In this document: positions 1 to 64,000 of the stretch, piece after piece
How positions within the stretch are numbered: the stretch's first letter is position 1
Layout: every line of letters begins with the position of its first letter
DNA from: Panorpa germanica
Taxonomy: Eukaryota; Arthropoda; Insecta; Mecoptera; Panorpidae
Assembly (NCBI GenBank): GCA_963678705.1
Contig: CAVMBN010000143.1
Location: 248,001-312,000 of the forward strand
Direction: 5' to 3'
Length of the DNA: 64,000 nt
The notes under the pieces: model-generated
Seen by the model: the letters and a program-made list of their open reading frames with translations, nothing else
The model's database searches: none
What the model was told of the DNA's origin: nothing
Made by a program: the position numbers and the translations under genes

Positions 1-425
1 CAAACACTAAAATTTCCCTTATTATCTAATAAATTGTTACTTGTATCTCGCCACCCCAAGTTTTCAAGTTGCAACTCATTGTTATTATATGAAACATATC
101 CTTTCATAGTAGTGGTTATACCAGGATTTTTATTTGAATCAATTTCAACCGAATTTATTTCATATTTTATACTTTCAAATAGGTATAAAATACCATTTAA
201 TATGAAAACAGGTGTAGATTTTGAAGTGTCTTTTGTTTTACCTTCAATGTATAAGTAAGATTCCGAGGGTAATGTATATACATTATGTTGATTTATTGGT
301 ATACGAATTTCGTCATTATATTCATAGCTGGTTGTGTTATATGGACTGTATGAATGTATTTCATATTGGCTTAATGATTCGTCAAAGAGAATTTTATCTT
401 CAATATTAAGCATATGAGCGGTCAT
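1..425 (-). CDS. Polinton major capsid protein, N-terminal part
   Basis: About 141 codons are open from ATG at 425 to the window edge, so the protein is cut off by the window. The segment resembles the N-terminus of the large double jelly-roll capsid protein of arthropod Polintons, with stretches such as YNDEIRIPI, SYLYIEGKT, LFESIKYEINSVEID and GYVSYNNNELQLENLGW. In the family this protein builds the hexon-like shell. The start is supported by its overlap with the stop of the gene before it (ATGA), a tight arrangement expected of neighbouring virion genes. Family assignment is from memory of related sequences, not a search. The visible part looks whole. Confidence 0.72.
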   Translation of the reverse strand, partial: MTAHMLNIEDKILFDESLSQYEIHSYSPYNTTSYEYNDEIRIPINQHNVYTLPSESYLYIEGKTKDTSKSTPVFILNGILYLFESIKYEINSVEIDSNKNPGITTTMKGYVSYNNNELQLENLGWRDTSNNLLDNKGNFSV

Positions 426-568
426 TGTAGAGTATTTATTTTAAATCCTAACGACTTAAGAAACTGTTTATTTTTTAATGTTATCCTCTTAAAAGGCTTG
501 GTTGGACTACGCTGAGTTTGATTAAACGACGAATTATATATTGTTTTTAAATTATGACATATACCCAT
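422..568 (-). CDS. small basic Polinton protein (48 aa), unknown function
   Basis: A 48-residue reading frame starts at ATG 568 and ends with TGA overlapping the ATG of the major capsid gene. It is rich in Lys, Arg, Asn and Phe, with the stretch TQRSPTKPFKRITLKNKQF. The frame is open further upstream, but the start at 568 gives a compact basic protein. Its position just before the major capsid gene and its charge suggest a small virion or capsid-associated protein; this is inference. It could also be the tail of a longer frame. No domain is recognised. Confidence 0.45.
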   Translation of the reverse strand: MGICHNLKTIYNSSFNQTQRSPTKPFKRITLKNKQFLKSLGFKINTLQ

Positions 569-599
569 TATTGAATCTTTCGTATGTGCAATCTGCAGG

Positions 600-1306
600 A
601 AATTTTTTCTTTCTAAAATTGATAAGTTCACCTTCTTCATTAACAATTTTTATAGAAATATTATCTATTTTCTGTACAACGATTGGAAGATAAATGATTT
701 GCTTTGGAATTTCTATTATCTTATATCCTGGTGGAACAGCAGGTGAAAACTCATACTAAACGTGTGTACTAAACGTCCGTTTAAATAGGAACCGGATGTA
801 ATATTACATTCAATACGTATGTTATTTACTTTAATAATGTTTACCGGTAAGTTAGATACATGTAATTTATTAGGTTCTAATACTTGCTTATTAAATCCTA
901 GTAATGAACCAATACAATTTTCTTTCGAAAAATCTATTTTTTCAGTACATATTATCTCACTTTGAAGGGTATTTGTATTTGCAGTTAAATTTAAAAATAC
1001 TTCTTTTATTTGCTTATCAGCTTTGTCCTTAAATTCGCTGTTGTGTTTTATTACTCTAGAATCACCAATGCCTAACCTTAAATATTCCTGAATATCTTCC
1101 AATTCATATGAACCCACTGGTATTGAAATAACTTTACCATCTCCATAATAAAATTTATTGTTAGTGTCGTCAATGTTTGGTATTGAATTAAATGTCTGAA
1201 AGTCGACTATTCCCAATTCAAACTGTTCATCGTACAAATCTATAGAAGGAAAAATATCGGCGCTTAATACGGATTTATTTCCAATAATTGTAAATGTCAT
1301 AGACAT
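600..1306 (-). pseudogene. Polinton minor capsid (penton-type) protein, fossil
   Basis: The frame from ATG 1306 encodes about 196 residues with motifs I associate with the single jelly-roll minor capsid protein of arthropod Polintons: FELGIVDFQTFNSIPNIDD, ISIPVGSYELEDI, LLGFNKQ and PVNIIKVNNIRIECNI. In the family this protein forms the penton at the capsid vertices. Similarity continues in the sequence toward 600, so the gene is probably longer than its longest open frame. It looks broken, with about one break. It lies between the protease gene and the small basic gene, all on the same strand. Confidence 0.6.
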
Positions 1307-1393
1307 TATTTTTTATTTAAAAATCCTTTCACGATAAGCTAAGTTATAGTAATAACAAATTAAAAATAAAACTCAGGTATTTATAGCAATATA

Positions 1394-1768
1394 TTATTTA
1401 TTATAAATATAAGAATTTGAATACAAAAAGTGTAAGCATAAATGTCCACAATTTACAGTATTAAATTTTTGAAATCTATCATAGTTATATTGAATAGTAT
1501 TATTTTTAAAGTATTCAATTGCTTCTATTGGAGGTTGAAGGTTACCAAAACTATCAAAATATAAAATATTTTTATTTCTTTTTATGTAAGCTACCCAATG
1601 TGTTCCCGCTGATGTTTTATCATCTAAATTTATTATACCACTTTCATTTATATACATTTTTTTAGACAAATCATTTCTCATGAATACCCCTCTAAAGTGA
1701 GGGATATTAAATTTCTTGGCATATTTTCTTAAATCAACATCAGTAAGGGCTCGTTTAGGTAGCTTCAA
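1394..1768 (-). CDS. adenain-type cysteine protease (capsid maturation)
   Basis: The 124-residue protein has the Ulp1/adenovirus-protease (C5/C48) layout: His57 in THWVAY, Asp72 in YFDSFG, Gln100 seven residues before the nucleophile, and Cys107 in NCGHLCLHFLY. This spacing matches the His-Asp/Glu-Gln-Cys arrangement of adenain. In Polintons the enzyme is thought to cut capsid precursors during maturation. The start overlaps by one codon with the end of the next gene upstream (ATG at 1768, stop of the neighbour at 1765), giving a compact minus-strand virion block. It looks whole and is short, as is usual for the family. Substrates are inferred only from relatives. Confidence 0.85.
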   Translation of the reverse strand: MKLPKRALTDVDLRKYAKKFNIPHFRGVFMRNDLSKKMYINESGIINLDDKTSAGTHWVAYIKRNKNILYFDSFGNLQPPIEAIEYFKNNTIQYNYDRFQKFNTVNCGHLCLHFLYSNSYIYNK

Positions 1769-2091
1769 CGAAAGTTTTTTGGATACGGATTAATATATAA
1801 TCCTAACCCTTTTTTATAAGGTTTTAAATAAATTCCTTTGCCAGATTTTCCAATAGCAATTTCCTCCATAGTTTGGTTATGTTTTTGAGTTTCTGCTAAC
1901 ATTTTTTTTGCATCCTTTGCCTCATTTATTGCTTTTGCAACACCTGCAACACCACCTGCCAATCCACCTAGTGCTGATAATCCCGCAAATAATGGAATTA
2001 GAAATGGTAGAAAACCACCTACTTTTGGTATAGGAATTATTCTTAGTTTATTAACTTTAAATTTTGACTTTTTATTAATTGACACGAGCAT
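1765..2091 (-). CDS. glycine-rich hydrophobic virion-type protein (108 aa)
   Basis: This 108-residue protein has a basic N-terminus, a long apolar Gly/Ala/Leu segment at about residues 25-55 (including GGFLPFLIPLFAGLSALGG), a mixed-charge helix-like stretch (KAINEAKDAKKMLAETQKHN) and a C-terminus rich in Gly, Lys and Tyr. I associate this pattern with a conserved small Polinton protein next to the protease. By analogy with adenovirus minor core or membrane-active proteins it may be a protease substrate or membrane-active virion component; that is inference. It overlaps both neighbours (protease and PLA2-like gene) by a few bases. It looks whole. Confidence 0.6.
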   Translation of the reverse strand: MLVSINKKSKFKVNKLRIIPIPKVGGFLPFLIPLFAGLSALGGLAGGVAGVAKAINEAKDAKKMLAETQKHNQTMEEIAIGKSGKGIYLKPYKKGLGLYINPYPKNFR

Positions 2092-2548
2092 TAAGATTAG
2101 CTGTCTTTAATGCTGCCATACTATGCTTGACCTTTCCGCTACCCTTTATTTTCTTCTTTTTAATTTTTTTATTTTGTTTCAACCCCATTCCAAGTTTGGT
2201 TTTTATATTCATGATATTAGCAACAAGTAATGATGCTAAACGTTCACTTAACTTTGAATCTTTAGAAAAATATTGCTTCCAAGCTTTCTCAATCAGTATT
2301 TTATCAGCTACGTGTCTTTTACTTAAATCTTTGTAGCGGTGATATTCAATGTCATGTTCTTTGCAAGCTGAGTCCAATGCATTAACTCCTTGATCTCCTC
2401 GGTTTAAACGTTCTATTAAACGTGTTCCAGGACCGCAATAGTTGTATCCAGGCAAGTGCAACTCAAAAGGTAATTTATTGATTAGTTTATCAATAAGACC
2501 ATCACCTTTCTTTACTTTTATCATACTGACTAAAGTATGTGCTATCAT
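2075..2548 (-). CDS. phospholipase A2-like protein (parvovirus VP1 type)
   Basis: The 157-residue protein carries a compact PLA2 signature: a calcium-loop motif YCGPGT at about residues 37-42 within LPGYNYCGPGT, and the catalytic pair His65-Asp66 in ACKEHDIEYH. This is the arrangement seen in the parvoviral VP1 unique region, where the enzyme helps virions leave endosomes. The C-terminus is strongly basic (KIKKKKIKGSGK), which could be a nuclear signal. It sits upstream of, and overlaps, the hydrophobic small gene in the virion block. A role in entry or membrane breach is inferred from the parvovirus domain. It looks whole. Confidence 0.8.
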   Translation of the reverse strand: MIAHTLVSMIKVKKGDGLIDKLINKLPFELHLPGYNYCGPGTRLIERLNRGDQGVNALDSACKEHDIEYHRYKDLSKRHVADKILIEKAWKQYFSKDSKLSERLASLLVANIMNIKTKLGMGLKQNKKIKKKKIKGSGKVKHSMAALKTANLNARVN

Positions 2549-2637
2549 CCAATTTTATACTTTATAATATTTTCATATATAAAGATTAAACATTTAAAAT
2601 GTATTCTATTAGTTTATAACACATGCCTGGTTAAACA

Positions 2638-3339
2638 ATGAAGTTTGTAAAGCAAAAACAAACTCTTTCTGTAAAGAATGTAGGTAATCAAAGTAATAAT
2701 TACACTAATAATTCAAAACATGGATCACTTTTACCAAACGACATTAGATGCATTATTTGTGGACCTTCAAACTGTGGAAAAACTAATGTTATGTTTAATC
2801 TAATTGAACATCCAAATGGGTTGCGATTTAAAAATATATACATTTATTCAAAATCTTTATATCAACCAAAATATAAAATATTACAACAAATTATGAAGAA
2901 TATTAATGGTATGGGATTCTATACATACACTGACAATGAAGAGATTATTAGATCTGAAGATGCTAGCCCAAATTCTATATTCATATTTGATGATGTTGCT
3001 TGCGATAAACAAAATAATATTCGAAATTTTTTTAGCATGGGCCGTCATAATTTGATAGACTCTTTCTATTTATGTCAGACTTACAGCAAAATTCCAAAGC
3101 AATTAATACGGGATAATACTAATTTTATTATATTATTCAAGCAAGATGACTTAAATTTAAAGCATATGTATAATGATCATGTTAACTTTGACTTTCCAAG
3201 TTTTCTAGAGTTTAAACAAGTTTGTAATTTATGTTGGGATTCAAATAAATATTTCTTTATGGTAATAGATAAAAATAGTGACTTAAATAAAGGGCGATAC
3301 AGAAAAGGATTTGATATGTTTTTAGATATAACCAAGTAA
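2638..3339 (+). CDS. A32-type genome-packaging ATPase
   Basis: The 233-residue protein has Walker A GPSNCGKT at about residues 42-49 and Walker B IFIFDD at about 114-119, followed by ACDKQNNIRNFFSMGRH and LCQTYSKIPKQLIRDN, which fit the sensor and arginine-finger region of FtsK/HerA-type packaging ATPases. In Polintons it is predicted to pump DNA into capsids. It is divergent to the PLA2-like gene, with about 90 bases between the two starts, so promoters for both strands probably lie in 2549-2637. Length is typical for the family. It looks whole. Confidence 0.88.
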   Translation: MKFVKQKQTLSVKNVGNQSNNYTNNSKHGSLLPNDIRCIICGPSNCGKTNVMFNLIEHPNGLRFKNIYIYSKSLYQPKYKILQQIMKNINGMGFYTYTDNEEIIRSEDASPNSIFIFDDVACDKQNNIRNFFSMGRHNLIDSFYLCQTYSKIPKQLIRDNTNFIILFKQDDLNLKHMYNDHVNFDFPSFLEFKQVCNLCWDSNKYFFMVIDKNSDLNKGRYRKGFDMFLDITK

Positions 3340-3410
3340 CCTTTACAATAATAATCAGTGTTGAGGTAACCATCTTTATAATAACATGCATTTATTATCT
3401 TAATAAACAT

Positions 3411-3580
3411 TGATTACGTTCAAATTATGTTCAAATTACATTAATTACGTTCCCATTACGTTGAATTTACGTTCAAATTTCGTTCCCATTACGTTGAATT
3501 TACGTTCAAATTACAGTGATTACGTTCCCATTACGTTTAATTTACGTTTAAATTACGTTCCCATTACGTTCAAGTTGCAT
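3411..3580. repeat. 11-bp degenerate direct repeats with TTACGTT core
   Basis: Between the ATPase gene and the next plus-strand gene, about 15 tandem variants of an 11-base word occur (ATTACGTTCAA, ATTACGTTCCC, ATTACGTTGAA, TTTACGTTCAA), each keeping a TACGTT core. A short reading frame across it is only the translation of the repeat. It looks like an iteron-like or regulatory array; function unknown. Confidence 0.8.
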
Positions 3581-3585
3581 AAAGT

Positions 3586-4862
3586 TTGCATGTAACCATG
3601 TTTAAATCAAAGAAGCGTGCAAAAAATACTGTGGTTAAAATAAAGACTCCTCCTACTAGATTTAAAAAAAAGAATAGTAAACGTAAAATAATAAGCAATA
3701 TGACTAATGATGAAGATAAAAAATTAACACGCGATATTATTAAATCAAGCGATTCTATAAGACAAAAGTATCTCGCATTAAAACTAGGAGAATCTGAGGC
3801 ACAAAGGTACTTTGATAAACAGCTTGAACCAATAACTACACCACTAAATATACTAGCTAATAAAAGTACTTCCAATATTAAATTAGCGCAACCAATCAAA
3901 CAAGATATTGATACAAAACCGTATGATTTTAAGGTTGAAACAATTAAATCTAAGTTAGATAACATGTTAAAAGAACCACTAGATACTACATCGACACCAG
4001 AAAATGTGTCATTAGCAGGTGAAAAACCAAGTATAACGCAAGAACCAACAATGGAACTTAGTCAGTTAGATGATGAGGTTTTTGAAACAAATGAACCCTT
4101 AGAATATAGTAGAGTACAAGATCCAAACTTATTTAAGACATCTATAAAACTGTCTGAAGTTGAAGAAAATCTTAAAAAACAAGTTGATAAATACGCCTTT
4201 CAATATTTAATTAATTTTAATAGACGAGAAGGTGATCCAAGTATATTTGATCATACATTTGGTATAAATTTAGAAGATGGTAATTTAATATTAGGAAAAA
4301 CACTGGTTACGTTTGATAAAGAGGGTCTTATAATAGGAAATAAAAAATATAAGTCATCCCCGGATTATATGAATTGCTTTTTAAAATAGATCCAAGCACA
4401 AATATTTATAGTGAGGAAGATTTAGAGGATTATAAAACAATTTTAACTGATACAAATGCACATAGAACATTATGTTTACCTAGTGGTAAAATTAAATCTA
4501 ACAAAGGTATAAAATATAAAAAAATTATATCGCTATTATTTCCTCCTCAAACAAAATTAAGTGCCCCAGCGTCTTCAACACCATATTCTTCAGAAAGATT
4601 ACAAAACGTTCGATCAAGACTTTTGCAGCATACGTCCTCAGTTGGTTTACAAAATAATAAACGTTTAGGAGGTGGCAATTTAATACCAAACTTTATGACT
4701 TTAAACAATAATCAAAAGGATTTCATTTACTGGGATGACCCAAATAAATTAGTTGAAAGATTACGACTACTTATTAGTTCAAAAATGGCGGGCAATACAT
4801 CACATGACAATGAAATTATTTCAATAGTTAAAGAATTAAAAGAAGCTAATATTATTATATAA
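3586..4862 (+). pseudogene. conserved Polinton protein of unknown function, fossil
   Basis: This plus-strand locus follows the ATPase gene. Its N-terminal part is Lys/Arg-rich (RFKKKNSKRK), then acidic and Ser/Thr-rich, followed by a region with FDHTFGINLEDGNLILGKT and, toward the end, YWDDPNKLVERLRLL and EIISIVKEL. I recognise the combination as a protein that recurs in arthropod Polintons between ATPase and integrase, but I cannot name a function. A basic N-terminus could bind DNA or the capsid interior; this is inference. The locus looks broken, with about one break. Confidence 0.55.
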
Positions 4863-4918
4863 ATACTTAAACACATTCCCTTCTTTTTCATTAATTTATA
4901 ACTACTCATGTAAGTAAC

Positions 4919-5146
4919 ATGACTATTAACAAATTTGGAGTACATATACATAAGAAAAAAATTACTCGGCACAAAACAGTATCAAAAAATGATTTAATTA
5001 TTATAGATAGACGTTTAAAAGCTGTAGAGAAAGATATTCATGATGCTTATATTAATAACTTTCAAAAATTTATTGAAGTAAATAAAAAAATTGCAACATT
5101 AATTACAGAATTAAAAACAAAACATAGTTTAGATATTAGTTCTTGA
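4919..5146 (+). CDS. small Lys-rich helical protein (75 aa), unknown
   Basis: This 75-residue frame begins at ATG 4919, between the unknown protein and integrase on the same strand. It is rich in Lys and Ile, with a basic N-terminus (HIHKKKITRHKTVSK) and a C-terminal half with heptad-like apolar spacing (RRLKAVEKDIHDAYINNF and later IATLITELKTKH) that could form a coiled coil. No domain is recognised. Its place in the Polinton gene row and its clear start argue for a real gene. It looks whole. Confidence 0.5.
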   Translation: MTINKFGVHIHKKKITRHKTVSKNDLIIIDRRLKAVEKDIHDAYINNFQKFIEVNKKIATLITELKTKHSLDISS

Positions 5147-5168
5147 TAAATTTTGTGTAATAATAAGT

Positions 5169-6111
5169 ATGAGCAAAACAAAAATAGGTATAATTAATGA
5201 GTTACATAAACCTGCACTTAAAAACTATAAGCGTAGACATGTAATCATAAAAGGTCTAAATGATTCTTGGCAAGCTGATTTAGTAGAAATGATTCCGTAT
5301 GCAAAAGAAAACAAAGGTTACAAGTATTTACTCACAGTAATTGATATATTTTCTAAATATGCATGGGCAGTTCCAGTAAAATCAAAATCTGCAAAAGACG
5401 TTACTGTTGCATTTGAAACTATTTTATTAAAAAATAAGAATAAGGTTCCGAAAAACTTACAAACAGATAACGGAAAGGAATTTTATAACACTGAATTTAA
5501 AAAAGTCATAGATTCGTATGATATAAACCATTATAGTACATTTAGTAATATGAAAGCATCGATTGTTGAAAGATTTAATAGAACTCTAAAAAATGCCATG
5601 TGGAAAGATTTTAGTATAAAAGGCAACTATAATTGGATTAATAACATTGATGCACTTGTTAAGAAATATAATAATACTCATCATTCAACAATTAATATGA
5701 AGCCATCTCAAGTATCAATAAAAAATGAAAAAAAATTATTAGGAAATGTATACAATAGAATAAAAAGGGTCGGTTTAGGTCGATATAAAGTTGGAGATTA
5801 TGTTCGTTTAGGCAAAACCAAATCATTATTTGCAAATGCAATTATTTGCATTATATACTCCTAACTGGGGTACCGAAATATTTACTATATCAAAAGTACA
5901 ACTAACTAATCCAGTCACATATTTACTTAATGATTCTCTTGGCCAATCAATTGCAGGCGCGTTTTACGAACAATAACTACAAAAAACAAAATATCCAGAT
6001 ATATATCTAGTTGAGAAAGTTTTACAGAAAAAAGGAAAAAGAGTTTTTGTAAAGTGGTTAGGTTTAGATAAATCTCATAACAGTTGGATAGATGCTAAAA
6101 ATATTGTATAA
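5169..6111 (+). pseudogene. Polinton integrase with C-terminal chromodomain, fossil
   Basis: The rve-type core shows the acidic triad in WQADLVEM (about residue 37), LQTDNGKEF (about 100) and IVERFNR (about 134), with the TVIDIFSKYAWAVP block between. At the 3' end of the locus, sequence matching a chromodomain (VFVKWLGLDKSHNSWIDAKNI) is visible, as is usual for Polinton integrases. The enzyme would insert element DNA, and the chromodomain probably guides it to chromatin. It is convergent with the polymerase gene, with only about 70 bases between the loci. It looks broken, with about two breaks. Confidence 0.85.
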
Positions 6112-6179
6112 CATTTTAAATAAATAAAACTATTGGTTATTATAAATATGTATTTATTTTTACATTAAAAATATACTTA

Positions 6180-9100
6180 TAACAATAAATCGCTCTCACT
6201 AAAACTATCAAAACCCCAAGGCAAAGTATCGGTACTATTTTTTATAATACACCGTTTATCATCAAAAGGACTTAAAGCAATTTTTGTTTGCTTAATCCTC
6301 TTTGAGTACATTTTTTTTCATTTAAAATTCTTAAACAATTTTCATATTCTTCAAAAGAAATATGGTTTTTTACTACACTTGTCTTTATTCCTTTTATTTT
6401 TTTTATAATATCATTATTATTAACTTTTATTGTATACATTTTCGATCTTAGTCCTATAAAGTGAGTCATAATTTTACCGTTATTTTCATCCTTCATTAAA
6501 CCCAATACCTTTTTATTTACACGGGGAATATTATATTGATTGTTTTCTTTATAATCACTTGTATCAAACTTACTTATATCGCGTTTTATAGTTTCATAAA
6601 TATCTGATGTGATAATTTCATATATTAACGAGTCAGTATCAATATATAATAACTTTAAATTATTATTAAAAAATTCTTTTTGCATATAATTATAATGAAA
6701 ATCATACATTTTTGTTTTAGATAAATCTAATATTGAAAAGCCAACATATATAGGTTTATTAAATGTAATATTAGGTTTTAAAAGTTCAATAGCCACAACA
6801 TTTTTATTAAAAATTGTTCGGCTATGAAAATTAGGTCGTGCTATTAAACTTTTTACTCCATATTGACCACCCCATTTTGTTTTTAATTTTATATCACGAT
6901 GTTTTCTAACATTTTCCATTGTCTTACCAAATACACTATTATTCATTAATTTATACAAGTTTTTTTCAAAATCATTGGTAGCCATTTTTCTTTTTTCTGT
7001 ATTTAAATCGATATAGTTTTTTAGCCACGGTGATTGACTAAATTTTAAAACTCGATGTATTTTTGATACTTGCATTCCTAAATGTATACATTGCTTTAAA
7101 TTACTATAATGAATTATATATTTCTCCTTATCATATAAAGTAGTTAAAAGTTTTTTATGTTTACTTCCTGGTGCAATACAATGCTCAGGACAAAGCGGTA
7201 AATCTTTATGGAGATTATGTAAACTTTGAGGATAAGTTAAATCTACTTCTAAAATGTAACCAATATTGCTAGTTTCTGACAAATTGCATATAGTATTACT
7301 TATTTCCAATATTTCCTGGTTGTTTAACCATTTAAAATTTCCATATGGTAGGAATTGAGACATTGCATGACCGTATAAGTTATTAACATCGAAATACATT
7401 AGATATTTAGAAGGTAATTCAGGTTTATACTTTTCATTCATGTATTTGTTATTGGCCTCTGCATATCTGTTTGAACATTGACTTATACCACCTCTGATAC
7501 CCTTCTCTATAAATTGCCACATATTTATATCAGTAAACAATTCAAGTTTAATTTTTGTTATTTTTAACACAGAATCCCAAGATAACCCTGGGGCAGAAAC
7601 ATAATGCACTGTCAATTATTTCGAAAATTTTCAAATATGTCACAAAGTAATAACACATCGGTTTTTAAGTACAAATCTGAATATTCACCAAGTGTTTTGA
7701 TATGAAATGTATTCCATATGTCTTGTGCATGTTTGTAATCTGTATCTGATAAGTAACTCTCATTTAATAAATTTAAAAAAATATTCTGAGGTGGTAAAGC
7801 TGTCTCATTTAACTTTTCCCAGGAATTTATATAATCATAAGGAAATACACCTTTTTTACTTAACAAAGTAAATTCTTCATTGCTTAAATTGTTAAATTCT
7901 GATTTTAAATTTTTTAGTTCATTATTGGTAAATAAGATGCTAAATTACTTAAAGAACTAGCCATAAATCGATATGAATCAATAAATCTTAATGAAATATT
8001 AGTTCCATACACATATTTCGTAAATGAAATATATTTTTCTTTATTAATTGGTAGCACAGAGGTTCTTCCACTTATTCCGGTAGCTAAATCAATTATTATA
8101 AAATGTGAATCATAAGATGATAAATTGTGAAAAATTATTGGAATCACATAACTTTCATTATAATTTAAATTACATTCATTATAAGCTGGTCCTCTATAAT
8201 TTCCTGTTAAATGACAATGATCTCAAACACGGTCTTGTTGCAACGGTTTTTCACATATATGACAATTTATTGCATTTAAATATTCCATCTTTTGTTGAGC
8301 CGTCAATGTTTTCATTGGTAATACATTTTTTATTATATCCTTAACATTATAAGAAATCTCTTTTAATTCATTTACAAACCACTGAACGCAATCTTCACCA
8401 CGATAACTATTATAATAAGATTTAGAGTCATCATATAAATATTTTACATAATATCCAACGCTATGTGCAATATGTGTTTGATATACCCCCTTGGTTTCAA
8501 TATTTGTCACATTACTATCCAATATACTTTCAAAGTCTGCATAAATAACACATGCATTTCTAATTTTTCACTTAAAGTTTTTAAACTCAAGTATATTAGA
8601 ATTTTCAACTGGCATTATCGGTTTAACTGGTCTTAGTCCTAAACCAACACAGTCTTGTAAATGTTCCTTAAACTTGCACTCATCTCTAAAGAAATGTAAA
8701 CATCGATCACATATAAATTTTTTATGATTTGTTTTTGAAAGTTGATTACTAACAAGTCTTGATAAATTCTTTATCCAACAAAAATGAAATTTTATTTTAT
8801 TGTCACATTCCTCATTATTACTTTCAACAACATCTTCTTCATCCTCTTCTTCTTCTTCTTCAAATTCATAATTACTTTGAATCATTAATAAATGAATATG
8901 TTTACTTTCATATGTTTTACTAACATATGCAGGAATAGTTACAAATGTTTTCTTGCTCTTTTTTAAAATATACACATTTATTGATATATCATTTAGTTTT
9001 TCAAATTTTAAAACTTGTGATAACGTCATTGGAAATTTTACACCATTTAAATTAAGACAATTTATATATTTCTTATAAGACGATACTCTCTCGCCATGAA

Positions 9101-9695
9101 TTTTTGATGGATAAAGTGCAGATAATACTGCCCATACAAAACATTTATCATCCTCATTCTGAACATTTATTACAGCCTTTTTTCGTTTTATTTCAACTGG
9201 TAAGTCAATAAATGATGAACCATAAAATGGAACAAATTGATTTATATTTACTATCATATTCACTATTTTATATAGAGCCCATCCACTTTGATTTTCTTGA
9301 AAAGTTTCTAAATCTTTTAATACAACATCAATAACATTTTCCTTATACCAATGTTTTAAATCTGTTGATACAAAAATTTCATTATTTTTAGTATTAAAAT
9401 ATTTGTATTCAAATATATGTTCTTCTTCTTTAGCTGATGGTAAAACAAATTCACCACAAAATATTACGTTTACTTTTAAAGCACTATATTTTTTTAAAGC
9501 ATTTTTAATTCTAGATGCAAACATATAAAATGCATCGTTCAAAAATTGTAATGGATCAATGTGACTTAAATTAATTAACACTCTTGTTCTAACACGTCCT
9601 TTAAATGATGAATTTATTTCCTGCCATTTAATCCGATCACTACGTTTTAAACTATTTATAGTTCCTCCTCCAACTTTTTGTTTATTTTCTAACAA
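6180..9695 (-). pseudogene. protein-primed family B DNA polymerase, fossil
   Basis: Minus-strand sequence covers a Polinton PolB: an N-terminal region with a glutamate-rich tract and a zinc-finger-like CDRCLHFF...HLQDC, an exonuclease motif [13 protein letters not shown], polymerase motif A in [17 protein letters not shown], motif B in [18 protein letters not shown], and motif [14 protein letters not shown]. Near 6200 the sequence resembles the conserved C-terminal [11 protein letters not shown] stretch. The enzyme would copy the element from a protein primer at its terminal repeats. The locus is broken, with about four or five breaks, and cannot encode one full polymerase. The glutamate tract is at about 8835-8870. 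Confidence 0.9.
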
Positions 9696-9698
9696 TGT

Positions 9699-9914
9699 TT
9701 AAAAATATTTTAAGACACTTATATTGCTTTCAATGCCTCGCTTATATCCAACTGAATAGGTATTTTTATTATTTTTTAATAACTTATTTAACAACTTTAT
9801 ATTTATTTTATTATAATCAGACCACTTTTTCCACTGAATACTTGAATAATTTGAACTATTCAAATGTTCAATAATTGTTCTCATATGCTTAATAATCTTA
9901 CAACCGTTATCCAT
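9699..9914 (-). CDS. 71-residue reading frame upstream of polymerase, unknown
   Basis: A short minus-strand frame begins at ATG 9914 and ends just before the polymerase locus. It is Asn/Lys/Ile-rich with the stretch QWKKWSDYNKINIKLLNKLL. No domain is recognised. It may be a separate small Polinton gene or part of the polymerase N-terminal region; the sequence does not decide between these. Confidence 0.35.
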   Translation of the reverse strand: MDNGCKIIKHMRTIIEHLNSSNYSSIQWKKWSDYNKINIKLLNKLLKNNKNTYSVGYKRGIESNISVLKYF

Positions 9915-10061
9915 TGTAACTTATATATTTCAGTTTCAAAATCAAAATATAAATCACAATTGTTTTTAAAAGTTCATTTATTTATATAATTTTACATAAA
10001 AAAATATGTTATATAAAAATGTAAAATGTTAATGTAAAATTTTACATAAAAAACCACTATG

Positions 10062-10418
10062 TTATACTTTTACAATTTCGTCATCAGAGTCTAACACTTC
10101 TACAATTTCATCGTCAGAGTCTAATATTTCAATAACTTCATTATCATCGTCTAATAATTCTATGATTTCCACATCAGAATCTTCTTCCTGTATTTCAATT
10201 TCTTCGTGACCTATTATTATTTCATCAGCATAACTCTTAATAATTTTCTCGTATGTCTTCTTTTTTTCATCCGTCATATCCTCTGAATCACAGTCATCTA
10301 TATCAAAATCGTCAGTTATATCCTGCACATAATATCTATCTTCACTGTCAATGCCGACGCGTATATCCCCCGAATCCAATAACCATGTTACGCCTGGAAT
10401 ATTCTTAAATCCGTTCAT
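10062..10418 (-). CDS. acidic protein with SUMO-interacting-like repeats (118 aa)
   Basis: The 118-residue frame starts at ATG 10418. The N-terminus (MNGFKNIPGVTWLLDSGDIR) is ordinary, and the rest is very acidic. The last third is a row of short repeats, EIIELLDDD, VIEILDSDDE and IVEVLDSDDE, ending IVKV. Each repeat is a hydrophobic four-residue core followed by Asp/Glu, twice with a Ser in a CK2-like context; this matches the consensus of SUMO-interacting motifs. The gene follows the polymerase on the same strand and is probably the last Polinton gene, though it could be flanking. Function is inferred only: binding SUMO or SUMO-modified host proteins. It looks whole. Confidence 0.55.
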   Translation of the reverse strand: MNGFKNIPGVTWLLDSGDIRVGIDSEDRYYVQDITDDFDIDDCDSEDMTDEKKKTYEKIIKSYADEIIIGHEEIEIQEEDSDVEIIELLDDDNEVIEILDSDDEIVEVLDSDDEIVKV

Positions 10419-10430
10419 ACTATTAAACTT

Positions 10431-11796
10431 TAGCTTGAACTAAGAAAACATTACTCTGTAATTACAGCTCAACATCATCTCTATTTAAATAACATTTATG
10501 CATTAATTTACCATCTCTACCACTCCATATTAAATACCACCTCCAACAACAGAATCTCCTTACATATGCATACATACATAAAAATACATAAGTGGGAATA
10601 TACCGACTGCATCCACAGCTACATCGATATAAAAATTATAATATAAAAATTTAACAGGGTAGCACTTTACTTATTTAATACTATAATATATTTACCATCA
10701 GACTATCAATTCTTAATTCTATCATCCCCGCGCATTCAAAATAAATAAAATTCTCGGGGCCCCGACCCTTCGAGCAGTTTTATTTTAAAAAGTTTGTTTC
10801 AACTTAAGTTAGAGCTTTTGGTTTAGCTAATTGTGATTCTACTATTATCCACAACCTATATAGCCTCATACATATGGATCAAACCGCTGCCTAATAAATT
10901 TGTATAATAAAATATCCTCCTACTATTTTACCAGTTACTGTGGTGTTATAACCTCATATATGTAAAACAACACCATTGTCTGACTTATAAGACTTTATGA
11001 TTATTACAACACATAAAAAAAAAATAACTGTATGCTTTGAGAATCATCAATGATATAATGTACGTATATTATAACTTTTAGTATACCTAAATAAATAATC
11101 TAATACAACAATACCTAATCCGGCCCCTACATTTAACTAAAACATAAAATGTATACTAAGTTCTCACACAGATTTTTGTCAACGTTTGGAAAATATTGTT
11201 TTTTTTTCTGGTAAATTCGTGGTAATAAGAATAATTTATATCCAAAGTTCTCACACAGTTTTTTGTCAACGTTTGGAAAATATTGTTTTTTTTCTGGTGA
11301 ATTCGTGGTAATAAGAATAATTTATATCCAAAGTTCTCACACAGTTTTTTGTCAACGTTTGGAAAATATTGTTTTTTTTTCTGGTGAATTCGTGGTCTTT
11401 CGAATGCATATAAGATAAACAAGGAATGCGCTTGTTTTAAAATAAAATTTATATTTCTACGGAAATTGACGAAGAATGCAATAATTACGGCGTATCTTCT
11501 ACACCAATACACACATAATTATTAATATCGCTATCTCACTCATATCCTAGGATATTAAAGAGACTGTACCTAGAGATAAAGTCTGTACTGACGTCATCAT
11601 TTTCTAAACCAATAGCAATACATCCTATACATGGCATTAGATCATATGACCTATATGCCCCCCACCCTTACCTCCTTTTACATTCTTTCAAGTATAGTCA
11701 CGCCCCCTCTGCATATCGTGACCTATATGCATCCCCACCTCAATAATTTTCAACTCAACTTCAAAACTGTCCTAGAAACGGCTTTCTTAACCTACT
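10431..11796. other. AT-rich non-coding stretch between Polinton and satellite array
   Basis: No convincing gene is visible. It probably includes the right end of the Polinton, but no inverted repeat can be tested because the left end is outside the window. It holds a GC-rich inverted word near 10752 (tcggggccccga) and an 86-bp tandem repeat (listed separately). Confidence 0.6.
11158..11396. repeat. 86-bp tandem repeat, 2.8 copies
   Basis: Units begin at 11158, 11245 and 11331, each with aagttctcacacag followed by tttgtcaacgtttgg, a T-run and ctggtgaattcgtgg. Copies differ at only a few bases. The minus-strand frame across it is the translation of the repeat and not a gene. Confidence 0.9.
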
Positions 11797-13377
11797 CGCG
11801 TACACGCGGTCTTATAAACATAACCTCAAAATTGTAACTTTGTTGTTTGATATAAAATATTAATAAGTGCGATAGACAAAGAAAGTAATAATAATTAGGT
11901 TAGTGTTAGTGCTAAAACATCAAGTGGTTAAGAAATTCAAGAAATCTGTAGAGCTATATAAGTAAGACCTCATATAAATACTACAAATATACGGAAGACA
12001 AAAGGTTGCCGCCCACTATCAAGTAAGTCGATTAACATTAACTATAAATATTATTACAACATAACAATTAGTTTATATAAATGCGTGTTTCAAATAATAA
12101 AGAGAGTGTATTAATTGTTATAAGTGATTAAGTGAACATCATATGCGGTTTTCTTGCAAAATAGTGACTGATCGTTCATAAACAAACAATGGTAACAAAC
12201 AAATGGTAAGTAAGTAGGCTTAAGTAGAAGTATGTACTTAGGATATTTATAGAAATTCAGTGTGCCTTTGATAATGTCTGGTGGCCAAGTGACCTTCAAA
12301 GAATTAGGCCGGCAAAAAGCTCTAGGAACGTCTACTGCGCTATGGAGAACTTTTTTCATTGTCGAACATTAATTTTACAAACCGATTATTGTACCATGAA
12401 AAGGCAACTATCTAAAGGTTGTCCTTAGCAATCCGTAATGGGGTCTGAGCTCTGGAACATGGTATTCGACGAGAACTGTGTTTCTCACTCGAAGGGTTGT
12501 GTAAACGTATGTTTTGCCGATGATAATGTAATCCTTGTTTGTGCAAATAGTAGAGAACAATTAGAAAGCCGTTTTCGACCTTCTATAGATAAAATGTGTA
12601 GTTTCTTGAAGCTACGAAACGAATACGGTAACAACGAATGATAAACTTGTAACACACCTTGCGCGTGTCACAATAACGGAATGGAGCTTAAATTCGGCAA
12701 CTATGCCGACACTATACAACAGGGCATTTATTCCAATGGTTGTGTTTTGTGCTTCGGCATGGTATCACAGGATCAATCTTGAGGATCCTACATGCAAAGA
12801 ACTATGTTATTGACGATGATGCGTTGTTGCAGAACTATATCTATAGAAGTGGTGCAGGTGATATCGAAGACAATTCCTTTAGATTTAAAAATCACTCATG
12901 CACTCACTTAAGTACTAATTACGCTAGAACTGAAAAAATCAAATTTTTATGATTTAAAGTTAATGCGACAAATTTCAAGGATTAAAAGTTAATGCGGCTG
13001 TCAGATAAAAGTCTGGAGACGATACCAAATGTATTGCCAAAGAAATGAATGCATATATGCATTAGCTCTGGCAAGACAGATGGAATCTAATAAAAGAAGG
13101 AAGACCTACGTATTGGTTTACAAAGACGGTTATATTGCCTTGCAACACAAGTGGTCCCTATCTACTGTGTGTGTGATCGGCTCCTGCTACTTTAGGTGAT
13201 AAAAGTAATTAAAAGTGAGAAATTAATTACGGAAAAAAATTATATATATTATATGAATACTTTTTCTAACGAAAAGTTATTAAGTTTATTTTAAATTTGT
13301 GTTAATTTACCCTAAAATCAGTGTTTTTACAAAAGTTTGACAGTTGGAAACCAGTGTTAAAAACAAATTTTTTATTA
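11797..13377 (+). repeat. satellite unit 1
   Basis: First unit of the array, 1581 bp. It contains an RT fragment at 12438-12641 (MGSELWNMVFDENC, FADDNVILVCANSREQLE). The reading frame is broken on both sides. The left junction with unrelated sequence lies at 11796/11797, exactly at the CGCGTACACG word. Confidence 0.9.
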
Positions 13378-14970
13378 CGCGTACACGCGGTCTTATAAAC
13401 ATAACCTCAAAATTGTAACTTTGTTGTTTGATATAAAACATTAATAAGTGCGATAGACAAAGAAAGTGATAATATGTAGGTTAGTGTTAGTGCTAAAACA
13501 TAAAGTGGTTAAGAAATTTAAGAAATCTGTAGAGCTATATAAGGAAGACCTCATATAAACACTACAAATATACGGAAAACAAAATGTTGCCGCCCACTAT
13601 CAAGTAAGTCGATTAACATTAACTATAAATATTATTACAACATAACAATTAGTTCATATAAATGCGTGTTTCAAATAATAAAGGGAATTTATTAATTGTT
13701 ATAAGAAATTAAGTAAACATCATATGCGGTTTTCTTGCAAAATAGTGACTGATCGTTCATAAACAAACAATGGTAACAAACAAATGGTAAGTAAGTAGGC
13801 TTAAGTAGAAGTATGTACTTGGGATATTTATAGAAATTCAGTGTGCCTTTTGATAATATCTGGTGGCCAAGTGACCTTCAAAGAATTAGGCCGGCAAAAA
13901 CCTCTAGGAACGTCTACTGCGCTATGGAGAACTTCTTTCATTGTCGAACATTAATTTTACAAACCGATTACCGTTCCATGAAAAGGCAACTATCTAAAGG
14001 TTGTCCTCAGCGATCCGTAATGGAGCCTGAGCTCTGGAATATGGTATTCGACAAGAACTGTGTTTCTCACTCGAAAGGTTAGGTAAACGTATGTTTTGCC
14101 GATGATAATGTGATCCTTGTTTGTGCAAATAGTAGAGAACAACTAGTAAGCCGTTCTCGACCTGCTATAGATAAAATGTGTAGTTTCTTTAAGCTACGAA
14201 GCTACAAAACGAATACGGTAACAACGAATGTTAAACTTGTAACACACCTTGCGCGTGTCACAAGGACGGAATAGAGCCTAAAATCGGCAAATATGCCGAC
14301 ACTATACAACGAGGCATTTATGCCAATGGTTGTGTATTGTGCTTCGGCATTGTATCACAGGATCAATCTTGCGGATCCTCCATGCAAAGAACTATGTTAT
14401 TGACGATGACGCGTTGTTGCAGAACTGTATCTATAGAAGTGGTGCAGGTGATATCGGGGACAATTCCTTTAGATTTAAAAATCACTCATGCACTCACTCA
14501 AGTACAAACTACGCTAGAACTGAAAAAATAAAATTTTTATGATTTAAAGTTAATGCGATAAATTTCGAGGATTTAAAGTTAATGCTGCTGTCGAATAAAA
14601 GTCTGGAGACGATACCAAATGTACTGCCAAAGAGATGAATGCATATATGCATAAGGTCCCATCTGGCAAGACAGATGGGACCTAATAGAAGAAGGAAGAC
14701 CTACGTATTGGTTTACAAAGACGTTAATATTGCCTTGCAAAACAAGTGGTCCCTATCTACTGTGTGTGATCGGCTCCTGCTACTATAGGTGAAAAAAGTG
14801 ATTAAAAGTGAGAAATTAATTACGTAGAAAAATTAAATATGTTATATAAATACTTTTTCTAACGAAAAGTATTTAAGTTTATTTTAAATTTGTGTTAATT
14901 TACCCTAAAATCAGTATTTTTACAAAAGTTTGACAGTTTAAAATCAGTGTTAAAAACGAATTTTATATTA
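13378..14970 (+). repeat. satellite unit 2
   Basis: 1593 bp. It holds the longest run from RT motif A into motif B: 13843-14082 encodes FDNIWWPSDLQRIRPAK and later KGCPQRSVMEPELWN. A donor-like GT at 13604 and an acceptor-like TTCAG ending at 13841 would bound a 238-base intron just before motif A. A stop (tag) ends the RT frame before the FADDN motif. Confidence 0.9.
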
Positions 14971-16559
14971 CGCGTACACGCGGTCTTATAAACATAACCT
15001 CAAAATTGTAACTTTTTGTTTGTTATAAAACATTAATAAATGCGATAGACAAAGAGAGTAATAATAATTAGGTTAGTGTTAGTGCTAAAACATCAAGTGG
15101 TTAAGAAATTCAAGAAATCTGTAGAGCTATATAAGGAAGACCTCATATAAACACTACAAATATACGGAAAACAAAAGGTTTCCGCCCACTATCAAGTAAG
15201 TCGATTAACATAAACTATAAATAATATTAAAACATAAGAATTAGTTTATATAAATGCGTGTTTCAAATAATAAAGAGAGTGTATTAATTGTTATAAGTGA
15301 TTAAGTAAACAATATATGCGGTTTTCTTGCAAAATAGTGACTGATCGTTCATAAACAAACAATGGTAACAAACAAATGGTAAGTAAGTAGGCTTAAGTAG
15401 AAGTATGTACTTGGGATATCTATAAAAATTCAGTGTGCCTTTTGACAATATCTGGTGGCCAAGTGACCTTCAAAGAATTAGGCCGGCAAAAACCTCTAGG
15501 AACGTCTACTGCGCTATGGAGAACTTTTTTTATTGTTAAACATTAATTTTACAAACCGATTACTGTTCCATGAAAAGGCAACTATCTAAGGGTTGTCCTC
15601 AGCAATCCGTAATGAAGCCTGAGCTCTGAAACACGGTATTCGACGAGAACTGTGTTTCTCACTCCAAAGATTGTGTAAACGTATGTTTTGCCGATGATAA
15701 TGTGATCCTTGTTTGTGCAAATAGTAGAGAACAATTAAAAAGCCGTTCTCGACCTCCTATAGATAAAATGTGTAGTTTCTTGAAGCTACAAAGCTACGAA
15801 ACGATTACGGTAACAACGAATGTTAAACTTGTAACACACCTTGCGCGTGTCACAAGGACGGAATGGAGCTTAAACTCGGCAACTATGCTGACATTATACA
15901 ACGGGGCATTTATGCCAATGGTTGTATATTGTGCTTCGGCATGGTATCACAGGATCAATCTTGTGGATCCTCCATGCAAAGAACTATGTTATTGACGATG
16001 ACGCGTTGTTGCAGAACTGTATCTATAGAAGTGGTGCAGTTGATATCGGGGACAATTCCTGTAGATTTAAAAATCACTCATGCACTCACTCAAGTACAAA
16101 CTACGCTAGAACTAAAAAAATCAAATTTTTATGATTTAAAGGTAAGGCGACAAATTTCGAGGATTTAAAGTTAATGCGGCTGTCGGATAAAAGTCTAGAG
16201 ACGATACCAAATGTATTGCTAAAGAGATGAATGGATATATGCATTAGCTCTGGCAAGACAGATGGAATCTTATAAAAGAAGGAAGACCTACGTATTGGTT
16301 TACAAAGACGGTTATATTGCCTTGCAACACAAGTGGTCCCTATCTACTGTGTGTGTAATCGGCTCCTGCTACTTTAGGTGTAAAAAGTAATTAAAAGTGA
16401 GAAATTAATTACGGAGAAAAATGAAATATATTATATAAATACTTTTTCTAACGAAAAGTATTTAGGTTTATTTTAAATTTGTGTTAATTTACCCTAAACA
16501 AAGTGTTTTTACAAAAGTTTGACAGTTAGATACCAGTGTTAAAAACGAATTTTTTATTA
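14971..16559 (+). repeat. satellite unit 3
   Basis: 1589 bp. RT-derived frames at 15702-15995 (ILVCANSREQLKSRSRPPID to AFMPMVVYCASAWYHRINL) and, in another frame, 15863-16168 (MQRTMLLTMTRCCRTVSIEV) show a frameshift typical of decay. It is most similar to unit 4. Confidence 0.9.
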
Positions 16560-18149
16560 CGCGTACACGCGGTCTTATAAACATAACCTCAAAATTGTAA
16601 CTTTTTTGTTTGATATAAAACATTAATAAGTGCGATAGACAAAGAAAGTGATAATAATTAGGTTAGTGTTAGTGCTAAAACATCAAGTGGTTAAAAAATT
16701 CAAAAAATCTGTAAAGCTATATAAGGAAGACCTCATATAAATACTACAAATATGCGGAAGACAAAAGGTTGCCGCCCACTATCAAGTAAGTCGATTAACA
16801 TTAACTATAAATAATATTAAAACATAAAAATTAGTTTATATAAATGCGTGTTTTAAATAATAAAGAGAGTGTATTAATTGTTATAAGTGATTAAGTGAAC
16901 AATATATGCGGTTTTCTTGCAAAATAGTGACTGATCGTTCATGAACAAACAATGGTAACAAACAAATGGTAAGTAAGTAGGCTTAAGTAGAAGTATGTAC
17001 TTGGGATATTTATAGAAATTCAGTGTGCCTTTTGATAATGTCTGGTGGCCAAGTGACCTTCAAAGAATAAGGCCGGCAAAAACCTCTAGAAACGTCTTCT
17101 GCGCTATGGAGAACTTTTTTTATTATCAAACATGAATTGTACAAACCGATTACCGTTTCATGTAAAGGCAACTATCTAAGGGTTGTCCTCAGCAATCCGT
17201 AATGAAGCCTGAGCTCTGAAACACGGTATTCGACGAGAACTGTGTTTCTCACTCCAAAGGTAGTGTAAACGTATGTTTTGCCAATGATAATGTGATCCTT
17301 GTTTGTGCAAATAGTAGAGAACAACTAAAAAGCCGTTCTCGACCTCCTATAGATAAAATGTGTAGCTTCTTGAAGCTACAAAGCTACGAAACGAATACGG
17401 TAACAACGAATGTTAAACTTGTAACACACCTTGCGCGTGTCACAAGGACGGAATGGAGCTTAAACTCGGCAACTATGCCGACATTATACAACGGGGCATT
17501 TATGCCAATGGTTGTGTATTGTGCTTTGGCATGGTATCACAGGATCAATCTTGTGGATCCTCCATGCAAAGAACTATGTTATTGACGATGACACGTTGTT
17601 GCAGAACTGTATCTATAGAAGTGGTGCAGTTGATATCGGGGACAATTCCTGTAGATTTAAAAATCACTCATGCACTCACTCAAGTACAAACTACGCTAGA
17701 ACTAAAAAAATCAAATTTTTATGATTTAAAGATAATGCGACAAATTTCGAGGATTTAAAGTAATTGCGGCTGTCGGATAAAAGTCTAGAGACGATACCAA
17801 ATATATTGCCAAAGAGATGAATGCATATATGCATTAGCTCTGGCAAGACAGATAGGACCTAATAAAAGAAGGAAGACCTACGTATTGGTTTACAAAGACG
17901 GTAATATTGCCTTGCAACACAAATGGTCCCTATTTACTGTGTGTGTAAACGGCTCTTGCTACTTTAGGTGTAAAAAGTGATTAAAAGTGAGAAATTAATT
18001 ACGGAGGAAAATTATATATATTATATGAATACTTTTTCTAACGAAAAGTATTTAAGTTTATTTAAAATTTGTGTTAATTTACCCTAAAATCAGTGTTTTT
18101 ACAAAAGTTTGACAGTTAGATACCAGTGTTAAAAACGAATTTTTTATTA
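16560..18149 (+). repeat. satellite unit 4
   Basis: 1590 bp. It shares with unit 3 several variants absent from other units (for example aatgaagcctgagctctgaaa before the FADDN motif), so units 3 and 4 probably arose by a recent duplication. RT-derived frames lie at 17292-17585 and 17453-17758. Confidence 0.9.
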
Positions 18150-19528
18150 CGCGTACACGAGGTCTTATAAACATAACCTCATAATTGTAACTTTGTTGTT
18201 TGATATAAAACATTAATAAGTGCGATAGACAAAGAAAGTAATAATAATTAGGTTAGTGTTAGTGCTAAAACATCAAGTGGTTAAGAAATTCAAGAAATCT
18301 GTAGAGCTATATGAGGAAGACCTCATATAAACACTACAAATATACGGAAGACAAAAGGTTGCCGCCCACTATCAAGTAAGTCGATTAACATTAACTATAA
18401 ATATTATGACAACATAACAATTAGTTTATATAAATGCGTGTTTCAAATAATAAAGAGAGTGTATTAATTGTTATAAGTGATTAAGTGAACATTATATGCG
18501 GTTTTCTTGCAAAATAGTGACTAATCGTTCATAAACAAACAATGGTAACAAACAAATGGTAAGTAAGTAGGCTTAAGTAGAAGTATGTACTTAGGATATT
18601 TATAGAAATTCAGTGTGCCTTAGATAATGTCTGGTGGCCAAGTGACCTTCAAAGAATTAGGCCGGCAAAAAGCTCTAGGAACGTCTACTGCGCTATGAAG
18701 AACTTTTTTCATTGTCGAACATTAATTTTACAAACCGATTATTATACCATGAAAAGGCAACTATCTAAAGGTTGTCCTTAGCGATCCGTAATGGGGCCAG
18801 AGCTCTGGAACATGGTATTCGACGAGAACTGTGTTTTTCACTCGAAGGGTTGTGTAAACGTATGTTTTGCCGATGATAATGTGATCCTTGTTTGTGCAAA
18901 TAGTAGAGAACATCTAGAAATCCGTTTTCGACCTCCTATAGATAAAATGTGTAGTTTCTTTAAGCTACGAAGCTACAAAACGAATACGGTAACTACGAAT
19001 GATAAACTTGTAACACACCTTGCGCGTGTTACAAGGACGGAATAGAGCTTAAACTCGGCAAATATGCCGACACTATACAACGGGGCATTTATGCCAATGG
19101 TTGTGTATTGTGCTCCGGCATTGTATCACAGGATCAATCTTGCGGATCCTCCATGCAAAGAACTATGTTATTGACGATGACGCGTTGTTGCAGAACTGTA
19201 TCTATAGAAGTGGTGCAGGTGATATCAGGGACAATTCCTTTAGATTTAAAAATCACTCAAGTACAAATTACGCTAGAACTGAAAAAATCAAATTTTTATG
19301 ATTTAAAGTTAATGCGACAAATTTCGAGGATTTAAAGTTAATCGATACTAAAGAGACGATACCAAATGTATTGCCAAAGAGATGAATGCATATATGCATA
19401 AGGTCCTATCTGGCAAGATAGATGGGACCTAATAGAAAAAGGAAGACGTACGTATTGGTTTACAAAGACGTTAATATTGCTTTGCAACACAAGTGGTCCC
19501 TATCTACTGGGTGTGTGATCGGCTCCTG

Positions 19529-20394
19529 TGTAACAGTCCTATATAGATTCATTAATTATTAATATATTTTACTAACTATTTAGGAACCATTGTAAAGGTT
19601 CATATACAAAGTAAAACGTAGATTTTTAATAGTTGAAGTCGCCTAACTGGCGGGAACATTAGTTAGATTAAGTATTGTTTTATCGATAGGACCATGTCGC
19701 ATATTATTATTAAATTCAAAACTGACGTTGTAGTATTTACAATAACTTTTTAAAAGAAATATTAATTAACTTCCTTTGTTTAAAGCACGTAAAGTTTTAA
19801 ATAATGTTTATATTAAAACCAAATACGAATATTCAAAGTAATGATGATGAAATGATATTTTGGTTTATGATAAACATGGCTACAGTTTAAATGAGGTTCT
19901 ATATTGAAACAAAGACTTTTTAAACTATATAAGCCTAGAAAAAAGGGTATTAACGGATCAGACTATCAGATCAGCCCCAATGAGTCGGTTGGGTTTAAGT
20001 CAGTCGCCCCAAAGATTATAAAGTTACTAAGAATTGTATTGAATAATTGATTGATCAATAAAGAAAATAGTGTTAATGAATACATTGTTTTAATTTGTAA
20101 AGTACTTAGAGTTAACGGTCGCGTCGCGTTAAAATAAAGTGAGTGTTTAACAGCAGAACTAGCAGCCTGCAGTAAACACAAAGTAAGTAAAACCTAATAT
20201 ATTTATGTAATATGATTAGAAGAGGTCCTCTAAGTCCTGATAGATAAATAAGCATCCACAATTAGCTTGGTCATCCGACTCAAGGAGATCCAGATCTCTA
20301 AAAGAACTCTCGTTTGAGGGGATTGTAGAATCGCCCTCATATAATAAGTAACTACCACCATATATAGAAGTAAGATATAAGGGGTAGGGTTACA
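19529..20394 (+). repeat. left LTR of the Gypsy-like element
   Basis: 866 bp, with TGTAAC...GTTACA inverted ends. It contains gagtgtttaacagcagaac...aaacacaaagtaagtaaaac, where a splice-donor-like AAGTAAGT is visible. Confidence 0.9.
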
Positions 20395-21615
20395 TTTTGG
20401 TGTCAGGTGTGGGGTCATTTAAAAGAAAAAAAAAGGTACATTAAAGAGAGATACGTTAAAATACGAAAATACGTGAGATACGAAAATTGTGGGGTTTGCT
20501 AAAAGAGAGATACGTTAAAAAGGGGTATTGAAAATTGTGTGGTGTATTGAAAAAGAGGTATATTAAAACAGAGGTATATTAAAAGAAAGGTATTGAAATT
20601 AGTGGGATGTGTTAAAAAAAGAGGTATATTTAAAGAGAGTGTTGTAAAAAAAAAGGTATTAAAATTGTGGGATGTTAAAAAAGGCAGAAATTTGATTAAT
20701 TGGGAAAAAAGGCATTAATTGGAAAATTTAATTTGAGAAAATAAAGAGGTAAATCTTAGTAACTGGGAAAAAGAAATAAGAATAAGTTTGATTAATTGTG
20801 AAAAAAAGAATAATTTGTAGTAACTGAGAAAAAAGATAAATTGTGAAAAAAAGGAATAAATTGTAGTAACTGGGAAAAAAGGATAAATTGGGAAAAAGAA
20901 ATATAGTTTATTAATTGCAACTAACAACTGCATATTAATAATTAGAAAAGAAAAGATATAAGAATAATTGTGACGATACAGTACATCAAGCTTGACGCTG
21001 GTTTTTGTGTCTTCGGGTTCGATTCCTGAATCAGTTTATATTCATGTGTAATATATAGGGGTTTGGTAATTATCAACTTATATTGTTTATGGACATATAT
21101 GTAGTGCACGTATGCCTCATATATGTAGTAGAAATGTTATTCATATAGAAAAGAATAATTGGAAAAGAAAAAGTTTAAATAATTGAAAAATGGAATAATT
21201 TAACAAGGGTCTAATAGATGTGTACAAGGTTATTAAAGAAAGTTTAATAAAGAAAAAGGAAAGATTTTAAAATGTCAAATAGTACTGCAGTTATGTATTT
21301 AAATTTCGGAGAAAGATATCAGTGTTGTATGACATTGAAGAGAGTAATAAATATGAGTGATTTATTAGGGTCATATAGTTCAGTTGGTTATAGCTACAGA
21401 AATATAACAAAGAATATGAATACTACGAGTATGTAAACGGGACAGATTTTGACAACGATGTTTATTTAAAGACTTGGAACGTAAATAAAGTAATTAATGA
21501 GTAAAGATTAAATTTAACATAATTATTATAAAAAGGGGAATATTTTGAAATGATTTTTGGTATAATGGTAATTAAATATAACAAGAAATAATAGATTGAT
21601 TTACGGGTATTAAAA
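20395..21615 (+). other. leader of the Gypsy-like element, non-coding
   Basis: It begins with a primer-binding-site-like TGGTGTCAGGTGTGGGG. From 20410 to 20930 it is A/G-rich with many short imperfect repeats (gaggtatattaaaa, gggaaaaaagg). No coding capacity is seen. Confidence 0.6.
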
Positions 21616-22320
21616 ATGGATAATTTAATAGATAGATTTAAAAAGTTGGAAGAAGGTTTACAGTTTTTACGGGTATTGGAAGAAAAAGATAGTATTACGT
21701 TATTTTTGAATCAGTTAGAGGGAATATCAGATGCTTTTAATTGGAATAATAAAGAAAGGATTTTTGCATTATCAGTAAAGTTGAACGCAAAGGTTCTAGA
21801 ATTTCTACATATTGTTTTAACTCGAACAGAATAAAAGGATTTTGAAAAAATTAAGATAGAACTACTTAACAAATACAATTTTCGTAGACCTGCAGAGTTA
21901 ATGAAAGCAGAATTTGATTTTAATTCTTGTAAACAAAACCATGGAGAGTCTGTTTTTAATTTTTCAGAAAGAGTAGCAGAATTAGCTAGAAAAACAATTA
22001 ATATCAGTTTTAAACAAAGCAAACGGGATTTATAATTAATGGAATTACAGCATAAGATTTTAAACAGATTTATATTGGGCTTACGTAACAGCTATTCTAT
22101 ATTTGTTGATTGCGAAAATCCAAAAACATTGGTCGAAGCCTTAGCTTTAGCAAAACATATAGAATTAAAAGAAAACCGAAGTACTTTAAATAACAGATAC
22201 GTATAAGACAGTGTAAATTTTGATAGATTTGATAATGTTGAACGCGAGAATAAAAACTCTAATAAGTTTAGTATAGGACTACACAAAGTAAACGAAAGTT
22301 CAAAAGTAATTAAAATATGC
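21616..22320 (+). pseudogene. gag-like region of the Gypsy-like element, fossil
   Basis: The frame from 21616 begins MDNLIDRFKKLEEGLQFLRV and contains NQLEGISDAFNWNNKERIFALS-type sequence, which resembles the N-terminal capsid domain of Ty3/Gypsy gag. Similarity continues downstream (ELMKAEFDFNSCKQNHGESV, NFSERVAELARKT), which fits the second half of the same domain. The family role is assembly of virus-like particles. It is broken, with several breaks. No zinc knuckle was found. Confidence 0.6.
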
Positions 22321-25300
22321 AAATAATGATATTAAAGTAGAATTTGAACAAGATAGCATTGTTAACGGTTTAGTAGAAACATGTTGGGATATTAATGGCT
22401 TAAATAAGGATAGAATAAAAGTAGATAAACTATGTGAGATATACACGAAAGTATAATTGATAAAGAGATAGAAAAAATTGATTCTAGCCGCGATGATAAA
22501 GTTTTATTAAGTGAGGGCACTATAAACGAAATAATTATTGAAGAAAAGAGAATTGGAAAAAATGTAAAAGATGTAAAGGAATCTGTAACAGATAGAATAG
22601 TTGCGAAGACTTTTAGCTTAAGCCTAGAAGAAAATATACATGTTGAGAGAGATAATATTGCTATTGTTTTAAGAAAAGGAGAGTATAATTTGCAGAGTAA
22701 AATGATTGATTTATTAATGATAAGTAATTTTAAAAGATTAATTTTAGGAATTTTCGAACTTATTAAGGTAACCATTTATTTCATGATTCTAATTAAGACG
22801 ATGTTCAAAGAAACATTAGTAGTAAGCGTTAAACAGATTAATTTGCCGTTAGACATTAGAGAATACCAGATAGTATTTTAATAAGAAAAATCGGATAAAG
22901 ATGATTGTTAATTGAACTAAAGTTGCATAGAATAAGAACATTTAAATGTTAGAATAGATCATAAGTATCATTTTATAAAGTAACAATAAGAAATTTTGGA
23001 AATAGGAAGGATAATTTTAACAGTAAACGTATTCTAGGGTGTCAAGATAATTTTGTTTAAATGTTACACAGTTGAGCTATTAAAATGATTTTTTTCTGAA
23101 CATAAAGTATTGTATCATTGTTGTTATAGACGTATGATTTTAAAAAGATTTGATTTGAGTGCTAGCTAGAAATTAAAGAGAACACAATTGATTTGCTATG
23201 AGTTATTTATTGACTATGAGATATTTGAATAATGAAATTATGACGAAAAACAAAGTATATGGAAGTATTGAGTTATCGCCGAAAATGAAACGGTATGAAC
23301 GGCTTAAAGGAAACACAGAAATTGAATAAGAAAAAGTTAAGAAGTACTAAAACGTGTACAATGCGCTACGGATAAGTAGATATTTATTGAATATGTAATA
23401 ATGATTAGTTGCAAATCGACGTTGATGAAATAAAGAACACTCAAATTTGAATGAAGTAAAACAATTCGATAAGTAATAAAACATACGTTCAGTAAAACAA
23501 ACATTAACATAATGAGTACAGATACAAGTAAAAGTAGACATTTTTTACACACTATAGTAATATATTATGATACATTAAGATATAGGATTAACAATTGATT
23601 ATTAACCCTATCATGGTTAAATATATAATTAGGATTTTAAGAAATTTAAAACAGAAAAGTAAATAATGGGATAAAGTTTAAAGAAAACTTAAAATTTAAA
23701 CAAACGGTAGAAAGCGATATCAAAGGGTTAAGAAACATATTAAATGAACAGCACAATTTGAATAAGGTGTAAAAGTATAGAATTTGAATAAAAATATAAA
23801 CTTTTGTTACAGATATAAATTAGTAAAGGTAAATTTAAAAAAGGGATTATTTAATCGTTAAAATAGTTAAATGGAACTAATATTGTACTTTAATATTTTA
23901 CGAGTAAAAGAAACATAAAAACAGAAAGGTCATGGAGTTAAGAAAATAAACATATAATTAGGGACTAAAGTTATTTGTAACAGATGTATTGAAATTCGAG
24001 TCAGAAAGTTCATAGAAGAAATTAACACTTGAGTATATAAGTGATAATAAATTTGATTTTTAACAGAGGGTTTGAGAACATAAATTAGATAAGAAAACAA
24101 TAATATACAAACTAGACTAGAAGAATCTACATTACAGATGTACGAAACATGAGTAACAATAACGTTTAAAGAATAATTATTTTTATGTTTTTATTGAAAT
24201 ATACTAATGCTATATAATTTCAGATGGACAAAACATAAAATGAATGCAGCAAGCAGAATAAGATGGCTTAATTAAAGATTTTATATCATAAATATTGAAT
24301 AAATTAAAATGTTTTTCTGTTCACAGATTGTTTTGGAAATTTTAATAAAGAAAGAAGAAGATTTTAAAATTGATAAGAGGTATTCATTGAAAATTTGAAC
24401 ACTTGTATTATTAAATTACATTGAGATATAATATAATATAGAGAAAAAGAAATTTTATTTTTGAAACATATGTATTACTACATGCGAATATAAAAAGTTG
24501 TTTTAAATTCAAGTAACAAGTGTTAAAGTTTTATAATTATGCTTACCTTGATTATATTATTTGAGTAAAACATCTATAAAGTTAAGATTTTGTTGTTTAA
24601 AAATAATAAATAGATTTAAGAATAATTTTTGATATAACCATGTTAGAATAATGTTTTGATTTGAAAAAATAAATATAATAAATTTGGAAAATGGAAAAAA
24701 TACAGTAAATAAGAATAAGTCCATTAAAATATTCGTTAATAAAAGTATATACTAAAGTATGGAATATTGATTCAAAATTTAAGAGAAAAGTTAAATTTGT
24801 ATTTTAATTAAAGGAAAAAATATGTTTACATTAAATTTTATTATTATGGAGAATTAATAAGTAGTTTGTAAGAGATGTGAAAATAATTTATGGCATAAAT
24901 ATTGCGAAGTTGGAAAACATATATACAACAGTTAAAGAAAAAAAAAAGTAATAATTAAATTCAAAAGAATTTGATGATATTTAAAAAAGAAAACACATGC
25001 CGTAAGATATTTACATGTTATGTTTAAAATATAATTAAAATAACTAGAAATTAAGATATGCTATGAAATAAATTCATATTTTGTAATGACTATAACTTAT
25101 AAGTAAAGTTAATCAAAATATTATTAAAAAAACTATACAAGAGCCAAATTTGTTATGTCAATTGTAAGAAATTATAGAAAAGAAAACAGAAAATGAATTT
25201 ATAATTAAGATAATTACGTAAGGGTATAAATTGCAGCATTTACAACAACGAGGAACTAAAGGATGAGACAAATAGTTGATTTTCATAATGCGTAAGACTA

Positions 25301-25925
25301 AGGTAATAATTGTGAATACTTGAACGAGTCAATGATCGAATGTACGAGAGAAACTACCAGAATGCAAGCCAGTAGATGAAGATTCCGATGAAATTGATTC
25401 AAATTGAAAGATGAAGAAAGACAATACGAAATGACGAAGTCCGTAATAATTGAGAAGAAATTGAGGGTCTAAGTGAAGCAGTAATCACTTAAGAAGAAAA
25501 CATATATCATGTGTGTATTAAACTACAAGTATTGTAAACAGAAGAAGAATTTACAAATACTATGGACATTAAAAACTATCAGTGAGAGAAATATGAAACC
25601 TATGCTAAGTCGTGAAGCAGTAGCAAAGGACGCATTCGAAAACAAACCGAGGCAGAGCGTATTCGAAACGAAGAAAGTATTCACTTATTTATCAAAGTTG
25701 GTCGCATATTGAAATGAAATTATGAGAACAAAATCACCTACATAAAGCAGATAAAGAAGAATTATTTTAATTATCAACGACTATATATGATTGATTTATT
25801 AATTTAAATTTTAAATTACATTTATTTTATTAAGGTTTCAATTATGAATGAATCTAGAAATACGGGAAAGGCTAATAAAATTATAATTATTGGATTATAG
25901 ACTTTAATTTAAAAACGGAGAGCAA
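22321..25925 (+). other. decayed interior of the Gypsy-like element
   Basis: About 3.6 kb of A-rich sequence in which I cannot read protease, reverse transcriptase or integrase motifs. Minus-strand frames in 22392-22775 and 23337-23552 are low-complexity shadows. Either pol has decayed beyond recognition or the element lacked it. Confidence 0.55.
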
Positions 25926-26872
25926 TGTAACAGTCCCATATAGATTCATTAATTATTAATATATTTTACTTACTATTTAGGAACCATTGTAAAGGTTCAT
26001 ATACAAAGTAAAACGTAGATTTTTAATAGTTAAAGTCGCTTAACTGGCGGGAACATTAGTTAGATTAAGTATTGTTTTATCGATAGGACCATGTCGCATA
26101 TTATTATTATATTCAAAACTGACGTTGTAGTATTTACAATAACTTTTTAAAAGAAATATTAATTAACTTCCTTTGTTTAAGGCACGTAAAGTTTTAAATA
26201 ATGTTTATATTAAAACCAAATACGAATATTCAAAGTAATGATGATGAAATGATATTTTGGTTTAAGATAAACATAGCTACAGTTTAAATGAGGTCATATA
26301 TTGAAACAAAGACTTTTTAAGCTATATAAGCCTAGAAAAAAGGGTATTCCCTGATCAGACCATCAGATCAGCTCCAGTGAGTCGGTTGGGTTTAAGTCAG
26401 TCGCCCAAAAGATTATAAAGTTACTAAGAATTGTATTTAATAATTGATTAATCAATAAAGACAATAGTGTTAATAAATACATTGTTTTAATTTGTAAAGT
26501 TCTAAGAGTTAACGGTCGCGTCGCGTTAAAATAAAGTGAGTGTTCAACAGCCGAACTAGCAGCCTGCAGTAAACACAAAGTAAGTAAAACCTAATATATT
26601 TATGTAATATAATTAGAAGAGGTACTCTAAGTCCTGATAGATAAATAAGCATCCACAATTAGCTTGGTCATCCGACTCAAGGAGATCCAGATCTCTAAAA
26701 GAACTCTCGTTTGAGGGGATTGTAGAATTGCCCTCATAAAATAAGTAACTACCACCATATATACACGGTGTCCAGAAAGGGTATCGGGTATTTGTAAGTT
26801 CAATGAAACAAAAATTATTTGTATGCAATAAAAAAGTTTATTGTTTATTATTAGCATATGAATTGGAGAATT

Positions 26873-27301
26873 ATTTGGAAAAGATGACGTTATCCAAATG
26901 ATGACCGTTACGTTGCTGGCACTCTTCTAAACGGAAACGAAGATTGGCGATAACACGTTGACACATAGCTATCGAAATTGCTGCCATTTCTGACCTGATG
27001 TTTTGCTTTAACTGGGTTAAATTCGTCGGATTGTTTTGATAAACCTTACTTTTAAGGTATCTCTATGCAAAATAGTCAAGCGCGCTAAGGTCGGGGCTTC
27101 TGGGAGGCCAGTTGATGTTACCCCTTCGCGAAATGACTTTATTTTGGAATAACTCGTTAACAACTTCCATTGAGTTATTTGAGGTATAACAAGTGGCCCC
27201 ATCTTGCTGGAACCACGTTCTTGAGTTAAAACCTGCAAACTCCTGCAACTCTGGGACCAAAAAATTTCGCCTCCTAGGTCTTTAGTTAACGTTGTAAGCA
27301 T
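26873..27301 (-). pseudogene. mariner-type transposase, C-terminal remnant
   Basis: The minus strand encodes WFQQDGATCYTSNNSMEV (second catalytic Asp region) and WPPRSPDLSALDYF (third catalytic Asp region, usually SPDLTPLDYFLWG). A stop follows directly in the open frame. Further along, 26873-27010 still reads as the usual C-terminus (NIRSEMAAIS, ANLRFRLEECQQRNGHHL) in another frame. The transposase would cut and paste DNA using a DDE/D catalytic triad. The first catalytic Asp and the helix-turn-helix domains are absent, so the protein cannot work. Frame changes near 27050 separate the two readable blocks. Confidence 0.8.
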
Positions 27302-27850
27302 GCTATGTCATTGTTGAATGTAACTTATCTTCTGCAACCCATTGAATGCATGGCTCTAGTGTGGCCACCTTAAGGCTCCTAATAGAAACGTTATATAAAT
27401 TTTATAAAAGAGTGTCTATACTATCTCATATTAAAATTTTAGCCTCCTAGGTCTTTATTGTACCTTTCAGTTAACGTTGTAAGCATGCTATGTCATTGTT
27501 GAATGTAACTTATCTTCTGCAACCCATTGAATGCATGGCTCTAGTGTGGCCCCCTTAAGGCTCCTAATAAAAACGTTATATGAATTTTATAAAGGAGTGT
27601 ATAGACTATCTCATATTAAAATTTGAGCCTCCTAGGTTTTATTGTACCTTACAGTTAACGTTGTAAGCATGCTATGTCATTGTTGAATGTAACTTATCTT
27701 CTGCAACCCATTGAATGCATGGCTCTAGTGTGGCCCCTTTAGGGCTCCTAATAAAAACGTTATATAAATTTTATAAAGGAGTGTCTAGACTATCTCATAT
27801 TAAAATTTGAGCCTCCTAGGTCTTTATTGTTACCTTACAGTTAACGTTGT
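27269..27850. repeat. ~184-bp tandem repeat inside the mariner-type element
   Basis: Units begin (gcctcctagg) at 27269, 27442, 27627 and 27811, giving periods of 173, 185 and 184. Each has gttgtaagcatgctatgtc and ctgcaacccattgaatgcat. The array begins at the truncated 5' edge of the transposase remnant. Confidence 0.88.
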
Positions 27851-28619
27851 TAACTTTAAATCACCATAACGATAATACGCTCGTACGCAAAATGCGCGAT
27901 GCATCCCCGAGTATTGTTCCATCGTGACTAAAACTCCACAGAATGGCGGACGCCACGAACCCTTCCCCGCACCCTTTAGACGCCCCGTTTCGAATATGGC
28001 GCGAAAACAAATACCCGATACCCTTTCTGGACACCCTGTAGAAGTAAGTTATAAGGGGTAGGGTTACGCCTGCTACTTTAGGTGAAAAAAGTGATTAAAA
28101 GTGAGAAATTAATTACGGAGAAAAATTAAATATATTATATGAATACTTTTTCTTACGAAAAGTATTTAAGTTTATTTTAAATTTGTGGTAATTTACCCTA
28201 AAATCAGTGTTTTTACAAAAGTTTGACAGTTGGAAATCAGTGTTAAAAACGAATTTTTTATTACGCGTACACGCGGTCTTATAAACATAACCTCAAAATT
28301 GTAACTTTGTTGATTGATATAAAACATTAATAAGTGCGATAGACAAAAAAAGTGATAATAATTAGGTTAGTGTAAGTGCTAAAACATCAAGTGGTTAGGA
28401 AATTCAAGAAATCTGTAGAGCTATATAAGGAAGACCTCATATAAACACTACAAATATACGGAAGACAAAAGGTTGCAGCCCACTATCAAGTAAGTCGATT
28501 AACATTAACTATAAATAATACTAGCGCTTCGCCCCGTCGCAAAGCGACGTGTATTTAATATTTGTGAATAAATAAAAGTTATTTGATAAATAGAAAATAA
28601 TCCTGAAATATTGTTTATT

Positions 28620-29900
28620 GTTCGCCTTTCGGCTTTACAATCTACATACTTAATACATTTCATATACTTCAACTTACAATTAAATTTACATTATTCTCCA
28701 CCAACTTATTTATTCTTCTGTTTTTCCTCTCCTTCTTACTATTTCCGCCATCCAACTCTTTCCTTCACTGCCTCCCTTTAATAGCTGGCCAATATTCTTT
28801 TCGCTAGCTACTTTGTCCTTACACTCAAACTTAATGTGCTCCAGTGTTTCGCCCTCCGCTCCGCACACTCTACACTTTCTTTCCTTACTCTTTTCCCAGT
28901 ATCTGTTTCCTTTTTCCTCATTTCCTAATCTAAACCTTGCTGTTCTTCTAATGGATTTTATGTCTTTTTCTATAAGGTACTGAGGCACAGTATTTTCTTA
29001 TAACCTTTTATATCTTTTATTGTAGTTACTTTTTTCTATTTTTCCCATTCTCTCCTGCTGTTGTATCTCCTTATCCCTTCTCCTTAGCTCCTCTTCCATA
29101 CATGCGCCTCCTTCTCTTCTCCTCTCTGCCTCCTCGATCACCATTCCATTCCTTTCAAAGTACTATTTTCTCTCTTTTGTACCTCCTCCCCCCTCCCCAT
29201 TCTTTATGCTATCCTCTCTTATTTTCTTTAAAATTTTGCTTTCCGCTCTGTTAAATTTCTCCTCATATTTTACTGCTCTTTCCCCTGTTTTAATTCGTAT
29301 CTTATCCCTTTTTAGCTCCTCCATAGCCATGTATTCTGGCGTGCACCTGTCCAGCCTTAGTAACCATTTAATATATCTCACCTGTATTCTTTCCAACTTT
29401 TCTTGCTCCATACAACATCATACTGGCTATCAGTCTATCAAACATCCATATTCTCTTTTGTATGTCCCCCCGAAATACCTTTTCTCCTAGTCACCATACC
29501 TGTCGCATTGCTAGCTCCGCCTTCTTTGCTACTTCCCTTATTTGAGCCTCTTCTCCATTGTTCTTTTTAAAAGTGTAGCCCAGATATTTAAATACTTCTA
29601 CTTCCTCAATGTCCTTTGTCTTGTATTTTCACCTTTTATGTCTTCTTTTTCCACCCCCTTTTTTAAATACCATAATTTTTGTCTTTTCCACATTTAACTC
29701 TAGTCCTTTCCTGTCTATATATCTCCCTAGCCGGTGAGCCATCTCCTGCAGCTCTCCTATTCTTTTTGCCAACAGGACTATATCGTCAGCGTATGCTTAA
29801 GTCCATATCTTGTAGTGTCTTCCTATTAGCACCCCCCCATCTTGTCCTCTTTCCATTACCCCCTCCAAGTCTGCTGTATATATCGCAAATAAAATGCAAA
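28620..29900 (-). pseudogene. LINE reverse-transcriptase fragment carried by Helitron A
   Basis: Minus-strand frames read, in order, YADDIVLLA (with a stop just before), KGLELNVEKTKIMVF and FKYLGYTF at about 29540-29800, then the thumb at 29163-29411 (KLERIQVRYIKWLL) and a C-terminal zinc finger at 28710-28988 (CRVCGAEGETLEHIKFEC). A LINE-type 3' tail with cgaacaataaac follows. The fragment begins just upstream of the catalytic YADD, so it is a 5'-truncated LINE of a type common in Hymenoptera, as I recall. Frameshifts and a stop near 29795 break it. No separate target duplication was found. Confidence 0.75.
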
Positions 29901-32900
29901 ATATTACTTTGTTATAATTCCTTTATTTACAGTAATAAAGCACTGTATTGACCAGTCTCCAGCGCCCATAAGCCCCAAACTTCACCTCGTGGCTCCATGC
30001 TCTCTTACGTTTCCGAACTTCTAATTCGATTCCTCTACATTTCCGCCATGGAGCGCCTCCTACTTTTAGCACTCTGCATCGCTTCTTCCCTGAGCATCGT
30101 CGGTCCTTAGAGTACTTTCACAGCGCCCCCCCTGCGTAAAATTATCATTTACCATAATGAAGCACAGTATTAAGCAATGTCCACTGCTTTGCCCCTTAAT
30201 ACCAATCACCTCTTGGCTCCATGCTCTGTATCGTTCTCGCACTTTTAATTGTATTCATCTGCACCTTTTCCACAATGCGCCCACTTGCAACACTACAGCC
30301 CACCTAAACATCATCGCTCACTAGGGCACTTTCCTATCCCCCCGTTTAGCGCAATCATTAAATAATCCTGCGCTTCCACCCCCTGCGTACTAATCTCCTA
30401 ACAATTAGTTTTCTAAATTAATACTTTACTGGCAACCTGCATACTAAATTTCATCCTTAGAAGTACATTATTTTTTAATAATTATTCGATAAGATATATC
30501 TTTAATAAATTTTATACTAATTTCAATGTAAACCTACTAATTACATTAATTAATTTATGTTTTTAAGAAAGCCTAGCAGTTCGCTTTTAATAATCTCATC
30601 TCTAGGCCTTTTCCTTCCCGTTATTGCACTTTCGATTTAATTCTCATGCCCCGCCACCCACACTTTCAACACCAAAGCATATATTCTGCAACACGGTTAC
30701 CTCTCAGAGCCATTAAAATCTATCGCCACTACTTCTAACACCACCGTTACTTAGTACTGAACCCCAGCGCCACACTCTCCTCCAATCAGGCACTACCAAT
30801 GCGATATTACAGCAACTCAATTACATGATTAAAACTGTACTGTAATCTTACATTCTATATTTCGTATTTATATTTACGGTATAATATTAGTCTTGCCATT
30901 AATCCCCGCTCCTGAAATAAAATTGTCAAAATTTTGTCATATTTTTAGCTCTCTACCTTTATCTACCCCTTCTTTTATAAATGACCGAAATTTCAAAATT
31001 GAGTTTTTTGGCAAAGCTTTTTCCCGCCCCAACTTCCCCAATTTTACGTCGCTACTAAGGTTAAATTCATTTTCGCAAATATGCACATGCATAGTTTCTA
31101 TTTTTTAATTTTTTTTATTTTTTTGATATTTGGGGCTGTTAACTATTTCCCTCCTATACCTCTCACTCCTGTTCGATTTCACAGCACAACAAACGCACCA
31201 AAAATCAATCCAATTCTACTACTGAATGTAATTTGAATATTTGACTTATAGAGAACTATTAAGCTTCTATTTAATATTCTACATGCTAAATATCATCGTT
31301 GTACCTCTATATTGTTTTTATACTCGGTATATCACTCTCCACTCTAATGTTGCACTTAAGAAAATGTAGTTTTTTTTATATTTTCGTAATAAATATGTCA
31401 ATCTATATCTGCATATTTAATTTCAGCTTTGTATTTATATTTTAGCATTAGTACCCCCCCACAAACCTCCGCTACTGAACAACTTTGTTAAATTTTAGCA
31501 CGGGGATCTATTTTATTTGTATCTAAGAACATATTTTTTAAACTATAGCTCTTTATCTCTATATATTTCATATTTCTGGTTTTTAGCCTCCAGCGCCCGC
31601 CGCCTCTGGAAAGTTTTCTTTAGTTTTTCTTTAATGATACTCTATATAAGGCCCACGTTCCAAATATCAACGTTCTAGCTCGGTTGCGACATTGCTCCCA
31701 AAAAATCACGCCGCTACTGAATTAAAATTTTGGTAATCCAATGATTGGCAAACATGCGCAATTAGTGTCTCAATACATACCCTAAGTTTTAATACTACTT
31801 TTTTAATATTTCTGGCTTTTACTGTGTCAACTCCCGCCGCCACTGGAAATTTGGGGCTTTTTATTTTTTTTCTTCTTTAATTACTGTCTACAGCGAGCCT
31901 ACATATTAAATTTGAACGTCCTAACTCTTTTCTAACATTGCCCCCTGAAACTCGCGCCGATACTGAACTTAAATTTCAAATTTCCAACTATTTGCAAATG
32001 TGCACATTTATGATCTCAATACACATACCAAATTTCAGTTTTCTATCTTTTCCAGTTCGTCAGATATTTACAAAAGTATTTTTTCGAATTTTCCAGTTTT
32101 GTTCATTTTAGCATTAGAGCCTCTCACATATCTCCGCTACTGAATTAAAGTCCAAATATGTACCTCTTTATCGTACTTATCATCAGTTTATTACCTCTGC
32201 CCTAATGTTACACTAAAGAAAATGTAGTTTCTTTATATTTTTATTGTTATTGTCAATCTATATCTGCATACTAAATTTCAGCTTTGTATTTAAATTTTAG
32301 CATTAGTACCCCCCACATACCACCGCTACTGAACAAGTTTGTGAAATTTTAGCACGAGGATCTATTTTATTTGTATCTAAAAATATATATTCTAAACTAT
32401 AGCCTTTCATCTCCATATATTTCAAATATCTGGTTTTTGGCCCCCAGCGCCCGCCGCCTCTGGAAAGTTGCAAATTTCTATAGTGTGTCTTTAATGACAC
32501 TCTATATATGGCCCCTGTTCCAAATTTTAACGTTCTAGCTCTGTTGCGACATTTCCCCCAAAACATCACGCCGCTACTGAATTAAAATTTTGGTAATCTA
32601 ATTATTGGCAAACATGCGCAATTAGTGTCTCCATACATACCCTAAGTTATAATACTACATTTTCAATATTTCTGGCTTTTACTGTCTCAACTCCCGCCGC
32701 CACTGGAAATTTGGGGCTGTTTTTTTTTTCATTAATAACTGTCTACAGCGAGCCTACATATTAAATTTCAACGTCCTAACTCTATTCTAACATTGCCCCC
32801 GGAAATTCGCGCCGCTACTGAACTTAAATTTCAAATTTCCAACTATCGGAAAATGTGCACAATTATGATCTCAATACTCATACCAAATTTCAGTTTTCTA

Positions 32901-33157
32901 TCTTTTCTAGTTCGCCAGATATTAGCAAAAGTATTTTTTCGAATTTTCCAGTTTTTCCAGTATAAGTTATTCCACGGAAATTCAGGGGAAAAATCAGGGA
33001 CGTAGAAAGTCTTAGAAATTCGTCCTTTACATCATACCAAAATTTGAAGAACTTTGTAGGCGCCGTTTAGAAGATACCATATACGATTTTGTTACCGGAT
33101 ATATATATAAATAAATAAATAAATATATAAATATATAACGCTCTATATAAATATCTA
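29900..33157 (-). other. 5' low-coding region of Helitron A with internal duplication
   Basis: About 3.2 kb without plausible genes. A unit of about 861 bp is present twice, beginning near 31345 and near 32206. Within it a shorter word (ccgctactgaa, plus strand) recurs at roughly 190-250 base intervals near 31475, 31725, 31955, 32135, 32325, 32570 and 32812. The end near 33100 has aaataaata microsatellite sequence. Confidence 0.75.
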
Positions 33158-33257
33158 CTAGCGCTTCGCCTCGTCGCAAAGCGACGTGTATTTAATATTT
33201 GTGAATAAATAAAAGTTATTTGATAAATAGAAAATAATCCTGAAATATTGTTTATTG

Positions 33258-34540
33258 TTCGCCTTTCGGCTTTACAATCTACAATCTTAATACATTTCAT
33301 ATACTTCAACTTACAATTAAATTTACATTATTCTCCACTAACTTATTTATTCTTATGTTTTTCCTTTCCTTTTTACTATTTCCGCCATCCACCTTTTTCC
33401 TTCACTGCCTCCCTTTAATAGCTGGCCAATATTCGTTTCGCTAGCTACTTTTTCCTTACACTCAAACTTAATGTGCTCCAGTGTTTCGTCCTCCGCTCCG
33501 CACACTCTACACTTTCTTTCCTCACTCTTTTCCCAGTATCTGTTTCCTTTTTCCTCATTTCCTAATCTAAACCTTGCTGTTCTTCTTATGTGTTTTATGT
33601 CTTTTTCTATAAGGTACTGAGGCACAGTATTTTCTTATAACCTTTTATATCTTTTATTGTAGTTAATTTTTTCTATTTTTCCCATTCTCTCCTGCTGTTG
33701 TATCTTCTTATCCCTTCTCCTTAGCTCCTCTTCCACACTTGCGCCTCCTTCTCTTCTCTCTGCCTCCTCGATCGCCATTCCATTCCTTTCAAAGTACTAT
33801 TTTGTCTTTTTTGTACCTCCTCCCCCCCCATTCTTTATGCTATCCTCTCTTATTTTCTTTAAAATTTTACTTTCCGCTCTGTTCAATTTCTCTTCGTATT
33901 CTACTGCTCTTTCCCCTGTTTTATTGCGTATCTTATCCCATTTTAGCTCCTCCATAGCCATGTATCCTGGCGTGCACCTGTCCAGCTCTAGTAACCATTT
34001 AATATATCTCACCTGTATTCTTTCCAACTTTTCTTGCTCCTTCCACCCCCAAACCTCTGCTCCATACAACATCATACTGGCTATCAGTCTATCAAACATC
34101 CATATTCTCTTTTGTATGTCCTCCCCAAATACCTTTTCTCCTAGTCACCATACCTGTCGCATTGCTAGCTCCGCCTTCTTTGCTACTTGCCTTATTTGAG
34201 CCTCTTCTCCATTGTGCTTTTTAAAAGTGTAGCCCAGATATTTAAATTCTTCTACTTCCTTAATGTCCTCTGTCTTGTATTTCCACCTTTTATGTCTTCT
34301 TTTTCCACCCCCTTTTTTAAATACCATAATTTTTGTCTTTTCCACATTTAACTCTAGTCCTTTCCTGTCTATATATCTCTCTAGCCGGTGAGCCATCTCC
34401 TGCAGCTCTCCTTCCCTTTTTGCCAACAGGACTATATCGTCAGCGTATGCTAAAGTCCATATCTTGTAGTGTCTTGTCCTCTTTCCATTACCCCCTCCGA
34501 GTCTGCTGTATATATCTCAAACAAAATGCAAAATATTATT
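33258..34540 (-). pseudogene. LINE reverse-transcriptase fragment carried by Helitron B
   Basis: The same fragment as in Helitron A. Frames at 34145-34426 (GLELNVEKTKIMVF, FKYLGYTF), 33797-34099 (MLYGAEVWGWKEQEKLERIQ) and 33353-33625 (CRVCGAEDETLEHIKFEC) cover palm, thumb and C-terminal zinc finger. It reads further than the copy in A because the GAEVWGW stretch is kept here. The YADD motif is visible near 34430-34450. It is broken by frameshifts between the three frames. Confidence 0.75.
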
Positions 34541-36548
34541 TTGTTATAATTCCTTTATTTACAGTAATAAAGCACTGTATTGACTAGTATCCAGTGCCCC
34601 CGCCCATAAGCCCCAATCGTCACCTCTTGGCTCCATGCTCTCTTACGTTTTCGAACTTTTAATTTGATTCCTCTAAACTTCAGCCATGAAGCGCCTCCTA
34701 CTTTTAGCACTCTGCATCGCTTCTTCTCTGAGCATCGTCGGTCCTTAGAGTACTTTCACAGCGCCCCCGCTGCGTAAAATTATCATTTACCATAATGAAG
34801 CACAGTATTGAACAATGTCCACTGCCCCGCCCCTAAACATCACTCACCTCTTGGCTCCATGCTCTGTATCGTTCTCGCACTTTTAAATGTAATCATCTGC
34901 ACCTTTGCCATAATGCGCCCACTTGCAACACTACAGCTTAACTGAACATCATCACTTATAAGGGCACTTTGCAATACCCCCCGTTTAGCGCAATCATTAA
35001 ATAATCCTGCGCTTCCACCCCCTGCGTACTAATCTCTTAACAATTAGTTTTCCAAATTAATACTTTACTGGCAACCTGCATACTAAATTTCATCCTTAGA
35101 AGTACATTATTTTTTAATAATTATTCGATAAGATATATCTTTAATAAATTTTATACTAATTTCAATGTAAACCTACTAATTACATCAATTCATTTATGTT
35201 TTTAAGAAAACCTAGCAGTTCGCTCTCTAACTGTATATTAATCTCATCTCTAGGCCTTTTCCTTCCCGTTATTGCACTTTCGATTTAATCCCCATACCCC
35301 GCCACCTTCACTTTCAGCACCAAAGCACATATTCTGCAATACGGTTACCTCCCTGAGCCATTATAATCTATCGCCACTACTACTAACACCACTGTTACTT
35401 AGAACTGAACCCCAGCGCCACACTCTTCTCCAATCAGACACTACCAATTCGCTATTACAGCAATTCATTTACATGATTAAAACTGTACTGTAATCTTACA
35501 CTCTATATTTCGTATTTATATTTACGTTATAATATTAATCTCCCCATTAATCCCCGCTCCTGAAATAAAATTGTCAAATTTTAGGCATAGCAATATATTT
35601 TGCTCGTAACAACTCTCACTACCTTTATCTACCCCTACTTTTATAAATGGTCGAAATTTCAAAATTGAGTTCTTTGGCAAAGCGTTTTCCCGCCCCCACT
35701 TCCCCAATTTCACGCCGCTACTATGGTTAAATTTATTATATAAATATGAACGTGCATAGTTTCTATTTTTTTACTTTTTTTGATATTTGGGGCTGTTAAC
35801 TATTTCCCCCCTATACCCCTCACTCCTGTTCGATTTCACAGCACAACAAACGCACCAAAAATCAATCCAATTCTACTACTGAATTTAATTTGAATATCTG
35901 ACTTATATAGAACTATTTAGCTTCTATTTAATATTCTACATGCAAAATATCATCGTTGTACCTCTATATTGTTCTTATACTTAATATTTTATAATTATTG
36001 GCAAACATGCGCAATTAGTGTCTCCATACATACCCTAAGTTATAATACTACATTTTCAATATTTCTGGCTTTTACTGTCTCAACTCCCGCCGCCACTGGA
36101 AATTTGGGGTTGTTTATTTTTTTTCATTAATAACTGTCTACAGCGAGCCTACATATTAAATTTCAACGTCCTAACTCTTTTCTAACATTGCCCCCTGAAA
36201 CTCGCGCCGATACTGAACTTAAATTTCAAATTTCCAACTATTTGCAAATGTGCACATTTATGATCTCAATACACACACCAAATTTCAGTTTTCTATCTTT
36301 TCTAGTTCGTCAGATATTAGCAAAAGTATTTTTTCGAATTTTCCAGTTTTTCCAGTATAAGTTTTTCCACGGAAATTCAAGGAAAAATTCAGGGACGTAG
36401 AAAGTCTTAGAAATTCGTCCTTTACATCATACCAAAATTTGAAGAACTTTGTAGGCGCCTTTTAGAAGATACCATATACGATTTTGTTACCGGATATATA
36501 TATAAATAAATATATAAATATATAAATAACGCTCTATATAAATATCTA
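34540..36548 (-). other. 5' low-coding region of Helitron B
   Basis: Homologous to the same region of Helitron A but about 1.2 kb shorter, with only part of one ~861-bp unit left (junction near 35985). No gene is seen. Confidence 0.7.
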
Positions 36549-37768
36549 TGAGTTCTTATGGGTTTTCCATGTTAAATTGGAACATTACGAACATTATAAT
36601 AGGTAGATGAGTTCTTATGAGTTTTCCATGTTAAATTGGAACATTACGAACATTATAATAAGTAGATTAAAACATAAAAATTAGTTTATATAAATGCGTG
36701 TTTCAAATAATAAAGAGAGTGTATTAATTGTTATAAGTGATGAAGTGAACATCATATGCGGTTTTCTTGCGGTTATAGTGACTGATCGTTCATAAACAAA
36801 CAATGGTAAAAAACAAATGGTGAGTAAGTAGGCTTAAGTAGAAGTATGTACTTAAGATATTTATAGAAATTCAGTGTGCCTTTGATAATGTCTGGTGGCC
36901 AAGTGACATTCAAAAAATTAGGCCGGCAAAAACCTCTAGGAACGTCTACTGCGCTATGGAGAACTTTTTTCATTGTCGAACATTAATTTTACAAACCGAT
37001 TACCGTTCCATGAAAAGGCAACTATCTAAAGGTTGTCCTCAGCGATCCGTAATGGGGCCTGAGCTCTGGAACATGGTATTCGACGAGAACTGTGATTCTC
37101 ACTCCAAACGTTGTGTAAACGAATGCTTTGCCGAAGATAATGTGATCATTGGTTGTGCAAATAGTAGAGAACAACTAGAAAGCCGTTCTCGACCTCCTAT
37201 AGATAAAATGTGTAGTTTTTTTAAGCTACGAAGCTACGAAACGAATACGGTAACAACGAATGATAAACTTGTAACACACCTTGCGCGTGTCACAAGGACG
37301 GAATGGAGCTTAAACTCGGCAACTATGCCGACACTATACAACGGGGCATTTATGCCAATGGTTGTGTATTGTCCTTCGGCATAGTATCACAGGATCAATC
37401 TTGCGGATATTCAGTCATTGTATCTTGCAGAGAAATGTTCTTTATTAAGTTTCTTTAAAGGAAAATAATATTAAAAAATCAACCTTACAAGAGTGCTAAT
37501 AACAAGTGGGATCAATAGACGCAAGATTTAATTTTACATCTACTGATGGTATTTATTCACCTTTAGTAAGTAAATCATAAGAGATACAGTGCAATTAGTG
37601 TCGAGATAGTAAAATTGCAATATTGTTCATTGTTTTTTTCTTTTTGCTAAAATATCTATTGTTTTGTGAAACAATAAATTCTATTGTAATTATTGAAACT
37701 GTGCTCACTAGTAAAAGGAATCATGATACTAGTGAAGTGTAAAGACTTTAATTTTAAATTGATTTAAT

Positions 37769-38720
37769 TTGTGGATTAAAAATCGGTATATGTGGAGAGT
37801 GGGCAAGCGTTCTCTCAAGGACTGGATTATTAACAGCTTCCGTTACGCGTTGGTGATGAGTCATACGAATGACACATTTTACCCCTTTAGTAAGGCACGC
37901 AAAATGCAGAGAACTCCGCCCAAGCAAACAAAGGAACCGCAAGCGGGAACAAAAGAACAAATGGAATTAGAAAGTCAGTCATTACATCCAATGACAACTA
38001 TTACCTATCAAGAAGAAAACAATGGTTTAAATACCAAAAAGAGAAACAGTTATATACTGCACTGAAAAAGAAAAGAGCAGAAAAAACCATACTACTTGAA
38101 AAGTCGAACAATTGGAAGCGCAGATGCGCTAATTGGAAGAAAGGGAAAACAGGCGGGCTGATTACAAAACAAATAGTCAAACTAAAGCTGATAAATATAA
38201 GACAGATAAAGATGATCTAAATAGGGAGACCGATTGGATCGTTAAAAAGAGAAAATTTAAAAAACGCAAACCAAATACATCACCTTACATCTCTCCTGAA
38301 AAAGATGTAATTAAAACCCAACCACAAACTAAAAACGATACTGAAATTATTACCAATTAAGATAAGTGTTCGTCCGCCACCTATTAATGTAAGGGGTATA
38401 AAGGAATATAAAATACTCTATGAAATCTTAAAAAAATACAACCGATCAAGAATGCAAGGTAACGGCCCTGAGTAATACCGCATGGAAAATTAATGCGCCT
38501 GATCCCAATGCGTACAGAGGGTTAGCGCATAAATTGAATGAGGGAAAATTTCAGTAGCACACATATGAAGACAAGAATGAGAGAATAATTAATGTCATGG
38601 CTAAAGGATTACATCCTTCATGTGAAAAAGATGACATCATTAAAGATCTCAAAGCTAAAGGACTAAACGTGTTGGATGCTGTAAACATCATTAAAAAGGA
38701 TACAAGGATCTAAGAAAATG
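37769..38720 (+). pseudogene. Jockey ORF1 remnant
   Basis: The N-terminal part is Lys/Gln-rich (KMQRTPPKQTKEPQAGTKEQ). At 38490-38700 the sequence reads WKINAPDPNAYRGLAHKL and VMAKGLHPSCEKDDIIKDL, which matches the RNA-binding-type domain that precedes the zinc knuckles in Jockey ORF1. Several frame changes and stops lie between 38065 and 38580. The CCHC knuckles expected after this domain are absent, so a deletion probably joined ORF1 to the start of ORF2. ORF1 proteins bind element RNA. Confidence 0.65.
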
Positions 38721-38780
38721 GTGAAAAAATAACTACGTAAATAGAAACTGAATTGAAAACAATGCAACAAAGAAATAGAA

Positions 38781-41448
38781 ATGAATAACGTGGTAACAAT
38801 AGCTGCCTGGAATGCAAACGGATTACAAGAACGCATTCATGAACTAGAGCTATTCATGCGCTTACAGAAAATTGATATATGCCTTGTGTCGGAGACACAT
38901 TTTACACGAGAGTCGTATATTAAACTTAATAACTTTAACATATACAAGTCAATTCTTCCGGCAAATAAAGCGAGGGGAGGAACCGCAATAATAATTAATG
39001 GAAGAATCAAACATAACGCTGAAGTAAACATCGAAACAGATGAAATGCAAGTGACGATAGTGTCAGTGCATATACAAAATTAAAGGTTCAAAATAGCAGC
39101 TATATATTGTCCACCGAGATATAACTTAAAATAGAAAACTACGCGAACCTGTTCAAAACAATAGGCAACAAATTTTTTATTGGTGGAGATCTTAACGCCA
39201 AAAACACTTTCTGGGGCTCTCGGTTAACCACGGCCAAGGGAAAGGAGCTCTACCAGGCTGGATGCGAACAAAAGTGCGACTTCCTTTTCACAGGAATGCC
39301 AACGTACTGGCCAACAGATTGTGATAACATTCCAGACCTGATTGACTTTTTTATTATTAAAGGACTGTCGAGGAACTATATGCACATTATTAGTGATAAA
39401 ACAATATCGTCGGATCACACTCCGATTATACTTACCATTACCAGCTCAGTAATAATAAAAAGTGCACCACCAAGCCTTACTAATAATAGAACCGACTGAG
39501 AAAGATTCCGTGAAGATCTTGAGCTAAGAACAAACCTACAAACACCGCTAAAAACATTGAAACAACTAGAAGACGACATCGACTTGTTAGTGAAAAAAAT
39601 CCAAAACGCAGCGTGGAGAAATACTCCGGTAGTGAAAAGTAAAGGAAATCTTGATGTGAAGTTCCCACAGGAGATAAGAGAACTAGTAAGTAAAAAGCGG
39701 AGAGCTAGGAAGAAATGGCAAATGAGTAGAGCACCACAGGACAAAACCACACTAAATTCATTAGTAAACAAATTAAAGGAGTTGCTGAAAGAATTCAAGA
39801 ATGATAGCTTCAGTTGGTGCCTGAGCGGACTCTCTGCAGAAAAAGACACAGAGTACTCACTGTGGAAAGCAGCAAAAACCATAAAGAGACCGAAGAATCA
39901 GAACCCACCTATCAAAAAAGAAGACGGATCTTGGATGGTCAACAATAAACAAAAAGCCGACTTATTCGCTGATCATTTAGAAAAGACATTTAAACCGTAT
40001 CCACGACAGACTACTGAGGAAGAAATCAGATGCAGCAGAAGAACGGAGAACCAAAAAATTCTTCCAGTCACTTTTAAGGAACTAAAGAACGTAATAAAGA
40101 GCGATTTGAACGCTATAAAGGCCCCAGGATTTGACCTAATAACAGGTAAGGTTATAAAGGAACTACCTGATATAGCATTGAAAAAGCTCCTACACCACTA
40201 CAATGCAGCTATCAGACTACTATATGTTCCTAGTCAATGGAAAGTAGCTAAAGTGATAATGTTACCTAAACCCGGTAAACCTCCAAATGAGATTATAAGC
40301 TATCGGCCAATTTCATTATTACCAGTATTATCAAAAATATTCGAGAAGCTACTGCTGAAGAGACTGAAGCCAATAATATCTGAAAGAAATCTAATCCCTG
40401 ACCATGAATTCGGATTTCAAAGTAAACACACGACCATTGAACAAGTCCATCGGATTACCAATATTATTGAAAAAGCACTGGAAACACAACAACTATGTTT
40501 GTGTGTGTTTCTTGATGTGGCACAGGCATTCGACAAGGTATAGCATCAAGGATTATTATACAAACTAAAAAAAGATTTACCTGGTGATTGGTACCATATT
40601 CTTAAATCTTTTTTCAAATGTAGACACTTTAGAGTGAAAGTGGACGATTAGTACTCAGATATGAAACAGATAAAAGCAGGAGTTCCACAAGGCAGCGTCC
40701 TTGGTCCAGTTCTGTACTTATTATATACACGGGATATACCACAACCTAAGAACAGTAAAATAGCTACATTCGCAGACGACACAGCGATAATGGTTGTTGG
40801 AAAAAATGAGAAAGAGGTTACCAGAAAACTACAGCATTCACTAGACGAGCTTTGCAAATGGACAAAGAAATGGCGATTTAAGCTGAACGAAGCCAAATCC
40901 ACGCACATCAACTTTACAAATCAAATAACTACTCCTCTCACAGTTACTATCACAGCCAAAAAATACCCTATTCCAACACAGCGAAATACCTTTGCATGAC
41001 GCTTGACGCAAAACTCAAGTGGAAGGAGCATGTTAAGATAAAAAGAGAACAGCTAAATAATAAAATCAGGAAAATGCACTGGCTTATGGGAAAACATTCT
41101 CAGCTTACAGTGCACAACAAACTGTTATTGTATAAGCAAATACTGAAACCCATATGGACTTATGGTATACAACTTTGGGGTTATACCAAAAAAACAAATT
41201 TACCAATAATTCAAACTTTCCAAAACAAAGTACTACGAAGCATTACAAATGCGCCCTGGTACATACGGAATAATAACTTACACCGTAATCTAAAGATGCC
41301 CACCGTTGACGAAGAAGTCAGGAAGGCAGCAAGCAAACATCTACTGCGACTGCAAAACCACCAGAATGAAGAAATTCTGCAGCTGCTTAATAACAGAGAG
41401 AATCTGCGCAGATTGAAGAGGACCAAGCCAGAAGACTTGACCCTGTGA
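38781..41448 (+). pseudogene. Jockey ORF2 (endonuclease and reverse transcriptase), broken
   Basis: The endonuclease starts at ATG 38781 (AAWNANGL, CLVSETHFT), and its later motifs GGDLNAKNTFWGSR and SSDHTPI lie at 39180-39430 after a stop and frame change near 39080-39150. The RT is well kept: SYRPISLLPVLSKIFEKLL, FLDVAQAFDKV, AGVPQGSVLGP and the catalytic FADDTAI. TAG stops are at 40541 (where the family has Trp) and 40649, and a one-base frame change occurs near 40990. The thumb and C-terminus (40996-41448, YKQILKPIWTYGIQLWG) are open. The enzyme would nick DNA and copy its RNA there. Confidence 0.88.
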
Positions 41449-42128
41449 TTCTGCTACTACAAACCACACAAGTTTTTAAAATTTTGGAACTAGTCAGTGG
41501 ACTAGAACTGAACAATTATATTTAACTTTTTAAATATAAATTACTAGATAAGCCTCGCTTAGTTGTAATATTCTTGTAAATAATAAAAAAAAAAGAAAAA
41601 ATCTTGCGGATTCTTTAGACAATTTCTTTAGATTTAAAAATCACTCATGCACTCACTCAAGTACAAATTACGCTAGAACTGAAAAAATCAAATTTTTATG
41701 ATTTAAAGGTAATGCGACAAATTTCGAGGATTTAAAGTTAATGCGGCTGTCGGATGAAAGTCTGGAGTCGATACAAAATGTATTGCCAAAGAGATAAATG
41801 CATATATGCATAAGGTCCCATCTGGCAAGACAGATGGGACCTAATAGAAGAAGGAAGACCTACGTATTGGTGTACAAAGACGTTAATATTGCCTTGCAAC
41901 ACAAGTTTCCTATCTACTGTGTGTGTGATCGGCTCCTGCTACTTTAGGTGTAAAAAGTGATTAAAAGTGAGAAATTAATTACGGAAAAAAATTTAATATA
42001 TTATATGAATACTTTTTCTAACGAAAAGTATTTAAGTTTATTTTAAATTTGTGTTAATTTACCCTAAAATCAGTGTTTTTACAAAAGTTTGACAGTTGGA
42101 AACCAGTGTTAAAAACGAATTTTTATTA

Positions 42129-42374
42129 CGCGTACACGCGGTCTTATAAACAAAACCTTAAAATTGTAACTTTGTTGTTTGATTTAAAACATTATTAAGT
42201 GCGATAGACAAAGAAAGTGATAGTAATTAGGTTAGTGTTAGTGCTAAAACATCAAGTGGTTAAGAAATTCAAGAAATCTGTAGAGCTATATAAGGAAGAC
42301 TTCATATAAATACTACAAATATACGGAAGACAAAAGGTTGCCGCCCACTATCAAGTAAGTCGAATAACATTAAT
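42129..42374 (+). repeat. satellite unit 7, truncated
   Basis: Only the first ~246 bases of the unit are present, through the cgcccactatcaagtaagtcg region. It then meets the LTR of the outer BEL/Pao element at 42375. Confidence 0.88.
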
Positions 42375-43032
42375 TGGTTGGGGAGTTTGGACCTTTTTTA
42401 GATCTATAAGCTGGCTAGAGCTTATTTGTGATTTGTCGGCGGTATCCAAGTTCTCGAGCGGCTCGGGGGCGCTCAGTTCCTTTCAATAGCTTAGGGTGCG
42501 CACAATTCATTTATGAAGGACCTTTTTGTTATTAATTTATTAATAACAATTTTTTATTTATATCAGAAGAAGCAGCGAAACAAAAGAACTTTCCAGAATA
42601 CATTTATTTTACAATTACACTATTGGATTACATGGATTGATTGAATATTTTTACTGATCAAATACTAGTTTCGACACTATGATGATTTTAATTAACTCTC
42701 GGTTTTAATTATTTTATAATATTTTAAATTAATATTACTTTTGTTTATGCACTAAAGGTTAAAGCGAGCTGACTGCTTGATGGCTCAGTTAAAAATGATG
42801 AAATACGAACATAAACGTAGTGTCGATGCCTAGTAGAAATGTGGTCGTGGCACAAAGGCAGTTTGCTTGAGTAAGGTTCGGTACCACTCAAAAGGATCGT
42901 TGTATCTGAGTATAAAATCAAATACGCATAAAAAATAAATGGTTAACAAAAGAATTCTTAAAACTAACATTAATCAAAAAATAAAGGCAAGATATTTATA
43001 TTAAATATGAATACTGAATGCGTTTATAAACA
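42375..43032 (-). repeat. left LTR of the outer BEL/Pao element (658 bp)
   Basis: It begins TGGTTGGGGAG and ends cgtttataaaca. The other copy at 52589 shares both ends but is much shorter (176 bp). Confidence 0.85.
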
Positions 43033-43075
43033 TTCTCCCGGGCGTTGAAATTGGGATATGTTATCAAAGTTTCAA

Positions 43076-46000
43076 TTAATGTTCGATTGGTAGTGGAGCA
43101 AGATGTTGCACTAGACGTTTTAATTTGCCTTTGATTGTTTTTATAGTGGCTAGACGAGCCGTTAAATCATCACTAACACTCACTTTTACTATACGACCCA
43201 ACATCCAGTGGGATGGAGGTAGATTAGGTTCTTTGATTAAAACCAAACTTCCGGGTTGCGGTACAACACCTGTAGAAGTTTTCCATTTCGAAAGTTGATT
43301 GCAGTGTCCAAGATAATCATTCGACCAGCGTTTCCAGAAGCTTTGAATGCAGTCCTGAAGTTGTGTGAAGCGCTGCATTCTGCTTAGATTGATTGGAGCG
43401 TCCACTGCTGGAGCAATGCTAGTAAGTTTCCGTCCTATTAGATGGTGTCCAGGGGTGATAGGAACTAGGTCGTTAGGATCATTGGAGGCGGGATAAAGAG
43501 GGCGAGAATTGAGTTTTGCCTCTATTTGGGTTAGCAATGTGTAAGTGTCTTCGAAAGTAAAGTGATTATTTTGTATAAGACGTTTAAGGTGTGATTTTGT
43601 GGACTTGATGTTACTCTCCCAAAAAACCTCCCCAACTAGGCGAGTATGGTGGAATGAACTTCCATGTTATGGTTGAATCAGGAGCCACAGTTTGTATTGT
43701 TTTTGCATTATTTCCATCCAAAAAAAATTTACCTAAAGCCCGGCTGGCTTCAACAAAGTTTGTGCCATTATCAGAATAAATGATATTAGGTTTGCCTCTG
43801 CGCGATATGAATCGATTCAGAGCAGCTAAAAAGCACTGAGTCGTAAGTTCAGTAACCAATTCTAAATGTATAGCCTTTGTTGCGAAGCAGATAAATAAAC
43901 AAATGTAAGATTTTAATAATTTACTACCTCGGCCATATTTGTTTCTGACCATAATAGGGCCAGCATAATCGACGCCGGTGTCTTTGAAAGGAAAATCCAA
44001 AGAAACTCTTAGTATTGGAAGAGAACCCATTTTTGGTGATGTAAAACGTGGTTTTTGTTTAAAACATGTCACACAGCGATGTACGATGTTTTTTGCTAAC
44101 GATATGCCTTTAATGGGCCAATATTGGTCCCTTATGCTGAATAATAATTTTTGAGGACCTGGATGAAATAATCTCAGGTGTTCCTTCTCCATTATCAGCG
44201 TCGTTAATTTGTGTTTGTTGTGTTGAACAATAGGATGTCGTCTGTGAAATTCGAAATTTGGATATTTTAGTCTGCCACCTACTCTGATGATGTCGTTATC
44301 GTCGAGGAGGGATTGAGACAAAGCAATGTGATTTTATTTGCTAAAGGTGCGTTACACTTTAGCGATTTTAATTCAGACGCAAAATGTTCTTTTTGTGCTA
44401 ACTTTACGAGAAGTTGCATTGAATCTTGTAATTCTGTAACCGTTAAAATGCCTTTTGCCTTATTTTGTTTGTTTCTACAGTTGTGTATAAAACGTAGGCA
44501 ATGCGCGGTGACTCTATTGAAAATGTATCAAATATAGGATTTGATATGGTAATGGAATGATTCGCTAATATAATTGATTTCGTTTCCGGTAAAGATTTTA
44601 CAGTAAAATTGCTTTCAGGCCATGAACTTTCTGATTGCGATAACCAGTCTGGACCTTGCCACCAGAAATTGTGATCAATTATATTACTAGCAAGAATGCC
44701 TCGCGAAATAAAATCAGCTGGATTATATTCAGTACGCGCATGACGCCATTGAGTGATGGAATTCATGTCTGTCTGAATTTCGGAAACACGATTTGCTACA
44801 AAAGTCTTTAATGTGTTAGGTATGCATTTAAGCCATGATAGTACAATAACTGAATCAGACCAGAGAATTATGCGAATTACCGGTACAGATATTATTGACA
44901 ACAATTTTTTAATCATTCTCGACAGCAACAATGCTGCACATAATTCCAAGCATGGAATGGTTAGCGATTTTAAAGGCGATACTTTAGACTTTGAATGTAA
45001 TAGAGTTGTTTTAGAAATATTTTCATTATTAGTGCTTTTAAAATATATGCAAGCACCGTATGCACGTTCTGACGCGTCACAAAAGCCATGAATATTAATG
45101 GTTTCGAAATTACTGATTATTGACTTTCGCGGTATGGATACGTTATTTAAGTTTGGCAACTGTTTTATTAAAGCAGTCCAAATATTTGCTAAATGTTCTG
45201 GAACTTCGTCGTCCCAATGTAAGTTGACTAGACATAATTGCTGTATCATTTTTTGAAAAGGTATGACACAAGGCGATAGTAATCCAAGTGGATCAAAAAT
45301 TTTAGCAATAAATGATAAAATATTTCGTTTAGTTAATTTAACAGGTGGTTCAAAATGTGCAATAATGTATTTGAAACAGTCCGTTTTAGAGCTCCATTTG
45401 ACACCTAGCGTTTTGGAATGTTATATATCTGCGTGTTCGATATAGAAATGTTTGTCGTTTGTTGTATTGTCCAAGTCGACTAATGCAGCAGGATCATTGG
45501 ATATCCATTTATGTAGATTAAATCCTGCACTGCTTAAAATTTCAATAATTTTATTGCAGCGTTGTTTGAGCTCTTCTAGATCATTTGACCCAGTCAGCAT
45601 GTCATCAACATAAAAATCATTGATGATTGTATTTGCAGCATTTGGATGTGAAGTTGTATTGTCGTATCCTAGCTGCGTTAAGCTTCTTATTGCAAGATAA
45701 GCAGCAGATAATATACCGTAAGTTACAGTGTTTAACTGATAAGCTTTTAGTTTGTGGTCTGTGTTATCTCTCCAAAGAATCTGTTGAAGATTTCTTTGAG
45801 ATGGGTGTATTAGTTTTTGTCGGTACATCATTGCAATGTCTGCTACGACTACATATTCGTTTTGACGAAATTTTGTTAAGATAGTAAATAAGTTATTTTG
45901 AATGGTTGGCCCATTCGCTTGTAAGGAGTTAAGCGATGTGTTTGTGCTACTTGACATAGAGCCGTCAAAGACCACTCTCAACTTGCTTGTGGTACTACTT

Positions 46001-46524
46001 AGTTTTATTATACCGTGATGTGGTAAAAAGTACGAAGGTTCAGACGAGGTCTAATTAGGGTTAACAGTCATGTGACCCAATTGTATATATTCGTGGATAA
46101 ACGCAGAATACATGGACTAATATTGCTCGTTATTAGCAAATTTTCTTTCAAGTGATAGAAAGCGTTTAGTAGCGGCCGTTTTGGAATCTCCTTGCATTGA
46201 TGCAGGCAATTTTAGTGGTAAAGTTACTCTTAATCTACCATCGGAATCGCGAGTGGTAGTTTTATTGAAGTGTTCTTGACACGCTTGTTTCTCGATCGTT
46301 AAAGAACTACATTCCTTAACAGACTCAATTTCCCAAAACTTGATCATTTGAGTTTGTAAAGATGCGTGATAACAATGAGCATTGTTGTTGTTAGTATTAA
46401 CTTTATAGTTGGTAACTATCCAACCCATGGAAGTACGTTGCAAATTTAATCGATTATTAAACAGCTTTGTTTTGCCAACATGTAGTAGTTTCCAAAATAT
46501 ATCGGCACCCAATAATAAATCCAC
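43076..46524 (-). pseudogene. BEL/Pao pol region, fossil
   Basis: Reading along the minus strand: a region after the protease (MDLLLGADIFWKLL, LNLQRTSMGWIV), the reverse transcriptase (MRVVFDGSMSSS, catalytic FYVDDMLTG), an RNase H-like/peptidase A17-linked part (FCDASERAYGACIYFKS), the integrase zinc and core region (CVTCFKQKP, GVDYAGPI, IYSDNGTNFVEA) and the C-terminal DUF5641-type domain (SLVLIKEPNLPPSHWMLGRI). All domains of a Pao pol are recognisable and in the normal order. It is broken, with about four or five breaks. Confidence 0.88.
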
Positions 46525-46596
46525 CGATTGTGGTTTATTAAAACTAGGATCCGCTAGTTTTATATTAGAGGGTATTGCTAAATTGTTAATATCTAA

Positions 46597-47931
46597 TTAA
46601 GTGTGTGGAATGTTATTAGTTATTTTGTCTATTAGGAGAAAGTTTACAAATGTTTTGAAATTTGTATTTGCAGAATGTGAAGCGATCCTTACCGGCTTAG
46701 TTATTTTAGTTTCTGAATTACCGATTACCGAAATTACCAAGTCCGATTTAGTAGTAGGAATATTTAATTTGCAAATTAAACGATTGGTAATGAAACTAGT
46801 TTGACTACCATTGTCGAGAAGTGCGCGAGCGATAATTGGTTTACCGTCTTTATCAAAAATGCTTACCAAAGCGGTCGAAAGCATTACTTGATTCGTCCGA
46901 TTGACATGCACAGTAAAAGCGTTAGAAGTGGTAGCTGTAGGAACAGAAGTATCTGATTCTTCTGCTTCAATATGTAGCAATGAATGGTGTTCTTTGTTGC
47001 ACGTAATGCAACTGTATTTTGAAGTACAGCCGTTAATAGTGTGACCTTTACGTAAACAATTTAGGCATTGCTGTCTTCTTTGGATCTCGTTGATTCGAGC
47101 CCTTACGTTGAGTTTTAAAAAGTTAGTACAATGTCTAATAGTGTTATCTTTATTGCAAAACAGGCATTTGTCGCGTTGTGAAACGACAAGAGATTTATGA
47201 GGTCTTGATTTGTGAGTAACATTTGAATCGCAATTGTGTTCATCTAACTCGTGAGCACGCTCGAGAATAAAAGAAAGCATAGTATCAATTTCTTGATAGT
47301 CAGTTTTAGAAATGTTTGAAGCTAGCCAATGCTTTTTTGTTTCAGAATCTAGTTTTTCAGATATTAATATTGACACTATGTGATTCCATCTATTTTCCTC
47401 CGGAATAATATTTTCTAAAGCCTTGACGTGCTTTCTAATTAGGGCTGCAGTAGCTCTTATTTTTTTACTACTCTCAGAAGTAATAGCAGGAATTTTTAGA
47501 AACGAATTAAGGTGATGTGAGGTCATTTTTCTTTTATTATCATAAGCTGTCACTAGCAAATCCCAACATAATTGATAGTTGTTAGGATCTAATTGCACCG
47601 ATCCAATAGTATCAAATGCGTCATCCTTCAACGAACGACGTAAGATGTGAATTTTTTTAAAGTTAGAGTATTTAACTTGATTGTGAATCACGCTTTCAAA
47701 TGTGGCTTTAATTTTATCCCATTGTTCTATGTTTCCCGAAAACGTTGGAACGTTAATGGAGAATAAATGCATATCCTGAAATAATTTTATTGATAATTTT
47801 TCCTATATTATTGTATTGTGTAGAAAAAACATTATTTTCGCTATCAATGCGATCTATATCAGCTTGATCTTCAACTAATTCATGCATTTGTGCATGAACT
47901 TTATTAATTGAAGACATTAGTTGTTAAGTTT
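46597..47931 (-). pseudogene. BEL/Pao gag and protease region (outer element), fossil
   Basis: The open frame 46597-47772 encodes about 391 residues: a Pao gag domain (VPTFSGNIEQWDKIKATFES), two cysteine-rich knuckle-like motifs (CLNCLRKGHTINGC; CITCNKEHHSLLH) and an aspartic protease active site (ALLDNGSQTSFI). Gag would build particles, and the protease would cut the polyprotein. Sequence between 47773 and 47931 also reads as gag up to the inner element. It is interrupted by the inner insertion and broken. Confidence 0.85.
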
Positions 47932-48388
47932 TATAAAAAACCCTTTAGTTTTCTATAAGGGACGTTCGCGTAAGAAATTAATCGAGCGCGAAATTTGTTA
48001 TGTATTTTAATTCTTTAAATTTTATTCTATAAATCGCTATCGGGGTGTAGCGATTTATAAGTGAATAAAATAACGGATGTAAGCTGTTTACCATATATTT
48101 AAACTTTAAAGAACGAACTTATAATTACAACTATTATCTTTGAACTATATCTTAACACTAAAAACTAACAAAAAATCTAACTTTAAAACCAATGTACAAC
48201 GTTTAATGGAAGAGGACAACAATATAACAAAAATTCCTTTCTCTTAGGCGGAGAAGGGTCTATATAACAATAAAATATTTAAATAATTGAATATGATGTA
48301 AACACTGTTAAATTAAATATTCAATGTTCAATTAAACTATATAAAATGCGTAACAATGGTTTTGCTTCTATCAATGCAATACTGAACA
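47932..48388 (-). repeat. left LTR of the inner BEL/Pao element
   Basis: 457 bp. It contains the inverted word aaatcgctatc...gtagcgattta near 48031-48057, also present in the other LTR. Confidence 0.88.
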
Positions 48389-48547
48389 TACTCCCCCCGT
48401 TGAAAGTTAAACGATCAACTAAATAGGTACGCATGATATATAAGTCAATTCAATACATACATTTGCTTTAAAGTCTATTAATTATTGTCCAAATTACTGT
48501 CTCATATTGACAGTTTACACAAATAAATTAAAATCAGGAGTCTTGCA

Positions 48548-49330
48548 CTAAAAACGTAGATAACACTGCACTATTAGGTGGATTGTTGTAGTCATTTGCA
48601 TGTTAGATAATGGAGCTAAGCTGCGAACATTGCGTGCATGAATCCGTGGGCCGATACGGATATCGACGACTAAGGTCACTTCGTCCTTGCCTGGGTAGAT
48701 CTTGACTATCTTTCCTAACGACCATTGTAACGGTGGTACCACCATAATCCCAAAGCCTATAGAACAGTGTCCAGTGTTCCATTTATGACGTACATTAAAA
48801 CCATTTATAAATTCTTTGTGCCATCGATCCTAAAAGTCACGTTTCATCCGAGTGACATATTCACATTTAAAAAAACCTGTTGATCGAGACTTCGCGGTGA
48901 TATTCTTCTGCTAGACTCATAATTGATCTGCCAATAAGGAAAGGACCAGGAGTAATAGGAAGAGGATCATTAGGATCAAAAGATATGTAGGAGAAAGAAT
49001 TTAAAATTGCCTCGATTCCAGCAAGGAATGTCTGAAATTCTTCATTTCTGCACAGCAGCCAATCTACCACGCGTCGCATATGATGTTTCATGGATTTCAC
49101 ATCTTCAAATAAAAGGCCTTCTAACCATTTTGGTTCATTCGATGCCCATTGTTGCATTCTTAATCCCTCAAGATGAAGCAGTTCACGTATTTGTTCGCTA
49201 ATTTCAAGAGCCCTTTCAATTGTATCAGATCCCTCCAAGCAATCGCCGACGAACATTCCTTGAAGAAGGGCTGTCGCGGCTAATGGTAATTTATGACCTT
49301 CGTCTCGGGCTAGTTGATGGAGGCCTCGTA
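48548..49330 (-). pseudogene. pol remnants of the inner BEL/Pao element, fossil
   Basis: The minus strand reads a reverse-transcriptase part (GMFVGDCLEGSD, the catalytic-box region; LEGLRMQQWASNEPKWLEGL), integrase C-terminal sequence (FDPNDPLPITPGPFLIGRS) and a DUF5641-type tail (PPLQWSLGKIVKIYPGKDEV). It is broken and shortened. This part of the gene belongs to a different Pao family from the outer element, judging by its residues. Confidence 0.75.
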
Positions 49331-49930
49331 TGGCCAGGAAGGCAGCTGGAGTCAGTCCGAATGTCAGCACTTTCAATTCGTAAATTTTACTTACTCCACC
49401 AGGGTCAATCCAGGGTATTCGTAGATATTTTCGTATGGCCAGGAAGGCAGCTGGAGTCAGTCCGAATGTCAGCACTTTCAATTCGTAAATTTTACTTACT
49501 CCACCAGGGTCAATCCAGGGTATTCGTAAATATTTTCGTATGGCTAGGAAGGCAGCTGGAGTCAGTCCGAATGTCAGCACTTTCAATTCGTAAATTTAAC
49601 TTACTCCACTAAGGTCAATCCAGGGTATTCGTAGATATTTTCGTATGGCCCGGAAGGCAGCTGGAGTCAGTCCGAATGACAGCACTTTCAATTCGTAAAT
49701 TTTACTTACTCCACCAGGGTCAATCCGGGTTATTCGTAGATATTTTCGTATGGCCAGAAAGGCAGCTGGAGTCACTCCGAATGTCAGCACTTTCAATTCG
49801 TAAATTTTACTTACTCCACTAGGGTCAATTCAGGGTATTCGTAGATATTTCTGTATGGCTAGGAAAGCAGCTGGAGTCAGTCCGAATGTCAGCACTTTCA
49901 ATTCGTAAATTTTACTTACTCCACCAGCAC
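49322..49930 (-). repeat. 105-bp in-frame tandem repeat in the inner BEL/Pao pol
   Basis: Six unit boundaries (taaattttacttactcca) fall at 49381, 49486, 49591, 49696, 49801 and 49906, exactly 105 bases apart. The unit codes 35 residues containing SKIYELKVLTFGLTPAAFLA followed by IRKYLRIPWIDP, a reverse-transcriptase segment. The repeat period is a whole number of codons. Confidence 0.92.
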
Positions 49931-50624
49931 GATCCACATGCACACATCCACATGCACGATCGATGTATTTTTGAATAGAGGCTGCATACTGTTTCTTCAA
50001 CTTAGGATCTCGTTGCATTTTGCAGAGAATACCTCGAAGTCGCTTCTCGGCCATCACTTGTGAGTCGCCTGGTGGGAGAGCAATTTCTTTAAAATGTAAC
50101 GCTAATACTGAGCGACCATCTTTGTCTCGAGAAAAGGGTTCCTCACATGCAATATCTTTAGCAGATGCGGGTACGCTTGAAGATACCTCCTCTATTTCTG
50201 AGATTGCTTTTGGTTCAACTCTAACGTTTGTAGCCTTAGACGAGAGTGTGGAATTTTCTTCAGTATTCTCCTTGAGTATAATATTTCCTCCAATATTCCG
50301 ACCTAATAATGTGTTTTGTATATTTACATTATTAATTCGCGAAAATAACCGCTTGTAAATAGCGTTTGTTCGCTGAAATTTATAAATAATTTCTTCACCG
50401 GCGTCGTCATGCTTCACGGATGCATCGATATTCCGCAATTCATCCTGAATATCTTTGAGTCCGGCTATAGCTGCTTCAACCTTTTCTGCGCACACTTTCG
50501 CGAAATCTGCATCTACGTACTCGCCACCATCATCTAGTAACTTTGAAAATTGTGTGATTTTCGATTGTATTTGATCGCGTTGAGCGACAAGTACTTTTAC
50601 ACGATTCTTGATTTCTTCAGCCAT
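49830..50624 (-). pseudogene. gag-like region of the inner BEL/Pao element, fossil
   Basis: The frame starts at ATG 50624. The first ~120 residues look like the coiled-coil N-terminus of Pao gag (MAEEIKNRVKVLVAQRDQIQ, AAIAGLKDIQDELRNID). From about residue 160 the sequence (PFSRDKDGRSVLALHFKE, EKRLRGILCKMQRDPKLKKQ) resembles the pol region upstream of the reverse transcriptase, so the element is internally shortened. The frame ends inside the 105-bp repeat. Confidence 0.75.
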
Positions 50625-51136
50625 GATGGATGGCTAATGGATTGAGCTAATTCTAGCTTTTATATGCTACTAGGCTCTCTTGGATTGTTACTGTGAGCCA
50701 CACAGCTTCAAACTCCATGCTTTCTTAAATGTTAAATTCGAAGATTTGTGTTCTTCATGCACAATGAACGAATGTCATTTACGCACTGCACAATCTGTTT
50801 TACAATAATACGTTCGGTTAGAGTACGATGGCTTGTGTTCTGGATGCACAAGCTGGCACAATCAAACTTTTCTTTGAGCCATGATGGATGACTAATAGAT
50901 TGAGCTAATTGTAGCTTTTATATGCTACTAGGCTCTCTTGGACTATTACTGTGAGCCACACGGCTTCACACTCCAAGCTTTCTTGAATGTTAAATTCAAA
51001 GATTTGTGTTCTTCATGCACAATGAACCAATGGCATTTACGCACTGCACAATCTGTTTCACAATAATACGTTCGATTAGAGTACGATGGCTTGTGGTCTG
51101 GATGCACTATGACACTAATGGCATTTATGAACTACA
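50621..51136. repeat. ~258-bp direct repeat, two copies, in the inner element's leader
   Basis: The segment from ccatgatggatg(g/a)ctaat at about 50621 recurs at about 50879, including gcttttatatgctactagg, tttgtgttcttcatgcacaa and gagtacgatggcttgtg. The two copies are about 93 percent alike by eye. Confidence 0.85.
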
Positions 51137-51211
51137 CAAGTTGGCACAATCAAACGTTTTTTTTTTTAGTTGCAAATAGTTCTCTTACTCACATCCGGCT
51201 TGAAGGACCAT

Positions 51212-51678
51212 GCTAAGTTTTATAAAAAACCCTTTAGTTTTCTATAAGGGACGTTTGCGTAAGAAATTAATCGAGCGCGAAATTTATTATGTATTTTAAT
51301 TCTTTATATTTTATTATATAAATCGCTATCGGGGTGTAGCGATTTATAGGTGAATAAAATAACGGATGTAAGCTGTTTACCATATATTTAAACCTTTAAA
51401 GAACAAACTTATAATTACAACTATTATCTTAAAACTATATCTAAACACTAAAAACTAACAAAAAATCTAACTTTAAAACCAATGTACAACGTACAATGGA
51501 AGAGGACAACAATATAACAAAAATTCCTTTCTTTTAGGCGGACAAGGGTCTATATAACAATAAAATATTTAAATAATTGAATATGATGTAAACTCTGTTA
51601 ATATAATTATTCAATGTTCAATTAAACTATATAAAATGCGTAACAAAGGTTTTGCTTCTATCAATGCAATACTGAACA
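51212..51678 (-). repeat. right LTR of the inner BEL/Pao element
   Basis: 467 bp, nearly identical to the left copy apart from scattered substitutions and small length differences. Confidence 0.88.
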
Positions 51679-51829
51679 TTAGTGGTTGCCATTGTTTATA
51701 CCAAATTTTTATTTCTTCCACATCGTACGTGGATGAATCTGTTATATCAATATTTTCAATTGACTTGCTACATTGTTTTAATGATAATTTGATTTGATGT
51801 ACTTTAGTATTTAAAGTTTTTAACGACAT
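51679..51829 (-). pseudogene. gag start of the outer BEL/Pao element, fossil
   Basis: The frame starting at ATG 51829 (MSLKTLNTKVHQIKLSLKQC) resembles the N-terminus of Pao gag. It lies directly to the right of the inner element, which separates it from the rest of gag at 46597-47931. Confidence 0.65.
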
Positions 51830-52588
51830 TGTGAATGTAGCTTTAAATAGTCTTTATGACTCTTTTTAAATTTAATATTTAAAAATGATTTGTTTTGTAT
51901 ATTATTGTTAGAAATAATATGAGTCGTGGGCTATTACGTAACAGACGTAATACGATCTCTGTGTTCTAGTACACAGATAGGCTAGTTTGAATGTATATTC
52001 GAACGTTTACAATGGAATAGGAGTATCCGCTTACCAAATGTAATTGGTATATATGCCCTGCACAGTCATAGTCCAGTAGTAGAACGTTAAATGACTTGAG
52101 TATAGGAGGCAAAACTGTATTTAAATAACACAAAATACATTGCTCAAAACAGTCATAGTCTAGTATTGACGTTAATTGACTGGATTAAAGGAGGCAACGG
52201 CTTATTAACTACAAAGGAGAACAAAATAAACGATAATATTCGAGCGAGTATGACGCATGAATGACACAATGAATGTTATAAATTCATTGATGGCCAAACA
52301 CCTTGAAATAATGCATTAACAACTAAACCGTAGTATATGTAAAAGTTTATAAAAAATGAAATGTAACTGCAAAAACCCAAAATAGCGATAATATTAAAAA
52401 TAGGTGAAAATTATAAGAATGTTCAGAAATACCTTGACCACCACCGGCGTGTAGAAGTTCTTTGTTTAAAATTGAATCCAAAATAGCTGCAACGGATGCG
52501 TAGTTTCTGATGAGGATTGGGCGCAAAAATGAGGTTTTTTGCTGGTATGTTCACCTTGCTGATGAATATCCGGCTCGAAGGACCAAAA
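51830..52588 (-). other. leader region of the outer BEL/Pao element
   Basis: Non-coding. It contains an approximate direct repeat with cagtcatagtc words near 52060 and 52160 and a primer-site-like sequence directly next to the right LTR. Nothing else was recognised. Confidence 0.55.
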
Positions 52589-52764
52589 TGGTTGGGGAGT
52601 TTGGACCTTTTATAGATCTATAAGCTGGCTAGAGCGTATTTGTGATCTGTCGGCGGTATCCAAGTTATCAAACTGCTCGGGGGCGCTCAGTTCCTTTCAA
52701 TAGCTTAAGGTGCGCACAATTATTATTTTATATTAAATATGAATATTGAATGCGTTTATGAACA
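52589..52764 (-). repeat. right LTR of the outer BEL/Pao element (176 bp)
   Basis: It shares TGGTTGGGGAGTTTGGACC and the gcgtttat(g/a)aaca end with the left LTR but is much shorter. It is followed directly by inverted satellite sequence. Confidence 0.82.
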
Positions 52765-53788
52765 ATGTATTTAATTTTTTTCCGTAATTAATTTCTCACA
52801 TTTGATCACTTTTTTACCTAAAGTAGCAAAAGCCGATCACACACACAGTAGATAGGGTCCACTTTTGTTGCAAAGCAAAATTAACGTCTTTGTTAACCAA
52901 TACGTAGTTCTTCCTTTTACTGTTAAGTACCATCTGTCTTGCCAGAGGCAAGCATCGTCATCTTTGTTTTACTTCAAGATATAGCCATTTTGTGTAGCTT
53001 CAAGAAACTACACATTTTATCTATAGCAGCTCAAGAACGGCTTTCTACTTGTTCTCTACTATTTGCACCGACAAGGATCACTTTATCTTAGGCAAAACAT
53101 ACGTTTACACAACCTTTCGAGTGAGAAACACATTCCTCTTCGAATACTATGTTCCAGAGCTGAGGACAACCATAAGATATTTGCCTTTTCATAGAACGGT
53201 AATCGGATTGTATATTTAATGTTCGACAATAAATATAGTTCTCCATAGCGCAGCAGACGTTCCTAGAGTTTTTTGCCGGCCTAATTCTTCGAAAAGCACT
53301 TGGCCACCAGACATTATCAAAGGCACCCTGATTTTCTATAAATTCTATATAGTCTTATGTTATGCGACAAGTTATGTTTTCTTTGCGTAATCTTGGTATA
53401 GTGTGATTGTTTATAAACGATCAGTCACAATTTCCAAGAAAACCGCATGTATTGTTCACTTATAACAATTAATACACTCTCTTTATTATTTGAAACTCGC
53501 TTTTATATTAACTAATTGTTATGATTTAATATTATTTATAGTTAATGTTAATCGACTTACTTGATAGTGGGCAGCAACCTTTTGTCTTTCGTATATTTGT
53601 AGTGTTTATATGAGGTCTTCCTTATATAGCTCTACAGATTTCTGGAATTTCTTAACAAGTTGATGTTTTAGCACTAACACTAACCTAATTATTATCACTT
53701 TCTTTGTCTATCGCACTTAATAATGTCTTATCTCAAAAAAGAAAAAGTTACAGTTTTGAGATTATTTTCATAAGACCGCGTGTACGCG

Positions 53789-53863
<75 letters not shown>

Positions 53864-54904
53864 TATTTTTCAACACTGGTTTCCAACTGTTAAACTTTTG
53901 TAAAGACACTGATTTTAGGGTAAATTAACACAAAATTAAAACAAACTTAAATACTCTTTATTAAAAGAAGTATTCATATAACATATTTAATTTTTTTCCG
54001 TAATTAATTTTTTACTTTTAATCAATTTTTTCAACTAAAGTAGCAGGAGCCGATGACACACATAGTAGATAGGGACCACTTGTGTAGCAAAGCAAAATTA
54101 ACGTCTTTGTTAACCAATACGAAGTTCTTCCTTTTTCTGTTAAGCCCCATCTGTTTTGCTAGAGGCAAGCATCATCATCTTTGTTTTACTTAAAGATATA
54201 GCAATTTTGTGTAGATTGAAGAAACTACACATTTTATCTATAGCAACTCAAAAACGGCTTTCTAGTTGTTCTCTACTATTTGCACCGACAAGGATCACTT
54301 TATCTTTAGCAAAAATTACGTTTACACAACCTTTCGAGTGAGAACACATTTCTCGTCGAATACCATGTTCCAGAGCTGAGGACAACCATTAGATAGTTGC
54401 TTTTTCATGGAACGGTAATCTGATTGTAAAATTAATGTTAGACAATGAATATAGTTCTCCATAGCGCAGAAGACGTGAATAGAGGTATTTGCCGTCCTAA
54501 TTCTTCGAAAAGCACTTTGCCACCAGACATTATCAAAGGCACCCTGAATTTCTATACATTCTATATAGTCTTATGGTATGCGACAAGTTATGTTTTTTTT
54601 GCGTTATCTTGGTATAGTGTGATTGTTTATGAACGATCAGTCACAATTTCCAAGAAAACCGCATATATTGTTCACTTATAACAATTAATACACTCTCTTT
54701 ATTATTTGAAACTCGCTTTTATATAAACTAATTGTTATGTTTTAATATTATTTATAGTTAATGGTAATCGACTTACTTGATAGTGGGCAGCAACCTTTTG
54801 TTTTCCGTATATTTGTAGTGTTTATATGAGGTCTTATTTATATAGTTCTACAGATTTCTGGAATATCTTAACCAGTTGATGTTTTAGCACTAACACTAAC
54901 TTAA
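52765..54904 (-). repeat. inverted, diverged satellite units (two)
   Basis: The same family as the 11797-42374 array but on the minus strand. One unit is 52765-53790 and the other 53860-54904, each about 1.03-1.05 kb, so both are shorter than the 1.59-kb plus-strand units and lack much of the RT segment. They are more diverged than the plus-strand units. The donor-like acttacttgatagtggg (minus: CAAGTAAGT) and the TATA-like word are still present near 53560 and 53625. Confidence 0.88.
53791..53859. repeat. (TA)n microsatellite, about 34 repeats
   Basis: An uninterrupted at run between the two inverted satellite units, at the place where other units have gaattttttattacgcg. The reading frame of alternating Tyr-Ile across it is an artefact. 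Confidence 0.97.
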
Positions 54905-55114
54905 TTACGAGAGTATATATAGAGGTAAAGTTTGCCGAAACACTAACATTATTAAAAACCTTAAAAAAAAATCTATTCTTTTAATAAAATACCTTAAATT
55001 TATTGGTTTACTATAAAATTTTATGAAAGAAGAAATTTCTTTATAGAAAACAATATCCCTACAAGTTAATAAATAAACCAGCACATGCGGTGGTTGTGGA
55101 TTGACTGTCTTCAT
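54905..55114 (-). CDS. 69-residue reading frame of repeat copy I, unknown
   Basis: From ATG 55114 the frame reads MKTVNPQPPHVLVYLLTC, then RDIVFYKEI, and continues open for 69 codons (including IKFYSKPINLRYFIKRI). It aligns without any gap to the 53-residue frame of copy III on the other strand. In the first 18 codons the two copies differ at four third or first positions, all silent. After that come K/R, E/D and V/D changes. No domain or signal is recognised. The conservation hints that the peptide was once translated; whether it is now is unknown. The copy's own donor and acceptor words look mutated. Confidence 0.4.
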   Translation of the reverse strand: MKTVNPQPPHVLVYLLTCRDIVFYKEISSFIKFYSKPINLRYFIKRIDFFLRFLIMLVFRQTLPLYILS

Positions 55115-55720
55115 ATTTATTGACTATTTATATTAAGAATGTTATAAAAATAAAACATTAGATTTAATTGAGAGTAAAATTAAAAAATATTATAACTCAT
55201 CTATAATACGAGTATTATATCTCTATATATATATTGTAGGTAAAGTTAAATTTTGCAGTATAAAAAACAACACCATCTCGCATATAAAATAGGTAAGTTA
55301 TGCATTTTCCTTTATCAATTCTAATGTTTTCTTTTTGATACAGTCTTATTTTAGTTTATCAATAATTATGATGACAGTCAATCCAATGAATCCATAACCC
55401 CCGCATGTGCATTATTATTTATTAACTTGTGAGGATATATGTTTCTAAGTATAAGGTTGCTTTTTTCATAAAATTTTATAGTGCACCCCTAACTGTAAAG
55501 TATTTTTTTAAAGGAATAGTTTTTTTTAGGGCATTAATAATTTTAGTGTTTTAGTAAACTTTACCTCTATATATAATATATTTCTCGTTTAATTTGGCAT
55601 TATAGATGACATGACCACCTCGCGTATAATATAGGTGAGTTATGAATTTTTTTAATTTTACTCTCTATAAAATCTAATGTTTTATTTTTATTACAGTCTT
55701 AATGTGAATAGTCAATGGTT

Positions 55721-55882
55721 ATGAAGACAGTCAACCCGCAACCGCCGCATGTGCTGGTTTATTTACTAACTTGTAAGGAAATTGATTTCTATGAAGAAAT
55801 TTTTTTTTTCCTACAATTTTATAGTGAACCTATAAATATAAGGTATTTTATAAACAGAATAAATTTTTTTTCAGGTTTTTAA
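55721..55882 (+). CDS. 53-residue reading frame of repeat copy III, unknown
   Basis: The frame from ATG 55721 reads MKTVNPQPPHVLVYLLTC, then KEIDFYEEI, and ends at TAA 55880-55882. It follows a 62-base intron-like segment (donor GTGAGT at 55635, acceptor TTACAG ending 55696) by 24 bases. A second acceptor-like TTTTTTTTCAG lies inside the last codons (to about 55874). Copies II and IV keep the frame only in decayed form with stops. The peptide is rich in aromatic and aliphatic residues in its second half (QFYSEPINIRYFINRI). No family is recognised. Confidence 0.45.
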   Translation: MKTVNPQPPHVLVYLLTCKEIDFYEEIFFFLQFYSEPINIRYFINRINFFSGF

Positions 55883-56210
55883 TAATGTTAGTGTTTCAGC
55901 AAACTTCAAGTAAGTTATGCATTTTCTAAATTGAACTCACTATCAATTCTTATGGTATTTTTTAATACAGTCTTATTGTGGATCGTCAATAGTTATGATA
56001 GGAGTCAATCCAATAAATCCATAACTCCGCATGTGCATGATTATTTACTAATTTGTAAGGATATATGTTTCTATGTATAAGCTTGCTTTTTTTATACAAT
56101 TTTATAGTGTACCCCTAACTATATAGGGTTTTTTTTTTTACAAATAATCATTTTTATTTTCATAAGATAATTTTTAAGTTCTACAAAGCATTAGAGATAT
56201 AATTTCATTT

Positions 56211-56357
56211 TACAATTTATTTTTAGGAGGTGTTGCCCGTGCCCTTAAATAACCAACACATTTTTTAGGTAGAGTTAACTCAGCGAGATCTCGTGACATT
56301 CTGAGTTGTGCTGAATGTCTCTGATTTATTGGTTTGGGAGCTGAATCCACATCTTCT
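56211..56357 (-). pseudogene. fragment similar to the N-terminus of NEDD8-conjugating enzyme UBC12
   Basis: The minus strand encodes EDVDSAPKPINQRHSAQLRM, then SRDLAELTLPKKC, then diverges to a stop. The core SAQLRMSRDLAELTLPKKC is close to the UBC12 (UBE2M) start of the E2 fold, [20 protein letters not shown]: Ser, Ala, Gln-Leu-Arg, Asp, Glu-Leu, Leu-Pro-Lys and Cys agree. The lysine-rich stretch before it (frame-shifted, KLKKKDE) also recalls the UBC12 N-terminus. UBC12 transfers NEDD8 to cullins; this fragment lacks the catalytic core. It lies just beyond the 3' side of the L1/Tx1-like LINE. It may be an exon of a host gene, a pseudogene piece or transduced sequence. Confidence 0.45.
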
Positions 56358-56683
56358 TTCGTCTTTTTTTTTCAGTTTTATGACAATTAAAAATAAACTT
56401 TTTGTTTACCTGTTTTTCTAATTGAATAATAGATAATATTATTTAAAATCTAATTAATTTGTTAAATTCATGTGTTATGTTTGACTTGGTAAACATTTTA
56501 TGTCTTTCTGACCTTAAAAAATATTTAAATTTGTCTTCTCCGTGAAGTGCTTCATATATGGCTGCAGATGTCAGCTATATTTTAGCAAAGTGCACGGTGT
56601 CACATTTGCTTGTCGGTACCATTTCAAGAATATTTATAGCGGTGATGATACTCCTCGATAGTTGTTACTTCAGGCGCAAATTA

Positions 56684-59150
56684 TTAGGTGTCTTTTTTCC
56701 AAATTATTCTTGACTTCACACACGAAAAAATACGATAATCGAGCGTATCCACATTTGAGCATTTCTCACCTAAGTTATTATCCGCTATATTATGTCTTGA
56801 TCTTTTATCTCCTGTGGCATAAACTTCGTTAGTGAAGCGATGTAAAAAAGATCTCCAATTAGAATTCAAAAATTTATGGTATATATTATTCCATATTTAA
56901 GAATGTTTTCTAGCAGGATATTTTTCAACAATATTGGACTTATTTGCAATGCTGATAATTCCTCTTTGTAAATAGCAAATGATTTCCTAATAAAGGTCAC
57001 ATCTGTCCGGTCATTTAAGTTAATTCCTTGTAAAGTATTTCTTAATTCCTTTAAAATTTTGAAGTCGTTCGTATGATTTATGAGGTTCAAAACAAATTGC
57101 TGTTCAATTTTGTTAAATCGCCCTAAAATGCTCTTTAATAGATTTTTCTTCATTAATGCTTTAGCTTTTAATTTAGTAGAAATCAAGCCTAAGCCTTTGT
57201 CATCTTTTGGTAAGTATAGTTGGTCCCTCTTGACTCTATAGATGTGTCCATACCATAAAAATTTACCAATGAGGACTTCCAATTGTTGACTAAATTTAAG
57301 TGGCATTGGGAGAATTTGACTTAAATCGTTCCATTAAGTGTTTAATACTATTACATATTTTTGTCCAGTTGCTAGTATTGGTTTCATTTAGTGATTTTTT
57401 AAAAATAACACCTAAAATTTTAACGGAAACTTCATTTGTTAATATTGAATTATTAGCATTTGTTGTTTCAAGAGACATCATAATTGATTTTTCGAGGTTG
57501 ATTTTTATATTAGAAACCTTTGTAAAGTAATCAAGTATTTCTTTTAATGCTTGAAGATCGTTCCTATCAGATATGCCAATAGTGATGTCATCTGCATAGG
57601 CCATACATTTAAATCTTATACCAGTAATTTCAATTCCTTTCATTTTTCTAGCAATTAATCTAATGAGAGGTTCTATTCCAATGACAAATAGTAACATAGA
57701 TAAAGGGCATCCTTGGTGAACTGATTTTTTTCATTTGAATCTCATTAGTCAAATGACCGTTTATAATTAATTTCGATGCGGAATTTTGGTATATATTTTT
57801 GAAGCATGACTATAACTGATCAGGAAATTTAAATGATTTCATTACAGTTTATAGATAAGGGTGAGATATGCTATCAAAAGCCTTATTCATATCAATTGAT
57901 GCAATTGCACCGGTTTTACTTGATCGACAACTACTTTCTAAGATAATATTTCTAATCATAGATAAGTTTTCTATAATAGATTTCCCTTCTACTGTACATG
58001 TTTATCCAAAGTCTATTATATCTCCTAAAAGTGGTCTGATCCTATTTAATATGACTTTCATAAATACCTTAAAATCAGTATTTAATAAAGTTATAGGGCG
58101 GAAGTCATTCACTTTTATAGGCTTGGAGGTTTTTGGAATAAAAGTTTTAACACCAGTGGGTAGGGATCTTATGTTTTTTTTATCCATTTTACCGACATAC
58201 AGATTATTAAAGATAGTCTCTAAAACGTCCCCTATTTCATTCCAGAAAATTTGGTAAAACTCATATGGTAAACCATCAGGTCCCGGAGATTTTCCTTTCT
58301 GTATTTGATCAATTGCAGTTTTTATTTAATTTTTGCTAATTTTCTTATTTAAAATATCTGCTTGTGCTGTTGATATATAGGTGGTATTATTACTAAACAT
58401 CTTATGAAGGTCGGATTCGGAAATTGCTTCATCTTGAAATATCTGCTGATATTTACATAAAAATTCATTTCTAATTTCTATGGAGTAAAGAATCCAATTA
58501 TCATTATCATTTTTTATTTTTATTATATGTCTATCTTTTTCCTCTTTATACTTTTTACCTACTTGATATATGGATTTTCTTTATTCCTCCATAACGGAAC
58601 CAAAGGATGATTTCAGGCGGTCGTTTATTCTCTCTTCATATATTTGCCTTATTTTGTTTTTACATTCTCTTGATTGTATGTCAAAGTCGTAGTACATCGC
58701 TGGATTTTCGTACAATTCCTTTATTACCGTTTCATAGAAATTTAAAGTAGTATTTCGTTCCTTAGCCTTCTGTATCGTACAATGTTTGTAATGTTGTAGG
58801 ATTTTAGGTTTTAATATATTAATCCACCATTTTTGTGCGATCTTGAAAGGAGGCTCGTTTTTTTAAAGTTTGTATTATAACATTAATAGAATCTTTGGGT
58901 TCACTTATAATTATTTTCGCATTCAATTTCCAATAACCGCTGCCAAATATAGGTAATCTTTTATCAGTTTTCATTTGCCATATCAATGCTAGATGGTCAG
59001 ATATTGCATTGCATATAACTAAGCATTTGTGGATAGATGGTTTGAGATCTTCAGAAACAAAAACTCTATCAATTCTTTATGCTATGTTCATTCCCCTAAA
59101 GTAAGTGAAGAAATGTTGTAAATGTTCTTAGTATCATATTAATAAGATAT
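56684..59150 (-). pseudogene. ORF2 of the L1/Tx1-like LINE, broken
   Basis: Near 59040-59080 the sequence reads RIDRVFVSEDLKPS and, further on, ISDHLALIWQ, which is the end of an APE-type endonuclease. Earlier endonuclease motifs are absent. The RT follows: FRPITLLNTDFKVF at 58100, an AIASIDMNKAFDS-like motif A near 57890, FVIGIEPLIRLI and the catalytic FKCMAYADDITIGI at 57600, then EKSIMMS and the thumb region. The C-terminus at 56684-57306 includes GKFLWYGHIYRVKRDQLYL and a Cys-rich end. Several stops and frame changes (for example near 58330 and 57710) prevent translation. Confidence 0.75.
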
Positions 59151-59164
59151 TGAATAAATTAAGG

Positions 59165-60016
59165 TTATTCAATTGTTTTATCTTTTACATCTATTGCTTT
59201 TCCTGTCACTTTCTTTTGTTTCTTTGGTCTTTTGCTATTTTTCTTATCTTTTTTTTCCAATCCTATTTCCATTTTCGATACATCGAAATTATCTGAGCAA
59301 TCTTCAATTTCAGAATTTGCCAAAGTATCTTCATTTAACGATGATTCTACAATTTTTCTCTTAATTTCCTTGTGTGCTGTAGGAATTTTGGACAAATTGT
59401 CATTATTTACAATCGCAATAGTATCATCATTAATAGCTGTTAAAATGATTTTTGTTTCATTTTGCGTATTCTTTGGCATTAAGGGTGGAAAAATTGAATT
59501 ATTGACAAAACTTATTTCTTAATTTTTTGATTCAGTTGGAACAACAAAATCAGTTACCGCTTTGTCATTCATTGTATTCCCCGCAATGGCTGCATAGCTG
59601 CGCGCGAAACCATTTGAATTTACTCTGTTGCTAATTTTAGCAGGGCAATCTTGTCCTAAATGGTCTTCTTTATTACAAAACCTACAAGTTTTCTTTTGGG
59701 TAGCATAGCTAACCCAAACCTTTCTGCCAGTCATTGGTATATACGATGGGATTTCTTTCTTCAAAATCATCTTAATTGATCTTGTTCCGTTATAAACTGG
59801 AAAAGGTATCTTTACCTCATTTTCTTTTTTGATGCTAATAACTGTACCATATCCTTGTAGCGCGTGTTGAATCGTTATGTCTTGAATTTCATATTCTATA
59901 TCTCTTTCTATATAAACATTATAATTATTGTCATCCGTACCTTTGTAAATTATTTTCCCATTTGTCATTTCAATAATATTATAAATTAATAAATGTTCTG
60001 CAATTTTCACTATCAT
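59165..60016 (-). pseudogene. ORF1 of the L1/Tx1-like LINE, broken
   Basis: The frame from ATG 60016 encodes about 165 residues with a single CCHC knuckle (CRFCNKEDHLGQDC) preceded by an RRM-like segment (ALQGYGTVISI, KVWVSYATQKKTC). The lysine-rich tail is read separately at 59165-59479 (KKDKKNSKRPKKQKK) after a stop at 59519. ORF1 proteins of this group bind element RNA and act as chaperones. The knuckle position and the basic tail fit Tx1-type ORF1. Confidence 0.7.
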
Positions 60017-60365
60017 CTTGTTTCCAATAACTTTTAATTCGTTTTTAAAAATAAATGTAATTCTGTAAACGTTTTTCTATAAGTCTAAATATAAATATAT
60101 AAGTATAACTAAATGTATTTTTCGTGTTATTATTTTCCATTTTTTTTTATTCAAATCAAATTCTTACACCATTTCATTAACTTATGATAGTTTATTTAAA
60201 TAATATAAACTATTTAAATAATTTTTAAATACATTTATTTTTAAATGCGCGAAAAGGAAGTTTATTCCACGAAAAAACAAATGAATGAGTGTTTATTAAA
60301 AAGTTTTTTTTTTTCAGGTTTTCAATAATTTTTGTGTTTCAGCAAACTTAACCTCTATATATATA

Positions 60366-60396
<31 letters not shown>

Positions 60397-60934
60397 CATC
60401 TTGAAACATTGTCGCATCCGCGTACGAAACCGCCTTTATTGCGTCTACCAGAAATACTATAGATATACTGAAACTTAGGCATATATATTACTCTCTATGG
60501 TCCCAGCGTCACGTTCCACTATTTCGCTTGTATCTACGTTGATATTTAGATATTCAATTTCTCAGGCAGCCACGCACATTACCAGCTCCTTTCATGTTCA
60601 TAATATTGCTGCATCTAGTTGTATATTTTTTTATATCCACCATACATTTTTACGTCCGTATTAACAATACTGCATCCGTGCAACGTTGCCAGGTTTTTGG
60701 TGTTCATTCGTTGAATACGATTTGCTTTATTAGAATAAAATATATATTGGAAATACAGTTTTATAAAAATGTCTTTTAAAATTTATTTGAACAAATACAT
60801 GAAATATAGGTATATGAAAAAAAAATAGTGCAATTAACAATAGGATAAATATTCATAAAAAGTAATAAAAATTTAAAATATAAGTAATTAATATTATAGT
60901 TAAAATATAAACACAAAAGTCTGAAGGCTGTTGT
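60017..60934. other. AT-rich stretch without genes
   Basis: It holds a repeat-end fragment (caggttttcaataattt...aaacttaacctc, about 60315-60355) related to 54905-56140, a TA-rich microsatellite at about 60355-60398, and unremarkable sequence to 60934. No gene is seen. Confidence 0.6.
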
Positions 60935-63272
60935 TTAACGTTTCAATTCATAGTTAAATAATTTCTTTTTATATTCATTTTGGATAAAAACTTTAATTTT
61001 AAGCCAATTTTTATTTTTAAATATGTCTGGATAACGCTTAATTAGCTCTTCACATTCTCCCCTTTTAGGGGGTTTCATTTGTTGTATATGGTTTTTAAAA
61101 AATAATTTAACTGTTTGTTTTTGTTCACTTGTCCAAGGAACAAGGTGCCGCTTTTTTTGTATTTTATTCTTACTTACATCGATAGTTTTGATAGTAATTG
61201 TATCTGTATCTAGAGATGTAGCACTGGTATCTTTATCTAATGGAGAACTATCTTCATTATCGATTGTCTCGGCTTCGTCATCTTCAACATATTCTTCTTC
61301 CAACAAATTTTTTTTTATATTTACCAGCATCTCCATTTTCCATTAATAAAAGTATTTTTGATATTTTAGCCGTTTGATAAATATCATCAGGTAGACGGTA
61401 TGAGTTTTTATGGACACCCGGTGTATGACCCATAAAAGTTGCCAGTTGTTCTAATTCGTTTTCCGTCATGTTGAAAACTTGGCTTAGTGTCGCTAAATGT
61501 TTTCTCAGACGAGTAGCGGTAATGGCAAACGGATCTTTAGCTCCACATGCAACAGCATGCCTTTGTAGCACTTTGTACCCAGTTATGGGAGTATTTGTAT
61601 TAGGATTACCAAATAAATAACTGTTATTTTCTGATATAATATTAGACCTTAGTTTCAGCAATAAGTTTATATGCTCCTGGATATCTTCACTGAATAATAC
61701 GGGAACACCTCTACCTCTTTTGCCTCTTATTACTACTCTCTTTAATTTTTGTAGTAGAATCTTTTCCGTGTAGGAAATCGTGTCATTAAATTCCTCGTAA
61801 CTTTTTTTCTCATTATTTGATGACAGGAATGTATGCAGCTGCATTCTTTGAAGTTCACCAGGCCGCTTCCGATTCAGTAAAATAACCCGGCAATAAATGG
61901 ACTCTAACAAAGTACAATATGCTTGAACATTATTTTCATCTTTTGTTAATATGGCAAGGGAATTATCTGCTATTTTTAATAAATATTGTCTAAACAGTTT
62001 TAAATCACTAGCTAATGGCACTATCGTAACTTTATTCCATTTGTTTAGATCAAGATTACTTGCTGCTTGAGCTGAAATTTCAAATCTCCAGTTAGCTGTG
62101 AGCAAATGACTCATTGTTTTTAAATCGGCTTCGGCCTCAGCTGACGAAATAGTCCCGTAATTAATTTTTTTTTTTAAAACATATGTAATACCAATATCGC
62201 AGCACTGCTTTAAAGATGTTGCAATATTCATAGCAAATGTAGGAGAGCCAAAAGTATCCTGTTTTACAAGCCTGAACTAAGAGATCAAAATTTTTTGGTT
62301 GTAAGACATGGAATAAGTTTTGTACCGTGGGATCAAGTTTTTTAATTTCAATGAATAGCCGTCCAAGTTCTCTCATTTTACGTGAAGTTACATTAATAAA
62401 ATGTTTTTCTCTGTGAATTTTCAAATATCGTGCTCCAAAAGCACATATTAGGATATCCTTTTTGACAACTAACGATATTTTATCATTTCTCATTGTAGGG
62501 AAAACCTCTTCTCTCAATCTTTGATCGACTTTTATAAATCCATACAGTTTACATGAATTTTCTTTACTTAAATTTTTCCCACATTTTTTTCTGTGACGAC
62601 AAAGCAACTTACTTGAAAAAAATCCAAGACAATTTTCACAGGGTATAAGAGACTGCCCGGCAATAATGACTCTCTAACAGGTTTAATCCCTATATTATCA
62701 TTTTTCAAATAATTTCCTTTTCTTCTCAATATAGTAATCAAATCTTTTCTCTCTTTGCTATTTATTGGTTTTAAAAATATTTCCACAACATCAATTTCAA
62801 GTGGATGATTTCTTCGTATATGTCGTGCAAAGTTTTGAACCTCTTCTTCACAAAAATAACAAAAGTCTGGCTTTCTTTTATAAGTGTTTTTCTTCTGAGA
62901 GGCTCCTGTTTAGTAGTTAGAATATTTTCCAGATTTATGGGCTCAGGTTGGTTATCACTTGCATGGTATATTGGGATATATGTGAAGGACTCACAGGACT
63001 TACTGGTTTTTGTATTTCCTCTTCATAATTTGCTACATAAGTATCCTAAAAATATTACGGACATAATTTTATTAGTGTTTAGTAAAAATCACATGTCTTT
63101 TAAAAAGGCATATGAATCAAACTGCTCAACAAATTTAAAAAAATAATATATATGAAGCATTTACAATATTTTCTGCTTCCTGTTCTATCTCTTCATCACT
63201 CGTACGTAAAGTGAGTCTTCATCAGAAGCTGGAAATGGCTCTTCCTCAGAGGATGTTAAACAATCATTTTCC
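60935..63272 (-). pseudogene. Crypton-type tyrosine recombinase gene, multi-exon, frameshifted
   Basis: The main block 61284-62231 encodes a tyrosine recombinase: Arg123 in NRKRPGE, Lys171 in the VIRGKRGRG hairpin, Arg243 in TRLRKHLAT, His269 in FMGHTPGVH and the nucleophile Tyr278 in KNSYRLPDD. Upstream come two zinc-binding-like regions (FCYFCEEEV...HIRRNH near 62800-62860; CENCLGFFSSKLLCRHRKKC near 62590-62650). Downstream is an acidic linker and a conserved WTSEQKQTVKLFFKNHI...WLKIKVFIQNEY domain (60935-61336). Exon-like pieces with TTTTTAG acceptors lie upstream at about 62880-63050 and 63150-63272. Frame changes near 61310 (an A9 run), 62260 and 62680 make it nonfunctional. Such genes derive from Crypton transposons. 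Confidence 0.78.
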
Positions 63273-63424
63273 TAAAAATTTTCCATTGTTAAAAATGTAT
63301 GAATTATATTAAAGAAAAATATCTCATAAAAGGAATTTATTATTAATATTATATATTATAATAGAAAGTTATGTATTATTAAGATTACCAAATTAAAGAG
63401 GTCTGTCATATTTAATATTACTCA

Positions 63425-63622
63425 CGTCTCTTAGTAATTCGTTTTGCTTTAATCCTTGTCCGTTAATATTTTGCAAATTTTGGGAAGCCTTTACAATATT
63501 ACAATTGTAACTATTAACTGTATTAATAGTTACTGGAGCCGTTTGCTATTTTCCTTTGGAATGTTTGTTTGGAATGCGTCTTGAAAACATTTGCCACAAG
63601 AATTTATTTCTGTTCCCCTTTT
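63425..63622 (-). pseudogene. possible upstream exon of the Crypton-type gene
   Basis: It is bounded on the minus strand by TTTATTTCAG (ending about 63623) and GAC|GTGAGT (about 63425). Frames read EINSCGKCFQDAFQ and, in another frame, TINTVNSYNCNIV followed by ASQNLQNINGQGLKQNEL. The stop and frame change between them suggest decay. Its link to the recombinase gene rests on strand and position only. Confidence 0.4.
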
Positions 63623-63780
63623 CTGAAATAAATATAACGTAATAACTTTCACACTTATTAAGGAAAAAATATTATAATATTAACATTTTTTCTTATAGAA
63701 AAAATAAAAGTTTCATAATTTTTTCAATAAGTAAGTATGTATTTAGAAATATAGAATAATTGATAGTTTTGTTAATAGTA

Positions 63781-63930
63781 CTATATAGTCTAGTGGGTAA
63801 AACACATGCATCTGACCCAAGCCCATACCGACCGTACACATATTGGTGAACTTGCCCCCCCGGGGGGGGCAAGTTTTCTGATAGTTCCCCTCTCTGACCC
63901 AAGAGGACTAGCGTTCGAGCCTTCGAAGAG
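63781..63930 (+). mobile_element. tRNA-like SINE candidate with palindromic insert
   Basis: A box-like TAGTCTAGTGGGTAAAACAC (about 63787-63806) and B box-like GCGTTCGAGCC (63911-63921) are about 105 bases apart, far more than in a tRNA. The word tctgacccaag is present on both sides of the intervening segment (63811 and 63893), as if an ~82-base piece had been inserted or duplicated. That piece contains the near-perfect palindrome AACTTGC(C6)/(G8)CAAGTT at 63849-63875. This fits a tRNA-derived SINE or degenerate tRNA. Promoter activity is inferred. Confidence 0.5.
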
Positions 63931-64000
63931 GAATTTTTTTTAAATATTTTTTTTTGTAAAAAAGCATTTATTTCCATATCCCATTTCTTACGAGGTACTT

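Follow-up and report, generated by a model that had tools for sequence, protein, structure and literature searches.

Within the window (the whole 64,000-nucleotide stretch of Panorpa germanica DNA that was analysed), one Helitron, B (3,450 bp), splits another, A (4,696 bp without B), at position 59|60 of A on the minus strand. We regard it as very probable that A inserted into a satellite unit and that B later inserted at 59|60 of A, which is the best explanation of the whole arrangement. Helitron A is cut between an A and a T, and B carries the same site unbroken; the 59-bp repeat at this place therefore represents two 5' ends. A Helitron landing in the start of a relative can look like a short tandem repeat; one such landing, at a sister locus, seems to have left a real one. 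The nest, well supported in this case, is ordinary in kind, since Helitrons that insert into themselves, carry several 5' termini or stand in tandem are already published for other organisms; the most interesting part is the concentration at the 5' ends of kin.

Architecture of the nest

On the minus strand, A begins at 36666 and ends at 28521, with B occupying 36607 to 33158 in between; this leaves the first 59 bp of A (36608..36666) on one side and its remainder, positions 60-4696 (28521..33157), on the other. The 5' boundary of A reads TTTTAA|TCTACTT at 36666, and its 3' boundary GCGCTAG (28521)|TATTATT. At the 5' nesting junction, AACTCA (ending at 36608) meets the 5' end of B (TCTACCT, from 36607); at the 3' nesting junction, the terminal GCGCTAG of B (33158) meets TAGATATTT, which starts at 33157, position 60 of A. 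B is complete, lies in the same orientation as A, and is surrounded by A with 0 bases lost and 0 duplicated. The original prediction had placed both elements at these coordinates, with 5' TCTAC(T/C) and with B at an A|T step 59 bases inside A, and the reread boundaries agree with it to the base. It had also described a hairpin with a 5-bp stem followed by 11 bases and CTAG; hairpin and CTAG were confirmed, and a stem of 6 bp followed by 10 bases is an alternative reading, a trivial difference.

Both elements have the A|TCTAC 5' end, the CGTCGC-TTT-GCGACG hairpin and the CTAG|T 3' end. The 3' end of B (hairpin, 10 bases, CTAG) occupies 33158..33186 on the minus strand, and that of A, with an identical hairpin, 28521..28549. 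With 5' TC after A, CTAG before T, a hairpin about 10 bases before the end and no target duplication, A and B look like canonical Helitrons (Helitron1), resembling Helraiser in the available excerpts of PMC4778049 in their 5' TC, their 3' CTAG after a short hairpin and their insertion at A/T without duplication. They differ from Helraiser/Helibat as described there in terminal sequence and host, in being known from sequence alone, and in that none of the four ORFs scanned in the window contains a Rep/helicase domain.

A and B are 95.8% identical in the first 616 bp and 91.6% in the last 2.8 kb. Because they differ by 4-8%, B is not a recent copy of A, and only the nesting tells which element came first. 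Positions 262-1058 of A recur in A at 1117-1917; the region with this second copy, A 619-1892, is for the most part missing from B. Tandem Repeats Finder calls the 59-bp pair (36549-36666) a tandem repeat, in line with the original prediction; its two words, the first 59 bp of B (36549..36607) and those of A, show 2 differences. The AT-rich tract of A at positions 60-118 follows directly after B (33099..33157, minus strand), and the matching tract in other copies carries nested insertions. No inverted pairs were detected in 26000-40000 at the single minimum length used, 40.

Seven minus-strand ORFs of at least 80 aa lie over A and B, and four were scanned for domains. Three gave weak reverse-transcriptase relics (RVT_1, E 2.2e-05; zf-RVT, E 0.00046 and 0.002), all below the Pfam cut-offs, including a relic within B with weak RVT_1 and zf-RVT matches (33353..34426, minus strand); the fourth gave no domain match. 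Given weak relics or nothing in the scanned ORFs, the elements look non-autonomous, and their transposition would have relied on a Rep/helicase protein from another element. Such frames are present in the genome, none of them identified with A/B ends: a genome search for Helitron_like_N (PF14214) scored 150 of 893 candidates, all 150 matching, and two ORFs of 1,489 and 1,120 aa carry PF14214 together with PIF1. The ends of the A/B family were absent from the 20 Rep-domain loci searched with 1.5 kb of flank on each side, and in three further Rep-helicase loci, each read over 8 kb, the terminal CTAG|T belongs to an end different from that of the A/B family.

Family ends, empty sites and the satellite host

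Searching the 464-Mb genome of the species with the element ends at up to 3 mismatches gave 1,179 matches for the 3' end and 1,013 for the 5' end, against 0 for the reversed-pattern controls of both, so these ends are not due to chance. The boundaries are those of the original prediction, with A and T flanks: over 32 loci (5' ends at up to 1 mismatch, 3' ends at up to 3), the 19 distinct 5' ends are preceded by A in 14 cases, by another copy's CTAG in 4 and by another G in 1, and the 22 distinct 3' ends are followed by T in 21 cases and by C in the remaining one.

We then considered the site as it appears without an insertion. B itself carries AACTCATAGATATTT uninterrupted, which is the 59|60 site lacking an insert. 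Allowing up to 4 mismatches, the 40 bp spanning 59|60 appear intact 25 times among the fetched loci; two of these are B itself and several loci overlap, which leaves, by our own count, 19 distinct places other than B. These sites bear out the earlier claim that the adjacent 59-bp segments are the 5' ends of B and A.

The satellite host of A provides an equivalent comparison. Satellite flanks A at 28069..28520 on one side and at 36667..37408 on the other, where the BLAST match to the unit begins at 36687 and the first 20 bp rest on the joined-flank match. Searched with a mismatch limit of 8, the 40-bp joined flank (the empty site of A) occurs 7 times in the window with 0-4 mismatches, 5 on the minus strand and 2 on the plus strand. 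Contig C134 has another 7 occurrences within 19.8 kb, with 0-2 mismatches; in each of the two regions, one occurrence matches at 40/40 bases. The five minus-strand empty sites of the window are spaced 1,581-1,592 bp apart, and a satellite unit cut between two empty sites aligns with other units. Taking out 28521-36666 thus restores the satellite, as had been claimed: the joined flanks match an A-free unit at 40/40, and, like A, which continues around B with neither gain nor loss, they show no target-site duplication.

In the proposed history, A would first have inserted between A and T of a satellite unit of about 1.59 kb without target duplication. B, a complete member of the same family, would have entered A later, at the A|T step 59|60 that borders the AT-rich tract.

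Doubled and tripled 5' words

A competing explanation does without a nested element and sees in the 59-bp repeat a plain tandem duplication, by slippage or unequal exchange, of one Helitron's 5' end. Repeated words of this kind do exist. At 0 mismatches, AACTCA|TCTAC occurs at five places on four loci, namely C2, C21, C134 (twice) and the window, and one further match carries a flank mismatch. The outer words of C2 and C21 are each preceded by the CTAG of an upstream element. No CTAG|TAGATATTT was found near the doubled or tripled words at C2:11703546, C21:21627328 and C134 at up to 3 mismatches, which shows that a doubled word alone is no proof of a nest. The sister family likewise has 20 neighbouring pairs 48-57 bp apart among 100 listed 5' words, and in the only pair read (L005) the second word is preceded by T, not A. 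At the window, however, the second word starts a complete 3,450-bp element ending in CTAG, and A resumes exactly at position 60; a tandem duplication would not yield this 3' junction. We therefore consider the duplication very unlikely for the window. The original prediction had named copies with the word normally present twice as counter-evidence; such evidence exists in part elsewhere, at the three loci with doubled or tripled words, and not at the window.

The locus most closely related to the window was found on contig C134. The flank junction of A occurs, at up to 2 mismatches, at two places only, the window (contig C159) and C134, where the satellite flank is the same. The first two words of C134 are identical to the first 59 bp of A and then to the first 59 bp of B. 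The third differs once from each, carrying one A-type and one B-type letter as would an exchange product, and runs on to position 93, where a complete element D (2,497 bp; 5' TATTTA|TCTACTT, 3' CTAG|TATATATATATATCCGG) is nested. D is followed by a single body, 96.4% identical to A positions 108-4654 and 92% identical to B over the last 2.8 kb, so that three 5' words stand before one body. The expectation that C134 would show all nested 3' ends fails, because this one body is broken off 42 bp short of its 3' end by unrelated sequence.

Because the flank junction is common to both loci and the first two words equal those of A and B, the comparison suggests that the nest predates the split of the window and C134 loci; C134 could be an allele rather than a paralog. 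As the C134 body is nearer to A than to B, we infer that the tripled word with one body arose by recombination between bodies, and tandem duplication or exchange likely accounts for this tripled word. More generally, nested pairs may lose one body through recombination and keep a doubled or tripled 5' word; alternatively, transposition of the segment bounded by the outer 5' and the inner 3' terminus might have the same outcome. We propose such body loss for C134, and perhaps for C2 and C21.

The 5' part of the nest that C159 and C134 have in common would also fit an old A-B composite that transposes as a unit. We give this reading next to no credence: the common satellite flank indicates a single insertion, duplicated or allelic, and no third place carries the flank junction of A at up to 2 mismatches. 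Furthermore, the exact 3' nesting junction CTAG|TAGATATTT occurs at 0 mismatches only in the window and at C226, where about 530 bp beside the 3' end of the inserted element have no match to A. The insertion of B into a resident A remains our preferred history.

Comparable arrangements are described for the Helitrons of Fusarium oxysporum in the excerpts available from PMC5148889, with nested self-insertion, repetition of the first 31, 65, 73 or 85 bp, and several 5' termini combined with one 3' terminus, which a model there derives from nesting; tandem Helitrons of bat, Drosophila, rice and maize are cited in the same source. The present family is like the Fusarium elements in its nested self-insertion, repeated 5' stretches and multiple 5' termini with one 3' terminus. 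It differs from them, as far as those excerpts go, in its canonical ends (the Fusarium elements being non-canonical and Helitron2-like) and in presenting a two-junction nest and doubled-word loci within one family.

Landings and joins at the 5' ends of relatives

Searching for 3' nesting junctions with up to 3 mismatches yielded 24 matches, and 12 loci were read: one is the window, by its place, eight show the family's own 3' end followed by the 5' interior of the family, two involve another family, and at one (L081) nesting is unconfirmed. At the last-named two, C1:9834124 and C5:19305417, position 59|60 was likewise hit, by another Helitron family whose 3' end (CGTCGC-TT-GCGACG ... GTAAAAGCTAG) differs from that of A and B. 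Landing at position 71 gave 7 matches at up to 2 mismatches, two of which were read. After the landing on C1, the listed 3' end that comes next adjoins the family's own 5' word, and two 5' termini therefore seem to share one 3' end there. At L028, a sister-family 5' word lies within the same AT-rich tract. These nested 3' junctions near the 59-105 tract were found by searching directly for them, which provides no unbiased null for a hot spot.

Joins directly at a 5' boundary were also found. At up to 2 mismatches, the 3' end of the family adjoins its own 5' word at 195 places and the sister 5' word TCCTATATTATAATG at 347 (0 in the controls for both). It adjoins TATATTATAATGTCCC at 68 places. 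All three counts include copies from later duplication, and their mismatch limits differ from the one behind the 1,179 matches. The TATATTATAATGTCCC joins could represent landing 3 bp inside a relative starting with TCA, as seen in L011; this reading is tentative, because in L005, a complete unit of this kind, the 5' flank ends in ACTA and not in TCA. The sister word has 1,769 matches and is preceded by A in several contexts (L005, L011, L015, L025 and L028), by T once (L005) and by C once (L022); we take it for a Helitron 5' end from these flanks.

The 3' flanks were further sampled at 30 places (L009-L018 and L082-L101), a non-random set formed by the first 32 listed places minus two, one a known tandem and one already read as nested. 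T followed the 3' end in 30/30. A kin-like 5' word (TATAATGTTC or TATAATGTCC within the first 30 letters, counted by eye) opened 23 of the 30 flanks, those outside this group being L010, L012, L015, L084, L085, L087 and L097. A single sampled flank (L015) falls in the 59-105 tract, with the copy nested inverted at 89|90.

Listings for C1 and C2 (zero mismatch, up to 10.5 Mb, with two junction rows at one mismatch added) gave a further breakdown. Among 100 listed 3' ends, 18 adjoin the family's own word, 25 the sister word and 5 TATATTATAATG, with 52 other or unlisted, a class that hides further kin joins. For the 40 units with their own 5' end, where a unit may span two elements if a mismatched end is absent from the listing, the corresponding numbers are 11, 13, 0 and 16. 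L008 serves as a worked case: a continuous element with 5' A|TCTACC and 3' CTAG|TCCTATATT.

Exact head-to-tail junctions are thus common in the family, and an array on C1 contains several 3,855-bp units. Both would suit a rolling-circle origin, in which the window pair is a tandem dimer (a concatemer) that was later rearranged; precise head-to-tail junctions are known from circles of Helraiser (PMC4778049, available excerpts). A dimer would place a complete A before a complete B, whereas the window has 59 bp of A, then B, then A from position 60, and rearrangement would require two breaks at the same base, making this origin barely credible for the nest. Nor can a plain concatemer explain the mixed-family pairs, which landing at the A|T step of a resident 5' boundary can.

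Why landings gather at these ends may be a matter of composition: an AT-rich preference alone may account for landings near kin 5' ends, because the first 20 bp of A (15/20 A or T) and its positions 81-120 (38/40) are AT-rich. Helraiser/Helibat of bats prefers AT-rich targets, most strongly on the 3' side, according to the excerpts of PMC4778049. We hold it possible, though less likely than not, that beyond mere AT preference Helitrons are drawn to the 5' terminus of a resident relative as such, at position 0, at position 3 or in the 59-105 tract. The transposase might bind or nick resident 5' ends and join the incoming 3' end there. If so, the mixed-family head-to-tail arrays would come from targeted landing and not from concatemers, and the nest of the window would be a near miss.

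Our searches of open-licence papers turned up no account of base-level Helitron landing at kin 5' ends in an animal. Maize Helitrons are reported to favour sites close to other Helitrons (Yang and Bennetzen 2009, as cited in the available part of PMC12477314), and the present family is like them in clustering with kin, with single-base resolution of the positions at kin 5' ends in the present case. The many joins of the 3' end of one family to the 5' end of another make the choice of kin 5' ends as targets testable.

Head-to-tail array and internal repeats

Listed genome matches of the 3' end of the A/B Helitron family revealed a head-to-tail array on another contig, C1 (C1:15743481-15769881), in which several units, among the matches listed, are 3,855 bp long; the recurrence of this length suggests that the array was amplified, and that its units did not each land independently. 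Internal repeats of ~855-860 bp occupy the interiors of A and B themselves (window 29900-36400, minus strand), and their copy number is unequal between the two elements, making element length variable. Elsewhere on C1, a Rep-helicase Helitron (L055, C1:2466900-2474800) carries an open frame of 1,489 aa, in whose N-terminal part a motif like ERSQRLASQNARTLA recurs.

Multiplied 5' words

Among the matches listed, the 5' word of the sister family was frequently doubled or tripled, as at C1:11817162, 11817218 and 11817266, and 100 such words included 20 neighbouring pairs <200 bp apart, with a spacing of 48 bp in 11 and 56 bp in 6 of the 20. A relative of the A locus on contig C134 (L063 and L064; C134:72901-92700) contains three 59-bp words, another complete nested Helitron and a single body, followed by satellite units with A's insertion site empty.

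Satellite in the window

The satellite (unit length ~1.59 kb) is broken up by insertions, with plus-strand stretches at 11797-19528, 28069-28520, 36687-37408 and 41618-42373; the oppositely oriented group (52764-54907, minus strand) consists of partial, more diverged units.
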